Position numbers and translations under genes: made by a program. DNA of 64,000 nucleotides from Cafeteria roenbergensis (lineage: Eukaryota > Sar > Bigyra > Bicosoecida > Cafeteriaceae). Below, one piece after another: positions 1 to 64,000 of the stretch (position 1 is the first letter of the stretch; the number at the start of each line of letters is the position of its first letter). The stretch covers positions 124,001-188,000 of the forward strand of contig VLTN01000047.1 in assembly GCA_008330645.1 (NCBI GenBank). Reading direction: 5' to 3'. The notes below the pieces were generated by a model. That model was given only the letters and a program-made list of their open reading frames with translations. It was not told where the DNA came from and ran no database searches.

Positions 1-803
1 CGGGGGCGCAGAGCGACCTGCGGACAGGCGGCACGGCACGCGCGATCGCCGGCAGCGGGCCGGGGAGCGAGCAGCTTCAGGATGGCGCACTGCCGCTGGC
101 GCGCGCATTGCCGCTGGCGCGCACAAGGCAGCAAAATGCAAGCAACGTGTACCGCCAATCGCCTCACTCCTGGAGCGCGGCCGTGAGCGCCGACGCCTGA
201 TTGTCAGCGTCGCGCTGCGAGGTGGCCGACGCAGCCCCGGCCCCAAGAGTCACGGACACCTCAACAACGCCTTGGTCAGGAGTTGCGGGATCCACTTCTA
301 CAATGTCCGCCTGCGGATGAAGTGTCGGGCGCAAGAATCAGAACGCCCCGAGATGGAAAGCCCAGCGTCGAGGCGGCCACCTTCATGAGCCGTGGCCGAC
401 CCCCGGCCTTCCCCCACCCCGCGTCCCGCACCGGAACACGCAATACTGCGCCCGCCCAGCTCGTTGGGCAACGGAACGCACCTTGACCCCTGCGACGGCG
501 TCCGAGCCCGAGGGCGGCACCGTGACCCGCGCAGACCCGTTCGGCTGCGGGAACAGGTCGCACTCCACCACCATCGGCCTGCGACCGGAGAGCAAAACAT
601 GGGCGTGCGCCAGCGACGCGTTGCTTGCCGCGCAGCTTCGATTCGGGCAAGCCAGTGCATCGGCGAGAGAGGTGCGCTTGCAGGCAAACAGGGCTCGGCA
701 CGCCAGAGACTGACCGGAGCTCATTGCGGGCGCGCCCGTCCACGCGCACCCCGCATTTCACGCCCTCCTTCGCGTACCGCAGCTCGGAGGCGGAGCAAAG
801 CAT
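1..803 (-). CDS. EXOSC7: Exosome complex subunit RRP42/EXOSC7 (5' part only)
   Basis: Non-catalytic RNase PH-fold subunit of the RNA exosome ring, which degrades and trims RNA in nucleus and cytoplasm. Four coding exons read on the minus strand: 803-715, 578-482, 310-168 and 17-1, and the gene runs off the window's left edge. Phases agree at every junction, and the introns are 136, 171 and 150 nt. Visible family features are an N-terminus like human EXOSC7 (ELRYAKEGVKCGVRVDGR), then GSARVTV followed by DAVAGVKADIVEV, and an ESLCAP stretch matching KTLCISP in the human protein. The start at 803 gives the same N-terminal length as the human protein. Introns begin GTCAGT, GTGCGT and GTGAGG and end CAG. 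The start codon lies 159 bp from the divergent farnesyltransferase gene. The paralogue RRP43 is the main alternative, but the GVKA spacing favours RRP42. Confidence 0.85.
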
Positions 804-962
804 CGCTGGCGGACGTGCGCGCTGGCGCATTGGTGGCCTTCGCCTGGCAGAGCCGGAGCTTGCAAGCTCGGCAGTCGGCCCGCTGCTGCAGCCAGAGCTA
901 CACTCGGCGGGGCCTGAAAAGCGCTCCGGCACGCGAGACGGGGGGGGGCGGTTCGCCGAAGA
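804..962. promoter_or_regulatory. Shared divergent intergenic region EXOSC7/FNTB
   Basis: Only 159 bp separate the two start codons, so both 5' UTRs and any core promoters must lie here. No TATA box or other known element is visible. The assignment rests only on the gene geometry. Confidence 0.4.
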
Positions 963-2963
963 ATGGCCGATGCTGCGTCCAAAGAGCGACCCATCCCAGC
1001 CGCGCTGGCACACCTGGTGGCCGATGACGAGGGAGTCAGCTCCCGCACATCGCGGGAACAGGAGCGCTGCGAGAATAGCTGCGGCATCATGCTCATGCCC
1101 CCTGAGCGCTACGCTGCGGTGAGGTCGTGGTGCCGCACCGGATCGCTGGCGCGGGCGCGCAGGAGGGTGCAGTGCGTGCATCCGTCCGGCCTTGCCCGGA
1201 AGGCCAGCAACTCCCCCTCCACGTCCCTTCCCGGTGCGCTCGGCGCCCGCAGGCTATCCGAGACGTGCTCTTCGATAGCAAGGACCGAGCGATGCTGGCG
1301 CGAGAGCAGCACGCGGAGTACCTGCTCGAGTCGCTCGGCACGATGCCATCCTCGTATGCAGGCTACGACGCGAGCCTCCCGTGGGTTGCGTACTGGACCA
1401 CTCACAGCCTGGACCTGCTCCAGGCGCTACCAGACGACTCGGATATCAGGCACAAGGTTGGCCGTGAGCTGGCCCACTCGCCGTTGCTCGCGGCCCGTGA
1501 CCTGCACAAATCCCCGCCTCAGCTGCTTGCGCTTGCCAGCCCGTGACCGCGCTTGCGCTCCCCCAACGCCCACCGCCCACCCCCGCGACGCTGCGCGCTC
1601 GTGTTCTGCAGGCCTGGTGACTGAAACTGTGCAAGCGGCCAGCGGGGGGCTCTGCGGCGGGCCCGGGCAGGAGGCCCACCTCGCTGCCACGTACGCCGGG
1701 TCGCTCGCGCTCATGGCGTCTGGTTCGCGAGCTGGCTTCCTCTCCTTGAACCGCCCTCGCCTTTACAAGTGGATGTACGGGCTGAAAGCCCCGCGGACGG
1801 GGTCCTTGGTCGTGCACCAGCCGGACGGGGAGGCCGACGCGCGGGCAGTCTACAGCGTGGTCATCGCTGCAACGCTGCACGGGTTGCTGACGCCCGAGCT
1901 AGTTCGCGGCTTCTCGTGGTTTCTGCAAGCCTGCCAGACGCACGAGGGCGGCTTCTCGGGCGAGCCCCACGGGGAGGGCCACGGTGCGTACACCTACTGC
2001 TCTGCCGCTGGTCTCACTCTGCTGCGCGGCTGGGGCAGTCTCCACGGGGGCGGCGGCGTGCGGCTGCTGCGCCTCTTTCGCTGGCTCTCGAGGCGGCAGA
2101 TGCAGATGGAGGGCGGCTTCCAGGGCCGCACGCACAAGCTTGTCGATGGGTGCTACTCGTGGTGGCACGGAGGCACGTGCCGCGTGATCCAAGTCGCCGC
2201 CCGCCAGCTGCTCGGCATGCCGCCGCTGCGGCCGGCGGCGTTTGAGGGGGCCGCACGAGCGCTCCCGGACGAGGTGGTCCAGTCGGCGTTGCAGCCGCCT
2301 CCCCTGGACACTTCCGCAGGCGCCGCTCAGCCGCCGCCCCTGTCGGCCCTGCCAGCCATCTACGAGACATCCCGTCGCCTCGTCGCTTCGCGGGAGCGCA
2401 CAGCCGGAGCAGCAGCGGCAGGCGAGCACCCTCTCGCCGCCCAGTCGCCGCCAGCGCTCTCTGCACTCGACCTGGCCCAGCTCAAGGCCATCGCGGAGGG
2501 CCGCTTGTCCGCCCTGAACAGCGTGGCCCTGCAACAGTACGTGCTCCGATGCTGCCAGCAGCAGGAGGGCGGGCTGCGGGACAAGCCTGGCGTCCGGGCC
2601 GACTTGTACCACAGCTGCTACTGCCTGTCGGGGCTTTCCGCTGCCCAGCACGACGCAGCAGGCGCTCGGCTGCGCGACTGCTCGGCTGTGTCATCGGCGG
2701 CAAGCAGTGACGCGGCGTGCCGCTCGCCGGCAGAGCCACTTCCGGAGGGGGGTGACGAGGTGCCTGGCGTATTCGGGTCGCCCTCCAACGGCCTGCCCCC
2801 TGTGGACGTCCTGTGCAACGTTCGCTTGGACCGTTCCGAGCAGTGCCTGGTGTGGCGGGCTACGCTTCCACGGGCGTCCCACGACGCCCTCTTGGCGGCA
2901 GCAACCCACGACGCAGCATCCGTCGCGCACGACGCGTGGGCGGCACGCGTTGCAAGCACCTGA
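963..2963 (+). CDS. FNTB: Protein farnesyltransferase beta subunit
   Basis: Catalytic subunit that, with the alpha subunit, transfers farnesyl from farnesyl diphosphate to CaaX-box cysteines of Ras-type proteins in the cytosol. Exons are 963-1118, 1253-1463 and 1612-2963; introns of 134 and 148 nt begin GTGAGG/GTGAGC, and phases 0 and 1 both match. The product is 572 aa, against 437 in human. The alpha-alpha barrel repeats are evident: GGLCGGPGQ, HEGGFSGEP with HGAYTYC, and EGGFQGR followed by KLVDGCYSWW. The zinc ligands of the human enzyme (Asp297 and Cys299 in VDGCYS, His362 in FYHTCYC) are present as VDGCYS and LYHSCYC. About 90 extra low-complexity residues lie between VDGCYS and the last repeat (EGGLRDKPG), which explains most of the extra length. 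The ATG at 963 is the first in-frame ATG of exon 1. Confidence 0.93.
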   Translation: MADAASKERPIPAALAHLVADDEGVSSRTSREQERCENSCGIMLMPPERYAAVRSWCRTGSLARARRRVQCVHPSGLARKASNSPSTSLPGALGARRLSETCSSIARTERCWRESSTRSTCSSRSARCHPRMQATTRASRGLRTGPLTAWTCSRRYQTTRISGTRLAVSWPTRRCSRPVTCTNPRLSCLRLPARDRACAPPTPTAHPRDAARSCSAGLVTETVQAASGGLCGGPGQEAHLAATYAGSLALMASGSRAGFLSLNRPRLYKWMYGLKAPRTGSLVVHQPDGEADARAVYSVVIAATLHGLLTPELVRGFSWFLQACQTHEGGFSGEPHGEGHGAYTYCSAAGLTLLRGWGSLHGGGGVRLLRLFRWLSRRQMQMEGGFQGRTHKLVDGCYSWWHGGTCRVIQVAARQLLGMPPLRPAAFEGAARALPDEVVQSALQPPPLDTSAGAAQPPPLSALPAIYETSRRLVASRERTAGAAAAGEHPLAAQSPPALSALDLAQLKAIAEGRLSALNSVALQQYVLRCCQQQEGGLRDKPGVRADLYHSCYCLSGLSAAQHDAAGARLRDCSAVSSAASSDAACRSPAEPLPEGGDEVPGVFGSPSNGLPPVDVLCNVRLDRSEQCLVWRATLPRASHDALLAAATHDAASVAHDAWAARVAST

Positions 2964-3150
2964 AGCGCCTCATTGGGCATGGCTCTGGGGCGGGCGTGTG
3001 CTGGACGCCAGGGTGGTCGATTGACACGTGTGTGCGTGTGCGCTGTCCGCTGTACGGTAATGGATGGGGGAGAAGAAGACAAAAACGCGATGCTGATTCT
3101 TTGCGCTGGGATTCGCAACCCCCAGCTGCTGCGGCTGGCGCGCTTGAGCT

Positions 3151-6100
3151 TCAGCCGATCCAAATATCCCGAACATACCGGCCCTGGCACGAAAGCCGCT
3201 TGAGGAGGGCGTCGGCACCCTCGGACCCTCCGGGGGCTGGAAGCAGCGAAGGCACACCAGCCCCCTTGTCGCGGGCTCGCTCCTCGTCGTAGCGTGCCAA
3301 CACCTCCACAAGAGCCGCGTGGACGTCCTTTGCCATGGCGTTGCCGTCACCGCACACGTACACGTGCGCCCCGTCCTCGAGCAGAGACCTTGCGAGCGCG
3401 CGCCCGGTGGCCGGCTCGCGGATGCGGTCCTGCACGTATTGCTTGCTCGCGCCATCGCGCGAGAAGGCGCAATGCAGGTGGGTCAACATCCCCTCGGCTC
3501 GCAAGCCCCGCCACTCCTCTGCGTAGAGGAAGTCTAGGGACTCGGACCGGTTTCCAAAGAAGAGCGTGGTGTCCCCGGCCAGCGCCTGCAGGTTTGACCG
3601 CGGCGACCGCGTGCCGTCCGCCGCATCTGCGAGGCTGCGGGAGGCTTCGTGGCCCTTTCCGGCTGGCGTTCCCGCGGCGCGGATGCCGCTCGGGCGCCCG
3701 AGCGACGGGCTGAGCGCTGCGGCGGCAGCGGCGCTCGCTCGCGCACTTTCCGCCCCCGCTGTCGAGCCACCATCGCCCCCTGCGCTGCCTGTCGACGGGC
3801 GGTGGCCCAGCGCTGCCTCTAGCTTGGAAGCAAGCCCCACCGCTGGCATGACAGCGGAGAGCGGCGCGGTCTCCGCGCAGTCGTCTTCAAGGAAGTCGAT
3901 GCAAAACCCGCCCCGCCACTCTCCGGTGCACACAGCCGCGCGCTGCCGCACGGCGCCCTGGATGCGGGCCTTCCGGTGGCGCAAGAAGCCGCGAAATGGC
4001 GCCACGCCGGTCCCGGGGCCGATGAGAATCAGAGGCCAGCGCAGCGAAGCGGGGGGGCGGAAATCTCTCGCAGATCGCAGGAAGAACCGCACGGTAGGGA
4101 GTCGTGCAGGGCCCCTCCCGCGACCAGCTGCGCCTGTGCCGTTGGCCTGCGCCTGTGACTGGCGGAGCAAGCCCGAGCAGAGCCGCTCCAGGAAATGGGT
4201 GGCAAGGCCGTGGCGGGTGATGGGCCCCGATCCCGCGAGCGCCGAAGCATCCCGGTCCTCGACAGCCTTGCCGCCGCCCTGAGGACTGCCGCACCTGTAG
4301 GTGACGACGGTGAAGGCGACCGCCATGCGGTTCGGGGCGTCCAGAGGGGTCGATGCCAGGGAGTAAAACCGAGGCGTGAGCGGGGCGAGGACGGAGAGCA
4401 GCGCCCCCAGTGGCGGGAGGCAGGAGGGGAAGAGCGAAAGCAGGTCAAGCAGCGTCAAGCGCTGGCCCTCGAGCGCATGCGCCCACAAGTCCCTCCCCAC
4501 CGGCCCCTTGGAGCAGAGGAGCAGCAGGTCGGCCTTGTCCTGCGCAGCGCGCTCTTCGCTCACTGCCTCCAGCTCCGAGGCGCCAGCTTGGCGGGCCGGC
4601 CTCGCGGCGCAGTGCTCGGCAAGCAGGCGAATCGTGGCCTTCTTGAACCCGCCGCGAATGTCAACCCCCCATGTGATCACCTGCCGCAGCGAGGCGTCCT
4701 TCTCGGCCCGCGCCAGGTGACGGGGGATGGAGCCCGCGGCGGCGGAGAGCGCCACCTTGCGCTTGGGGTCCTCGCCCAGCCGGTCGCACAGCGCCTCCAC
4801 CTCGGAGAGGGAGTTGGGGCACAGAATGCCGATGGAGTCGCCCGGCCCCCAAGCGTCCGCGAGGGGCGTTCCCGACGGATCGATCTCCATGTGAACCACC
4901 CGGCGGCTCGACGTGGCGCCGCCGGACGTGAGGAACCTGGCCGAGCGCACAGTCCCCGTAACGGGCAGGTCTGGCGAGAACCCCAGGCCGTCGGCCTCGC
5001 TGTCGTCGCTTGCGGAGTCACCCGCACCGTCGGCGGACGGCTCCGCGACCGGGGCGGCGTCCGACACCGCGATGAGAGCGGACGGCAGACGCGGGACGTG
5101 CCGGGCGCCGGTGAGCAGCTCGTTCGCAGTGGGCGGAGCGGGAGGCCACTGAGCCGTCTCCCTGGGGTGGGCCACACCGCGGGTAAGGGTGGGGAGGGTG
5201 GTCGGTGCGGCCGCTGCGCCGGGCTTGGCGGCCCCAGCCGACGAGCTCGGCGGACGCACCTGGCGAGCGCGCATGCTGGCAAGTAGGCCCATCCCGCCAG
5301 CAGCAGCGGGCGCGGCTGCGGCAGCAGGGGCCGGCCCGGGAGCTGGCGCTGGAGCAGGCGCTGGCACCTTGATCTGGCGCGCTCGCATCTGCGCCATGAG
5401 GCTCATCCCACCGCCCCCTCCGGCGGCCGGGGGTGGCGGGCCACCAGACGGGCTGGGTGCGGGGGCTGCGGCCCCCGAGTCGGCAGTGGCCTGTGGCTTG
5501 ACTTGGCGCGCCCGCATCTGCGCGAGGAGGCCCATGCCGCCGGCAGCTCCGGCGACGGGGTTCTCGACAGCCCGTGCTGCGGCGCCGTCGTCGCCTTCGC
5601 CGCTGCCAGCGGCGGCTGCGCCGGACGCTGCTGCTGCAGCTGCTCCTGGCTCGGCAGGTGGCATCGCAACGCCGAGGTCCGAGTGCAGCACCGGCCACAG
5701 CGACTTGAGCCAGGGCTTGACCTTGCTGTCCAGGCCCAGCACCTCGTCGGCGAAGCCGGCCTCGACGACTTCGGTCGCGCCGAGCTTGAGCAAAGCGGTG
5801 CGAATGCGCTTGGCCGCGTGGCAGAACTTGTCGTAGTTGGTGTCCCCGAGCCCGAGTACTGCCACCTTGATCCCCGACAGGTAGGTTGCCGGCAGCGTCT
5901 TGCGGTGCACCCACCGCCAGAACCGCTCCGCGTTGTCGGGCGGGTCACCGTTGCCGGTGGTGGAGCAAATTACGACGAAGCGCGCCGCGGCAGCGGCCGA
6001 AATTGCCTCGCGGGAGCTGAACACCTGCTTCTTCCGCATGGTGGCCACTGTGGCGCCTCCGTCGGCAGGCTCGGGCTTGAGGCCGACGCACACGAAATCG

Positions 6101-6585
6101 TTGAGAGCGTGGAGCTCGCATGGCAGGCCGCGAGCACACCCTTGCTCGTGAACGCGCTGCGCGGGATGCGGCGCTTGGGTCAGGAAAGCATGGACAGTGA
6201 CGCTCGAGCCGCATGCCCTGCAGTAGGCGCAGCACAGGCGCCATTCCCCGCACATAGCCTAGAGCTGGTCCATGCGGCGAAGCAACGGCTCCATTGGCCG
6301 AATCCCGGAGGGGCCGTCAGCCGCGAGCGAGAGCACACGGGGTGGCCTGGGGAGCTTTGCCGGCCTCTCGGCGTGCAGGGCTGGGCTCTCACCTCAGCGA
6401 GCGACTTGGCCGTTCCGGTCTGGGACCCGTATAGGATGACCACGCGTCTGCGATTCGGGGCGTGGCGGCCGGGGACGAGGGCGCTCGGGGGCTGAAGAGG
6501 ACACGCGTCGCGGCAAAGAGGTCTCAAGAGAAGCGAGTGGGACGGCACGCGCCAGGGCCGCGCGTGCGCCACAAGCTCACGACAT
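3151..6585 (-). CDS. MTRR: Methionine synthase reductase (diflavin reductase)
   Basis: NADPH-dependent FAD/FMN protein that reductively reactivates cobalamin-dependent methionine synthase. Exons are 6585-6581 (only ATGTC), 6447-6393 and 6156-3151, about 1,021 aa. The flavodoxin domain carries VVILYGSQTGTAKSLAE, CSTTGNGDPPD and LGLGDTNYDKFCHAAKR. MTRR is preferred over other diflavin reductases because of GFADEVLGLDSKVKPWL and ILCPNSLSEVEAL. FAD site is RFYSLASTP; the NADPH region has GPGTGVAPFRGF, HVYVCGDGNAMAKDVH and a C-terminal RYVRDIWIG. The linker between FMN and FAD domains is Ala/Pro/Gly-rich and holds three copies of a GGMxLxAxMRARQ motif. An insertion of about 140 residues interrupts the NADPH domain between FLRHRKARIQ and TLFFGNRSESLDF. 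The 5-nt first coding exon is deduced from frame and from the MS-RVVILYG start. It is less certain than the rest. Confidence 0.9.
5256..5541 (-). repeat. Three-copy GGMxLxAxMRARQ motif in the MTRR linker
   Basis: In the coding (minus) direction, three related segments occur at about 5538-5497, 5411-5367 and 5296-5256: GLLAQMRARQVKP, SLMAQMRARQIKVP and GLLASMRARQVRP, each preceded by a Gly-Gly-Met. They are separated by proline/alanine-rich spacers. The pattern resembles actin-binding WH2 cores (hydrophobic-x-x-Ile/Met-Arg) and the repeated GGMAGVLAGIRARPQ of the formin tail in this window. No such element is known in animal MTRR. Actin binding is not shown by the sequence. Confidence 0.6.
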
Positions 6586-6939
6586 GGCGCGGGATGCGCG
6601 TCGGGTTCCGAGAGGCCGCGAGGGGGGCGAGCGGCGCTGGAAAAGTCCGCGTGCGTCAGCGCGCTGCGGCGTGGGCGAGTGTGCCTCCCAGCGGCAACTT
6701 GCGTGGCGCTGTGCGTTGACGTGGCGGGCCGCAACTTTTGCCCCGTCTCGCTAGTTGTGGCCGAATTTGGGCGTTGCAAACAGAGCCCTAGTTGCAGCAA
6801 CTATGGCAATGCACTGCTCAACTCGCCGCACGCACGCTCACGCGAGCGCACGCACGGGTGCCGGGCGGGCGCAGACAAGAGCGCGCACCGGGGTGTCCCC
6901 TTGCACCACGCTCCGGGGCAGGCAATCGGTCAGCGCGCT
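6586..6939. other. Intergenic region upstream of MTRR
   Basis: 354 bp between the MTRR start and the stop codon of the thioesterase-like gene, which is on the same strand. No coding segment with family resemblance, RNA gene or repeat was seen. It must hold the MTRR 5' UTR/promoter and the thioesterase 3' end. Confidence 0.4.
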
Positions 6940-8031
6940 CTAGGCCGCCTGTCCCGGCAGGCCCATCAGCATGGCCATTTGCCGGCCGAGGCCCACCAGC
7001 CTCCCAGTCTCCGCGTCCCACAGCTCAGTGTCAGCCTCCAGCCACCCGTCCGTGACGAACCGCGTGCTGTGGCGGAGCACCAGCCACCCTCCGGGCGTCG
7101 GCTCGCCCCGCACCTGCACGCTCATCTCAATCGTGGGCACCCACGTGATCCCGGGCAACACGCCGAGCAGCGCCGGCGGCGGCAAGCTGTCGCTGAAGAA
7201 GAGCAACGACAGCGCGTCCAGCCCGCGGTAGGGAGCCCTCGCAGCCCCAGGAACGGACCTTGCGTCAGCGGACCCGTCGATGGCCCCGGCGCCAGCGGCC
7301 TCCGCGCCCACGAGCAGCGGCGGGAACCGAAGCCAGCAGTCGTATGACAGCGGAAGGTCGCTTGCGAAACCGCTGCCCTGTCCCGGGATAGCGCCAGCCT
7401 CCTTGCGCGCCTCCACTGCCCGGGCCACTCTGCTGACGAATGCAGGGTCAAACCGCGCGTCGTTCCGCAGGGCGATGGGGAAGGCGCTGGGGCTGGAGAG
7501 CCCGCCGTACACGCCGAAGATGCTCTCGCACTGCTCGGGCGGTGGGAGCACGGGCATGGCGCCGGCGGTCGGCGAGCTGAGGCCTGGCGTTGGAGGGCTG
7601 GCCGCTGTCCCGAGGGTCACGGTCGCTTGCACCGTGGGCGCGGCCGGCAAAGCCCCTTCGACAGGCGCGGCTCGCGTCGCGCGGACGCTGTGTGTTGACA
7701 TGCGCTTGGCTGCCTTGAGCGTTTCAACGTTGAGCTCGTACTCGGCGCCGGCTTCGGCGGGGCGCAAGAAAAACGCCGAAAGAGCCACGGGGTCGGCTCC
7801 AGCGGCCCCGCTGGCCTCTGCTGCGGCAACGGCAGCCTTGGCGATGGTGGCCATGATGTACCCCCCGTTGGGGACTCCTGCGACACTGAAGCCCCCATGG
7901 CAGGTCCAGGCGCGGCGCGCAGCGTCCCCGGCCATTGGCACGCTCTCGGTGGCGGCGTCGAAGTCCGCGTTGAGGCGGGCAGGTGCCGCCAGCCCTCGGC
8001 ATGCCCCCAAAGAGGCTACGGGCAGTATTGC

Positions 8032-8119
<88 letters not shown>

Positions 8120-8139
8120 TTTCTCAATCGCGAAAGCAT
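6940..8139 (-). CDS. Thioesterase-like (4HBT_3 / TesB-type double hot-dog) protein
   Basis: Probable acyl-CoA thioesterase of the double hot-dog family; substrate unknown. The hot-dog signature is clear: HGGFSVAGVPNGGYIMATIA, then LSAFFLRPAEAGAEYELNVE and KRMSTHSVRATR in the first half. TIEMSVQVRGEP, LVLRHSTRFVTDGWLEAD and LWDAETGRLVGLGRQMAML fill the second half, ending in PGQAA. The 5' end is unresolved. Read in frame from the ATG at 8139 the protein would be 399 aa, starting MLSRLRN followed by 28 consecutive lysines from the A83 tract. An internal ATG at 7935 would give 331 aa but would cut off residues (NADFDAATESVP) that look like part of the fold. An unrecognised upstream exon is also possible. 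No intron is visible inside the domain. Confidence 0.72.
8036..8118 (-). repeat. Uninterrupted 83-nt homopolymer (T on +, A on -)
   Basis: 83 consecutive T on the plus strand in an otherwise very G+C-rich sequence. On the minus strand it is an A83 run lying 67 nt after the stop codon of the intronless EEP-family gene. It overlaps the putative N-terminal codons of the thioesterase-like gene. The run is perfect, implying a recent origin or a technical artefact. No convincing target-site duplication was found by eye beside it and upstream of the EEP gene. Confidence 0.9.
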
Positions 8140-8185
8140 GCTGCGCGCTGTGCGCCTCGCTGTTGCTGTTCGCGCCGGCCCTTGC

Positions 8186-9391
8186 CTACGGCTCTGCCGA
8201 GGCCGCCACGTCGGCGACCAACGGGACGTGGTCGGACGGCATTGAGGCGCAGGGCAGCCCCTCCTCCCCAATTGCCTCGCGCTCGGGCAGCTCAAGCACC
8301 GAGTGGGCACTTGCCCCCGCCCCCAGCCAGATGTAGTCAATGATGCGCGCGACAGACTTGGGCTTGCGCGCGCTGGCTTCATCCGCCTCCCCCGGAGCAA
8401 CCGCTGCCTGCGCTGCGGCGGCTGCGGCAGCTGCGGCGCGCGCCGCCGATCCCACCTCGGCCGAGCGCACCTTGAAGGTCGAGAGTCCCTCCTCAACAGC
8501 CAGCGTGGCGCCGTCCCCGCCCCCCACACGCGCGTACGCGGACCGCAGCCGCAGCCCCGGCCAGGCATGCAGCGTCGCGTACACGCCCTCCGCGCCGGCT
8601 GGCCCCGGCGTGGCCTGCGCTGCGGCGCTCAAGGCCCGCTTGGCCGCCGAGGCCGCGTCCTCCCCCTCCTCCCCCTTCGCCTCCACGGCCTCGTGAAGAC
8701 TGGCGCGGACAGGCTCCCCGGGCTGCACGCCAACGGATTCGATTGGCGGCTCGTTCAGGTCGCCTGCCATGACGACGCCGCACACAGCTGACCCCGAGGC
8801 CCGGAGCGATGACACCGCGGCCCCGACGTAGCTCGCCCACGCTCGGGCCTGCACCAGCCGTGTGGCGGCCGGACCCGGCCCCGTCTTGGCCTTGAAATGG
8901 GCAGTGGCAATCACCCACACGGCCGGTCTGCCGCTCGCGCCCAGCGGCGCGGCCAAGTCTCTGGCCAGCACGATGATTCCGCGCTGCGTGGTGTCAGGCT
9001 GGAAGCGGACCACTCGGCTGCTCAGCAGCTCCAGGCGCGACCGGCGCAGCAGCACAGCCTCCCCGTCGGCGTCCCCACCCAGCCGCTCGGCCGCCGTCCC
9101 GGCGCACGTGTGGACGCCCGTCCAGGGCCCCGCGATGCACAGATGGGGCTCGAAGGTATCGTGCCAGTGGTTGCACTCCTGCAGGCACACCACGTCTGCG
9201 CCCGCCGACTCAATGGTGGCCAGGATGCCGGGCGCGCGCGCCTCCCAGGACAGCTCGCGGGCGGGCTCCTTGATGTGCGCGAAGTTCCCGTGCTGGGCAA
9301 GGCCGTCCGCGAGCACGTTCCAAGTCATCACGCGGAGCAGTCCACGGTCGCTGGCCGCAGCCCGGGCTCCCTCCCACCGGGACCGCCGCAT
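8186..9391 (-). CDS. Endonuclease/exonuclease/phosphatase (EEP) family protein, nocturnin/CCR4-like
   Basis: Mg-dependent phosphodiesterase fold; relatives include mRNA deadenylases (CCR4, nocturnin, ANGEL) and nucleotide or inositol phosphatases. The substrate cannot be read from the sequence. From the ATG at 9391 it is 401 aa. Motifs in order: VMTWNVLADGLAQ (Asn of the active site), ADVVCLQECNHW (metal-binding Glu), VWVIATAHFKA, GVVMAGDLNEPP (Asp/Asn pair), RIIDYIWLG and the final catalytic SDHVPLVADV. The opening TWNVLADGLAQ and the LSWEARAPGILATI segment favour the CCR4/nocturnin branch. An alanine-rich insertion precedes the RIIDYIW strand. The gene has no intron and is followed 67 nt after its stop by an A83 tract. 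A Met at 9330 is an alternative start. Confidence 0.85.
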   Translation of the reverse strand: MRRSRWEGARAAASDRGLLRVMTWNVLADGLAQHGNFAHIKEPARELSWEARAPGILATIESAGADVVCLQECNHWHDTFEPHLCIAGPWTGVHTCAGTAAERLGGDADGEAVLLRRSRLELLSSRVVRFQPDTTQRGIIVLARDLAAPLGASGRPAVWVIATAHFKAKTGPGPAATRLVQARAWASYVGAAVSSLRASGSAVCGVVMAGDLNEPPIESVGVQPGEPVRASLHEAVEAKGEEGEDAASAAKRALSAAAQATPGPAGAEGVYATLHAWPGLRLRSAYARVGGGDGATLAVEEGLSTFKVRSAEVGSAARAAAAAAAAAQAAVAPGEADEASARKPKSVARIIDYIWLGAGASAHSVLELPEREAIGEEGLPCASMPSDHVPLVADVAASAEP

Positions 9392-9674
9392 AGTGCGGCC
9401 CAGCTGCGGGGAGTGAGGCGAGCAAGCAAGAAAACAAGCGGAAAAGGGCAATTGCAACCCGAGCCCGCGGCAGCAGAGGCCCGGCACGCGCGCAGTCCCC
9501 GCCAAGCGCCTCACAGACATCACTCCGTGCCCACTGCCTGACATCTCAAATGTGTGAGAGCCGGCCTGGCGCACAGTCGGGAGCCTCGGCAGGCTCTACC
9601 CAGCCACGCGAGTGGCTCGGTGCGCCGCCCGCTGCGCCCCCGCGGGCAGCACAACCGGGCCCGCCTGCCCCGCA

Positions 9675-10255
9675 ATGGACAACTCCGCGTTCAAGTCCAT
9701 TCTGGCGGCGGCCGAGCACACGTATGTCAAGCAAGCTGCTGCACAGTCTCAAGGGGGGGGGGACGCCGAGGCCAAGAAGGAAAAGCGGCGCAAGAAGCGG
9801 CCCCGCGACGACGCTGGCGACAGGAGCCGCAAGAGCCACGGCAATAAGCACGAGTGAGGATGCCACAAGCGCGCGCCCGCCAGGCCCCAGCGGGGCCGGG
9901 GGAGACGCCTGGGCATCGGCAGTCTTGGCAACGACTGCTTCCGCTGGCCCATCGATGCCCCTGGTTTCCCCCGCCTTTCCTCGGCCCGCGCGCGCGCTCC
10001 TTGCTTCCACGCAGGTATCGCGACTTGGCCGCCCAGAGGCGGGCACGAGAGGCCAGCGAAAAAAAGGACGGCGATGGCGAGGCTGCCGCGACCGCCGCTG
10101 CCTCCGCCGACTTTGAGCAGAGCAAGCACTTGGGCGGTGACGTCGAGCACACCCACTTGGTCAAGGGTCTCGATTTCGCGCTGCTCTACAAGATCAGGCG
10201 CGAGGCGGAGGCAGAGCGCCTGGCAGCGGAGGCGGCAGCCAAGTCGCGGAGGGGA

Positions 10256-10288
<33 letters not shown>

Positions 10289-11518
10289 GCCAAGGGCGCA
10301 GTCCAGCCGGAGGGGTCGGCCTTTGCGAGGCGCATCTTGGCCCGCGCCATGGACACTCACGAGGCGGCGCTGAAGCAGCAGGCTGCCTCGGGGAGCGGCG
10401 CCTCGTCCGCTGCTGCAGCCGACCAGGCCTCGCTCCGGGAGCAGCTTCGTAGGGCGCTCCTGCGGGACGGGGGCGGCTCGCGCTTCGCCCCTGGCCGCCT
10501 AACCTTTCGCCTCAACATTGAGACCGACCCCGACGCGGCTGGGTACGGAGAGGAGCCGGCCGCGGTGCTGCGGTCGGGCGCGGACTGCTCGGAGACAGAC
10601 GCGGGGGTGCTGGACCGGCTTCCGCACGAGCTCCGCACGGCGCTCTGCGAGGTGGCCAAGGCGGCTTCGGAAGGGGACGACGCTCTGAGGAAGCTGCGGC
10701 GGCGACGGCGCAGGGCGGAGCGGGAGGCGGCCGAGCGTGCAGCTGACCAAGGCCCGGCCCTCCTACCCGGAGCGGCGGCTGCCGCAGATGCAGGGGATGC
10801 CGCAGATGCAGGGGATGCCGGCGGCGATGGGGACGAAGACGACATTTTTGGCGATGTCACGGACGACTACGCATTTGGCGCGCCGGCCTTCGCCGCCGCA
10901 GCCGCGGGGCCTCATGGGTCAGAGCCCGCTGCAGATGAGGCGGACTCCATCACCTCTCCGGGAGGGCTGGGTGCGGGACCGCGCTCCAGCCTGGGCGAGC
11001 TCATCAAGCAAGGCAAGCTGCGAGTGCACTCCGACGCCTCGGGGGGTGACGAGGAGGACGACGACATCATTGCGGGCTACGTGGAGGAGCAGCCCGGCGC
11101 CGACGACGGGTACGGCGACATGGGGCTGGAAGGGCTGGGGGGCGCGCTGGCGGCTGATGCCCTCGCGGACACGACGGACGACGGGCCTGCCGGAGCCAGC
11201 TCTGCAGCCCGAGGGCCGCTCAAGCACAGGCACGATTTCGACACGGAAGAGGAGTACAACAAATACAAGCTCGCGCAGGGGGGCGCGCCGTCATTCGGCG
11301 CTCAGTTTGGCACCAAAAAGGGTTCCGGCCGGATGAGCGATAAGGAGCTTGCGCGCCGCAAGGCCGCTGCCCAGAAGCGCCGCTTCGAGCAGGACCTCAA
11401 GGACATCAACTCCAGGCTGGAGCAGCGCAGGACTGGGTCCAAGCCCGGCGAACTCCCAGAGGACCCTTCGGCGAAACGTCCCAAGCTGGCGGGCTCGTCC
11501 TCGTCATTTGTCCGCTAG
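9675..11518 (+). CDS. IK: Spliceosomal protein RED (IK)
   Basis: Component of the activated spliceosome's B complex, working with SMU1 in pre-mRNA splicing in the nucleus. Exons are 9675-9853 and 10015-11518, with a 161-nt intron GTGAGG...CACGCAG and matching phase 2. The product is 560 aa, essentially the human length (557). Diagnostic segments are RYRDLAAQRR-like YRDLAAQRRARE, KHLGGDVEHTHLVKGLDFAL, ILARAMD, FRLNIETDPDA, DDIFGDVTDDYAFG and the C-terminal RHDFDTEEEYNKYKLA with a final KRPKL nuclear-localisation-like stretch. A run of about nine serines lies at 10257-10288. The Arg/Glu/Asp repeats that name the animal protein are reduced to an Arg-rich RRRRRAEREAAERA segment. The first exon (MDNSAFKSILAAAEHTY) is basic and less conserved. 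Confidence 0.92.
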
Positions 11519-11615
11519 TGTTTGCCGACCTCTCTGCGCGGCCAAATATTGTACTGCGAAGCGAAATATTGCCATTTTCGGCAGCGCCCGAACCGGCCAC
11601 TCGCGAAAGCGAACC

Positions 11616-12317
11616 ATGATTGGGTCCACACGAGCTAGCCGGCTATACCGGCAGATGCTGGTCATGGCCAGGGCACTGCCAGAAGCGAGGCGCGCCAAAG
11701 CGACGAAGCAAATCATGGACGGGTTCCACGCTGGCCGAGACGAGGATGCCGCCGAACGGTGAGCTCGCCGGCTATCGCCGCTGCTCGGCGGGCCAGTCAG
11801 AGCCAGGGTCGGGTTGCAGCGACGGCAGCCGGGCTGGCTGCAGCCGAGGCCATGCGGTCCGGGGAACAGGGCTCGAAGCTTGTGCGCTGCCGCCGCCACC
11901 CGCGCCTAGCTCCGCTGCTCCGCAAGCGCATGCGAACGGGTCGGCGCGAGTCGCCCCTGTGACATGCTCACACGCCCTGCCTCTTTTTCTCGTCGCCCCG
12001 CGGCGTGCGGTCGGCCCCGCAGCGTGACCGAGCTGCTCCATGACGCAACGAAGCGCCTCAGCTTCATGCGCACGCTCGTTCCACCCCACCTGCGGCCCGA
12101 CTTTGCCGACGGGACCCAGCAGGGCTTCCAGCAGTACGTTGTGCGCGACGGGCGGGTCGAGGACGGCGCGGCTCGCCGCAAGGAGAAGGCCAAGTACAGT
12201 AACTGGCGGCAAGGGAACTTGGACCCGGATGACGTGGCGAAGCATCATGACCAAATGAGGCGCTTCCAATTTATGGACCGCCCCGGCGGCCCCCCGACTG
12301 GCCCGGTGTGGGGCTGA
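11616..12317 (+). CDS. LYR-motif (Complex1_LYR) family protein
   Basis: LYR proteins are small helical mitochondrial adaptors that act with acyl carrier protein in Fe-S cluster delivery and respiratory-complex assembly. Exons are 11616-11758 and 12023-12317, joined by a 264-nt intron GTGAGC...CCCGCAG with phase 2 on both sides. The product is 145 aa. The N-terminus ASRLYRQMLVMARALP holds the LYR tripeptide at residues 10-12, followed by the usual basic helix and a GFHAGRDE segment. Exon 2 gives VTELLHDATKRLSFMRTLVP and a charged C-terminal tail ending GPPTGPVWG, which is longer than in typical LYRM proteins. Which LYRM subfamily it belongs to (for example a Complex I or III factor) is not evident. 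The intron lies where a conserved Arg-Glu turn usually is. The gene starts 97 bp after the RED stop on the same strand. Confidence 0.75.
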
Positions 12318-12651
12318 GGGCAAGGTCTTCTGTCCCTTGACAAGGAGCCTTCGAGTGATAACCGACATTGAGTGCTTACGAGTGGTGCAAAGTTTCCCCG
12401 CCCAATCTGGCAGGGTGCCGTCACGGCGTGCGATCGAGGAAATGCATTCCGAAGTGGAAGGAGGCGCCCGCACACGGATGCACACACAGACACACACACA
12501 CACACACTGACAGCTGCGAGGGCTCGCGCTGCCAGGCGCCAGACGCCCAGGCGCTGCAGCCAGCAGCCTGGCTGCTCCCGCCCGCGTGGGCGAGGGGTGC
12601 GGTGGTGGAGGGCTGGGAGGGATAGGGAGAGAGGAACCAGGATCAGGGCGC
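12318..12651. other. Convergent intergenic region with a short (CA)n microsatellite
   Basis: 334 bp between the convergent LYR and POLR1B stop codons. It holds a CA-rich microsatellite at about 12480-12508, broken once by a G. Nothing else recognisable; it carries the two 3' UTRs. Confidence 0.6.
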
Positions 12652-15600
12652 CTAGCCGCGGCATTTGATGGCGTCGACGTCGACGGTGACGCGAATGTTC
12701 ATTGCCGCGAGCTCGTTGGCGAGGTAGCGGAACACGTAGGGGAGGGGCATGGCCACGCAGCCAGATCCCGTGCCGCAGCTGACACACGTCCAGCCACGAG
12801 CTGGGCCGAGCGACGACGGGGCGGCGAAGCCGGTGGTGAGGACTCCATCGGCAGCCCTGGAGCGCTCCGCCATTGCTGTGGCAGAGCGAGGTCCGCGGGC
12901 CTGTGTGGACGCGGGCGAGAGCACGGAGCCGCAGTGGGAGCAGACGACGGCAACGTGGCGATCGGACGAGTTCATGAGGCGGTCGTGGAGGAGGAAGGAG
13001 GTGCCGTGGCCCAGCATGGAGTCGCGCTCCATCTCACCGAAGCGGATGCCACCGTGCTTCTTGCGACCCTTGATGGGCTGCCTGGTGAGGCTGTTGATGG
13101 GGCCCTTGGCGCGAACCTGGCTCTTGTCGCTGACCATGTGGCGGAGTCGCTGGTAGTAGACGACTCCCACGAAGATGTCGGCGTGCAGGGGCTCGCCGTT
13201 GGTCCCGCTGTACATGGGCTCCGAGCCATAGTACTGGTACCCGCCGGCGCGCAGCTGCTCGCCAAAGTAGTCAACGGCGCGGTGGCGCTCGCTGAATCGG
13301 AACGGGGTGGACTCCTGAAAGCGGCCATGCATGGCCCCGGACTTGCCAGCCATGGACTCGATCAGCATGCCAATCGTCATGCGAGACGGGAAGGCGTGGG
13401 GGTTGATGATGATGTCAGGAGTCATGCCGCCCTCGGTGAAGGGCATGTCCGACTGCGGCCAGAGGATGGACATGACGCCCTTCTGTCCGTGGCGGGAGCT
13501 GAACTTGTCGCCCACCACGGGGTTGCGGTTGAAACGGAGCTTGATGCGGGCCTTCTGGACCAGGGACGACGGGACGGCCGCGTCCGCGCCAAGCACGGTC
13601 ACGGACTCGATGTAGGCGGGCTCGGCCTCCTTGTGCTTTGTGATGCGCGTCTTGCCGGTTACCGTGTCGTAGACGCTGTAGATCGGGTCGCCCTCCCGCA
13701 CGTACATGCCCACAGGAGGCAAGCCGTCGGCGTCGAGCGAGGGCACGGTAAACTGAGAGCCGGTGGAGCCGTCAGCGGACGGGCCGGTGACGAGCTTGTT
13801 TGCCAGCACCTCGCGCTTGGTCTCGCCGCCGCGGGCCTGCCCGACGAGGTCGACGGTGATGGTCTTGTACACGGACGCGTGGGCGAAGCCGCGCTCGTAG
13901 CTCGACTTGTTCACGATCATCGCGTCCTCCATGTCGATGCCAGTGTAGGCAATCACGGCCACCACGGCGTTGGTCCCGGCGGGGTACTCGTCCATGCCGT
14001 ACTCGCTCTGTCCCGTGTTCTGGACGAGAGGGGCCTGCGGGGTCTGCAGGCGGAACAGCTTCGTGTCGGAGCGATGCGGCAGGGCCAGAAGGGGTGTCCC
14101 CATGGTCTGCTTTCCCATCTGGCACTGGTACATGTTCCGGGGGGACTGGTTCATGTCAGAAAACGGCGTCAGAGACGCTGCGAGGCTCAGCATGCTCATG
14201 GGAGAGAGCTCCATGTGGGTGAAGGGCGAAGCCGCCGGGTTCAGTGCGTCCCCGGGGCGCAGGCCGGCGATGTCGGCGAAGTCGCGCGGCGAGCACGCCA
14301 CGTCCAGGTACTGCTGCTCGAGGGGGCCGAGGAGCTCCAGGGTGCCGCCCCCAGACCTGCACGAGGCAGCCGAGGCCTCAGCATCAAAGCCGACGGCTGC
14401 CTCGTGCTCGCGCCCGTACACGCCGGGCAGAAGCCGCACGGGGCGCACCAGGCGGGCGGCCTCCCCGGACAGGAACAGGCCCGCGAACGGACCAGTGATG
14501 TCGTCTGTTTCGGCCCCGGCGGAGGCGGCAGTCGCCGCGGCGCCCTTGCGGCTTGCCTTCTTGGGCGAGGCGCCAGCGGCCGCAGCAGCAGCAGCCGTTG
14601 CGAGAGCCGAGTCGCCGGCGGCTGGGCCGCGGCGAGCAGCCGCGTCCAGGGCGTCACGGTCCGCCTTGGTGGCGGGAAGCGGCGCCCCGCCGTCGCGCAC
14701 GAGGTGTTCACGTGCGGGAGGGGGCACGAACGCGACCTCGAGGCTCATAGGCACCGAGAGGGCGAGGGCCGCGGCGCGCTCGAGCCCAGCAGCGGCGGCT
14801 GCCGACGCCAGGTCAGCGGGGAGGGGCGGAAGCGACGTCTCCGGCCGCATCTGCGGCTGCACCGCCGGGCCGGGGACGGAGGCGCTTGCGTAGCCGAGCG
14901 TGGCAGCGGCGAGCACGCGGCGAACGCGGTCGCGAAGGCGGCGGCGCTGTTGAAGGGCGACCACCGTCGAGTGGCCGAGCGCTCGGCCTCGGATAGGCAG
15001 GCCGCCGTCGCCCGGGACGCCGTCGGCATCGGCGCGGAGCTCGGCCTCGCCCTCGGCCGCCTCCATAGGCCGGCCCTGCGTGGCGGCAATGCCCTTGAGA
15101 AGGCGGAGGCGCGAGGCGATGGCAGCAGCCTGGGCTGGCAGGCAGGCGCCCACGACCCGGCCGTCGACAAAGACGGGGACGTGATCCCACGGCACGACGA
15201 CGCCGCCGGCGAGCGCCATGAGCGGGGTCATGCCCAGCTGAGCAAGCAGCGCCGGGAGGCGGGAGGTGTCCGCGGGGTGGGTCGTGGCGCGGGCGGCAGC
15301 AGTCAAGTGGTTCAGCAGACCGCAAGGAGCGCCATCGGGCGTGTGCACGGGGCACATGAAGCCCCACGACTCCGGCAGCAGCTTCCGCACGGAGGTGGTC
15401 TTCATCTCAGAGAAGAACTGGCCTCGGTGCACGGAGCGGAAGTGGGTGACGAAGCGGAGGAAGTTGATCTTGTCCGCCACCACGGTGAATCCGGAGGCCT
15501 GCATCAGGTCCAGGCCCGTCGAGGAGATGAGCGTGCCAGTGGCGAGCAGGTAGTACGTCTTGCGGCCCACGTCGACGCGGCGATCCGCGATGCGGCGGAA

Positions 15601-17031
15601 GAAGGCGCCGTCGTACGCGCTGAGCACCGAGCTGCGCACGGGCGGCGGAGGGCCGGCGTTGGCTGCACCGGGCTGCGCAGCCCGCAAAGCCGCCATGTCC
15701 ACATCAGGCGCCACGGCCCTGCCTGCGATGACCTCGCGCTTCATGGCCTGCTCGAAGCCCTGGAGCATCTCCGACAGCTTCTCCTTGACGAACATGCAGT
15801 AGAGGTGGCCGCCAAGGAGCAGCTCCTGGTTGGCCAGCGAATCGGCGCTGTCCTCCAGCACGTCCCCGGCCACGAAGCGGTACAGCTTACGCAGCATAGT
15901 GCAGAGCATGACGAACTTGTCGTGGGCTGCCGTCTCCTGGTCGGCGGCGTTGGTGAGGTGCACGAGCACGTAGCGGTCCAGCAAGAGGCGGCCCGCCTCT
16001 TCATCGCTCGCCGTGCTCGGCAGGTCGAGCTCGCCGCGGAACCGCGCGCCGAGGAACGCAAGGCACGCCTCCCGCGACCCGGAGGAGGGGCCAAAGCCGG
16101 CCTGAACCCTGGCATCGCGAAGCAGCAGCTGCACTCGGTCGGCCAGGTGGGGGTCGCGAGCAGCGCCCTGGGGCCCGCCACAAATGGCGTTGAAAATCTC
16201 GCGGTCGGTGGTCTCCCGCAGGCACCGAAGCACCAGCACAGCGGGCACGAAGAACTCCTGGCGGCGGAGTGCGAAGCGAACATTGGCACCGCCATTGGTG
16301 AGGTAGTGGAGCGTGACGGTGAGCGCGGACTGGTCCGGGCGGACGCTGCGCACAACCACGGCTTGCGTCGAGTAGAGCCGGCCGCGCTTGGTGTAGGAAG
16401 ACCGCGTGATGGCCATTGGGTAGTTCCGGCGAGGCATCTGCAGCAGTCGGACCACGCGCTCGATGCCGTTGCAGATGAAGTAGCCTCCAAACTCTGACGC
16501 CTCCTCGTGCGCCGCAGCCTTGGCGGCCGCATCCATGCCCGCAAGGTGGCAGCGCTGGCTGCCGACCATGATGGGGAGCTCGCCGGCTCGGAGCGGGTAG
16601 CTGTCCGTCGACACCACGACGTCCTTTCCAGAGCCGTCATCGGCTGGGGCCAACACGGAACGGCACACGACCACATTGAGCGGAGCTGAATAGGACAGGC
16701 CGCGCTCGCGGCACTCGGCAGGCATGAGGCGCATGTCCTCGGAGCCGTCGCGCTTCGTCGGCTGCCCGACCTCTGCGCTTTCGATCCAAACACGGACCCG
16801 CTTGCCACCAGGGCCAAGGCGGAAGTCACGGGCAGGGATTTCGTCCACAGCGAGGCCCAGGCCGGACTCGAGGAAGAAGTTAAAGCTCTCGACGTGAGCC
16901 GAGGCGAGGTCCTTCAGGCGGGAGTCGGTGTCCTGCGGCAAGCCGGTCGCGGAAGACGACGGCACCAGCCGCTGGCGCTTCATAGAGCGCAGGAACTTCT
17001 CGTCGCGGTGGCGACTGCCTGCGTAGTCCAT
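12652..17031 (-). CDS. POLR1B: DNA-directed RNA polymerase I second-largest subunit (RPA2/RPA135)
   Basis: Beta-like subunit of RNA polymerase I, which transcribes rRNA in the nucleolus. It is a single uninterrupted reading frame of 1,459 aa from the ATG at 17031, whose flank (ccacgATGg) is favourable; an upstream in-frame ATG at 17127 is possible. Pol I rather than II or III is indicated by the C-terminal half, with GGIRFGEMERDSMLGHGTS, FLLHDRLMNSSDRHVAVVC and PYVFRYLANELAAMNIRV. Catalytic-core motifs include SSRHGQKGVMSILWPQSDMP, GMTPDIIINPHAFPSRMTIG and MNQSPRNMYQCQMGKQTMG. A C-terminal zinc site is visible as CSHCGS and CVSCG. It exceeds the human protein (1,135 aa) mainly through an Ala/Lys-rich insert around 14340-14760 and a Val/Gly-rich one around 14880-15080. 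The absence of introns over 4.4 kb is notable beside its split neighbours. Confidence 0.95.
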   Translation of the reverse strand: MDYAGSRHRDEKFLRSMKRQRLVPSSSATGLPQDTDSRLKDLASAHVESFNFFLESGLGLAVDEIPARDFRLGPGGKRVRVWIESAEVGQPTKRDGSEDMRLMPAECRERGLSYSAPLNVVVCRSVLAPADDGSGKDVVVSTDSYPLRAGELPIMVGSQRCHLAGMDAAAKAAAHEEASEFGGYFICNGIERVVRLLQMPRRNYPMAITRSSYTKRGRLYSTQAVVVRSVRPDQSALTVTLHYLTNGGANVRFALRRQEFFVPAVLVLRCLRETTDREIFNAICGGPQGAARDPHLADRVQLLLRDARVQAGFGPSSGSREACLAFLGARFRGELDLPSTASDEEAGRLLLDRYVLVHLTNAADQETAAHDKFVMLCTMLRKLYRFVAGDVLEDSADSLANQELLLGGHLYCMFVKEKLSEMLQGFEQAMKREVIAGRAVAPDVDMAALRAAQPGAANAGPPPPVRSSVLSAYDGAFFRRIADRRVDVGRKTYYLLATGTLISSTGLDLMQASGFTVVADKINFLRFVTHFRSVHRGQFFSEMKTTSVRKLLPESWGFMCPVHTPDGAPCGLLNHLTAAARATTHPADTSRLPALLAQLGMTPLMALAGGVVVPWDHVPVFVDGRVVGACLPAQAAAIASRLRLLKGIAATQGRPMEAAEGEAELRADADGVPGDGGLPIRGRALGHSTVVALQQRRRLRDRVRRVLAAATLGYASASVPGPAVQPQMRPETSLPPLPADLASAAAAAGLERAAALALSVPMSLEVAFVPPPAREHLVRDGGAPLPATKADRDALDAAARRGPAAGDSALATAAAAAAAGASPKKASRKGAAATAASAGAETDDITGPFAGLFLSGEAARLVRPVRLLPGVYGREHEAAVGFDAEASAASCRSGGGTLELLGPLEQQYLDVACSPRDFADIAGLRPGDALNPAASPFTHMELSPMSMLSLAASLTPFSDMNQSPRNMYQCQMGKQTMGTPLLALPHRSDTKLFRLQTPQAPLVQNTGQSEYGMDEYPAGTNAVVAVIAYTGIDMEDAMIVNKSSYERGFAHASVYKTITVDLVGQARGGETKREVLANKLVTGPSADGSTGSQFTVPSLDADGLPPVGMYVREGDPIYSVYDTVTGKTRITKHKEAEPAYIESVTVLGADAAVPSSLVQKARIKLRFNRNPVVGDKFSSRHGQKGVMSILWPQSDMPFTEGGMTPDIIINPHAFPSRMTIGMLIESMAGKSGAMHGRFQESTPFRFSERHRAVDYFGEQLRAGGYQYYGSEPMYSGTNGEPLHADIFVGVVYYQRLRHMVSDKSQVRAKGPINSLTRQPIKGRKKHGGIRFGEMERDSMLGHGTSFLLHDRLMNSSDRHVAVVCSHCGSVLSPASTQARGPRSATAMAERSRAADGVLTTGFAAPSSLGPARGWTCVSCGTGSGCVAMPLPYVFRYLANELAAMNIRVTVDVDAIKCRG

Positions 17032-17639
17032 CGTGGCTCCTCGGGGACCGTCGCGCGGGAAGGCAATGCCGGAGGCGAGGTGCTCTGCCGGAAGGCGTGC
17101 GTCTCGGCCTTGCGGCGAGCGGAGCAACAGAGTCTCGACGGGAAACCCCGGTCGAGAGGCCGCAGCAGAACCTTAGAGGGCGCGATACCCCCTTTCGGCT
17201 GAGCCTGGTCTGGCTAGGCAGTCGGGCAGGCCCAAAGTGTCCGCGCGCCGCGGTCCGGCCTGGCAGAGCCCAGCGCTGGCCGGACCTGGAGGAGAGGTAA
17301 GTTCCGAGCAGCCAACTCGGCCCCACACTCACCCTCGCGAGAACGCCCCAGAAGGAGGCGCCAGACCTGGGCTATGGCGTGCACGCTTTCCCTCGAGAGG
17401 GCAAGCGCCAATCTCAGGGCCGCTCGCAGCTGCGCGTGCTCGGCCGCGTGAGCCCGCCTCGCGTTCGCGAGAGGCTCTCTGGCTCTTTTGCACGCGCGCC
17501 CGTGCGCCCGCCTTGCGTCGCACTGCCATGCGCCGGGGCCGTGCACCCAGGGGCCTGCAATGGAGACTTGGCCTGTTCGCCTTCCCCACACCCTTGCTGC
17601 CCACGCTCCTTCCCAACGCGTGCTGTCGGCTGCAGCCTC
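17032..17639. other. Divergent intergenic region with a candidate 5' UTR intron
   Basis: 608 bp between the POLR1B start and the ATG of the small membrane-protein gene. At 17297 there is a consensus donor (GAGAG|GTAAGT), and a matching acceptor CTGCAG ends at 17635, four bases before that ATG. A 339-nt 5' UTR intron in the plus-strand gene is therefore plausible. No coding segment with family resemblance was seen. Confidence 0.4.
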
Positions 17640-18194
17640 ATGGTCTCTGTGTGGATTCTGGCCATTGCCGCGCTTGTTCTCGGAGGCGTAGTGACGAGCT
17701 CCGCAGACGGAGGCGCGCTGCAAACATGTCTGGCCCCCTCGCAAGGCTTTCCGCTGCTGCCAGGCGGGGATAACGTGGTGATTCTCCCTTGCTCCCAGCA
17801 GAGGACTGTGTGCCAGGCGTTCAACTGCTCGGAGTGCATTGGCCAGCTCCAGTGCGTCACCGACTTGAATCGCGGAGACATAACATGCTCCCCATGCGCT
17901 CCCTTGGGCCCCAACTATGACCTGGCTGCGTTGGCGCTGCTCGTGGGCCTGGCCCTGCTGGGCATCGGAGTTGCGCAAGTCCTCTGTCTGTCGGCCCGGA
18001 ACGGGTTCGACCCGTCCACTTGCAGAAGCAACCACCGGACCGGCTGCTCCGCGATTTGTGGAACGCCGTGCTCGGACCCGTGGCCCCAGGCTGCTGATGC
18101 CTCCGGGGACGGGTGCAGAGATGGCCCTGGCTATTCCGTCATGACTCGCCAACACGCGCCTCCGGTCATTCTGGGAACTGCTGCATTCAGGTGA
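17640..18194 (+). CDS. Small cysteine-rich membrane protein, unrecognised family
   Basis: 184 aa, function unknown. Residues about 2-22 (VSVWILAIAALVLGGVVTSS) form a hydrophobic segment that reads as a signal peptide. An extracellular or lumenal region of about 75 residues follows with eight or nine cysteines, including CQAFNCSECIGQLQC and ITCSPC. A second hydrophobic helix (LAALALLVGLALLGIGVAQV) then anchors a C-terminal tail of about 65 residues that again has six cysteines. The layout is that of a type I membrane protein with a disulphide-rich head. The tail ends VILGTAAFR. The start is the first ATG after a good splice acceptor. It stands alone and is divergent from POLR1B. Codon use looks like that of its neighbours. 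No named cysteine-rich domain could be assigned. Confidence 0.55.
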   Translation: MVSVWILAIAALVLGGVVTSSADGGALQTCLAPSQGFPLLPGGDNVVILPCSQQRTVCQAFNCSECIGQLQCVTDLNRGDITCSPCAPLGPNYDLAALALLVGLALLGIGVAQVLCLSARNGFDPSTCRSNHRTGCSAICGTPCSDPWPQAADASGDGCRDGPGYSVMTRQHAPPVILGTAAFR

Positions 18195-18410
18195 CAAGGC
18201 CCGTACCTGGCAGGCCAGCCCCCAAGCTTTGAGCGTGCTTTGCGTGTGAACCTGCCACCGTTAACAGAATGCAATTAGACATTTGCGTGGGGGGGCCATC
18301 GGAACGTCTCCCCGCACACAAAGGAATGAAATGCCACATCTCGGAATGCACCGGAACGAGACTGGCATGGTGAAGCGATGATGCATCTGTTGGTGTTGAG
18401 GGCGCAACTC

Positions 18411-21400
18411 TCAGGCCTCCTCCTCCTCCTCCTCCTCCTCATCGTCACTTTCCGCCATCTCCTTCTCAAGCCAGACGAAGAAGTCGGCGAGCTGCTTCAG
18501 TGCCTTGTTCTTTGCCTTGCCGGAGAGAGGACCGCGCGGGCCAGACTTCCACGCCGCAAAGGCGGAGTCATCGATGCAGTCCTCGTCAAACAGACCCTTG
18601 AACGCCCCGACGAGCATGCCGTTGGGGTAGCTCAGATCAATGGCGACAGACACCACGGCATCCAAGGCAGCAACGCTCTCAGCCAGCTTCTCGTCGCAAA
18701 CAGCGCTGATCACCGGCCCGAGCGCCTCGTCTGCGGCCCAGGGCGCGGCCAGGGTCAGCTGCTCACGGACGATGGCAGTCTGCGGACACGGACGGAAAGA
18801 ACAACAGACATAGAGCCTTGTTGGAATGCGGCAACGGGACGGCGCAACGGGCAGGCAGGGCAACCACGTCGACCTTTCCGTCAGACCCTTAGGAGAATAT
18901 AGCTCTCATCACTTGTGTTAGTATTTCAGCTATCAGGTAAAAAAACATTCGTCATTCGGTGAGGCGACGCTTCCTGTCAGAGGCATAGCAGCAGTGCAGA
19001 TGTGGCTCACCTTCAGCACGGCCCTGGTGACGCCCCAGGCAATGTCAGTCGACTCCGCTCCCGCGACGGCCTCGAAAGCAGCGGTGGCAGCCTCCACAGC
19101 TTCGTCGCCGGTAAGACCACTCGCAAGTGCTGCCTCCACTGCAGCTGCGACGCGCACGTTGGCAGGCTCCGCGGAGGCCGCCGCAGCAGCCGCAGCCGCC
19201 GCCGATGGCGCTTCGACAACTGCGTCGGGCTCTGGAACGCCCTCCATGCCTTCCTGGGCGCAGAGCCTGCGCAGCTCGCGGCCAGGCATGGCAGCCTTCT
19301 CGAAGAGGCCAGCCTCGATTGCCTCGGCCACGCCTTCTTTGAGGCTGCGCGGGAAGCTCTGGGCCCTGGAGAGGACAGAGTCCTTTGCCCGCCGGGCAAC
19401 GACCTCCAGATCCTCCTCGGCGAGCTCCTCACCGGCCTTCGAGGCTGCTTCCACCGCGCGATCCACAGCCGCCTGGGCTTCGTCGGCCGCAGTCTCCGGC
19501 GCGAGAGCTCGCGGAGTGTCACGAAGGACGCTGTCGTTGGCGGGCTCACCCCCCAGCAAGAAAGCAGCGGCCGCCTCCAAAGTGGCGACAACCTGGTCAA
19601 CCGAGACAAGCCCAGGTGCTGCGGCGTCGCCAGCAGAGGCCCCAGCCGCGCGACGGCCCTTGCCCCGACGGCCCTTGCCCGCCTTCTTGCTCTGCACGCC
19701 GGCCAGAGACGCCAGCAGAGCTCCGAAAACCTTGGCGTCGCCGCCACGCTGGCACAGAATCATGCGGCGCACGATCAGGTCGAGGCACAGAAGTGCGAAA
19801 GGCTCCGACGCCCCAGCAGCGCCGCGAATTGCCTCGGTTGCCTTGGCCACGTCGCCCTCTCCAGCCATAGACTGCTGCAAGGTGTCGAGGTGCTTCTCCA
19901 CGCTCAGCCGGACCGTCGCCTGCAAAAGAAATCGCAAAAGGCACAACGGGAACAAGACAAGATCGCGCGCCAACGAGGCCGCAAGGCGACGATGCAAGGA
20001 AGGAGGAATAAAATGTCAAACCCCTGATTCAGTATTGCCGTCAGAAGCAAAGCAGAACGCCGCCTCGGGTACTGTGCCCAGGTGAGAGGAGCTGCCAAGC
20101 CCTCAGATGTTGCCCCACGAACGCTAAACAAAGCCTAGGTGCGAACAGGGGTGAGAGACCCCCTGCAAGCACCGAGCGGCAATGGTCGTGGGGCGAAAGG
20201 CAGCGCATTGCGAAGCAATCTCGTGGTCTCACCATTGCCTCGCTCTCGCTCATCTGGCTCGCCAGGGTTCCGGTAACATCGCCGGCAGCGCCCTTGACGC
20301 GCTCCGTCTCCTCAGCAGACGCCTTGGCTGCCGCTGCGATTGCCTCGACTGCCTTGGACGACTTGGCAGGCGACGGCCGTGCGCCTGCAGCAGCAGGTCC
20401 CCCACGCAGTCCAGAAATACCGGGGTATTCCTGGCGGCTGCCCGATGAAGCGAACGCCTCGCCCATGCGGCCGCCGGGCCGGGAGCCCATCATGCCGGCC
20501 ATCGGTGGCCTGCCTCCCATCATGCGGCCTCCCATCATGCCAGCCATGGGGGGGCCACCCACCACGCGGTCCCCTGCCAACGCTTGGAACCGGTCAGTTG
20601 GGATCTTCTCGTCGTCTGCCAGCTTGCGGGCAGGGGCCACGCGAGGAGCTGCGCCGAGGCCGCCGGCAACCCGCTCCGACATGAAGGTGGGGCCGCCTTC
20701 GCTCTGAGGTCCTCCCGGCCGCGGGAACGACTGTGGCCTCGGAACCGGGTCGTCGCTCTTAAGTGCCGCAAACCTAGAGTCAGGAATCCTGTTCTCAGCT
20801 GCAAGCGGGCGCCGCTGCGGGGGAGAGCTCGCGAGGGGCCGCCCAGCCAGACCAGGACCGCCCAGGCCTGCAAGTCGGTCATCCGCGGTCTCTCTGGGCT
20901 TTGAGACCTCAGCCGGAGAGCCTCGGCCCGGGAGACGAGACTCCCCGAATCGGCCACCGGGGCCGGTGCGCGGGCCCGAAGGACGCGCGTCGCGCAGGGC
21001 GCTGAAGCGGTCCGGAGCGCTGCTGTCTGCAGAGGCGGTCGTCCCGGTTGGTGCCGGACGCGCATCTTCGGGTGCAGGCGGGAGAGCCGGCGCGACGCCC
21101 TGCAGCAAGGAGAAAGACAACCGAGGGGACATCAGAGGGCGAGATTGGCCAGGATCACGGGCAGTTCAAACATGCTCGAGCTCGGCTCCGACCGAGAGAG
21201 CGATCTTCGCCGCCAGCACTCTGCCGAGACGCGAGACTCACAGCTTGGGGCCGTTGTTGACGAGAGCGCCAGCTGCTTCCGACCTGGGGCCGTGCGTCAC
21301 GCGCCGGGGCGTTGCGGCTCGGTCCGCCGACCATCGGGCGCCTGATGCCGCCGACGGGAGGGCGCGCGCCGCCGGAGCGCCAACTGCCTCCGTCCGACCT

Positions 21401-21788
21401 GTATTGAAACAAAATACGACGTGAGGGCAAGACCGCGAGGGCGTGGGGCAGGGGCGCAGGGCATCTGCTTGCAAGCGGCGTCACGAAGGGACTCGCTAGA
21501 TTCCGGCAGGAGCACGCGGTTGGTAGCCTGGCCCCAGGGGCGGCCTGGAACCCACCGCGCCACGCTGCTGGCGACCTCAGAGTGGCCGCGGTGCTCGTGG
21601 TCTCCAGGGTGCAGCGGGGGCGCTCGTCGTTGGCTGCAGGGCTGCCAGCGGGAGCCCGCGCGAGTCCGCCGGCTAACGCGAAGACAGTGGAAGTCTCGAC
21701 CCCGGCCACCTCTCTGCCGCGCGCGCGCGGCGCTGTGACGCGGGGCAACTCACCCTGCGGGAGGCGTTGACCTTTCCTGGTCGCTCAT
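18411..21788 (-). CDS. eIF4G-like protein with MA3-like and W2 domains, no visible MIF4G
   Basis: Translation-initiation scaffold relative. Five exons with phases agreeing at every junction: 21788-21754, 21398-21242, 21099-20233, 19919-19011 and 18779-18411, about 778 aa. The C-terminal exon is a W2 (HEAT3) domain close to eIF4G1: GAFKGLFDEDCIDDSAFAAW, then KALKQLADFFVWLEKEM and an acidic tail of nine glutamates; in eIF4G1 this region binds MNK kinases. The preceding exon has helices compatible with an MA3/HEAT2 domain (VEKHLDTLQQSMA, ASEPFALLCLDLIVRRMI), interrupted by a basic KKAGKGRRGKGRR insert. The N-terminal half is disordered, Gly/Arg/Met-rich, with three PDRFxAL-type motifs (PDRFSALRD, DSRFAALKSD, TDRFQALAGD). 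The MIF4G domain that binds eIF4A in true eIF4G is not seen in any exon or in the 5' flank. It may be a paralogue or a regulator of the DAP5-tail type. Confidence 0.72.
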
Positions 21789-22075
21789 GGTGGTTGGTGC
21801 GGAGCCCCTTGGGCTTGTTCCGGCAGCTTCGACCTCAAGGCCGAGCTGAGGTGTGCGAGCGTCACGACTTGAATTGCCGGCGGCTCTGCCAGGGCCAGCG
21901 GCAGCGCATACTTGAGCCCATCCAAACATCCCCTCCTAGCAGTTGCCGCCGCGCACTCGCTTGCCAGCCAGCCAAGCGCGCCGGCCGGGCGTCCGGTGCG
22001 CTGTCGGGTCTGCGACAAGGCAAGCTGCGAACGCCCTGCATTGGGAAGCGCTCGCTGCGGACGGCCAAGGCCCCA

Positions 22076-25000
22076 ATGCTGCGCTCCATCAGTGAATTCT
22101 TCAGCCCGACGCATGCTGCGCCTTCGTCGTCGCCGCTGGACATCAGCAAGGTCACTGACAGGTTGTATGGTGAGCGAAGGCCTTGCGGTGGGCACTGGTG
22201 ACGGGAGTCTGCTGCACCCTCGCGCCGCCACCTTCTGCACTGGGGAATGCTGGTGCAAGCCGCGCTCTCCTCAGCGCTTCCTCACCAGCCCCCCCCCCCT
22301 CGCTGCTTCCGCGCCCGCGCACTGCAGTCATGGGCCTGCCGTGGAGGCGAATGACAGAGGCGACCGCGCAGCGGAACAACATCGACGAGATCGCGGCGCA
22401 CCTCCGAGCCCAGTTCGGCAACCATGCGCTCCTGTTCGACCTGACTTCCCGCGGCCCGCACGGCGTGGACTACAGCAAGTTCAACCACCAAGTCTTGCAT
22501 TTCGAGCCTGATTTTAGCGACCGCGGCCATGAGGACGTGCCGGCCATCCGCCAAGCGTTCTCCTTTTGCTACGCGGCGAAGTTCTGGACTGAGCTGCACC
22601 CACGGAATGTCGTGGTGTTGTTTTGCAAAGACGGAAGGAGGCGCTCTGGCTTTTTCGCCGCGTGCTGGCTAGCCTACTCCGGAGTGGCTGCGGACACCAT
22701 GGAGGGATACCAGATCTTCACGGCTGCCCGCCTGCGAGGGAACATCCAGGGAACCGATGCCAGAAGCGCAGCAGCGCGGGCAATGCGAATGCGGGCTCTT
22801 CCCGACGAGCGACGAAAGCTGCGCTTGCTTCGCTCGTGGGCCTACTTGCTTGTCAGCACGAACACGCTGCTCAACCAGATTGCGGCCAGGCCCGTGACCC
22901 ACGAGCTGGTCAAAATCATCGCGCGCTTCTCGGGGGCGATGGAACAGCCCGGTGCGCCGCCCCCGGTCGTTGAGGTCCTGGTGGACGGCAACCCGGTATT
23001 CTACTCGGACGAGGTGTGCGCGTCGCATAGCCTTGACCGCGCGTACGAAGGGGATCCCGGCGAAGACGATGGCGCGCTTGACGAGGCTTGGAAGCCGCAG
23101 CTCCACTGGGTTGACGGCTCTCTGATTGTGGATGTGCGCAGATATGTCAGGGGCGATGTGTGCATCCGAATCCTGACTGAGCAGAGGACCCCAGCCGAGG
23201 AGGAGCGCGAGGCCAGGGCGCTGGAGGCACCGTCGGGGCTTTCTCCCGTCACGCCCAGCCTGAGCCGGCCCCGGATTGCCGCCCGCTTCGCCTTTCATTC
23301 CAGTATGCTGCCAGCGTTGCCCGACGTAGTGACTCACCCGTTCACCGCGGACAGGGTCGACCTCCATCACGTCGAGCTGTCGGGGCACCCCGACAAATTT
23401 TCTCTGCACCTCATCTTGGGACCTGCACCGCTGGAATATAACGGAGCGGGGCTTCCGGAAGAGTTGGGCACGGCTGGGCCGAAGGCGGATGCTGCCCGGC
23501 GGCTGGCAGCTTCGGAGGCAGCTGGTGGGTCAGGCAGGACACCCACCCCAGCGGCCTCGAGCGCAGATGCATCCGGCTCCGCCCCCTTGGTTCGCCCCCC
23601 GGCGCCTGTGGAGTCTTCTTCTCCCACTCTTGCCTCGTTGGTGAACGTGCGGGACTTCCAGGCGACGCGGCTGGGCATGATGGTCGTCTGCTTCTCCCAC
23701 GCGGTCGTCCCTCAAGAGTCCCTTATGGCTGCGATTGTGAACCGGCATCGATTTGATGGCGACACAGTCGCAGCAGCGCTTCAGCTCACGAATAACTCGG
23801 AAGAGGCCGCCCTGGGGCTGCTCAAGGACGGGCTGCTGGCCTCCCTCGCACGGGCACCCCAGTTCACCGAGGAGGAATGCTTGGGCACGGCGTACGGCGC
23901 AGCGGCCTCGATGTCGTCGCGTGGTGCGAGTCCGCCAAGAAGCGCTGCGCTGCGGCGTGAGGACCGAGAGTCACTGCCGGCAGCAGATGCAGCGTCGCAG
24001 AGCGCGGCCGCGCCGGCAGCCACGCGTGCAGCTGCAGCCAGCACGGGCATCGGGGCGCCTGGCTCGCCCGCTGGCCAGGGGCTGACGCCCGACGCCCTTG
24101 GCCTGAGCCAGGACGACGTCCAGGCGCTTGTGGGTTTCCTCCGAGGACAGAAGTCGATTCGAGAAGCGATCGGCAGCCCCTCGACCCTGCTCTCGCCAGG
24201 CTTGCCCACGGGTGCTCAGGACATGGATGACAGGCAAGCCTCGGAGCGCTCGGCAGCGTTGCGATGGATTCACCTTTTGGTTGACCACGCAGTTCGGGAC
24301 CCTGTGGAGGAGTCGTCGCCGTCGCCGACCAGCAGCTTTCCTGTTTCCCCAGCTGCTTCTGCTGCTAGCCTCGAAGCAGCCGGGCTGCTGCCAAGTCCAG
24401 AAGCGCCTTCAACGCCGCTTGCTGCCAGCCAGCTCCACATTGAGACGCCACATCGGCGCGGCGAGGCTCAAGTGCCCGCGACTCCAGCCTCGCTGCGCAA
24501 GCCCTCACAAAGGCTTGCCAGCGTGCTGGGTGACCTTGGCCAGACGTCAGACCCGTCAGCTTGGCGGGCGATTCGTGACCTACTCCACGACCCATCAGTC
24601 GCTGTTTCGCCTCCTCTTCGACGCGTGGCGCATGCTAGGGCTCACACCATTCAGGCCGGCTTTGGTGCGGCCATGCTCGGCTCGACCTCACCCGCAATGA
24701 CGAATGCTGGGGGAAAGTCCGTCCCAAGTCGCCGGGACCAAGCGCCAGCCGCCCCCCTGCCCCAGCTGGGTAAGACTGCGGAGCACCCAGGTGTTGCGAC
24801 GTCCGAACGAGCTGGCGACCCTTCTGCGCTCGGTGATGGGCTCTCCGACGACATGATCGCAGTGATCCAGCGACTTGTCGTTCGGGGCGTCTCAGCCAGC
24901 GAACTCGAGAGCATTTTGACGGACGCAGGCATGCATGCTGGTCAGGCTAGGATAGCTGCTCGGGCAGCCGCCGCAGCCGCAGGCACGTCAGAGCCGCACA

Positions 25001-28000
25001 CTGGCACCTCCCAGGCTTCGCACGTCGATGGCAAGTTCCCTGTTGGCCCTGCACAAGCCAGCGCAGCGACGTCAGATCCAGACCTCCACCGACACCCCGC
25101 CGAGTCTGCAACTGGCCCAGTTGAGCCATCGCCTGACTTGAGCCACCTTGCAGATCGTCCCAAGGCAGGCGCTGAACCGTCGTTGTCGGGATCCCAACCA
25201 GGTGCGGATGCCGCCACTCCTGGCGGTGCGGGCGCGCCTGCGGCTGGGCCCGACGCTGCGGGCGGTGTGCCGCTCGGCCAGGACCCGGCGTATGCCCCCT
25301 TCTTCAAGATGCTCAAGGTGGGCGTTCCGCGGCCGGCCGTGGAGATCAAGGTGCGCGAGGCGGGGCTGGACCCGGCGGCGCTGGACGCGGACCAGAGCAA
25401 GCCGTTCGGGAAGCCGACAGCAGCGGGCGCCGGCGGTGCGGGCGCGCCTGCGGCTGGGCCCGACGCTGCGGGCGGTGTGCCGCTCGGCCAGGACCCGGCG
25501 TATGCCCCCTTCTTCAAGATGCTCAAGGTGGGCGTTCCGCGGCCGGCCGTGGAGATCAAGGTGCGCGAGGCGGGGCTGGACCCGGCGGCGCTGGACGCGG
25601 ACCAGAGCAAGCCGTTCGGGAAGCCGACAGCAGCGGGCGCCGGCGGTGCGGGCGCGCCTGCGGCTGGGCCCGACGCTGCGGGCGGTGTGCCGCTCGGCCA
25701 GGACCCGGCGTATGCCCCCTTCTTCAAGATGCTCAAGGTGGGCGTTCCGCGGCCGGCCGTGGAGATCAAGGTGCGCGAGGCGGGGCTGGACCCGGCGGCG
25801 CTGGACGCGGACCAGAGCAAGCCGTTCGGGAAGCCGACAGCAGCGGGCGCCGGCGGTGCGGGCGCGCCTGCGGCTGGGCCCGACGCTGCGGGCGGTGTGC
25901 CGCTCGGCCAGGACCCGGCGTATGCCCCCTTCTTCAAGATGCTCAAGGTGGGCGTTCCGCGGCCGGCCGTGGAGATCAAGGTGCGCGAGGCGGGGCTGGA
26001 CCCGGCGGCGCTGGACGCGGACCAGAGCAAGCCGTTCGGGAAGCCGACAGCAGCGGGCGCCGGCGGTGCGGGCGCGCCTGCGGCTGGGCCCGACGCTGCG
26101 GGCGGTGTGCCGCTCGGCCAGGACCCGGCGTATGCCCCCTTCTTCAAGATGCTCAAGGTGGGCGTTCCGCGGCCGGCCGTGGAGATCAAGGTGCGCGAGG
26201 CGGGGCTGGACCCGGCGGCGCTGGACGCGGACCAGAGCAAGCCGTTCGGGAAGCCGACAGCAGCGGGCGCCGGCGGTGCGGGCGCGCCTGCGGCTGGGCC
26301 CGACGCTGCGGGCGGTGTGCCGCTCGGCCAGGACCCGGCGTATGCCCCCTTCTTCAAGATGCTCAAGGTGGGCGTTCCGCGGCCGGCCGTGGAGATCAAG
26401 GTGCGCGAGGCGGGGCTGGACCCGGCGGCGCTGGACGCGGACCAGAGCAAGCCGTTCGGGAAGCCGACAGCAGCGGGCGCCGGCGGTGCGGGCGCGCCTG
26501 CGGCTGGGCCCGACGCTGCGGGCGGTGTGCCGCTCGGCCAGGACCCGGCGTATGCCCCCTTCTTCAAGATGCTCAAGGTGGGCGTTCCGCGGCCGGCCGT
26601 GGAGATCAAGGTGCGCGAGGCGGGGCTGGACCCGGCGGCGCTGGACGCGGACCAGAGCAAGCCGTTCGGGAAGCCGACAGCAGCGGGCGCCGGCGGTGCG
26701 GGCGCGCCTGCGGCTGGGCCCGACGCTGCGGGCGGTGTGCCGCTCGGCCAGGACCCGGCGTATGCCCCCTTCTTCAAGATGCTCAAGGTGGGCGTTCCGC
26801 GGCCGGCCGTGGAGATCAAGGTGCGCGAGGCGGGGCTGGACCCGGCGGCGCTGGACGCGGACCAGAGCAAGCCGTTCGGGAAGCCGACAGCAGCGGGCGC
26901 CGGCGGTGCGGGCGCGCCTGCGGCTGGGCCCGACGCTGCGGGCGGTGTGCCGCTCGGCCAGGACCCGGCGTATGCCCCCTTCTTCAAGATGCTCAAGGTG
27001 GGCGTTCCGCGGCCGGCCGTGGAGATCAAGGTGCGCGAGGCGGGGCTGGACCCGGCGGCGCTGGACGCGGACCAGAGCAAGCCGTTCGGGAAGCCGACAG
27101 CAGCGGGCGCCGGCGGTGCGGGCGCGCCTGCGGCTGGGCCCGACGCTGCGGGCGGTGTGCCGCTCGGCCAGGACCCGGCGTATGCCCCCTTCTTCAAGAT
27201 GCTCAAGGTGGGCGTTCCGCGGCCGGCCGTGGAGATCAAGGTGCGCGAGGCGGGGCTGGACCCGGCGGCGCTGGACGCGGACCAGAGCAAGCCGTTCGGC
27301 AAGCCGACAGCAGCGGACGCTGAACCCGCCGACCCGGAGGCTGTTCCAATCAAGGAGCATCCAGAATATGGGCCTTTCGTCAAGATGCTTCGGCTGCGAG
27401 TTCCCCGCCCGGCCATTGAGAACAAGATGCGAGTGCAAGGCCTTGACTCGGCTGTTTTGGACCTCGATCCTGAGGAGATTCTCCCAAAGCGCTTCCGCAA
27501 GAGCTCCAAGCCAGCAGCGGCAGCCGCCAGCAGCCATGCGAAGGCCAAGTCAAGCGTGATCCGGAAGCGGCTGCATTGGGATGAGCTGCCCGAGGACAGG
27601 CTCGCCAAGACTTCTTTTTGGGACCAGGTGGCAAGCGAGGCTCGTGAGGCTGGACAGTCCGGAGTGGACATCGACTCGAGCGACTACGAAGCCTTGTTCA
27701 CCAAAAAGAAGGGCGCCCCTTCGAAGCCAAAACCTGCAGCTGGCGCTGCAGCAGCGGGTGCAACCAAAGTCCGACTGGTGGAGTTCAAGAGGGCCACAAA
27801 CGTCGGGATCGGACTCGCCCGGATCTCAATGGGCACTGCATCGGTCAGGGCCTGCCTGAGGGACCTGACCTGCTATGCGCCCGACGGCAAGTCCCAGCTG
27901 TCAACGGCAGACCTCCATTCCCTTGTGGATCTTGTCCCTACCAACGAGGAAGTTCGCACAGTCATGGCATTCAAGGGGCCGCGCAGTCAGCTGGGAGAGG

Positions 28001-30404
28001 CTGAGGCGTTCTTCGCAGCGATGGCAGATGTCAAGAAGCCCAAGGCAAGGGCGATGGCGCTTCACTACCAGCGGCAGTTTCGAGAACGCGTTTCGGAGCT
28101 ACTTGAGCGATACAAGCTTCTGCATCAAGCGTGCTCGCAGGTGTCGGAGTCTCAATCCCTGAAGCGTGCTCTTGGCTGGGTATTGCGGGTTGGCCACCAA
28201 CTCAATACAGCCGGCAAGGGCAGTTCGGCCGACCTCGGAACAAGGGGGCTGGCCGTGACTTCTCTGGCCAAGCTGTCTTCCACCAAGGCCTTTGACGGGA
28301 AAACCACGGTTTTGCTCTATACCGTTGGTCAAGCCCGAAAGGCAGGCGACACTGAAGCTTTGATGGTGTCAAAGTCATTGCCTTTGGCCTCTGACGCGAG
28401 TCGCATCCAGCTTGCAAACCTTTTCAGTGAGCTGGCCGAGTTTACCACGGGCCTGGAGCACGTGTCGAGGCTTGTTGACGAGCAAAGGCGAGCCGAGGGC
28501 GGGTGGCTGGGCAGGGCAAGAGGCAGCTCCGCAGCAGCAGCGCTCGCGTGTGACCTGGACAGCAGTGGTGCGGCGACTCCAACCAGCCTGGGCAGCCCAA
28601 AACCGGCCCAAGCACTGACCTCCGGAGTGGACGCCGGCGGAGATGAGGAGCCGCTATCCCCTTCGCCACTTGCACTCAGGGCTGAGCAGTCCTTCGAGCG
28701 CGAGGCTCTGAGCGAAGCTGCCTTGGAGGATCGCATCGAGACTCTTGCTGAGTTCCGAACACGGGCCAAGCGCGCTGTGGCGGCGCTGCAGTCATGCCAC
28801 GAAGCCTGCACAGCAGAGTTTCGGGGGCTGCTGAATTTTCTGGGGCAGGATCCATCCATGGATGCCTCAGTCCTTTTCCGCGAGCTCCATCGCTTCTGCA
28901 TTGCTGTCGAAAAGGCCAGGTTCGACTTGGATGAGAAAGACAGGAGGGACGAACTCCTGCGGCGGCGCACCGCGCCGCGCGGCCCGGTGGGGAGCTCGAA
29001 GCAGTCCAGCCAGACACCGCTGCAGCGAAGGCGATCGATGATGCCTGCCCGCACTGCAGCGAACTCAGCCTCAGCTCGAACCTTGACCGCGCGCGCGCCG
29101 GGCGTTCTGACTGCCGCTGAGATGGCTGCCAGCTCCAGTCAGGATGACGATGCGCTGCATCCCATCAGGCACATGCAGCGTTCAAGTCAGCCCCGGACGC
29201 AGGTGCCTGAGATGCACTTCAAGCCGCGCCCGCCGCCTCCTCTGATGGACAAGTTGCCTGCCAAGCCAGCACCGCCCCCGCCAGCTGCTAGTGGGGCGCC
29301 AAACGGTGCGGACTCAGCACACTCAACGGCCACCAGCAGGGCAGGCAACAGCATGGCGGGTGTGCTGGCCGGGATCCGCGCCCGCCCGCAGGCCGCGCCG
29401 GTGGCGTCGTCGGGTGACGACGACGACGAGGCTGCTGGCAGGGGCGGCGGCATGGCGGGTGTGCTGGCCGGGATCCGCGCCCGCCCGCAGGCCGCGCCGG
29501 TGGCGTCGTCGGGTGACGACGACGACGAGGCTGCCGGCAGGGGCGGCGGCATGGCGGGTGTGCTGGCCGGGATCCGCGCCCGCCCGCAGGCCGCGCCGGT
29601 GGCGTCGTCGGGTGACGACGACGACGAGGCTGCTGGCAGGGCGGCGGCATGGCGGGTGTGCTGGCCGGGATCCGCGCCCGCCCGCAGGCCGCGCCGGTGG
29701 CGTCGTCGGGTGACGACGACGACGAGGCTGCCGGCAGGGGCGGCGGCATGGCGGGTGTGCTGGCCGGGATCCGCGCCCGCCCGCAGGCCGCGCCGGTGGC
29801 GTCGTCGGGTGACGACGACGACGAGGCTGCCGGCAGGGGCGGCGGCATGGCGGGTGTGCTGGCCGGGATCCGCGCCCGCCCGCAGGCCGCGCCGGTGGCG
29901 TCGTCGGGTGACGACGACGACGAGGCTGCTGGCAGGGGCGGCGGCATGGCGGGTGTGCTGGCCGGGATCCGCGCCCGCCCGCAGGCCGCGCCGGTGGCGT
30001 CGTCGGGTGACGACGACGACGAGGCTGCCGGCAGGGGCGGCGGCATGGCGGGTGTGCTGGCCGGGATCCGCGCCCGCCCGCAGGCCGCGCCGGTGGCGTC
30101 GTCGGGTGACGACGACGACGAGGCTGCCGGCAGGGGCGGCGGCATGGCGGGTGTGCTGGCCGGGATCCGCGCCCGCCCGCAGGCCGCGCCGGTGGCGTCG
30201 TCGGGTGACGACGACGACGAGGCTGCCGGCAGGGGCGGCGGCATGGCGGGTGTGCTGGCCGGGATCCGCGCCCGCCCGCAGGCCGCGCCGGTGGCGTCGT
30301 CGGGTGACGACGACGACGAGGCTGCCGGCAGGGGCGGCGGCATGGCGGGTGTGCTGGCTGGGATCCGCGCCCGGGGAGCACTTTCAAGTCACGGAGACTC
30401 GTGA
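22076..30404 (+). CDS. PTEN-type formin with WASHC3-like repeats and WH2/DAD-like tail
   Basis: Predicted actin nucleator/elongator. Exons are 22076-22169 and 22328 onward, with a 158-nt intron in phase 1; about 2,720 aa if the tail is read through. N-terminal PTEN-like phosphatase (residues about 22-205) starts LDISKVTDRLYVMGLPWRR and has CKDGRRRSG near residue 131, so the C-x5-R loop is intact though the preceding His is Phe. A C2-like domain follows (to about 405), then UBA-like helices (FDGDTVAAALQLTNNSEEAA). Residues about 997-1696 are ten 70-aa repeats of PAYAPFFKMLKVGVPRPAVE type, plus one diverged copy (EYGPFVKMLRLRVPRPAIE). FH2 spans about 1775-2240 (KRLHWDELP, NVGIGLARISM, LGWVLRVGHQLNTAG). 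No proline-rich FH1 precedes FH2; PPPPLM and PAPPPP lie after it. The tail has 33-aa WH2/DAD-like units. One unit is 98 rather than 99 nt, so a frame change at about 29640 splits the tail (see the repeat entry). Confidence 0.88.
25222..27321 (+). repeat. Ten-copy 210-bp tandem repeat inside the formin gene
   Basis: Ten head-to-tail units of exactly 210 bp start at 25222, 25432, 25642, 25852, 26062, 26272, 26482, 26692, 26902 and 27112. Copies look identical by eye, apart from a G-to-C change near 27300 and changed final codons in the last copy. Each encodes 70 aa: a Gly/Ala/Pro linker, then QDPAYAPFFKMLKVGVPRPA and EIKVREAGLDPAALD. The helical part closely resembles the C-terminal motif of WASHC3/CCDC53 (DPRYARYLKMVQVGVPVMAI). 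An eleventh, diverged copy at about 27331-27490 shows the ancestral unit. Because 210 is a multiple of three, long frames also stay open on the other five readings; these are shadows. Confidence 0.97.
29353..30401 (+). repeat. 99-bp tandem repeat encoding WH2/DAD-like units in the formin tail
   Basis: Units start at 29353, 29452, 29551, 29649, 29748, 29847, 29946, 30045, 30144 and 30243, with a partial eleventh from 30342. Each encodes MAGVLAGIRARPQ, then an APVASSG linker, DDDDE and a Gly-rich end. The core resembles WH2/DAD actin-binding or autoinhibitory segments of formins such as INF2. The unit starting 29551 is 98 bp: a run of four G is three G near 29640. In the frame of the FH2 domain, translation after this point becomes Arg/Trp-rich and ends at 30447. 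In the shifted frame the repeats continue cleanly to a stop at 30404. A homopolymer sequencing error or a true mutation are both possible. Confidence 0.95.
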
Positions 30405-30563
30405 AGTGTTCAGCGGAGAGTGGCTTTGCCGCAACCTGCATTGCTGAGAAACAAGCTACGTTGTCCCGCATTCGCATGCGTGTTGTGGCTGTCTGCGAGG
30501 TGGCATTCGACACTAAACAAGCCGCCGTGCAGCCACCCACTTCCTTGCGTTGTCAGAAAATCA

Positions 30564-33187
30564 TCACCCAATCTGCTTGTCGGACAGGTCACGCATCGCC
30601 TTGGCGTGCGCGCGCCGCTCCGCTGGGCTTGCATCAGGTGGCGCCGTGTCTGCCCAGACAGCCTCTTCGTCGGATTGCCCATGCTGATTCTGGATCTCCG
30701 CACCCGCAGGCTCCTCTGACGCGGGAGGCTTCCCGCTGCGGGTCCAGCTGTGACGCCGACGCCCGCTGGAGCCGGGGCCTCCAAATTCACCCCAGTTGTC
30801 TTCGACAGTGAGCCCGCCTCCGGAGATGAGGCTTCCCCAAGCCAGCCAAAGCCACATCCCGGCGTCCAGGGCGCGCACCGTCAGCCTGGCACGCGTGACT
30901 GCCCACCAGACGCGCACTGAGCGCATGATCTCGGACAGCGTGCCGGCGGATGCAGCCCGGTCCTTGGCTTCCGCCGCCGCAGCGGTGGCGAGAGCTACAA
31001 GCGACGCTGATGGGACCACTGCCGCGCGTTTGCTTGACTTGCCTCCGTTGCATGCGTATCCTGCGGCACTGGCCGCAGAAGTTCCGAAGAACCGCCCCCC
31101 CGCGCCCTTGAGCGACTGCATGTTGCTCTCCGGCGTGTTTTGGCGAGTCACATCTGCTGCCAGGGCCTTCTCGGCCAGCTCTGGGGTCGCAAGCTCGGCT
31201 TCCAGGATCGCCGCTTCAAGCCGGGCGCGGCCCTCTGCAGTCCGCAGCCACACAAGAAGCTCCGAGTCAGTCGGCTCGTTCAGCCGGCAGAACGGGTTTG
31301 CCGGGTCGGTTGAGCGCCCAGCCGCGAACGAGGATCCGCTCGCCACGCCAAGCCTGTGATGGAGGTCCCACCACCAGGACGGCAACTGCACGTCGCGCCC
31401 CGCTCCCGCGTCCGCTACGGCAAACAGCTCTCGAATTCCCCACACGTTCTCGTTGAGGGCCATACCGCGCACCGCCGCGTCGCCGCTGATGCTGATGCGA
31501 GATGCTGTGGTGCCGCCAAGTGACAGGTTCAGGCCTCGCACAAGACTAAGGTTGCGGCTGACGAAGAAGAAGTCGCGGGGCATCTCCCGGATCATCTCTT
31601 GCTGCTTCTCCTTAGGCGAGTTGGCGAGATTCTTCATCGTCTGCTGCAGCTTCTCTTTGGAGCCGCGCGTGCCCGTGCGGTAGGTGAGCATGAGCGAGAG
31701 TGCGTCGTACGCCTGGCCTTCGAGCCCCATCTGGATGGCGGCCCGACGGCCGAGCTCCTCGTCTCGAAGCATCAGGGCCTCCCAGAGGGCGCAGTACGCC
31801 TGCCGAAAGCTTGGCGAGAGGCGCCGATACATGCCGTGGTCCAGCACAACCAGCTGCCACGCCTGGCTGGGCCGCTGCCCAACAAGTGCAGGGTCTGCAG
31901 CCGGACGGGGCTTGTCAGCGTCTCGGCCAACGCCCGGTCCGCTATCTGGCCAAAGTCCATGGGAGAGGCTTCGCGTGCGGGCGCCGTCGGCAGGCGCAGC
32001 CCGCACGAGCAAGTTTCCCGGGTGGGGATCCGTGTGCACCATTCCATGCAGAAAGATCATATCGGCGAACACTGTGCAGGCCGTTTCGGCCACCTCTTGG
32101 GGCCTGAGGCCCATTGCAGTCACCTTCTCGAGCGAGGTCGGCTTGACTCCGTCGATCCACTCCATGGCCATGACCCGCTCGGAAGTGAGGTCCCAGCGGA
32201 TGGCGGGGATGTGAACGCGGTTCCTCATGACGCTGTCGCTTGCGGTGAGCATGCGATGGGTGCGCTCAGATGTGATGGCCTCCTGGCGAAAGTCGAGTTC
32301 GCTAAGCAGCGACTCCTCGAACTCGGGCAGGAGCCACTGCATGTCGTAGTCGGGGTAGAAGATGCCCCACAGCCAAGTGATCACCTGAGATCATCAGCGG
32401 GGGGGAGGGGGGGGGCATGGGGCTTGCGTGATGGTTGCGGGCAGGCGAAGGAGGCGCGTGCGCGCGAGCGCCAGCGCAGTGGCGATGAGAGCGGGCTCAC
32501 CCTGAGGGCCGCGATGTCAGCGGCCATTTGTCGGGGGAGAGAAGGGTACTGCACCTTGATTGCCACGCGCTCGCCATCAAGAGTCACTGCGCGATGCACT
32601 TGCGCAATGGAGGCGGCTGCCACCGGTTTCTTCTCAAAGTACGCGAATAGCTCCTCCGGCCGCGCGCCCAGCTCCTGTTCGATGACTTGGGCAATCTCCT
32701 CGTAGTCCCTGCCTGTTGCGCTGTCCTGGGCAGCCGCGAGGGTGGACGTGAACTGCTCGGGGACCATTGGCTTGAGGGTGCTGACGTACTGCGCCAGCTT
32801 TACCCATAGGCCCCCCATGGACAACGACATGCTGAGAATGCGGTCTGCTGCGCGCTGGTGCACTCGCGCCTCGCGCTCAGAGTACTCCTCGGAATCCTCG
32901 TCCACGCCTTGCCAGTCTGCCACGCGGGGCAACAACTTGTAGTCGGCCGCAACCCTTCCCGCGTTGTAGACGGCGTAGTAAAACCGAGGCACGCCCACCA
33001 CGACACCGCGCATGCTCTCCAGGAATCCGTCCGACCTGCGGTTGCACGGGGCGGGGCGGGCCGCTGGGTGAGGCGCGTCATTGTGTCCCCGTGGCGGGAC
33101 GGTGGCGGCAAGCGGCAGCTGACCCGGCCGGCGCGGCACAGTGCTCACGCGCCGTGGGCGGATTCGGGCTTTGGGTCCGCCTCGCAT
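30564..33187 (-). CDS. ABC1/ADCK-family atypical kinase (ADCK1-like)
   Basis: Protein-kinase-like (UbiB/COQ8/ADCK) family; members act in mitochondria or plastids in ubiquinone and lipid homeostasis. Exons are 33187-32501 and 32384-30564, with a 116-nt intron GTGAGC...CTCAG in phase 0; about 835 aa. The Arg-rich N-terminus (MRGGPKARIRPRRVSTVPRR) reads as a mitochondrial presequence. Family motifs: KLAQYVSTLKPMVPEQF (the KxGQ motif, here KLAQ), the Ala-rich loop VAAASIAQVHRA, VAIKVQYP, LLSELDFRQEA, catalytic HTDPHPGNLLV and VVLDHGMYRRLSP. The DHG form of DFG favours the ADCK1/5 branch. A low-complexity insert of about 40 residues lies between PHPGNLLV and LVVLDHG. The C-terminal region includes a hydrophobic helix (MWLWLAWGSLISGG) and a charged tail. 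Its start is only 24 bp from a candidate plus-strand start. Confidence 0.88.
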
Positions 33188-33211
33188 GAGACCAGCGCCG
33201 CAGCAGCTGCA

Positions 33212-33484
33212 ATGGACGCGCCGGCGCCGCCCGCCATCGCGAAGCGCTTGCGCGCTGAGGAAGCTGCGCGAAGCATTCACGCCGTCAGTTCAGCAGCACA
33301 AAAGGCGCCCCTGCACAGGACACCGGATCACCAAACGACCCCGCTGCCACACGGGCAGTGCTGGGTCTGCCTGCGCAACAGGCCCGAGTGGATCTTGGCA
33401 CGCGGCCAGCTTGCTCATTGCGACGGGCTGCGGAATTCGGAAAAACAACCTGCAGAGCCAGGGCACGCGTCGCTCCAACACTGA
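33212..33484 (+). CDS. Candidate small protein, unrecognised
   Basis: A 90-codon frame from an ATG placed 24 bp from the divergent ADCK start. The first part (APPAIAKRLRAEEAARSIHA) looks like coding sequence of this genome, and a CWVCLRNRP dicysteine follows. The second half has no resemblance to anything I know and may be intronic or untranslated. It overlaps the minus-strand candidate at 33415-33576; at most one is likely real over the shared bases. Function unknown. Confidence 0.25.
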   Translation: MDAPAPPAIAKRLRAEEAARSIHAVSSAAQKAPLHRTPDHQTTPLPHGQCWVCLRNRPEWILARGQLAHCDGLRNSEKQPAEPGHASLQH

Positions 33485-33576
33485 ATCGATGGCTTGACCA
33501 CTGTAGCGCAACGAGGGCAGCGACCTGCGGCCTTAGTCTTCTTCGCTGCGCGTTCTCGCTGCTGCTCGCGAACCAT
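33415..33576 (-). CDS. Candidate 53-aa zinc-ribbon-like microprotein
   Basis: Short frame with a good start context (gtcATGg). It encodes a basic N-terminus (MVREQQRERAAKKTKAAG) followed by GRCPRCATVVKPSIQCW and a further Cys (SDAC), giving a CxxC plus C-x5-C pattern that could bind one zinc ion. The basic start resembles small SERF/ZNF706-type proteins, but the His-containing finger of that family is missing. It overlaps the plus-strand candidate. Weak, short and possibly spurious. Confidence 0.2.
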   Translation of the reverse strand: MVREQQRERAAKKTKAAGRCPRCATVVKPSIQCWSDACPGSAGCFSEFRSPSQ

Positions 33577-34107
33577 GACACCGCGAAGCTTGGAACTTGC
33601 CGGAGTCAAAGTTGCGCTCACGTTCCTGGGCTGGTGGTCTCTCCTTGTTGTGCATGGCAGTCACATTCCACTTCGTTTCTTGGAGACAAAGACACACATT
33701 GTTAGACACCAGTAGAGCTTTACCCGCGTGGCGGATGCGGCCGCTGCCTGGACAGCTGTCATCGCGAATCGGACAACATGGCCGGTGGATGCGTGATGTA
33801 TCCACGTTCTAAGGTCTTGAAGTCTCAATCTCTGTGGCAGCAACCACAGCTTACTACGCCAATCCACCACAACGCGCTCAGTCCCCTGGTTTGATGCCCG
33901 GCAACACCTTCCATCCGTCAAAGGCCCCGGGGCAGCTGCGTTGCATCCATCGAGCTCGGGCTCTCCCCACCCCACGCCACGTCCCACCACAACTTGCCGT
34001 GGAACCGACGGGTGCATACCCCACCAAAATACCACTTTCGACGACGAGTGCAGGTGGGTGTGTGGCGGGCGAAGTCGCACGGCATCGCAATGGCAACCCC
34101 GTTCGAT
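33577..34107. other. Intergenic region of lower G+C
   Basis: 531 bp before the stop codon of the phosphoglycerate-mutase-like gene. It is visibly less G+C-rich than the surrounding genes. I see no coding family, RNA gene or repeat in it. Short frames on both strands show no conserved pattern. Confidence 0.4.
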
Positions 34108-35304
34108 TCATGGCGCGGCAGTTGGCGATTCGAACTCGTCCTCCTCGTCGCCGTCCCAGTCTTCCGGGTTGCTGACGACAGTGTCCTGCCAAAAGCCCGT
34201 GAGCATCCCGCGCCGCCCGGTGTAGACAGGGTCAAGATGGCGAACGTCGTTCAGGCGCACTACACGAGTTGTGCCTCCAGGGTAGAGGTCGACGACGGAG
34301 ACGGAGGCGTTGTTGAAACAAAAGTGAAGCGTTGGCTCAGGCGCGTAGAGCGCTCCCGACGGAGGAGGGTCGCCCCCGTGGGTCAGCAGCGCAATGCTGC
34401 GGTCGATGAAGTCGTGGTGGCACACGATGGCAACTGTTGCCACAGGCCCGGGGTGGTTCTCCTCGCCACCCTTCTTGGGCAACGCCTTGGGAGTCTTGGC
34501 ATCCAGCTCGCCCACATCAGCATCCACGCGGCCTGCGGAGTCAGGGTCGTGCGCACCGTCCTCATCACGCTGCCCCCTGCGAAGGGTCGCGAGACGGGCC
34601 TCCATGTCCACGCTCAGCTTGTCAAACTGGTCAACCGTGGGAAGCGCGATTTCGCCGGTGTCTGCCCAGGACCTCATCACGCGGCAGGCGGCCATGCAGC
34701 GGATCGTGCGCTCTGCGTCGGTTTCCTTCCGACCGGGGCGCCACCACCCTTTGTCTGTGATGCCCTCGTGGCACGCGACGCCGGGCAACTCAGCCTCGAC
34801 CTCCTCACGCGTGAGCTCGTGGCACACACGGCCCACGGGCGCAGCGCCGTCCCTGCCGAAGACGCCTCCGCACTCGCACGCCTCGGGCCAAGCGAGGAGG
34901 CGGCCGGCCGTACCAGCCGCGCCGCAAGCTGCTGCGATCGGCTTTGCGGTCTCGAGTGCCCGAACCATTGGTGACACGACCACGTGGCTTGGCCCCGTGC
35001 CAGCCTCGCACATGCGCGCAAAGAAGCGGCCGGCGGCGTTGGCCTGGCGCCGGCCAGTCATCGTCAGTCGCGGGTCAGCGATGCGGCCTGCAGCGATACA
35101 CAAGGAGCGGGCAACCACAATGGTCTCGGGACTGGCGCGCCCGCGTGCGCGACTGCAGGCGAGGCAGGGCCACAACTCACCAGCCGAGTACGCCGCGTGC
35201 GACTTGCGCATCAGGATGTTGTTTTCCGACTGCCCATGGCGAACGAAGAGAAGCCGGACGAACCTGGGCACCTCGGCCACTTCAGGGGCGGCGGCAGCTG
35301 CCAT
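34108..35304 (-). CDS. Histidine phosphatase (phosphoglycerate mutase-like) family protein
   Basis: Branch 1 histidine-phosphatase fold; substrates range from phosphoglycerate to sugar phosphates and proteins, so the role is open. Exons are 35304-35181 and 35087-34108, joined by a 93-nt intron GTGAGT...GCTGCAG in phase 1; 367 aa. The catalytic RHG motif is in RLLFVRHGQSENN, then ADPRLTMTGRRQANAAG and the phosphate-pocket Arg in VVSPMVRALETAKPI. The second catalytic His is in VATVAIVCHHDFIDR, followed by LHFCFNNASVSVVDL. Between the halves there is a long insert with GWWRPGRKETDAERTIRC, a pattern shared by eukaryotic PGAM-like proteins of unknown substrate. A charged linker (about residues 230-270) and a Glu/Asp-rich C-terminal tail are extra. 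The start at 35304 is chosen because it gives phase agreement and the RHG motif at the usual distance. Confidence 0.85.
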   Translation of the reverse strand: MAAAAAPEVAEVPRFVRLLFVRHGQSENNILMRKSHAAYSAGELWPCLACSRARGRASPETIVVARSLCIAAGRIADPRLTMTGRRQANAAGRFFARMCEAGTGPSHVVVSPMVRALETAKPIAAACGAAGTAGRLLAWPEACECGGVFGRDGAAPVGRVCHELTREEVEAELPGVACHEGITDKGWWRPGRKETDAERTIRCMAACRVMRSWADTGEIALPTVDQFDKLSVDMEARLATLRRGQRDEDGAHDPDSAGRVDADVGELDAKTPKALPKKGGEENHPGPVATVAIVCHHDFIDRSIALLTHGGDPPPSGALYAPEPTLHFCFNNASVSVVDLYPGGTTRVVRLNDVRHLDPVYTGRRGMLTGFWQDTVVSNPEDWDGDEEDEFESPTAAP

Positions 35305-36539
35305 GCCTGCGGGGGACGAATTGGCGCGGACCAAAGCATCAGCATCCGCGATCGCGCAGCAACGGGCCGGGATCAAGACGTGGTGCTCCGCCGTGGTGGC
35401 CAGCACCCCACCTCCATGCTCAGACAGCCAGGCGCCACGCTCAGAAAGGTCTCACCGGGCCAGCAAGTGTGGCGTCGGCGGCGTCGGTCAGGAGCCGACA
35501 GAGCTGTGTGAGATGGAGACTTGCCGTCGCCAAGTGCGTTCCTTTGGCGAGCTCCGAGCCCCAGCTGCGCACTTGCGCCCAATCGAAGGCAAGGCGCGAC
35601 GCATGCGCGTGTGAGGGGAGGGGGGCCTAGTCGCTGCGGGCATGGTCTCGAGGACCCATGTGCGGATGCAGTCTCGCGCGGTTGCAGAGCCGCCGAGTTC
35701 AAATCGCTGCTGGCGGGAAAAAAAACACTCGGCGCGCCATCGGCAGCGATCCCCTGCTGCAACACCGCTGTCGAAGAGCACTGCACGGACCAGCCGCAGC
35801 GCCGGCCTGGGCGGGAGGCACCGCTCAGGAGGGCCGGTCGCGTCGTTGGCGGACGCTCAGGAATTGGAGGCCATGCATGTGCAGTCTGCATCACCCCCCA
35901 AAATTGCCCACAACACGCTCGCGGGCCGTGGCTCTCCACCGCTTCACCCGGAAGGTGTTCTACCACGAAGTGGCGTGCCGGACACGGATGCAAGGGCCGT
36001 TGTGTCTGTGCGGCATCGCGCCAAGGCTGCGTGTCTGAAGGTGCATCAAACAGGCCTCCAAATCGGCTTCCAACTGATTCGCAACGCCCTGCGGAGCCTG
36101 CCATCGAGTGGGGCGCTTGACCGGGTGAGATGCATTGCGATCGGTGGCGGAACCCGCGTGGAGTGCCCCTGCAGCCCCGCTCAAGCCCTGTGCGTCCGCT
36201 TGCTGTTGAAACTCGCGCAACGGTGCTTCGCAGGTTCTCGAGCGCGCCAGCCAGGCAGACTGCCGCGATTCCGATCTCTCGAGGGCGATCGTGACCCACC
36301 TCGGACCGGATGGTGCTCTCGGGGTGGCGCAACTTGCGGTGAGGCGCTTGAGACTGAGGGCGTGCATGCGCGAGTGTGTCCAGGCGGCACACGGCAGGCG
36401 CGCCAGGCCGGCTCTGCACGCCATCTCGAGTGAGCGGTGGATGCGGGTAGCGGTGCTACTACGGCTGCGAGATGTGAGGCACCCTCGCCCACGGTGGCCG
36501 TTTCTCCGCGATTCGTCGGCTGCTCACGCGCAGGTTGCG
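35305..36539. other. Large intergenic or unresolved region
   Basis: 1,235 bp without a supportable gene. Open frames exist on both strands (for example minus 36419-35373 and plus 35642-36433), but they are rich in Arg/Ser/Cys/Ala with no motif, as expected of non-coding G+C-rich DNA. A stretch at 36265-36340 (DSDLSRAIVTHLGPDGALGV, then GTGAGG) reads a little like an F-box-type helix and donor site, but I could not join it to other exons. Confidence 0.4.
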
Positions 36540-38225
36540 ATGTCGACGAAGGAGGCATCCGCTCCTATCGCCCCTGGGGTCCGCCCTTCGGCCTTCTCGG
36601 CGCCCAGCACGGCATGCGCCGCTACTCTTGACCGGACCCCTCCGCCTCCTGCGACTGGGGCGGCAGCGTCGGCCGCGGCGGCGACGACGGAGGCGCCACC
36701 GCACACTGGCCAGACTGAGAGACAGTCGTCCGGAAGGGGGTCTGGATCGCCCTCGCAGCCTCCCACGGCCGCCCAGCAGGCTGCGGCGGCGCGGCTTGCG
36801 TTGGCGTTCAAGGAGCGCATGCGCGCCTCCTCGCTCCGCCGTGCCTCAGCGGAAGGAGTGGCCCCGGCGCCGGGGCGGGGATCCGGCGAGCAGGAGGGCG
36901 CAGACCAGCTGCGTACCAGTGGCGGCAGCAGCGCCAGCGGCGGCAGAGCAGGCCTGGCGGCGCCTGACGCCGGAGGCCCCTCGCTTCCCAGGCCGGAGCG
37001 CCCGCGAGGGGTCAGCCCGCGGTCGGTGGGTAGCGCAGGCAGCGCTGCATCTGAGGGCGGTGCAGACTCTGGCCGGTCGAGCGCCGGCCACAGCGTGGGT
37101 CTGGCCGGCGCTGCCAGCTCCGCGCGGCGCAGCAGACCCGCCGCCACCCCTGCCGAACGCGCAGGGCGCAGGGGCGATGTGGAAAGGAGCACGGTGCATG
37201 CAGCAGCGGCAGTGGGGCTGGGCGTGAATGAGGCCAAGCTGCTCTCGCTGCTGGACCTCGCGCGCTGGGCTCGGCGGCTTCGCTCGGTTGCGGTGGTGGC
37301 CGGCACGGCTCCGCCCGCCGCCGACGAAGGGAGCGACGAGCTGGACGGCCCGACGCGGCACCGGACGCTCTCGTTCCTCCGCCACTGCGCTGCCTGCGCG
37401 GCGCCCCTCCCAGGAAGCAAGGCTGCCCGGCGCCTTGCTGGCGGCGCCAGGGGCAGCGGCGAGGCGCCCCCGCCACTGTGCCCGGTGAAGGGCCGTCCCT
37501 GCTCCTTCCTCCGCAAGGCCGTGGCCTGTTGCGGCGAGTGGCGCCTGCTCGGCGTGCAGGCGCCCGCAGGATCCAACGCGGCCGCAGAGGCGGCCGACCT
37601 CTCCCCAGAGCTCGCGCTCCTGCGCGTGGGGTCGTCGGCGGGCTGGTCAGCCGCGTCGACCGCCGTGCGAGTGGAGTGGGAGAGCTTCCGCCACGTGGTC
37701 AAGGCCGCCGTGTCGCTCTCCCTGTCCACGCTGCGCAGCCACGAGGCGGGCCTGCTTGCGGCTGTGAGGCTCAAGCGGGCAGAGGCGGCCCGCAAGGCAG
37801 CGGCAGCGGCAGCCGCGGCAGCAGCTGGGCAAGCGCAGTCGTGCTCGGCTGCGCAGAGCGCGGAGGAGCGAGGCGGGGAGGCCTTGCGATGGGAGCCGCG
37901 CACGCGCTCGAAGCGACCGCGCGACCATCACGAGTTGACATCGCCGGATGCGGCGGAGGCGCGGTCCCTCGACGCCCAGTCAGAAGCGAAGCGGCTCGCG
38001 ACGTCGATTGCGCTTGATGGCATGGAGTTGCAAGGCTGGGAGCGACAGGTGGCTCGCCTGCGCACAGCCATCGTGTCGGACGCCTCGGGCGCGGGCGCCG
38101 GACAAGACCCGAGGGGCGCCGCTTTTGCGGGAACCGCCTTGGCAGCTGTGCTGGCGGGGCAAGTCGTTGCTATGGCGGCGCCAGCAGGCACCCCGCCCTT
38201 TTGGCACCCGGGCATCGTGGATTAA
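36540..38225 (+). CDS. Alanine/arginine-rich protein, unrecognised
   Basis: 561 aa, function unknown. The first 220 residues are disordered (Ala, Ser, Gly, Pro). A more ordered middle (about residues 225-420) has LLSLLDLARWARRLRSVAVV, a cysteine cluster (LRHCAACAAPLPG), CPVKGRPCSFLRKAVACCGE and VRVEWESFRHVVKAAVSLS. These look like helices with paired cysteines that could bind metal. A KRAEAARKAAAAAAAAAAG helix and a KRPRDHHEL basic patch follow. The ATG at 36540 follows a plausible acceptor (gcgCAG) by a few bases, so an upstream exon could exist. No intron is seen inside. Coding status rests on the long frame and steady third-position G+C, not on homology. Confidence 0.5.
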   Translation: MSTKEASAPIAPGVRPSAFSAPSTACAATLDRTPPPPATGAAASAAAATTEAPPHTGQTERQSSGRGSGSPSQPPTAAQQAAAARLALAFKERMRASSLRRASAEGVAPAPGRGSGEQEGADQLRTSGGSSASGGRAGLAAPDAGGPSLPRPERPRGVSPRSVGSAGSAASEGGADSGRSSAGHSVGLAGAASSARRSRPAATPAERAGRRGDVERSTVHAAAAVGLGVNEAKLLSLLDLARWARRLRSVAVVAGTAPPAADEGSDELDGPTRHRTLSFLRHCAACAAPLPGSKAARRLAGGARGSGEAPPPLCPVKGRPCSFLRKAVACCGEWRLLGVQAPAGSNAAAEAADLSPELALLRVGSSAGWSAASTAVRVEWESFRHVVKAAVSLSLSTLRSHEAGLLAAVRLKRAEAARKAAAAAAAAAAGQAQSCSAAQSAEERGGEALRWEPRTRSKRPRDHHELTSPDAAEARSLDAQSEAKRLATSIALDGMELQGWERQVARLRTAIVSDASGAGAGQDPRGAAFAGTALAAVLAGQVVAMAAPAGTPPFWHPGIVD

Positions 38226-38705
38226 TGTCAGGCTGTTGTGCGAGCTGCAGGATGCACAAGCCCCGGCGTACTTTGGTGCCAGCCTCTGAGCCTACAAACC
38301 GAGCCCCCGTGTGCCGATGGGATCATTTTGCTCCCCGCCACAGCCCCCCACAGGCCAGTCTAGCGATGTGCCTCATTGAGGCGCGTGCTTGTAAACGCGG
38401 GCGGAGCACAATACTGGCGCCAGCGGAAGAGCGCCACGCAAGCATGCGAATCGCCCCCTCTGCCCACGGTAGGTCTTGAGCGGTACCCCACACAACACTT
38501 TCGGCGCGAGCCCGGCCTCACCCTCGCGCGGATCCCGTGCGGGCCGGGCCCAGCAGGCCCAGCAAGCGCCTGTCGGCAGAGCTGTCACGCAGAGATTGAG
38601 GACGGTGGCGCTTGTATCCCCACTCCGTGGGTCACCAGCTCCCGCGTCTCAGGCGCTTGGGGCTCCCAGTCGCAGGGCCGGAACGCCTAGCCCCTGCGGT
38701 GTCTC
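38226..38705. other. Intergenic region
   Basis: 480 bp between two plus-strand genes. Moderately lower G+C than the flanking genes. No RNA gene, repeat or family-like coding segment seen; it should hold the promoter of the gene starting at 38706. Confidence 0.4.
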
Positions 38706-41700
38706 ATGGCACAGGCGGGTGCGCACCCTCAGGGGGTGGCGGCGGCAGGCGCCAGCTCGACGCCGGCCGCAGTTGCCTCGGCTGCGGCCGCCCAGCAGGC
38801 CCAGGCTGCGACAGCTGCCGCAGCTGCAGCAGCGCAGGCCCAAGCAGCGCAGGCCCAAGCAGCGCAGGCCCAAGCAGCGCAGGCCCAGGCGGCAGGAGCG
38901 GCTGCGGCCCCGGCCGCTGCGGCTGGCGCGGAGGCGGCCGCGGCGCAGCCACAGCAGCAAGAGTCCGAGGCGGACAAGCTGCTCCGCCGTCAGCGCCAGT
39001 GGCAGCTCATCCTGGAGTCTGCGAAGCGTGAGCTGGGGACGGGGGACCAGATGCAGAAGCTTGTGTCGTCTTTGGACACGTGGTCGGCAACGGTGGCGGC
39101 CTTGGGCAGCGGAGGAGTGCTTGTGGAGCACACCCAGGCGGCACTGCAGCAGCAGGCGGTTGCTGGGTTGACAGAGGTGGATGCGGCCATGCGCACTGAG
39201 CTGGATGCGACGTCGGGGGGGCATGTGGACCCCGAGACGGGGCTGCAGCCGTACGAGCAGGCTGGCCAGCGGCTGGCCAAACGCACCGGCGGAGGGCTCA
39301 CGTCAGCGTCAAAGGCGGTGGCGACGCTTCGAGAGGCAGGCGGCACCAGCTCGTCTGTGGCAGCAATGGCGCTGATGGCAGAGCTCGATGGCGCGGTGTC
39401 GAGGGCCGTTGGGGTGCGCTTCGTCGGGCAGCCCGCAGCCGCAGGCGGGTCGGGCGCGTCCAGCCGGTCAAGCCTCTCCAGCGCGCGTGCGGCAAAAGAG
39501 GGAGCCATCGTTGCGGCGCACGCCGACACCACCGCGGACGACATGGCCAACGCGGGGTGGGACCCTGACACGGAGGCAGCGGACCAGCAGTCGGGCTCGT
39601 CCGCGATCGGAGCGGCGGCCAGCGCGGGGGCGCATCCGTGGGCCGCGGTCGTGGACGAAGCAGTGGCAGTGAGGACCTCTTGCCGAGCGCCGTGCGCTCT
39701 CGTCCCCCGCAGCTGCGCTACCGGCTGCCGGCGCGTACAGGCTTGGCTTCTGCTTGCCTTCGCTGCCTGATAGCGCTCTCGCCCTCTGCTCCGCTGGGCT
39801 GTCCCGCCTCTCGGCCTGACTCCCCCCACGCCCTCGCCCTCTCTTCCCGCTGCCTTGACTCCACGCTTTGGCGTCCCGACGATCGCAGTCTGTCCGGTCC
39901 GACTACGTCACGTGGTGGAGCTCGCGCAAGCAAAAGTGGGACGCCTCCGTGGCCAGGGCCAAGGGGCCAACCTCTTTCAAGCTCCCCGCCCCCCCCGCCT
40001 CGGCCAATAGTGATGTAGGAGCGCTTCTGCGACACTTCTTCCGCACAGAGTTCACAGAGGTGTTTTTGCACGGGCAGGACGTTACGGACGAGGGGTTGAA
40101 GGAGGCTGACGAGCGGGACCGTCAGCTCGCCCGGGCGGAGCGTGAGTGCCGTGCGCAGTGGAGCGCAATGCTTGGCGCGCCACGGCTCACTGAAGCTGCA
40201 AAGGAGGCTGTGGCGGCGGCCGCGGAGGATGCCGCTGACCTGGCCACCGGCGGAGGGCCCGCGACCAAGTACATTGCGGCGTCCATGCTGGCGGCCGACG
40301 CGCCAGCCTCGGAGCTAAGGCATGCGAGCTTGCAGCTGGCCGTGGTGATGGCAAAGTCCCGCGCATCAGCGGCCGCGAGACGCGAGCTGGCTCTCCACTA
40401 CGCGGCCGTGACTGCAGCGGCCCAGCAGTCACAAGAGGCTGCCTTGGTGCAAATCAACGAGCAGAGGGACCTTCGCAGCGTCACGGCCTTTTTGCAGTCC
40501 GAGGTCCGCCTTCTGGTGTGCGAGGCGGCCACTGCCCGGTACGTCGCCGCTCAGACGCTGGCGAGCGCCCTCACGTCCACGCCAGGCATGGACGCTACGC
40601 AGGTTGCCAGCCACCTGGCAATGTACGCCGGAACTCTCGCCAACTTGGCTGAGCCCCCCGCGGGTGGTCCGGCAGCAGGCAACTCGATCGCCAGCCTGTT
40701 TAACAGCTGCGTCGACATCGAGGCGCAGCGCCAGCAGGGGCTCCGGATCGAGCAGGCCGCTGCAGAGGTGTCTGACAATGCCAAGCAGTTTGTCGGGCTG
40801 CTGCTCATGCAGCTTCGCGAATGGATGAAGGGCCAGAACAACGGCAAGGCCGACGCCACACTGGTGGAGTCCATCGACAACACCGCCAATGCCATGGTCA
40901 AGCAGGCTAGCGAGCTCAGCGCGGACAGCAAGCGGATTGTGGAGTTCACTGTTCGCCTGATCCAGACCATGCACCTTTCCAAGCAGATCGTCGGCTCGAC
41001 CTCGGCGCTTGAGCCCGACGACGTGCCAATGATCGACGCCGGCTCGCTGCTCACGATGGCCAGGCCCGAGGCTGGCATCGCGGCCGCCGAGGCCATTGCA
41101 AGAGGTGCTTCTCAAGCGGCAGCCGCAGCCAGTCTGGAGGCGCAAAAAGCCCGGCTGGTCACCGCCGACGATGTCGCTGCAGCGCTGGGGTTGGCTTGCG
41201 ACCGCGGCGTTCCTGGCGCCCGCGATGCGTTTCGCCGAGCCGCCCTGTCTGTCAGCGACGGACCGGCCGGTGCGAAGCAGATGGCCACGCTCCCAGAGCG
41301 AGAGCTCGTGGCCTCGGCGGTGGAGGTCCAGCGGCGGGGCCGCTATCTCGCCCAGCTGGAGGGCCTCGTGAAGCGCCACAAGGCCGACCTCGGGACGACC
41401 ATCCGCCAGAAGCGGGGGGAGCTCAAGTCCAAGCACACAGAGCTGGCAGCCAGCTTGTCGGCCTTTGCTGACAAGTTTGCCGCCGCCTGCAAGCAGGCTG
41501 GGGCCCCGATGTTGCCTCGCGTGAAGCGTCCCAGGCCCGGGGAGGAAGGTGCGGCTGCCGCTGCAGAGGTTCCCACGCCTGCAGCGGACACGCCTGCAGC
41601 GGACACGCCTGCAGCGGACACGCCGGCAGCAGCGGCCACGCCGGCAGCAGCGGCCACGCCGGCAGCAGCGGCCGCACCGGCGGCAGCGGCCACCCAACAT

Positions 41701-41829
41701 GCAGCTGCCGCGTCCTCTGCTGCCGCAGCTGCTGCTGCACAAGCGCAGGGCGAGATCGTGGTGCCCCAGGCTACTGTTGCCCCGGCCGGCACCGAGGAGC
41801 CCGCTGCCAAGCGCCCCAAGGTCGAGTGA
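38706..41829 (+). CDS. Large alanine-rich helical protein, unrecognised
   Basis: About 967 aa; function unknown. Exons are 38706-39668 and 39889-41829, with a 220-nt intron GTGAGG...ATCGCAG in phase 0. The first 80 residues are Ala/Gln low complexity with a 15-nt repeat. Helical, coiled-coil-like sequence follows: LLRRQRQWQLILESAKRELG, LTEVDAAMRTELDATSGG and, in exon 2, SVRSDYVTWWSSRKQKWDAS, LRHFFRTEFTEVFLHGQDVT and VSDNAKQFVGLLLMQLREWM. A last helix (YLAQLEGLVKRHKADLGTTI) precedes VKRPRPGEEG, an Ala/Thr/Pro repeat tail and a C-terminal KRPKVE that reads as a nuclear-localisation signal. The composition suggests a nuclear structural or scaffold protein, which is inference. The even spacing of helices over exon 2 argues for a real folded protein rather than a chance frame. 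Confidence 0.6.
38835..38894 (+). repeat. 15-nt direct repeat (four units) encoding AQAQA
   Basis: Three perfect copies of a 15-nt unit (caggcccaagcagcg) start at 38835, 38850 and 38865, and a fourth slightly changed copy starts at 38880. They encode repeated Ala-Gln within the low-complexity N-terminus of the gene starting at 38706. Typical replication-slippage expansion. Confidence 0.9.
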
Positions 41830-42028
41830 TCCCGCGCGTGGGCCCAGCTGCCGAGCCCTCGGTCCAGCCAGCATCGGCTCGCGCGTCGTTGCCAAGAGTG
41901 AGCGCGAGTGCGTCGTTCAAGCCAACGCAGCGGCGACTGGCCAGACACAGGAGTTCAATTGCGCGCGCGAGCACACCGCGCATCCGCCACACGCCTCACT
42001 GGAACGCACCACACGAAGCCGACGGGAA

Positions 42029-43757
42029 TCACACCTTGGAGTAGTCCAACTTGGACTCCATCTTCTTGTGCTCGGCGATCTTGCGCGCCGCCTTGATGAA
42101 GTCCTCCTCTACGGTGTAGTCCCTATCCGCACGGATTGCGAACATGCCCGCCTCAGTGCAAATGTTGCGCATGTCCGCGCCGTTGAAGCCGTCAGAGAGC
42201 TTGGCCACCATCTCCCAGTCAATCTCGCCCTCCTTCGAGATCTTTGCGCTGTGGATTTTGAGGATTTCGAGGCGGCCAGCCTCGTTCGGCAGGGGAATCT
42301 CGATCTTGCGATCGAGGCGGCCGGGGCGCAGCAGGGCGGGGTCAAGCATGTCAGGGCGGTTCGTCGCCATCACGACCTTGACCTTGCCAAGAGACTCAAA
42401 GCCGTCCAACTGGTTGAGCAGCTCCATGAGGGTGCGCTGGACCTCGCGGTCGGAGCCGGTGCCCTCGTTGGAGCGCTTGCCTCCGATGGCGTCGATCTCG
42501 TCGATAAAAATGACGCACGGCTCGTGGTCGCGAGCGTAGCCGAACATTTCGCGAATCACCCGGGCGCTCTCGCCAATGTACTTGTCAACGACGGCAGAGG
42601 CCACTACCTTGAGGAAGGTCGCGTTGATGTTGCACGCCAGGGCGCGGGCAAGGAGGGTCTTGCCCGTTCCGGGCGGGCCATACAAAAGCACGCCCTTAGG
42701 GGGCTTGATCCCCACGCGGCGGAACAGCTCAGGGTTGGTGAGGGGCAGCTCGATCACCTCGCGGAGCTCTCGAACCTGCTCTGAGAGGCCCCCCACGGCC
42801 GTGAACGGAACCGATCCGGGGTCCTCAGACAGCATGGCGTAAACCGTAGGGTCCACTTCGCGCGGCATGGGCTTCATGATCGTCAGCGTCTGCGGGTCCA
42901 TGGCGATGCGGGTGCCGACCTTCAGTGCGGCCCTGTCCACCTGCGCGGGAGTACGCGACGGCATTCGAGGACCTCGGGGAATGAGGTCGCAGTGCACAGG
43001 CTCTCGCCAGTTCACGCCCCGCAGCTGAAGCGCGCCGGTCTGGTACAGTCCCAGCCAGCTTGTCCGTGAGGGCGGCACTTGCGAGGGCGCTCTCACCTTC
43101 ATGCGGCAGCCGACGACAGATCGCGGGCCGCTCGCGGATTTGACGATGAAGCGCTCGTCGTCCAGCTGCTTGAGCACCTCCCCCACGTTCTGGCCAGATG
43201 CCTGCGACCCCGGGAGGCAGCGTACCAGAAGAGGGCGGCGTGAAAGGTGAACAGGTACCGCGCCGCGATCTCGGGCAGCGCCCCAAGCAGCCCGTGAAGC
43301 GCAGCGGCCCTGCATTCCGCCCCGTCTGTGCCAAGGCCCCGGGCCAGCACCGCAAGGACCGCTGCGCTGCGGCCACGGGCCAGCCACGTGAGCTCTGGTG
43401 GGTGTTTGGGACGGCTGCCTGGGCTGGGCACGGGGTCGGCCTCGGCTCACCCTGGAAATCTGCAAGTCCTCCTCGGCTGCCGTGACCGCCTTGGTCATCT
43501 CCACCTTCTCCTCACGCTTTGCCTTGAGCCTGCGGCACCGGCACCGAGCAGGGAAGTGACGGCGTCGGGAGCGCGCCATGCGCGCGCGGGGGGGTTGCGG
43601 GGGGGGTGGCACGCGCAGGTTGCCGGCGCTGGCGGTTCCTAGCGAACGCGGCTCACCGAGCCTGGGCGGCGCGCTCCTCGGCGTAGGCCTCCAGGAACTC
43701 TTTCAAGGCCGCATCCTTGTCGGCCGACGCCGAGAGCGACGACGATGCAGCTGCCAT
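42029..43757 (-). CDS. PSMC6: 26S proteasome regulatory ATPase Rpt4 (PSMC6)
   Basis: AAA+ ATPase of the 19S base ring that unfolds and translocates ubiquitinated proteins. Exons are 43757-43657, 43529-43451, 43201-43097 and 42940-42029, with phases matching at all three introns; 398 aa, against 389 in human. An N-terminal coiled coil ([20 protein letters not shown]) leads to the OB domain with [28 protein letters not shown] and [17 protein letters not shown]. The ATPase domain has Walker A GPPGTGKT, Walker [12 protein letters not shown], sensor [14 protein letters not shown] and arginine fingers in [11 protein letters not shown]. Subunit identity as Rpt4 rather than another Rpt is given by [20 protein letters not shown] and the C-terminal ESKLDYSKV. 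The start codon lies 286 bp from the divergent AI-2E-like gene. Confidence 0.96.
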
Positions 43758-44043
43758 GGTGCTCGTGCGGCAGCGTCCGCGGCCTGCGGGGCGCGCTGTG
43801 AGCGCCATTGCTGCGCCGCTGGGCCTCTGGCCGCCGGGTGGCCGGCAGAGCAGCCGCCGCACGAGCGTGCGGCCAGCGCAGCCCTGCACCGCCGGAGCGT
43901 CCCAGCCGCGGAGAGAGGCGGAGCGCTCCACCGGCAAGGTGCAGGCGCGTCAAGCACAGTCCACCCTTGCTTTCCTCCGGGGGTGCGCGCTGGCAAAGCG
44001 CTCGAGTCGGCCCCAAAGCTCGATTCTAGGCGCTCATTGACCC

Positions 44044-47000
44044 ATGGCGTTCTGGTCGAGCGCTGCCGTCAAGGCCTACATTGACGAGAACAACAAGGGC
44101 ATCCAGGTGAGGCGCTGCCCATGTGGGCGGGCCCCACCCGCCTGGGCGAGCTGTGGCTGGCAGCAGCGCTTCCGTGTTCGCTGGCAGGCGTTGCCTTGTT
44201 GACCGCCGCCTCAACTGCTCCCTGGCCTGCCTCCCGCCTCTCCCCCTCGCCTCCGCGCGTCTCTACAGACATACTGCCTCGTGGTCCTTGCCACGTTTGC
44301 GATCGGCTCGCTTCTGCTGGTGCTGGCGAGCGTGCTTCTGCCGCTGCTGTTTGCGCTGTTCCTGGTGAGACGCCCGCCAGGCGCCATGGAGTTTCCCCGC
44401 TGGCCGAAAGCCGGACGCCGTGTCTGCGCTTGGCCCAAGGGGGCCAACGCCTTCGTCGGGCCACTGGTACGCCCTGCGCGGCCGCTGCGGCGAGGCCAGT
44501 CTCTCATGCGGCCCACGCTCCCCCACGCTTCACGCGAGCGCAGAGCCTGCATTTTTCGCCCCTCATCGAGCTGCTGGAATGCAAGCGAGGCCCTCGCTGC
44601 TTGCGGGAGTGCAACATGCCCTGCCGCCGCGCCACGAAGGACGCGGTGAAGCTATGCAAGGGCCCAGACAACGAGTTCAAAAACGTGAGACGCCCGCAGC
44701 ACGCGGAGTCGCTGAGTCAATCCCCCGAAGGGCTTGCACCGGCTCGCTGTGCCCCCAGCAGTCGCGCCCTGGCCATGCCGCCCCGCCGCCCCGCCTGGCT
44801 CTTGCCGCAGAACATTTACAATGGATTCGTAGAAGGCGTTGTTGACCTGTTCTGTGGGCTCAAGTTCCCGGCGTGGTTGGCCATTCTGACCACGTTCGGC
44901 GTGATCATCGGATTTTTCATCATCATTGGGGTCATCGTCAGCGACAGTATCAACGGTCTCCTGAACGACAGAGACAAGTGGGTCTCGCAGTGGGAAAAAC
45001 TCAACAACCAGGTGGCCGAGCTGGCCGCGCAGCAGGGCTTCACCGTCACGAGCGAGGACATCAACAAGGGAGCAACCGAATTCCTGCTGAACAACGTTGT
45101 CACGCCTCTCACGTCCCTGCTGCCGTCGATCATCACGTACACCTTCTTGACGCTTGCGTTCCTCGTCTTTGTGCTGGTCTCCCCGTCAACGTTCTTTGGT
45201 GATTCCGATGCTCTCACAACAACGGACCCTGACGAGCTTTCCTGCTCCGACGACGAGGTGCCCGATGACGAACTCGCTGCCGCGGTCGACAACGTCATCA
45301 CCGCCCAGGCGGCTGCGATCCTCGTAGAGGAGGAGGACGACGAAGACGACGGCATTCTGGGAGAGTCGCGCAAGTCCCGCAACTCGCATCGAGCCTCTCT
45401 CCGCCGGCCCGTGTCGGCCGCGCACTGGGGCAGATCTCATGCGATTGCTGGATCGGCACGGCAGCTCCTTGCCCATGACATGCAGCGGCGGCGCACCACG
45501 GCGCATTTCGGCACACCTCAAGGCGGCTCCGCCCGTGGCCAAGGCCGTCGCCATCATGGGCTGGCAGCAACGACACACTTTGCGGGTCGGCATGGCATCA
45601 TGCAGCCGCCGGTGTCGCCCGGAACCGTCGGACAGTGGAGGGTGGACGTGCAGACCGGGTGGAAGCCCCGTCCCCGCACGGCAGAGCCTTCGCCCGTCGC
45701 GGATGGCAAGCGCGCCCCAGGCCAGCGCATGCGTCGAGAGGAGCTTTCCCAGGAAGAGGGAGCCGGCGGCGCGGGGGAGGGTGCCAGCGAGCGAGAGCAC
45801 CGTCCCGCGGACCGCGAAGGGGGCCAGCACCGACCCTCGCGACCCCACTCCAGCCCCTCCGCCTCCACGAGCGGCCGCTTGGACCTGCCCAGGGGCAGGG
45901 CGCAAGGCCCCCGCCCGACCCTGGAGACAATCGGAAGCGGAAACGATGACAGCGAGGGCGAGCGACTGGCGCACCCCATGGCCGTGAGCCCGCACCGAAT
46001 GCGCGTGGCAGGACCCCGCACCGACGCCCGCGTGCCAGCCCAGCGCGCGTACCGCGGCGAATCTGCTCCCTCCGGTGACAGGGCTCGCGCTACCGAGGAC
46101 AGCGGCGAGGAGGCGGCGGAGGGCTGGGCTTCGCGGCGGCATGAAGCGGGCGAGCCGACTGCGGAAGCGGCCGCAGCGGCAGCCGGAGCAGCGGCCGCGG
46201 CCGCGGCAGCAGCTGCCAAGCGACGCGGAGCTGCTTGGGCCCCCCCCGGGGGGACTCTGCCGCCGCTCGCCGCCGGCGAGCTCGCCGCACTGTCAAGCGC
46301 CTCCGGCCGCGACGAGTCCTCCAAGCGCCCAGGGGGCCAGCGGCAGGAGCAGGAGCAGCGCATGCGCGCGTTGTCGGAGGGCGTAGCCACTGCCGGCCAG
46401 CGCCAGCAGGGCGGGCCTCCTGCCTCGGGCGGCCCTGGACATCGCGCCGACCCCGCGGTCGTGATTGACCCGATCGAGGAGCTTTCCGCGCCCGTTGGCC
46501 ACCACCCCTCGTCGAGGCGGAGCTCTGCCGAGCCGCGGCCATCCGGCCAGCACGACAGCGCCACCGCATCGCGCGAGTCGAGCCTGCCAGGGCGGCGCCT
46601 GGCCTCGCGAACGGACGCAGCGGCGCGCTCGCGCGCGGCCACGGAGGGCCAGGCAGTGAGCAGCGGGGGACGAAGCAGCACAGCAGCTGCGGGCGCAGAG
46701 CCCGACAGCAAGGCCCGGCCGCGCGCTGGGTCCAACCTGATGCACCGGGCCACCAAGGTCCTCGAAGTGGTTGGCCTCAACATCGCCGAGGGCTCCTCCA
46801 CGGAGAACGAAGAGGACACGGAGGACGAGATCCCGCTAGAGGCGGACCAAGAGAAGCACGGCGCCACGTTTGCAATGTCGCCCTACCCGGCGGCCCACGT
46901 CGGCAGCCCCGGCGGGCCGGAGATGGATGCCGACATGCTGGCCCTCGAGGAGAACAGGCGCAGGCTGCGAGCGTGGGCTCGCCGCCAGCGCCGGGCCGGT

Positions 47001-47978
47001 CGCTACCTCGACAACGCAGAGGCCACTGCCGTGATGCTCCACCAGAAGGCGCAGCGCCGTGTCACGCGCTACATCGTGGTGCACTCGTGGCTTTCTGCCG
47101 CAACTGGCGTGAGCGTTGGGCTCTCGCTACTGGCCATCGGCGCCCCTCTGCCCGCGCTCTTCGGCCTCATGGCCTTTGTGCTCAACTTCATCCCGTCCGT
47201 GGGGTCCTGGATCGCGACCATCCTCCCAATCCCCTTCATCCTGTTCGACCCCGATTCCGACTTCACCACGCTCATCCTGGCCATCATGCTGCCCGGCTTC
47301 ATGCAAGTCCTCCTGGGAAACTTCGTCGAGCCCGCCCTCCTGGGGAAGCTGTGCAAGGTCGACCCCATCGTCATCCTGGTGTCCATCCTCCTCTTCGGCT
47401 ACGTGTGGGGCATTGCAGGCATGGTCCTGGCGGTCCCCATGGTCGTCATCATCAAGCTCGTCTTCAAGCAGATGGCCCACCCCATCCCGCGCTACATTGC
47501 CGGAATTATCGTCGGAAACCTCTACAGGTACAGGGCGCGCCTCGACCGCGACGTCCGGCGTCGCATCCGCTACCAGCGGCTCCTGCGGGCTGCGGAGAGC
47601 GCGCGGGAGTCGGCAGAGCACGCCGCGCTCTCGCCTGCTTTGGAGGAAGCAGCCGAGAAGGGCCTCGCGGCGGAGCAAGAGCACGAGTCAAGCGCCTCGC
47701 TGCAGATGCGTGGCGAGGAAGACCACTCGGACTCGTGCGGCCCCGGAGGGGCGGTGCTTGGCCCGCGCCTGAGGCACTCTCGTGGCGAGGAGTCGCGCCG
47801 GGTCCGTTGGACCCAGGGCCGTCTCTCTGCGCGCGAGTGGGCAGCCGGGGCGGGCGCTGGAGCGTCGCTCCCGCGGGTTTCGCGCTCCGCAAGAGGGTCG
47901 CGGGATCCCATGGCCAACACGGCTCCAGCACAGCCGAGGAGGCGCTCCCACGAGCCGGTTGGCCAGGAGATGGTTTGA
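44044..47978 (+). CDS. AI-2E/PerM-type membrane transporter-like protein with giant insert
   Basis: Multi-pass membrane protein whose C-terminal core looks like the bacterial AI-2E family transporter (PerM/TqsA/YdiK), a family with eukaryotic members of unclear function. Exons are 44044-44106, 44269-44364, 44544-44684 and 44811-47978, all phase 0; about 1,155 aa. Exon 2 is almost entirely one membrane helix (LVVLATFAIGSLLLVLASVL). Exon 4 has helices at about 120-143 (LAILTTFGVIIGFFIIIGVI) and 210-224. The C-terminal core at about 850-990 carries PALFGLMAFVLNFIPSVGSW, NFVEPALLGKLCKVDPIVIL and GYVWGIAGMVLAVPMVVIIK, the family's hallmark. A disordered Arg/Ser/Gly/Ala-rich insert of roughly 600 residues separates the two membrane parts and probably faces the cytosol. 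A charged tail follows. The substrate is unknown. Confidence 0.75.
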
Positions 47979-48440
47979 GCGTGTTTGCAGCCGCGTGCGG
48001 CGTGGCCAGTAGCCCTTGCGTGTGCGTTTTCAGATTCAGAGTTGCGTCGGGTCCACTCCAAAAAGAAGACCGAGATTCGTGCAAGAAGCCAGCTCGCCCA
48101 GCCGCAACCGCCGCACGCGCACCGCTCCGCTGAGAGGCCCGCGCTGTGCCATGAGGGCCAGCGAGTGGGCTGGCCTCCCTTCCTCGGCCCGCCGTGGGCA
48201 GTTGAACTCAGACGGCGGCTCGCCAGCGTGGCCGAGAGAGTCGCTGGTGCGAGTGCGCCAGGCAGCGAGGGCTGCTCTGCTCGGTTGCGGCAGCGCCACC
48301 GTCGCCGCGAGCCACATTGGGGCGCGTTGGGGGGTCACACAGTTGCCTGCGCCGCCCGCAGCACACAAGGGCCGCCCCCGGTCCGGTGGGTGCCCGGCGG
48401 GGCCCTGGGCGCAGGTCCGGGCGGCTCTTCGAGGCTTGCA
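47979..48440. other. Intergenic region
   Basis: 462 bp between two plus-strand genes. The frame of the downstream carboxypeptidase stays open upstream to 47985, but this part lacks any family resemblance. No RNA gene or repeat seen. Confidence 0.4.
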
Positions 48441-51400
48441 ATGGCTGAACTGCGGCCGCTGTCGCCCCCGTTGCCGCTGCCCGAGCGCCGGCCGCTACGG
48501 CCCCAAGACGTTCGCCCAGTCAACCACTACGGCGACCCCGTTGCCACCGACGCCGTGGAGGACTCTGTGGCGGGAACCGCAGGGGAGCCGGCAATGCCGC
48601 GGCTGCCTGCCAATCGGTACCGCTGCTGGGCGCTAGCCGAGGTCTTCGAGCGGGCCGATGCCGCGGAGGCCCTCGCACACCAGCGCCACGTGACTGCGCA
48701 AAAGGCAGCGACCCAGCGGGCGCTGGAGCTCGGCGATGGGACCCCGCCGGCATGCGCAGGCGACACCGACTGCCCTGTGCCCAAGGACTTGGTGTACTGG
48801 CGGGAGGCAGGGGAGCGGCCGTCGCGGCCGTGCCACGAGAGCACTGCAGCAGCGGCCGATGCGGCGGCGCGCAGTGAGGCGATCCCCGTGCCCGGTGAGG
48901 GCGACGGCCGGTCCGAAGGCTTCCGCGGGCCCAACGGCGAGCTCTGGTTCGACGACGACTTCGAGAGCGGAAACTTGGACCGGGCGCACCGGGTGGCATT
49001 TTCGCGCGAGCTGGCAGCGGTGGCAGCTGCACGCAGGGCGGTCTACGAGCAGGCGGCCGACCACGGCGCCGCGCCGGCGGCGGTGCTGCAGGAGTACCGA
49101 CTGCGAATGAGGAACGACGTCAACACGTCCGGGAACCTGCAATGGTTCCACTTTTCGGTTCGGGGCACGCGGCGCGGCGAAACGGTCCGGTTTCGCGTGG
49201 AGAACCACACCAAGCCGGACTCCCTGTTCGCCTACGGGCTGCGGCCGCTCGTTCTCTCCTCGCGCCTTGCAAGGGCCGGGGCGGCCCGGCCGGTGGATGC
49301 CTCGCGCCCTCCCCCGTCTGCCGCGTCGTATGGGACCACCGCTGGCGCTGGCGATGCTGGCGCTTCAGCGCCGCATCCGGCTGAGCGTGCCGTCCGGGCA
49401 GGTGGCGCTGCGGACGGCTCGGCCGCGGACCCGCCGCCCCCGCCTGGCACTGGGTGGCACCACGCCGGAGTGGACTGCTGCTACTTCCAGTCCCAGGAGC
49501 ACTACTGGCGTCCGCGCGGGCGGAGTCGCCGGCGCCCGTTTTTCACGGCGAGTTTCACGTACACGTTCCCCTTTGACGACGATGTCGTGTTCTTCGCCTA
49601 CTGCAGGCCCTACACGTATAGCAGGCTGCAGCGCCTGCTCACGGGCCTCGAAGCGGATGCAGCCACGAAGCGGACCGTGCGCAGGCGCAAGCTGTGCTCC
49701 ACGCTCGCGGGCAACCGGTGTGACGTGGTGACCGTGACGGCCCCCATTCACTCGCCCACGGACCTACTCACCCGCAAGGGGGCGTTCATCAGCGCCCGCG
49801 TGCATCCCGGCGAGTCCAACGCCTCCTGGATGATGGAAGGCCTCCTCCGCTTTGTCACGAGCGACGCGCCTGCCGCCGTGGTGTTGCGCCGCCGCGTGGT
49901 GCTTCGCATTGTGCCCATGCTCAACCCCGATGGCGTCATCCTTGGCAACTACCGCTGCTCCCTGGCCGGCCAGGACCTCAATCGGTGAGTTGAGGCGGCG
50001 CATCAGCCTCCCCCTGCCCAGCGACCGCCCCTGCAGCCCTGAGCTGCGGCGCAATCTCCTTGCTGACAAATGCGCTGCGCTGTCGAAGCTGGGCAAGAGG
50101 AACGGCGCTGCCGTCGTCGTCCTGGGGCCCAGCCCGCGGGCCTTCGTGGCTCGTTTTGCTGCGCTGAGCCGATGCGCGCCTTGCCATCGCGGTTCGCCTC
50201 TCCGCCGGTTCGCAGACGCTGGAAGCACCCCCACCGGCAGTTCCACCCCACCGTCTACCACGCTCGTGCGGCGCTACGCGCCCTGGCCGCGTCCCGGCCC
50301 GTCGCGCTGTTTTGCGACCTGCATGGGCACTCCCGAGAGTTCAACATATTTGCGTACGGCTGCGAGCGCATTGCCGGGCGCGACTCGGACCCGGCGTCGA
50401 GGCTCAAGCAACGCGTGTTTCCGCACCTGTTGTGGCGGGCATCGCCCGCGGGGGTGGGACCAGGCGCATCACCGCCAGCGCTTCTGGACCCGGATATTGC
50501 CGTCGAGGCCAAGGGAGGCCCGCCTCGCCCACAGCAGCCCCCCCGCTTGCCCACACTACCGGCTGGTGCAAGGGACGACGCTGCAGCCGCGGCTGCGGCC
50601 AGGTGCGAATCCGGGCTCGGAACTGCTCCTGCCACGGCCGACGTCCAGCTGCCCGGCCCGCATTCGGGCCGGTTTGCGTTTTCAAGTTGCCGCTTCGTTG
50701 TCCGGCCGTCCAAGGCCGGGACGGCCCGTGTGGTTGGCTGGGCGGATGTTGGGGTGGCCAACACCATCACGCTGGAGGCGTCGTTCATGGGCGCTGGTGA
50801 CTCATCGGTGATTGGCCGGCGATGGGCAGCCAGCAAGCGAATGCGACGCTACACCGCCGCCGCCAGCAAGGCATGGTTCGCTGGGCAGGCGCTTCCGACG
50901 GACGACTCAGCGGCAGCGCAGGCCGGGCCCGCAGGGGGCGCAGTCGCGGCGGCAGAAGCAGCCGCCCAACAGACCCCGCAGGCTGAGAGCCTGGAAGCGC
51001 GGTGGCGGCGGCTGGCGGCGCAAAGCATGGCGGCAAACAGCATCGTGGCGACGGCGCACCCGGCGCTGGCTGGAGAGGCGGCGAGTGGCCCGTGCGCCGG
51101 GGCGGAGCACGGAGCCCATGGCAGCGCGGATGGAGACAGGGCGAGCGGCGGCGGCACGGAAGCGGCCAGCAGCTCGGCGGCCGGCGCTTCTGCGGTCCTC
51201 TTGTCGGTGCCCGAGCACGTCCGGTTTGCGGCGGAGCACCCGACCCTTCCGTCTGTGTCAGTCGGGGGCGACGACGCTCTTGCCGGGACTTCGATGCCTG
51301 CTCAGGCGGCTCCCGGTGTGGTGCTGGCCGGGCCGGCGTGGAGCCCGCTGATGCCACCGCGTGGCCTTGCTGCTCCCGCCCTCGATGGCACCCCTGACCG

Positions 51401-53776
51401 GCCCCGGCTGTTCACGGCCGTCGACTTGCAGCGGCAGGGGCGGGACATTTGCATCGCGCTCGTGCGGTTTCTCGGGCTGGAGGGGGAGGTGCGGGAGCTG
51501 GTGGAGGCGAGGAGGGCTAAGGCAGCGGGCGGTGCAAGCGAGCGCGTCCCGACGGATACTGCATCGGCGGAAATGGACTGCCCGTCCGTGGCGAGCGAGG
51601 ACGACCGCATCGAGGAAGGAGGGTCAGACGCAGACGCAGAAGCGACGGAAGGGGCGAGCGCCGGCGAGTTCGACGCAGATGGGGAAGCGGACGAAGACGA
51701 GCAGCAGGAGGAGGAGCAGGAGGAGGACGAGGAGGACGGTTCAGGCTGTGACTCGGCTGCGGGCAGCGGCGACGCCGACGCCAAGGAGCAGGACGATGGC
51801 GGGGGTGGCGGTGGCGCCGACGGCGCGGAGGCTTGCGATGTCAAGGGTCAGTGCCATTCTGGCGATGACGACGACGATGGCGACGACGACGATGACGCCG
51901 ACATTGACGACGACGATGACGACGACGACGACGACGATGACGACGACGACGACGACGAGGGTAGCGATGCAGAGCGTGACCATGTCGACGACGAAGGCGG
52001 GGTCGCCGAGGCAACGCGCCAGCTGCGGCTGGGAGGCACCGCGGCAGGGCGGGCTGACGGGGAGGTTTGCGAGCGATTCGAGGACTGCGCCGTCAGGGGC
52101 GCAGCTGACGGCAAGGCAGCTCTGGCACCCGTGTCGGCAAGACCGCAGGGCCCAAGCAGCGAGGCGCTGCCGCTGCCAGCAAGCCCCATCGCGCGGGGGG
52201 CTGTCGCCAGCAAGCGCCATGGTGCCGCGGCGCGCGGGAAGGCAGGCCGGCGCACGCAAACCGGCGGCAAGGCACGAGCCGGGAAGCGGTCCAAGTCCAC
52301 GGGCGGTCGCCGGGCCGGGGCTGGAAGCGGCAAGCGTGGCTCCAAGCGAGCGCGCATTCCCAAGCCGGAGGTCGCGGAGTCGGATCTCCAGGATGCCATG
52401 GCGGGCATCGCTGCCCAGGCAAAGGCCGGCGACCCCATGGGCGGCCTGCTCGGCGACATGCTGCAGTGCATGGCCGGGGACTCGGCGCCGGCCGAGGCGG
52501 GCGCGGGCACGGGCGCGGCCGAGGCGACGTCGGGTGTGGCGGCCTTGCAAGGAATGCTGTTCATGGGGGCGGTCGATGACGGGGACGGGAGCGCTTCGGA
52601 CCCCTCGGGGGACAACTTCGACGAGAAGGACCTTAGGAAGCTCGCCCTCGTTCGGGAGCTGGTGCGGGCTCGCGAGGAGGACGGCGAGGAGGGCGAGGAT
52701 GTCGACGGAGCGACCGAGGGGCGCGGCCGGGCCAAGGGCGGCGCCGCTGGTGGCAAAAGGCGGCGGGGCGGCAAAGGGCGGGCTGGCGGCAGTGCTGGGG
52801 ACGGGAAGGCTTGGTCGCTTGCGAGCGAGGCGGCGCGACGAGCAAGGCGCCAGCGGCTCGCTGCCGCGGGAAAGTCCACAAGCCAGCTCGTGGAAGCGAG
52901 CCAGCGTGGCGGGTTAGGGCTCCGCGGGGCCCGCCGCATGGCTGCGAGCTCCGAGGCCGGGGCCAGTGGCGAGGGCCTGGACGCTGGGAGTGCCGGTGCA
53001 GGCGACCGCGCGGGGGCGGTGTCCGCGGCCGCGCTCGGGGCTGCCCTTGGCGCGGCTCAGGCCGCCACGGCGGAGGCCGAGGCGGCAGAGCGGTGGAAGG
53101 CAGAGCAGCGGAGCCGGCGGAGGCAGAGGCGCAGGGGTCGCGGTATCGACCGCCTCCTGGCCCCGACGGCTGGAATGCAAGCTCGGGTGGCTGCATCCCC
53201 GTCGCCGTCAGCGCACGCCTCAGTGGCGGCCCGCACCTCGTCGCCAGCCAGCGCAGGCGCTCCGCAGCGGGCGGGCGCAGCGGCAGCCCTGCCGGACTGG
53301 CAAGAGCGCGCGGCGCGGAGCATGCAGGCCTTCGTCGCTCGCTCGTCCAAGGCCCGGCAACCGCCCCGCGGGGGAGGCCTCCTCTCCATCGTTGGTGCCC
53401 CGGAGGCTGCTGGCAACAGCGAGCGGTCGGAACCGCAATCGCCGCGGTCGGTGGCCGGTGCGCAGCAGGCAGAGGCCGCAGCCAACGAGCAGCGCGGGCG
53501 TGTGACGTCAGTGGTGCACAGCAGCCGAGCGCAGGGTGGGCAAGCCGTAGCAGGCAGCGCCCCAGCCGTTGTTGGCAACGCAACGCCCCCCCGGCGCCTT
53601 CAGGGCGCCCGGCGCCGTGGCCACCCGGCCTCCCCTGCCGGAGGGGCCGACCCCTCTCCGCGCGTCGGGGGCCCTTCCCCCATGCTCAGCCACGCCGCCC
53701 AGGGGCGTCGCAGGGTGGCCTCCGGTCGCCGTGTGGACCAAATCCAACTGGCGCAGTCCAGCTCGCTCTCTCAGCT

Positions 53777-53809
<33 letters not shown>

Positions 53810-55001
53810 TGGCGCGATGCACGACCGACGGCCCGAGCGGGCATCTGCGGACTCACTCCTCGACAGGCTGTTCCGCTCGGTGGCGGTGGCCTCGCGCTCC
53901 TCCGAGCAGTGCAGCAGCCCGGCCTCCGAGGCGCCCCTGTCGGCGGTGCTGGCCGCTGCCTCGCTTGGGCCGCAGGCCGGTGCCGCAGCGGACGTTGCCC
54001 GCCCGCAAGCAAGCCGGACCCCGGGGCGCGCGCCCCGGTCGTCGCGCAGCGCCCGGTCCAGCATCGCCTCGTCTGACGGAAGCATGCTTAGCCCGTTGCC
54101 CGGGTCGCCAATGACAGGGACGGCTGCGCCGAAGTGCCAGCTGGATCCGGCACTGTCGATGCCGATCTTGCACGGGCGACGGCGATCCGTCGGAGGCGAC
54201 GCGAACGGTGGAGCGGACCCCCCCGCGCGGCAGGGCCGTGCTGTGTCGCCCCGTTGGTTCCGGGGAGTCGACCGCAACCCTTTGGCTGCCAGCGGGCCAC
54301 AGCGCAATGCGCAGCGAGCGCGGCCCACGGCGCGCCGGCCGCCTCGGCCCGATGGCACGGAGCCGCGCCTCAGCCGCGCAGGGAGCAGCTCGGCGGCGGG
54401 CCGCGGCAGCGCGCCCGCTGGGTCCACAGGGGGCGGTGCAGCCGACGGGCGCGCTGGCTCCGTGCCAGCCCCCGACGTTGGCGGAGCGAGACACCCCCCG
54501 TCTGTGTGCCGCGGGGCAAGCGACGGGTCCGCAAGCACTGTTTCCGTCGGGCAAGTGAGGCGCGGGCCCAGTGGCCGGCAAGGCGATTCCGATGCCAGCC
54601 AGAGGCGAGGAACCACGGCTGTCCGCAGCGAAGCGCCGAGCTGCCCAGACCCCGGCCCCCTCTTCTCAGCCGCGGAGACGCGGGGCGTGCAAGCGTGCTG
54701 GGAGCGGCCCGCGCGCGCGCCAGCACCCCGGCTCTCGCGCCAAGACAGGACCGTTCGCGGCACGGCCAGCACGAGTGCCCTGCCGGAGCTCGTGAGTCGG
54801 CGCGGGGACAGTCCCGTGCGCAGGCAGCAGCCTGGCCGCCGCGCCGGCGGCCGGACGCTCGCGCAAGCTGCTGCCCGCTCGTTGGTCCCAATGCGATCCC
54901 CAGTGGCCTCCAACCCGGAGGGCGCCGGCAGCACCGGGCCGTCACACCTTCGCGTCAGGCAGCAGGGAAGTTTCTCGTCGTCCGCGGTGCTTCAATTTTG
55001 A
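48441..55001 (+). CDS. Cytosolic carboxypeptidase (CCP/AGBL, M14 tubulin deglutamylase-type) with long disordered tail
   Basis: Zinc carboxypeptidase of the Nna1/AGBL group, which trims C-terminal or side-chain glutamates from tubulin and other proteins. Exons are 48441-49984 and 50216-55001, with a 231-nt intron GTGAGT...TTCGCAG in phase 2; about 2,109 aa. The CCP N-terminal domain shows WFDDDFESGNLDRAHRV, NLQWFHFSVRG, HTKPDSLFAYGLRPLVLS and FAYCRPYTYSRLQRLL. Catalytic motifs: zinc ligands in ARVHPGESNASWMMEG, PMLNPDGVILGNYR then GQDLNRRW across the intron, third zinc ligand in FCDLHGHSREFNIFAYGC, and the catalytic Glu in VANTITLEASFMG. After about residue 730 the protein is disordered: acidic and poly-Asp near 1074-1110, Lys/Arg-rich basic stretches, Ser/Arg/Pro-rich regions and an 11-Gln run near 1705. 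The subgroup cannot be fixed, but the layout fits AGBL2/3 or AGBL1/4. Confidence 0.9.
51863..51960 (+). repeat. GAC/GAT trinucleotide tract encoding poly-Asp
   Basis: Nearly pure GAC/GAT codons over about 98 bp encode an acidic stretch of the carboxypeptidase tail. A smaller CAG run at about 53776-53808 encodes eleven glutamines in the same protein. Both are slippage-type codon repeats and keep the reading frame. Confidence 0.9.
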
Positions 55002-55534
55002 AGGCAGCGACGCGAGCGCCGTCGGGCAGCACCTGCTCGCCTCCGCTCCCACATTCTCCTATTTCGAATCCGTTTCCCCAACCCTGGGACCTCGCGAATT
55101 CACGCGGGCGCGCGTGCTTGCGAAGTGTGCAAGAGACGACCACGCCGGGCCCAGCTTGCATCGCATTTGTATCGGTTTGGTGGAGCGCGCTGTGGCAAGG
55201 TCGCCTGCCAGAGTGCGCATTGACGCCAATCACACTCAGAAGCTGCTGCACGGCGCAGTCTCGCGAGTTGAAGCAGCACGCACACACGCCCAACACTGCG
55301 CGCCAGCGCACCGCTGGAAGCCTGCCGAGCGAGTCTACAGTAGCAGAGTCAAGGGCAGTCCGCGCGCTCGACGCAAGAGCCACTCGCCGTTCGGCTGCCA
55401 CAGAGGCAGCACCAGCAGCGGCACCAGCAGCAGCAGGCCGGCGAGGCGCCTTGGCGAAAAGAAGGCGGGGCGGATGGGTTGCGAGGCAGCGTCAGCCTGC
55501 ATGCCTTGTGCGCGGGAGGGGTAGCAGTCGGCCA
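55002..55534. other. Convergent intergenic region of lower G+C
   Basis: 533 bp between the convergent stops of the carboxypeptidase and the coiled-coil/prion-like gene. It includes a short AGC-rich patch near 55405-55435. No RNA gene or coding family seen; it holds the two 3' UTRs. Confidence 0.45.
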
Positions 55535-58500
55535 CTACCAGGTGTTGCCAGAGTAGGTGGCGGTGTACTCCAGGGAGCCGAAGCGCGAGGCCTCAGGGCG
55601 GGCGCTGGTCTGAGGCGCCGAGGCGGGCGGAGCTCCGGGAGCGGCAGACGTGCTGCCGGCGCCGTAAGACTCGCCGCCGAGGCCATGGTGCGACGGCACG
55701 CCACGGCCGTAGCCGTAGCCGGGGTGCATGGGCGCGGTGTAGCCGCCCTGGTATCCGTACGGGGCGCCGGCGCCGTAGGGCATGGCGCCGTAGGGGGCAT
55801 AGTAGCCACCAAAGCCAGCCGCAGGCACGCCCGAGTGGCCGGCGGACGAGGGCGCGCCCGCCTCGGCGGAGGAGGTGGACGGCGCGGCCGAGGTGGCGGC
55901 CTCGTGGCCGTGGCCCGCGCCGTGCTGGTAGCCGCCGTAGCCGAAGCTGTCCATGCTCGAGGCGTGCCAGCCGCCCATGGCGGGAGCTCCATGGGCGGTG
56001 GCGGGGGCCCCATGGGCGGTGGCGGGTGCGCCAGGGGCTCCGCTGTGCGGTGCCGCGGCGACGCGGCCGTCGGGGCCCATTCCGTGGGTGCCTGGGACGA
56101 AGCCGCCCATCGCGCCCGGTGGGGGCGCCATCATGTGGCCGGAGTGCATGCCGTAGTGGCCTCCGTGGGGCATCACCGGGGTGCCGTAGTGCATCGGAGG
56201 GTAGCCCTGGCCGGAGAACTCAAAGGTTCCCGGGTGCGCGGCGAAGCGAGGGTGCTGCATGGGGCCTGCCATGCCGGGGGCCATGGGAGTGGCGTGGCCG
56301 TGCGGGCTGCCGGCGAGCGGCGCGAGGCCGGCGAGCTGGCCGGGGCCAGCTTGGGGCTTGGGGCCGCCGAGGCTGCTGCCGAGCGGCATGCCCAGGCCGG
56401 TGTGACCGGGGGGGCCCATGGGCGCGCCACCGCTGGAGGGCGGGGCGCCTGTGCGCGCATCAAGCTGCGAGTCGAAGGAGCTGGGGAGGAGCCCGGCCGC
56501 CGGGGCGGGGCTCGACGCCGTGGGCGTGGTGGACGGCGCCATGAGGTTGAGCTCGCCGTCCAGGCCACCGAGGCTGACGCCAGCGGGCGCCTGCGCGGGC
56601 TGGCGGGCGACGGGAGCCTGGAGGGTCATGGTCGGGCCAGCGAGGCCCGGGGAGGCGAACGTCACGCCCGCCTGGGGCAGGGCAGCGCGGCGGGCCTGCT
56701 CCGCGCGGCGGGCCTCCTGCTCGCGGCGGCGCTGCTCGGCCTCGGCGGCGCGGCGCTGCTCCTCCTCGGCGAGGCGCTGCTGCTCGGCGGCCACGCGGGC
56801 GTCCTCCTCCGCCTGCGCAAGGCGAGCGGCCTCGGCCGCCGCGGCCGCTGCCTCGGCAGCCTGGCGGTCGGCCTCCTCCTGCGCGAGGCGGGCATTCTCC
56901 TCCGCCACGCGCTTGGCCTCTGCTTCCGCAGCAGCCTTGGCCGCAATGGCGGCCTCCTCCGCCTGGCGCTTGGCCTCGGCCTCTGCTGCGATGCGGGCCT
57001 TCTCCGCCTCCTCGGCAAGGCGCTTGGCCTCCTTCACCGCGGCGATGCGGTCCTCTTCCGCCTGGCGCTTGGCCTCGGCGGCGTCAACAGCCTTCTGGGC
57101 CTCCTCCACAACAATCTCCGCCTTGCGCTGGTCGCTGACCTTGCCAGGGGCGCCAGCCGCCCACGCGCCCTTGGCCCCGCCGCCCACACGGCGCTTCACA
57201 TCTTCCAAGGCCTGCTTCGCCGCATGCAACGCTCTCCGGGCGTTCATGGCCGCGTCCTTGAGCTGGCGGCGCTTCTTCTGCTCCGCGAGCTCCTCCGGAG
57301 ACAGCTTGGGCTTGGGCGGCACCGCGGCGCGCTCGGGCTCCTTCGTCTCCTCAGTGCTGCTCGAGCCGGCAGGCCTGCCGCGGCCGCGAGTGCTCGTCTG
57401 CTTGCTGCCAGCACCAGCGGGCGCGGCGGCGGCCGGCGCCACCGACGAAAGGGGCACAGGCGCAGGCTTGGACTCTGCGCGAGCTGCGGGGCGAGCGCGC
57501 CTGGGCGCAGCTGCCGCCTTGGCGGCCTGCGCGGCGGCGGCGGACTGCTTCACCTTGTCCGAAATCTTGCCCTCGCCCCAGGCTCCGCGAAGAACGGGCG
57601 CCGGGGCAGTGCCGCCGACGTGCTGCGCCTCGCGCTGGCGGCGGCGGTTCTCAAGCTCTCGGGCAGACAGGGTGTCCGCTGCAGGGGGGGCCTTGGAGCC
57701 CGCGCCGGACGCGGGAGCAGCTTCGCGCCGAGTGGCGGCGCTGGGGGGACGGGCTGTGACCGAGCTGGCGCCGGCAGGGCGTCCCTCGGCGCGCACGGCG
57801 CGCGTGGAACGAACGGCGCCTCGTCCTCCAGGCCCGGCGGAAACGCCACGGCGCTCGGCGCCGCCGCGAGAGTCGGAACGCTCTCCTCGGCGGTCGCCCC
57901 CACGGCGGTCATCTCCGCGGCGGTCGTCGAAGCGGCGCCCTCCGGCGTCCACAGAGCGTCCGCGACCAGCGCCAGGTGCGCGAACCTGCGCCGACCAAAG
58001 AGCAGCCAAGCCAAAGCGCAACACGTGCCCCAGGGCTGGAAAGAGTGCACGCACGTTGAAGCCAGACAGCAAGGGCGCCCGCAGGTCCAAGGGAGAGTCG
58101 GGCAATTGCAGATCCAGTTCTTACCTTGACCTTCTTCTTCGTCGTGGTGAAGCTGCCGCTGATGTGCGAGGTCTTGCCTGCAAAGCGAATCGGGGAGCCG
58201 ACAAAACACAAGCGGAGCTCGGGGCGGGTGGCAAGGAGGGGGCGGGGGGGGGGAGGGGGGCGGCAGGGCGCCTCGCGCGCAGGTCTCAATGGGCGACACC
58301 TGGCCGCGAAGCAGGACGGGGGGGGGGACCAGCCGAGAGTGTGGCGCACGAACGGATTCCCCCGGGGCGCTCCCTGGCCCGCTGCCCAGCCCAGGCAATA
58401 GCCAATCGGGAACCACCCGCAGCCGAAGCTGCCATGGGTGGGGGGCGGGAGGCAGCGCGCCGTGGGTTGCCGGACAGTGCCCCGCCAAAGCCAGCATCGA

Positions 58501-59159
58501 AGCTTTGAAATGCAACGCTAGGCGGTCGGCCCAGCTCTGACACCCCCTCCACCGGCCCGCCAGCTGCTGCAGGGTCAGGTCGCCACCCGCCGAGCGGCCG
58601 ATTGGGGCAGGCCACCCCGGCAGACGGCCGTCGGGGGCAGCAGGGGCTGCTGCTGGGCCGGGGAACGGCCGGCCGCCCGAAAGGTGGAAAACTTCAGCGA
58701 ACCCAACGAGCTGCGGGCGCGAGCCCCTCGCCGCGGTGCCCGCTGGCAGCGCGGTCGCGGCTGCCGCCGTCCCGTGGGCCGGAACGGGCGCGTTCCAGAG
58801 AGCCACTCACCGTCAAGCCAGGCCATGACCTTGTCCCTTACGTCCGCTTCGCGCGTTGCGCTGTGCTTCACCCCGCGGGTGTCCATGATGATCCCCTCCA
58901 GGGCGGACGCCCAGGACGCGCCACGCACGTTGTCCTTGGGGCAGATGACCTCGAAATGCTTGAACTGCGGAGGGCGGGGGCGAGTGGCGCGGCTCCGGGG
59001 TGGCGGAGGCGAGGCGGACGGCAATCGCGGCGCCTGGCTCGTTCCAAGACGAGCGGCCAGCGGAACGACCAACCACGGGCTCACCAAGAGCTTCTCTGGC
59101 GCCGTGAGCTCCGCGCTGTGCGAACCAGTTGGCTCCATAGCCGCCACGGAAGCCGCCAT
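55535..59159 (-). CDS. Coiled-coil protein with small conserved-looking N-terminal module and Gly/Tyr/Pro-rich tail
   Basis: About 910 aa, no family recognised. Exons are 59159-59085, 58964-58811, 58177-58125 and 57985-55535; all phases agree. Exons 1-3 encode a compact module of about 94 residues, dense in ordered sequence: FKHFEVICPKDNVRGASWAS, LEGIIMDTRGVKHSATREAD, VRDKVMAWLDG and KTSHISGSFTTTKKKVK. An Arg/Asp/Gly-rich segment (FDDRRGDDRRGGDRRGERSD) follows, like RNA-binding RGG-type regions. Then comes a long single helix rich in AEAEAKRQAEE repeats (about residues 310-470). The last 350 residues are Gly/Pro/His/Tyr/Met-rich and prion-like, with repeated ATAHGAP, ending FGSLEYTATYSGNTW. 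The architecture suggests an RNA-granule or trafficking adaptor; this is inference. Divergent from the flagellar-type gene by 209 bp. Confidence 0.65.
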
Positions 59160-59368
59160 GGCAGCCGATGCCGTGTGGTGCCCGGCGGGGGAGCGCGTCG
59201 ACTGGCCACGTTTTCTTGCAGCGCGCTCTTCAAGCCAGGCAGAGCGACTCGGCAGAGACTTGCCAAACCGATCCGCGAGCGCCCGCGATTCCGGCCCGCG
59301 CAGGCGCACGGCGAGCCCCTGGGCGCCCGCGACGCGAGCCCGCCCTCCCGCGCGCGTGGAAGCTACCC

Positions 59369-62269
59369 ATGGCTGAGGCATATCTGCGGCAGTTCGTGGA
59401 GCAGAACCCGGATGCGACCAAGGTGAGGCGCCAACGCGACAAGCGCCGCGCGATTGCCGCCGCGCTGGCCCGCTCGCGGGCCGCTTGGCCTCCCGCGAGG
59501 CCGTGCCGCCCGCGAAAGGGCGGCAGTTCGGTGCGCGCTGTACGATCGCTGCCTGGCTCCGCAGCAGCCCGAGTGGCGTGCGCTCCGCGGCAGCCACGCC
59601 GTCAGCAAAGCAAAGACGCGCTTGAACGTCGCGGCGCAAATCGCATGCACCGCACCTCTGGCTGCGTGAACCCCGGTTGCTCGTCGTGGTATAGTTTCGC
59701 CGATGGGGCTCGGTGACGCCCCCGCGGGCTGCGACTCTCGCGCTCAACGCATCCCCCCCCTCCGAGGCGCTGCTGTGTTTGCTTGCCGCAGCTGTCGCTC
59801 GCACGCCGAGGCGTCTCCTCGCTGGAGCCGATTCTGCCGCTCCTGGCTCGACTGCACTCCCTGCGGGAGCTGGACATCTCCAACAATACGCTCCGGTCGC
59901 TCCCAGCCGACCTCTCGGCAGCGCTGCCGCGTGTGGAGTGCTTGTTCATGGCAGGCAACCCGATCGCCTCCAGCAAAGTTGTGATTCCCGGGCTCAAGTC
60001 CCTCCCGCAGCTTCGCCGCTTGAACATCGACCTTGGCTCGGAGTCGCAGGAGGACGAGGTGGTGCTTGCTTTGCGGAACCTGATGTTCTTCAACTCCATC
60101 AGCATCTACGAGGACGACGGGGCGCAGCCCGCTGCTGATGGCGGACAGGAGGCAAGCAACGGCAGCCACGGTGGTGACGGCCACGGCGCAGCGGACAGCA
60201 AGGGCGCGGCTGCTGACACGGAAGCTGCTGCCGCCCCGCAAGGCCGCGGCGCCGCCGACGCTGGCGCGGCGAGCGAGCGCAGCGAGGGCTCCGACGCGGC
60301 GGCTGCGGCATCTGGCGACGACGGTGCCGCAGCGGCTGACACCGGGGACGACGAGGGGAACGACGACGACGAAGACGACGACGACTTCCCTATCCGCGAA
60401 GTGGCCATGACAGAGGACGACCTCGAGGCGGTGGCGCTGGTCTTCGGCGCGCTCAAGGCTCTGCGGGCCGACGTGGCAGGCGTCGACCAAGATGCCCTGA
60501 CGCTCGCGTTCGACGCCCATGTGGAGGCTGTGATGCAGCGCTTGCGAGAGCGCCTGGAGCACGAGGGCGACCCGTTCGTCAGGCAGGCCGCCATTCTGTC
60601 GGCCAAGCACGACCTCTACGACGTTGTGGCAGCGCAGGTGGCCGAGCACGCCGCCTCCGGCCCGGCGTCGAAGCAGTTCGCCGCCGTTGTGCGCCGGCTT
60701 CGGGCCGAGCAGCAGCAGGTCGTGGCCGAGCTGCCCATGGTGGTGGCAGATGCGACGGAACACGCGCGCCGCCGCCTTGAGAAGCAGCGTGCCCGCACGG
60801 CTGGGTCTGAAGAGCGAGCAGCAGAGCTCCTCAAGGCCGCCAGCTTCCTCGAGACACACGTGAACGCGGCCAGGGACGAGCAGGAGGCCATGGCGCAGGC
60901 GTTCGAGCAGGACCGCGCCCGGCTGAGCGAGCGCATCCGTGCCCTGGAGGCGGAGAACGCGTCGCTGCGCGTGACTGCCCGCCAGTTTGGCGGCTCCGAA
61001 GCCGTGCGCAAGCTCAGCCCCAGCAAGGGCCCCAGCCTGCGCGCGTCGGCGCTGTCGGACGATGACTATGCCCGGCCAGACGGGTCCGCTCCCGACGCCC
61101 CCAAGGCCGCCGCAGGGGCGATGCCGCCGCCACCGCCCACCGGCTACGCGGCCAGGCACGCCGCGGCACGCGCTGCCGACAGTTCGGCCGCCTCCGCATC
61201 GGCTGCCCCCGTGTTTGCGACGGCCCAGCGCGCGGCAGCCGCTTCCGCGCTCGACAGCTCGGACGCATACGAGGCCGGGCCGGGGTCGAGCGCGACGAGC
61301 GTGGCCACTGTGCCGACGTCCTCGGGAGTGGCGATCAAGGCCTTGACGCTGAAGCAGCTCAAGGCCACGATCGAGGCCATCTACGCCTCGAAGAAGCGCT
61401 TCGATGCAAAGTGCGCCAAGGCCAAGCTGCCTCGCGAAACCCTGGAGCAGCACATCTACACGTACCTCAATCAGCAGTACGGATTGCGAAAGCTCATCGT
61501 CAAGCACGTGGCCGCCATCGTCAAGGCCGTGAACCGCTTTTCGGCCGTGGACAACGACGTGTGCGTGTTCGGCCAGATCCTCCGCAACGAGGTGGAGGAG
61601 AAGTTCGTGCAGACGCAGTCGAGCCTCAAGGGCACGGTGAAGGACCTGCTGCGCGTGTTCCTCAAGGGCAAGCACCCGCACAAGACGGACTCGGTCATCG
61701 ATCGCCTGCTCCGGCAGCGCATGAGCACCGTCGTCTTCCGCGAGGAGTGGCAGGACATGGTGAGGTACATGTACAAGGAGGAGGACGCCGACGCGCTCTG
61801 CCGCATCCTGGGGGAGGTTATCGCGGCCGACCCGCAAGCCTCGTCGCGGCTGCGCCACTTCAAGGCCATGCAAAAGGGCGCGGACGAGGTCGCCGCCGAG
61901 GGCGCTGACCTCGTGGGCCGGGCAGGCGCACAGCGCAAGGCCGACGCCAGGCAGCGCAAGCAGGCGGAGCTCCACCGAGAGGCCGTGGACAAGGGCGCCG
62001 TCAACTATGGCTCGCTTCTCAAGACCATGCTGGACTTCCAGCTGCGCGGACACCAAAAGTACCTCGAGAAGTTCCGCCGCGTGTTCTCGCATGTCGACGC
62101 CGATGGGAACGGCGTCGTGGACGAGCCCGAGTTCCGCCGGCTCGTCAAGGGCATCGATTCCTCCAAGAACGACGCCCAGATCGACAGCTTGGTTGCGCTG
62201 GTTGACCCCTTCGGCCACGGTCACATCACCTTCAGCGACTGCGTCGAGTCGCTGCTGGGCCACCCGTGA
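59369..62269 (+). CDS. Flagellar-type LRR / coiled-coil / EF-hand protein
   Basis: Exons are 59369-59422 and 59792-62269, with a 369-nt intron GTGAGG...GCCGCAG in phase 0; about 843 aa. A short leucine-rich-repeat region (LHSLRELDISNNTLRSLP, VECLFMAGNPIASSK, LPQLRRLNIDLGSESQEDEV) is capped and followed by an Ala/Asp-rich linker and helices. The central module LTLKQLKATIEAIYASKKRF, LPRETLEQHIYTYLNQQYGL and DNDVCVFGQILRNEVEEKF is the pattern I associate with axonemal or ciliary proteins of protists and animals (TSNAXIP1-like and EF-hand relatives). The C-terminus has one canonical EF-hand loop, DADGNGVVDEPE, and a second degenerate one (DPFGHGHITFSD), so calcium binding is likely at one site. 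The tiny first exon (MAEAYLRQFVEQNPDATK) joins the LRR in phase. Localisation to the flagellum is inferred from the family pattern. Confidence 0.78.
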
Positions 62270-62768
62270 CCGGCTGCGCCTGCCCGCCCGTCCACCCCCA
62301 CTGCGTGTGGAAGCTGCGTCGTTCTGCCTCGCCTTCGGCGTGACCTCCACGCGGGGCCTGCTTGTTTGTGCATTTGTGTGACGCGCTGGCATTCGAAGCA
62401 GATGTGAGCGGCGCTCGGGCACGGCTCTTGCCTCATGGTTGCTGCGCTCGGCACGCCCATCGTGCAATGGCGGCGGTCCTTCCAAGCGCGCGCTTGAGCG
62501 GGCCGTGCGATGGGGGAAAGAAGCCCATCGCACCTGGCAGCCGCGGGCACGCGAGTGTGCGTGTGCGTGTGCAAAGGCATGCGTGCAGCACCCCGCAACT
62601 CAAGGTTCCCCCTCCCAGCAGCCCAGGCGGGAGAGGGGAGCGCCAAAACACCTCAGAGGCAGCTCCGTTCAAGTACCAGCAGCATACCTCACACCACGCG
62701 ACCCTTGCCCACGAGCTGCCGCCTAGCCCAGCACGGCAGCAGCAACGACGGGGCTGGCAAAGAAACAC
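62270..62768. other. Convergent intergenic region
   Basis: 499 bp between the convergent stops of the LRR/EF-hand gene and RPS21. A short GT-rich run lies near 62550-62575. No RNA gene, repeat array or coding family is visible. Confidence 0.45.
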
Positions 62769-63183
62769 TCAGGCCTCGACCGCAGCGGCGTCGGCGCGGG
62801 CGATGAGGGTGTTGAGAGCCTGGTCGGCCTCGCCCTTCTGGCGCACGTAGCCGCAGAGGGCAAAGGTGCGGAAGGTGCCGGCGTAGCGGCCAGTGGCGGC
62901 GTCAACATCGCCCACGTTGATCTGCACGGCGGCGTGGTCCTTGGCCGTGATCAGGCGGTTGGTCCACGAGCTGCGGGGACAGGGCACAGGCGGGAACCAC
63001 GCAGAAACCTTGGCGCCTGCCCCGCTAGCAGCCTCCGGCCGGCCCTCGGGGGCGCTGCAGGGCGCGAAAGGGCGCCGCGCAGCACAACAAGCCCGGCAGA
63101 GTCCAGGCGGCCCCGCTTGAGGCCCGTGCTCACCACTTGCGCGGGATGTAGAGGTCCACGTTGGTGCCGTCGACGTTCTGCAT
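62769..63183 (-). CDS. RPS21: 40S ribosomal protein eS21
   Basis: Small-subunit ribosomal protein found near the uS2 binding site and needed for 18S rRNA maturation. Exons are 63183-63134 and 62970-62769, with a 163-nt intron GTGAGC...CCCGCAG in phase 2. The product is 83 aa, exactly the human length. The N-terminus MQNVDGTNVDLYIPRKC corresponds to MQNDAGEFVDLYVPRKC in human, with the Cys codon split by the intron. Exon 2 has TNRLITAKDHAAVQINVGDV, GRYAGTFRTFALCGYVRQKG and a short alanine-rich C-terminus ending AAAVEA. The match covers the whole chain. It is divergent from ALG3 with 177 bp between starts. Confidence 0.97.
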
Positions 63184-63360
63184 GTCTGCTGCGGAAAGTC
63201 CGGGCCGGGAGGGGTCTGGGCGAGGTGAGACGGCGCTCGGGCGCCGAAATTCCGTGACGTCTGTTGAGCGATCGCTCGTTTGGGCGGCAGTTCGGCTCTG
63301 CCGGGCGTCGCTTGCCGCAATTGGCTCTGGCACGCGCGCCGGGTTGGCCGGGCGGGCATC

Positions 63361-64000
63361 ATGGAGGCTCTCCGGTGGGCCGCAGACGTGCTTTTCTCGT
63401 GGAAGCGGTTCCACATCCTTGCTGCGGCGGTCATCGCGTTCGAGGTGATTGCCTGCGCGGCCGCAATTCGCTTTGTGCCGTGTGAGTCTGGCATGGCCGC
63501 GCGCGGCGGGGCCGCCTGGCGGCCGGCGCTCCGAACCCCAACCGCAGGCGTTCGCTCCAGAGGTTGTGACGCGCCGGGTCCTCTGCGTCGCCTGGGACAC
63601 GGCCCTCCCGGCGCTCTCTTGCCGGGGCGCGGCGGCCGCCCGGGCGACGCGGTCCCTGCCCCGGTTGCACTCCGGTGCCCCTGGACGCCGGGCCAGCGCC
63701 GCTGAGCCCGTTCCCACGTCCCATCACGCCGTCGCTGCCGCGCCCGCAGACACGGAAATCGATTGGAAGGCGTACATGCAAGAGGTGGGGGGCTTCCTCG
63801 GCGGAGAGCTCGACTACATGAATCTGCGCGGCGGCACGGGTGAGCAGCACCCTGGCCGGAGCGGCTTGGGCACGGGCGAGCGCGCAGCCAGCCCGTCGCG
63901 CGCCCTTCCTGTTCTGAATGGCACGGTTTGGAGGCTTGTGGCGCTCTGCCGCGACGCGAACCTCCGCAGGGCCGCTCGTGTACCCGGCCGGGTTCGTCTG
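63361..64000 (+). CDS. ALG3: Dolichyl-P-Man:Man5GlcNAc2-PP-dolichol alpha-1,3-mannosyltransferase, 5' part
   Basis: ER-membrane glycosyltransferase that adds the first lumenal mannose to the dolichol-linked N-glycan precursor. Exons visible are 63361-63481, 63750-63839 and 63970 to the window edge, with introns of 268 and 130 nt and matching phase 1 at both. The first exon holds the N-terminal membrane helix (FHILAAAVIAFEVIACAAAI). The diagnostic lumenal loop follows: VPYTEIDWKAYMQEVGGFLG, LDYMNLRGGTGPLVYPAGFV, equivalent to human YTEIDWKAYMAEV and GDTGPLVYPAGFV. The acidic pair in EIDW, important in this GT-C family, is present. The remaining two-thirds of the gene lies beyond the window. 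Presence of ALG3 implies the organism builds lumenal mannose additions on its N-glycans. Confidence 0.95.

Follow-up and report, generated by a model that had tools for sequence, protein, structure and literature searches.

The 64,000-nucleotide stretch of Cafeteria roenbergensis DNA analysed here (the window) carries on its plus strand, at 22076-30404, a gene predicted to encode a formin that joins a PTEN-type phosphatase head, an array of motifs resembling the C-terminus of the WASH complex subunit CCDC53 (WASHC3, Pfam family PF10152), an FH2 domain and a second tandem array in its tail (Table 1). The gene contains one 158-bp intron, and its open frame has its first methionine codon at 22076 (ATG). 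A PTEN alignment obtained with phmmer starts at residue 20 and runs ungapped across the exon junction at residue 32; downstream of the intron follows a single long exon, whose frame meets no stop across FH2 and on into the tail array. The preliminary description of this locus had placed the phosphatase, the CCDC53-type motifs and FH2 in a single chain, and the one stop-free open frame connecting them bears this out: they are parts of one predicted reading chain.

The GC content of the window ranges from 63 to 76% (2-kb steps), a composition in which long open frames come cheaply on both strands, and profile matches rather than openness are therefore taken as evidence of coding. The GC content of the formin frame at the three codon positions is 0.717, 0.594 and 0.755. 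Since this frame was not among the 16 of 208 stop-to-stop frames (at least 150 aa) that passed a codon-composition filter, we relied on profile matches instead. In two of its segments taken alone, the linker that separates the PTEN part from the motifs (GC1 0.722, GC3 0.647) and the eleventh motif copy, GC3 is lower than GC1 and the codon composition is not clearly coding-like. The composition of the linker could be taken to mean that PTEN and FH2 belong to separate genes, and the one-base difference in a G run of the tail, together with the difficulty of assembling long identical repeats, that the repeats were misassembled in number. We nevertheless hold such an artefact to be very improbable, because the stop-free frame joins PTEN to FH2 and several lineages are known to have PTEN-FH2 fusions.

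Table 1. Position of the formin gene features within the window
Feature	Position	Strand	Remarks
Exon 1	22076..22169	+	31 codons and 1 nt; PTEN-type domain starts here
PTEN-type PTP (phosphatase) domain, residues 20-169, split by the intron	22133..22740	+	phmmer, PDB
Intron, 158 bp, GT..AG	22170..22327	+	removal yields the PTEN-like continuation MGLPWRRM
Region where C2 would lie	22924..23541	+	no sequence match; low-confidence beta-rich model
Low-complexity linker, two stretches UBA-like by eye	23590..25221	+	no Pfam UBA match
Array of ten units of 70 aa (210 bp), each composed of a single CCDC53 C-terminal motif plus a G/A/P-rich linker	25222..27321	+	
Eleventh, diverged CCDC53-motif copy adjoining FH2	27322..27549	+	Pfam E 3.1e-11
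FH2 domain, low-complexity insert before its last part	27550..28941	+	Pfam E 3.6e-48
Basic and proline-rich segment after FH2, two PPPP runs	28942..29349	+	
Tail array, ten units plus part of an eleventh, MAGVLAGIRARPQ...DDDDEA	29350..30404	+	

A tRNA scan and an Rfam scan of the window at the gathering threshold were both empty. Pfam scans of 14 of the 16 composition-passing frames and of two others gave matches to RNA polymerase Rpb2, RED, a proteasomal-type AAA ATPase and an M14 carboxypeptidase, among others, and the frames so matched are, to judge from their profiles, ordinary eukaryotic genes. Convergent with the formin gene, an ABC1 atypical kinase is encoded on the minus strand (30567-33289) and falls into two frames (32384-33289 and 30567-32390), owing to an intron or to a length change. 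Also on the minus strand, a W2 domain of the eIF4G/eIF5 type (18414-18905) lies next to a 360-aa frame devoid of any Pfam match (18936-20015), and the two perhaps form one gene via an intron. On the plus strand, an AI-2E-type transporter frame is followed by the M14 carboxypeptidase frame, which is cytosolic carboxypeptidase-like (44085-49985), and one frame at 59717-62266 combines leucine-rich repeats with an EF-hand pair. An 87-bp T-rich tract (8036-8122) with 83 consecutive T is found in a stretch of 68% GC, just past the point where a minus-strand frame for an exo/endonuclease-phosphatase (8192-9595) ends, and resembles the poly-A tail of a retrocopy; the search for a retrocopy target-site repeat detected no 8- to 20-mer common to the 30 bases left of the tract and to positions 9300-12600.

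The phosphatase-type head and the FH2 domain

Of the PTEN-like phosphatase and C2 module described previously at the N-terminus, the phosphatase part was recovered. In a phmmer search of PDB sequences, residues 20-169 match PTEN and voltage-sensor phosphatases over their PTP domain (E 7.2e-9), and an unfiltered comparison with human PTEN matched the same region. Pfam alone gave a sub-threshold match to a related phosphatase family on the spliced head (E 0.066) and no phosphatase match on the unspliced chain. The active site, FCKDGRRRSG at 22621-22650, retains Cys131 and Arg137 and has Phe in place of the preceding His, a sequence from which the head is probably catalytically dead. No C2 module could be detected by sequence after the PTP domain: Pfam and a direct phmmer comparison with PTEN were both without a match, the region scored -5.1 bits against PTEN, lower than many shuffles, and a phmmer search of PDB sequences returned one match, to an unrelated protein (E 1.4). 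A single-sequence model of the region is beta-rich at the very low confidence of a mean pLDDT of 38.9. A C2 domain is possible at this position; phosphoinositide binding through it, as proposed earlier, is not supported, the domain being undetectable by sequence.

PTEN-FH2 fusions are known from plants, prasinophytes, stramenopiles, some fungi and choanoflagellates, as stated in two papers (PMC2386819, PMC5628938); the earlier remark that PTEN-C2 fusions define plant class II formins is thus correct in that the fusion occurs in plants and incorrect in that it is not restricted to them. Grunt et al. 2008 (PMC2386819) describe two types of active site, both judged probably inactive: in PTEN-formins of stramenopiles the Arg is retained and the His missing, and in those of plant class II and of prasinophytes it is the Arg that is absent. 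The corresponding part of Pruyne 2017 (PMC5628938) groups the heterokont, fungal and choanoflagellate PTEN-formins together, with the layout PTP-C2-FH1-FH2. Judged by its residues, the active site of the C. roenbergensis protein fits the stramenopile PTEN-formin pattern and not the plant one. Like the PTEN-formins of stramenopiles (diatoms, Phytophthora) and of some fungi and choanoflagellates, the protein has an N-terminal PTEN-type domain together with FH2, and it shares with those of stramenopiles the retained Cys and Arg and the lost His. Plant class II formins possess the same two domains but not the catalytic Arg, according to the passage cited (PMC2386819), whereas Arg137 is present here. 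In contrast to known PTEN-formins, the protein has no FH1 before FH2 and an eleven-copy CCDC53-type array in its place, it carries an extra tail array, and its C2 is undetected by sequence.

The FH2 domain of the preliminary description passed the Pfam search in two stretches, the better of which covers profile positions 12-304 of 372, and among PDB chains it matches INF2, DAAM1 and DIAPH1 (E 2e-14 to 7e-14 for the best chains of these). Two tryptophans near its start (RLHW and SFW) are presumably placed as in the FH2 dimerising lasso. The count of prolines agrees with the previous statement that a proline-rich FH1 is absent before FH2: from residue 1 to FH2 there are at most 5 Pro per 20 residues and no FH1, one PPP occurs at residue 242, and the two PPPP runs of the chain are found only after FH2. 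Apicomplexan formins likewise have FH2 without a canonical FH1; the passages on them in PMC2951370 and PMC3302767 describe a proline-rich segment upstream in Toxoplasma FRM1/FRM2, a rudimentary FH1 in Plasmodium formins and none in a nuclear formin-like protein, and mention neither a CCDC53-type motif nor PTEN. The lack of FH1 is therefore unusual, albeit not unheard of.

The UBA-like helices previously pointed out in the linker were not matched by the UBA profile, Pfam giving no UBA in 23551-25221 at E 10 (HMMER filters may lose weak matches). Another possibility considered for the linker, that its second helix-rich stretch is a decayed twelfth CCDC53 copy, was rejected after a profile search run without filters over residues 401-996 gave no hit.

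Two tandem arrays flanking FH2

Eleven stretches of the chain pass the PF10152 profile individually in Pfam, ten in the array plus the copy adjoining FH2, in agreement with the ten-plus-one copies of the CCDC53 C-terminal motif described at the outset; the E-value of a single array unit is 2.2e-11, close to which stands that of copy 11 (Table 1). The whole-chain E-value of 4.2e-130 is a sum over the repeats, and single-unit values are preferred to it because an antisense frame across the array reaches E 2.6e-6 by summing alone. This antisense frame, of 825 aa, has three whole-sequence Pfam matches, of which the value just given is the best, without any individually passing stretch, and we attribute them to weak matches summed over the repeats; a second antisense frame across the repeats, of 913 aa, has no Pfam match. 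No twelfth copy was found with a two-sequence profile among the six-frame pieces of the window of at least 30 aa, the next match having an E-value of 0.47.

The best PF10152 stretches listed cover profile positions 94-147, 105-147 and 106-147 of 147, positions 1-93, N-terminal to the motif, being unmatched in them. With the match confined to the final third of the profile, what the protein has in common with CCDC53/WASHC3 is a C-terminal motif of about 43 residues, present eleven times here, and not a WASH subunit. CCDC53 is integrated in the WASH complex through its N-terminal part, in the way that HSPC300 is incorporated into WAVE. A WASH-like interaction or assembly surface, which had been suggested for the repeats, is consequently not supported. 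To our knowledge no function has been assigned to the C-terminal motif, which belongs to the family formerly named DUF2360.

The first nine 210-bp units have identical DNA, and the 3 bases by which the tenth departs from them all lie downstream of the motif; all ten units are in frame with the full motif. Such identity indicates that the array expanded recently, and its copy number is for this reason no evidence for a long-conserved function or for selection. GC3 amounts to 0.87 in the 210-bp array and 0.88-0.89 in the tail array, compared to 0.65-0.76 in the PTEN, linker, copy-11, FH2 and post-FH2 segments. When the array motif was compared with copy 11 over 40 codons, 11 were identical, 11 synonymous and 18 non-synonymous, giving NG86 estimates of dN 0.31 and dS 1.63 which, albeit derived from one pair and with dS near saturation, argue that the motif is constrained at the protein level. 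Units 10 and 11 were modelled together with single-sequence AlphaFold2 (mean pLDDT 61.5, pTM 0.31). The motif of unit 10 was predicted as three short helices, the blocks that contain them having a pLDDT of 85-90 for the first two and of 67 for the third, and the model of copy 11 was poorer, with block pLDDT of 46-66. A fold search with the motif model gave no significant match (best E 1.2), and comparison of the motif with PDB sequences gave matches at chance level (best E 0.54).

The repeated unit of the tail array reads MAGVLAGIRARPQAAPVASSGDDDDEAAGRGG. Nine of the units are 99 bp long, and the third (29548-29645) measures 98 bp, one G being missing within a G run. As sequenced, the FH2 frame thus comprises three tail units and continues into an unrelated Arg/Trp-rich repeat up to a stop at 30445-30447, for a total of 2737 aa, the remaining tail units being read as repeats in the frame that ends at 30404; owing to the short third repeat, this end is reached only in a frame other than that of the rest of the chain. 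The one-base change may be either a genuine allele or a sequencing error.

This tail had been described as a multi-copy WH2/DAD-like segment, a reading that the comparisons did not sustain. At E 10, Pfam found no WH2 or DAD in the first three units (HMMER filters may lose weak matches), it found neither in the later units in either frame, and only unrelated proteins were matched among PDB sequences (E 0.55 and above). The best ungapped scores of the tail were reached by 1640 of 5000 composition shuffles for N-WASP V1, 1613 of 5000 for V2, 3222 of 5000 for WASP WH2 and 4246 of 5000 for the DAD of mDia1. WH2 has an LKKT/V-type part after a helix, and DAD a basic tail after a helix; the helix MAGVLAGIRARPQAAPV of the tail unit does have, by eye, the spacing of the N-WASP WH2, but the basic LKKV-type part is absent.

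These observations bear on the proposal of a feeding arm formed by the CCDC53-type repeats in place of FH1 and of a WH2 tail that delivers actin monomers, the whole being tied to WASH-type signalling. Before FH2, precisely where an FH1 would be expected, there is indeed the array instead, and CCDC53-type repeats acting as an FH1-replacing feeding arm are possible. The WH2 half is unsupported: as WH2 or DAD the tail is no better than shuffles, and as sequenced it is frame-disrupted, with only about three units in frame with FH2, which leaves multivalent monomer delivery without a basis. The link to WASH meets the further objection that CCDC53 is matched only in its C-terminal third. Taken as a whole, we consider this proposal quite unlikely.

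A closer rival to the interpretation that we favour below is a neutral one, in which copy 11 is functional and both the ten-unit array and the 99-bp tail array are minisatellites tolerated in disordered parts of the chain. The presence in one gene of two separate tandem arrays whose periods are divisible by 3, the near-perfect identity of the 210-bp units and the raised GC3 of both arrays are in keeping with it, and a frame-shifting length change in one tail unit is what would be expected if the units were dispensable. That all ten 210-bp units keep the frame and the full motif may be held against it, although recent copies would do so without selection too. If such neutral expansion of the extra beads had taken place, copy number would vary between individuals or assemblies. 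We regard it as plausible, albeit with a probability well short of even.

Possible roles of the motif array

A PTEN-type head joined to FH2 is of a known kind, and it is the motif array that looks new. The combination of CCDC53, formin and FH2 is undescribed in the literature searched, and sequence databases may well contain it. The sections of a WASP-family survey (PMC3298513) and of an actin-mimic review (PMC9569871) that were consulted hold nothing on this combination, a WASHC3 paper (PMC12936001) has none of the three terms sought, and an oomycete genome paper (PMC7217449) has, in its secretome table, the PF10152/IPR019309 family without architecture. Searches for relatives covered virus and prokaryote collections, where absence is uninformative on protists. 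In viral contigs, tblastn confirmed as a relative none of 91 pattern stretches obtained with a one-unit query and none of 12 obtained with a query spanning copy 11 and FH2, and the latter query had none of its 269 pattern stretches confirmed in genome contigs. A degenerate motif pattern found no viral stretch and four stretches in prokaryote records, taken for chance; CCDC53 was without a match in one prokaryote genome and 14 control genomes, a result likewise uninformative.

With modest confidence, we incline to the view that the gene encodes a membrane- or scaffold-targeted pseudophosphatase formin, in which multivalent CCDC53-motif beads serve as a docking arm. The FH2 dimer would nucleate, or cap and elongate, unbranched actin filaments, and the phosphatase head, performing no catalysis, would direct the protein to a membrane or a partner. 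Each CCDC53-type motif may fold as a small helical bead and, carried on flexible G/A/P linkers, the beads would together form a multivalent docking arm for one partner, which would be concentrated beside the growing filament end. Profilin-actin, if it is used, would be engaged only via the short polyproline runs after FH2. Unequal exchange could recently have built up the array, starting from one bead next to FH2; the diverged copy 11 is likely the older form of that bead.

A broader idea, which we put forward as rather unlikely, is that the CCDC53 motif is a portable docking bead of the actin machinery used by formins and by WASH, multiplied here in replacement of FH1, such that the partner of WASH (or profilin-actin) would be recruited multivalently without polyproline. 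If this were true, Arp2/3-type (WASH) and formin actin assembly would be linked via a shared docking part. Having the motif eleven times at the place of FH1, this natural protein would permit a direct test of motif binding and of actin feeding to FH2, and it addresses the question of how a formin may act without FH1.
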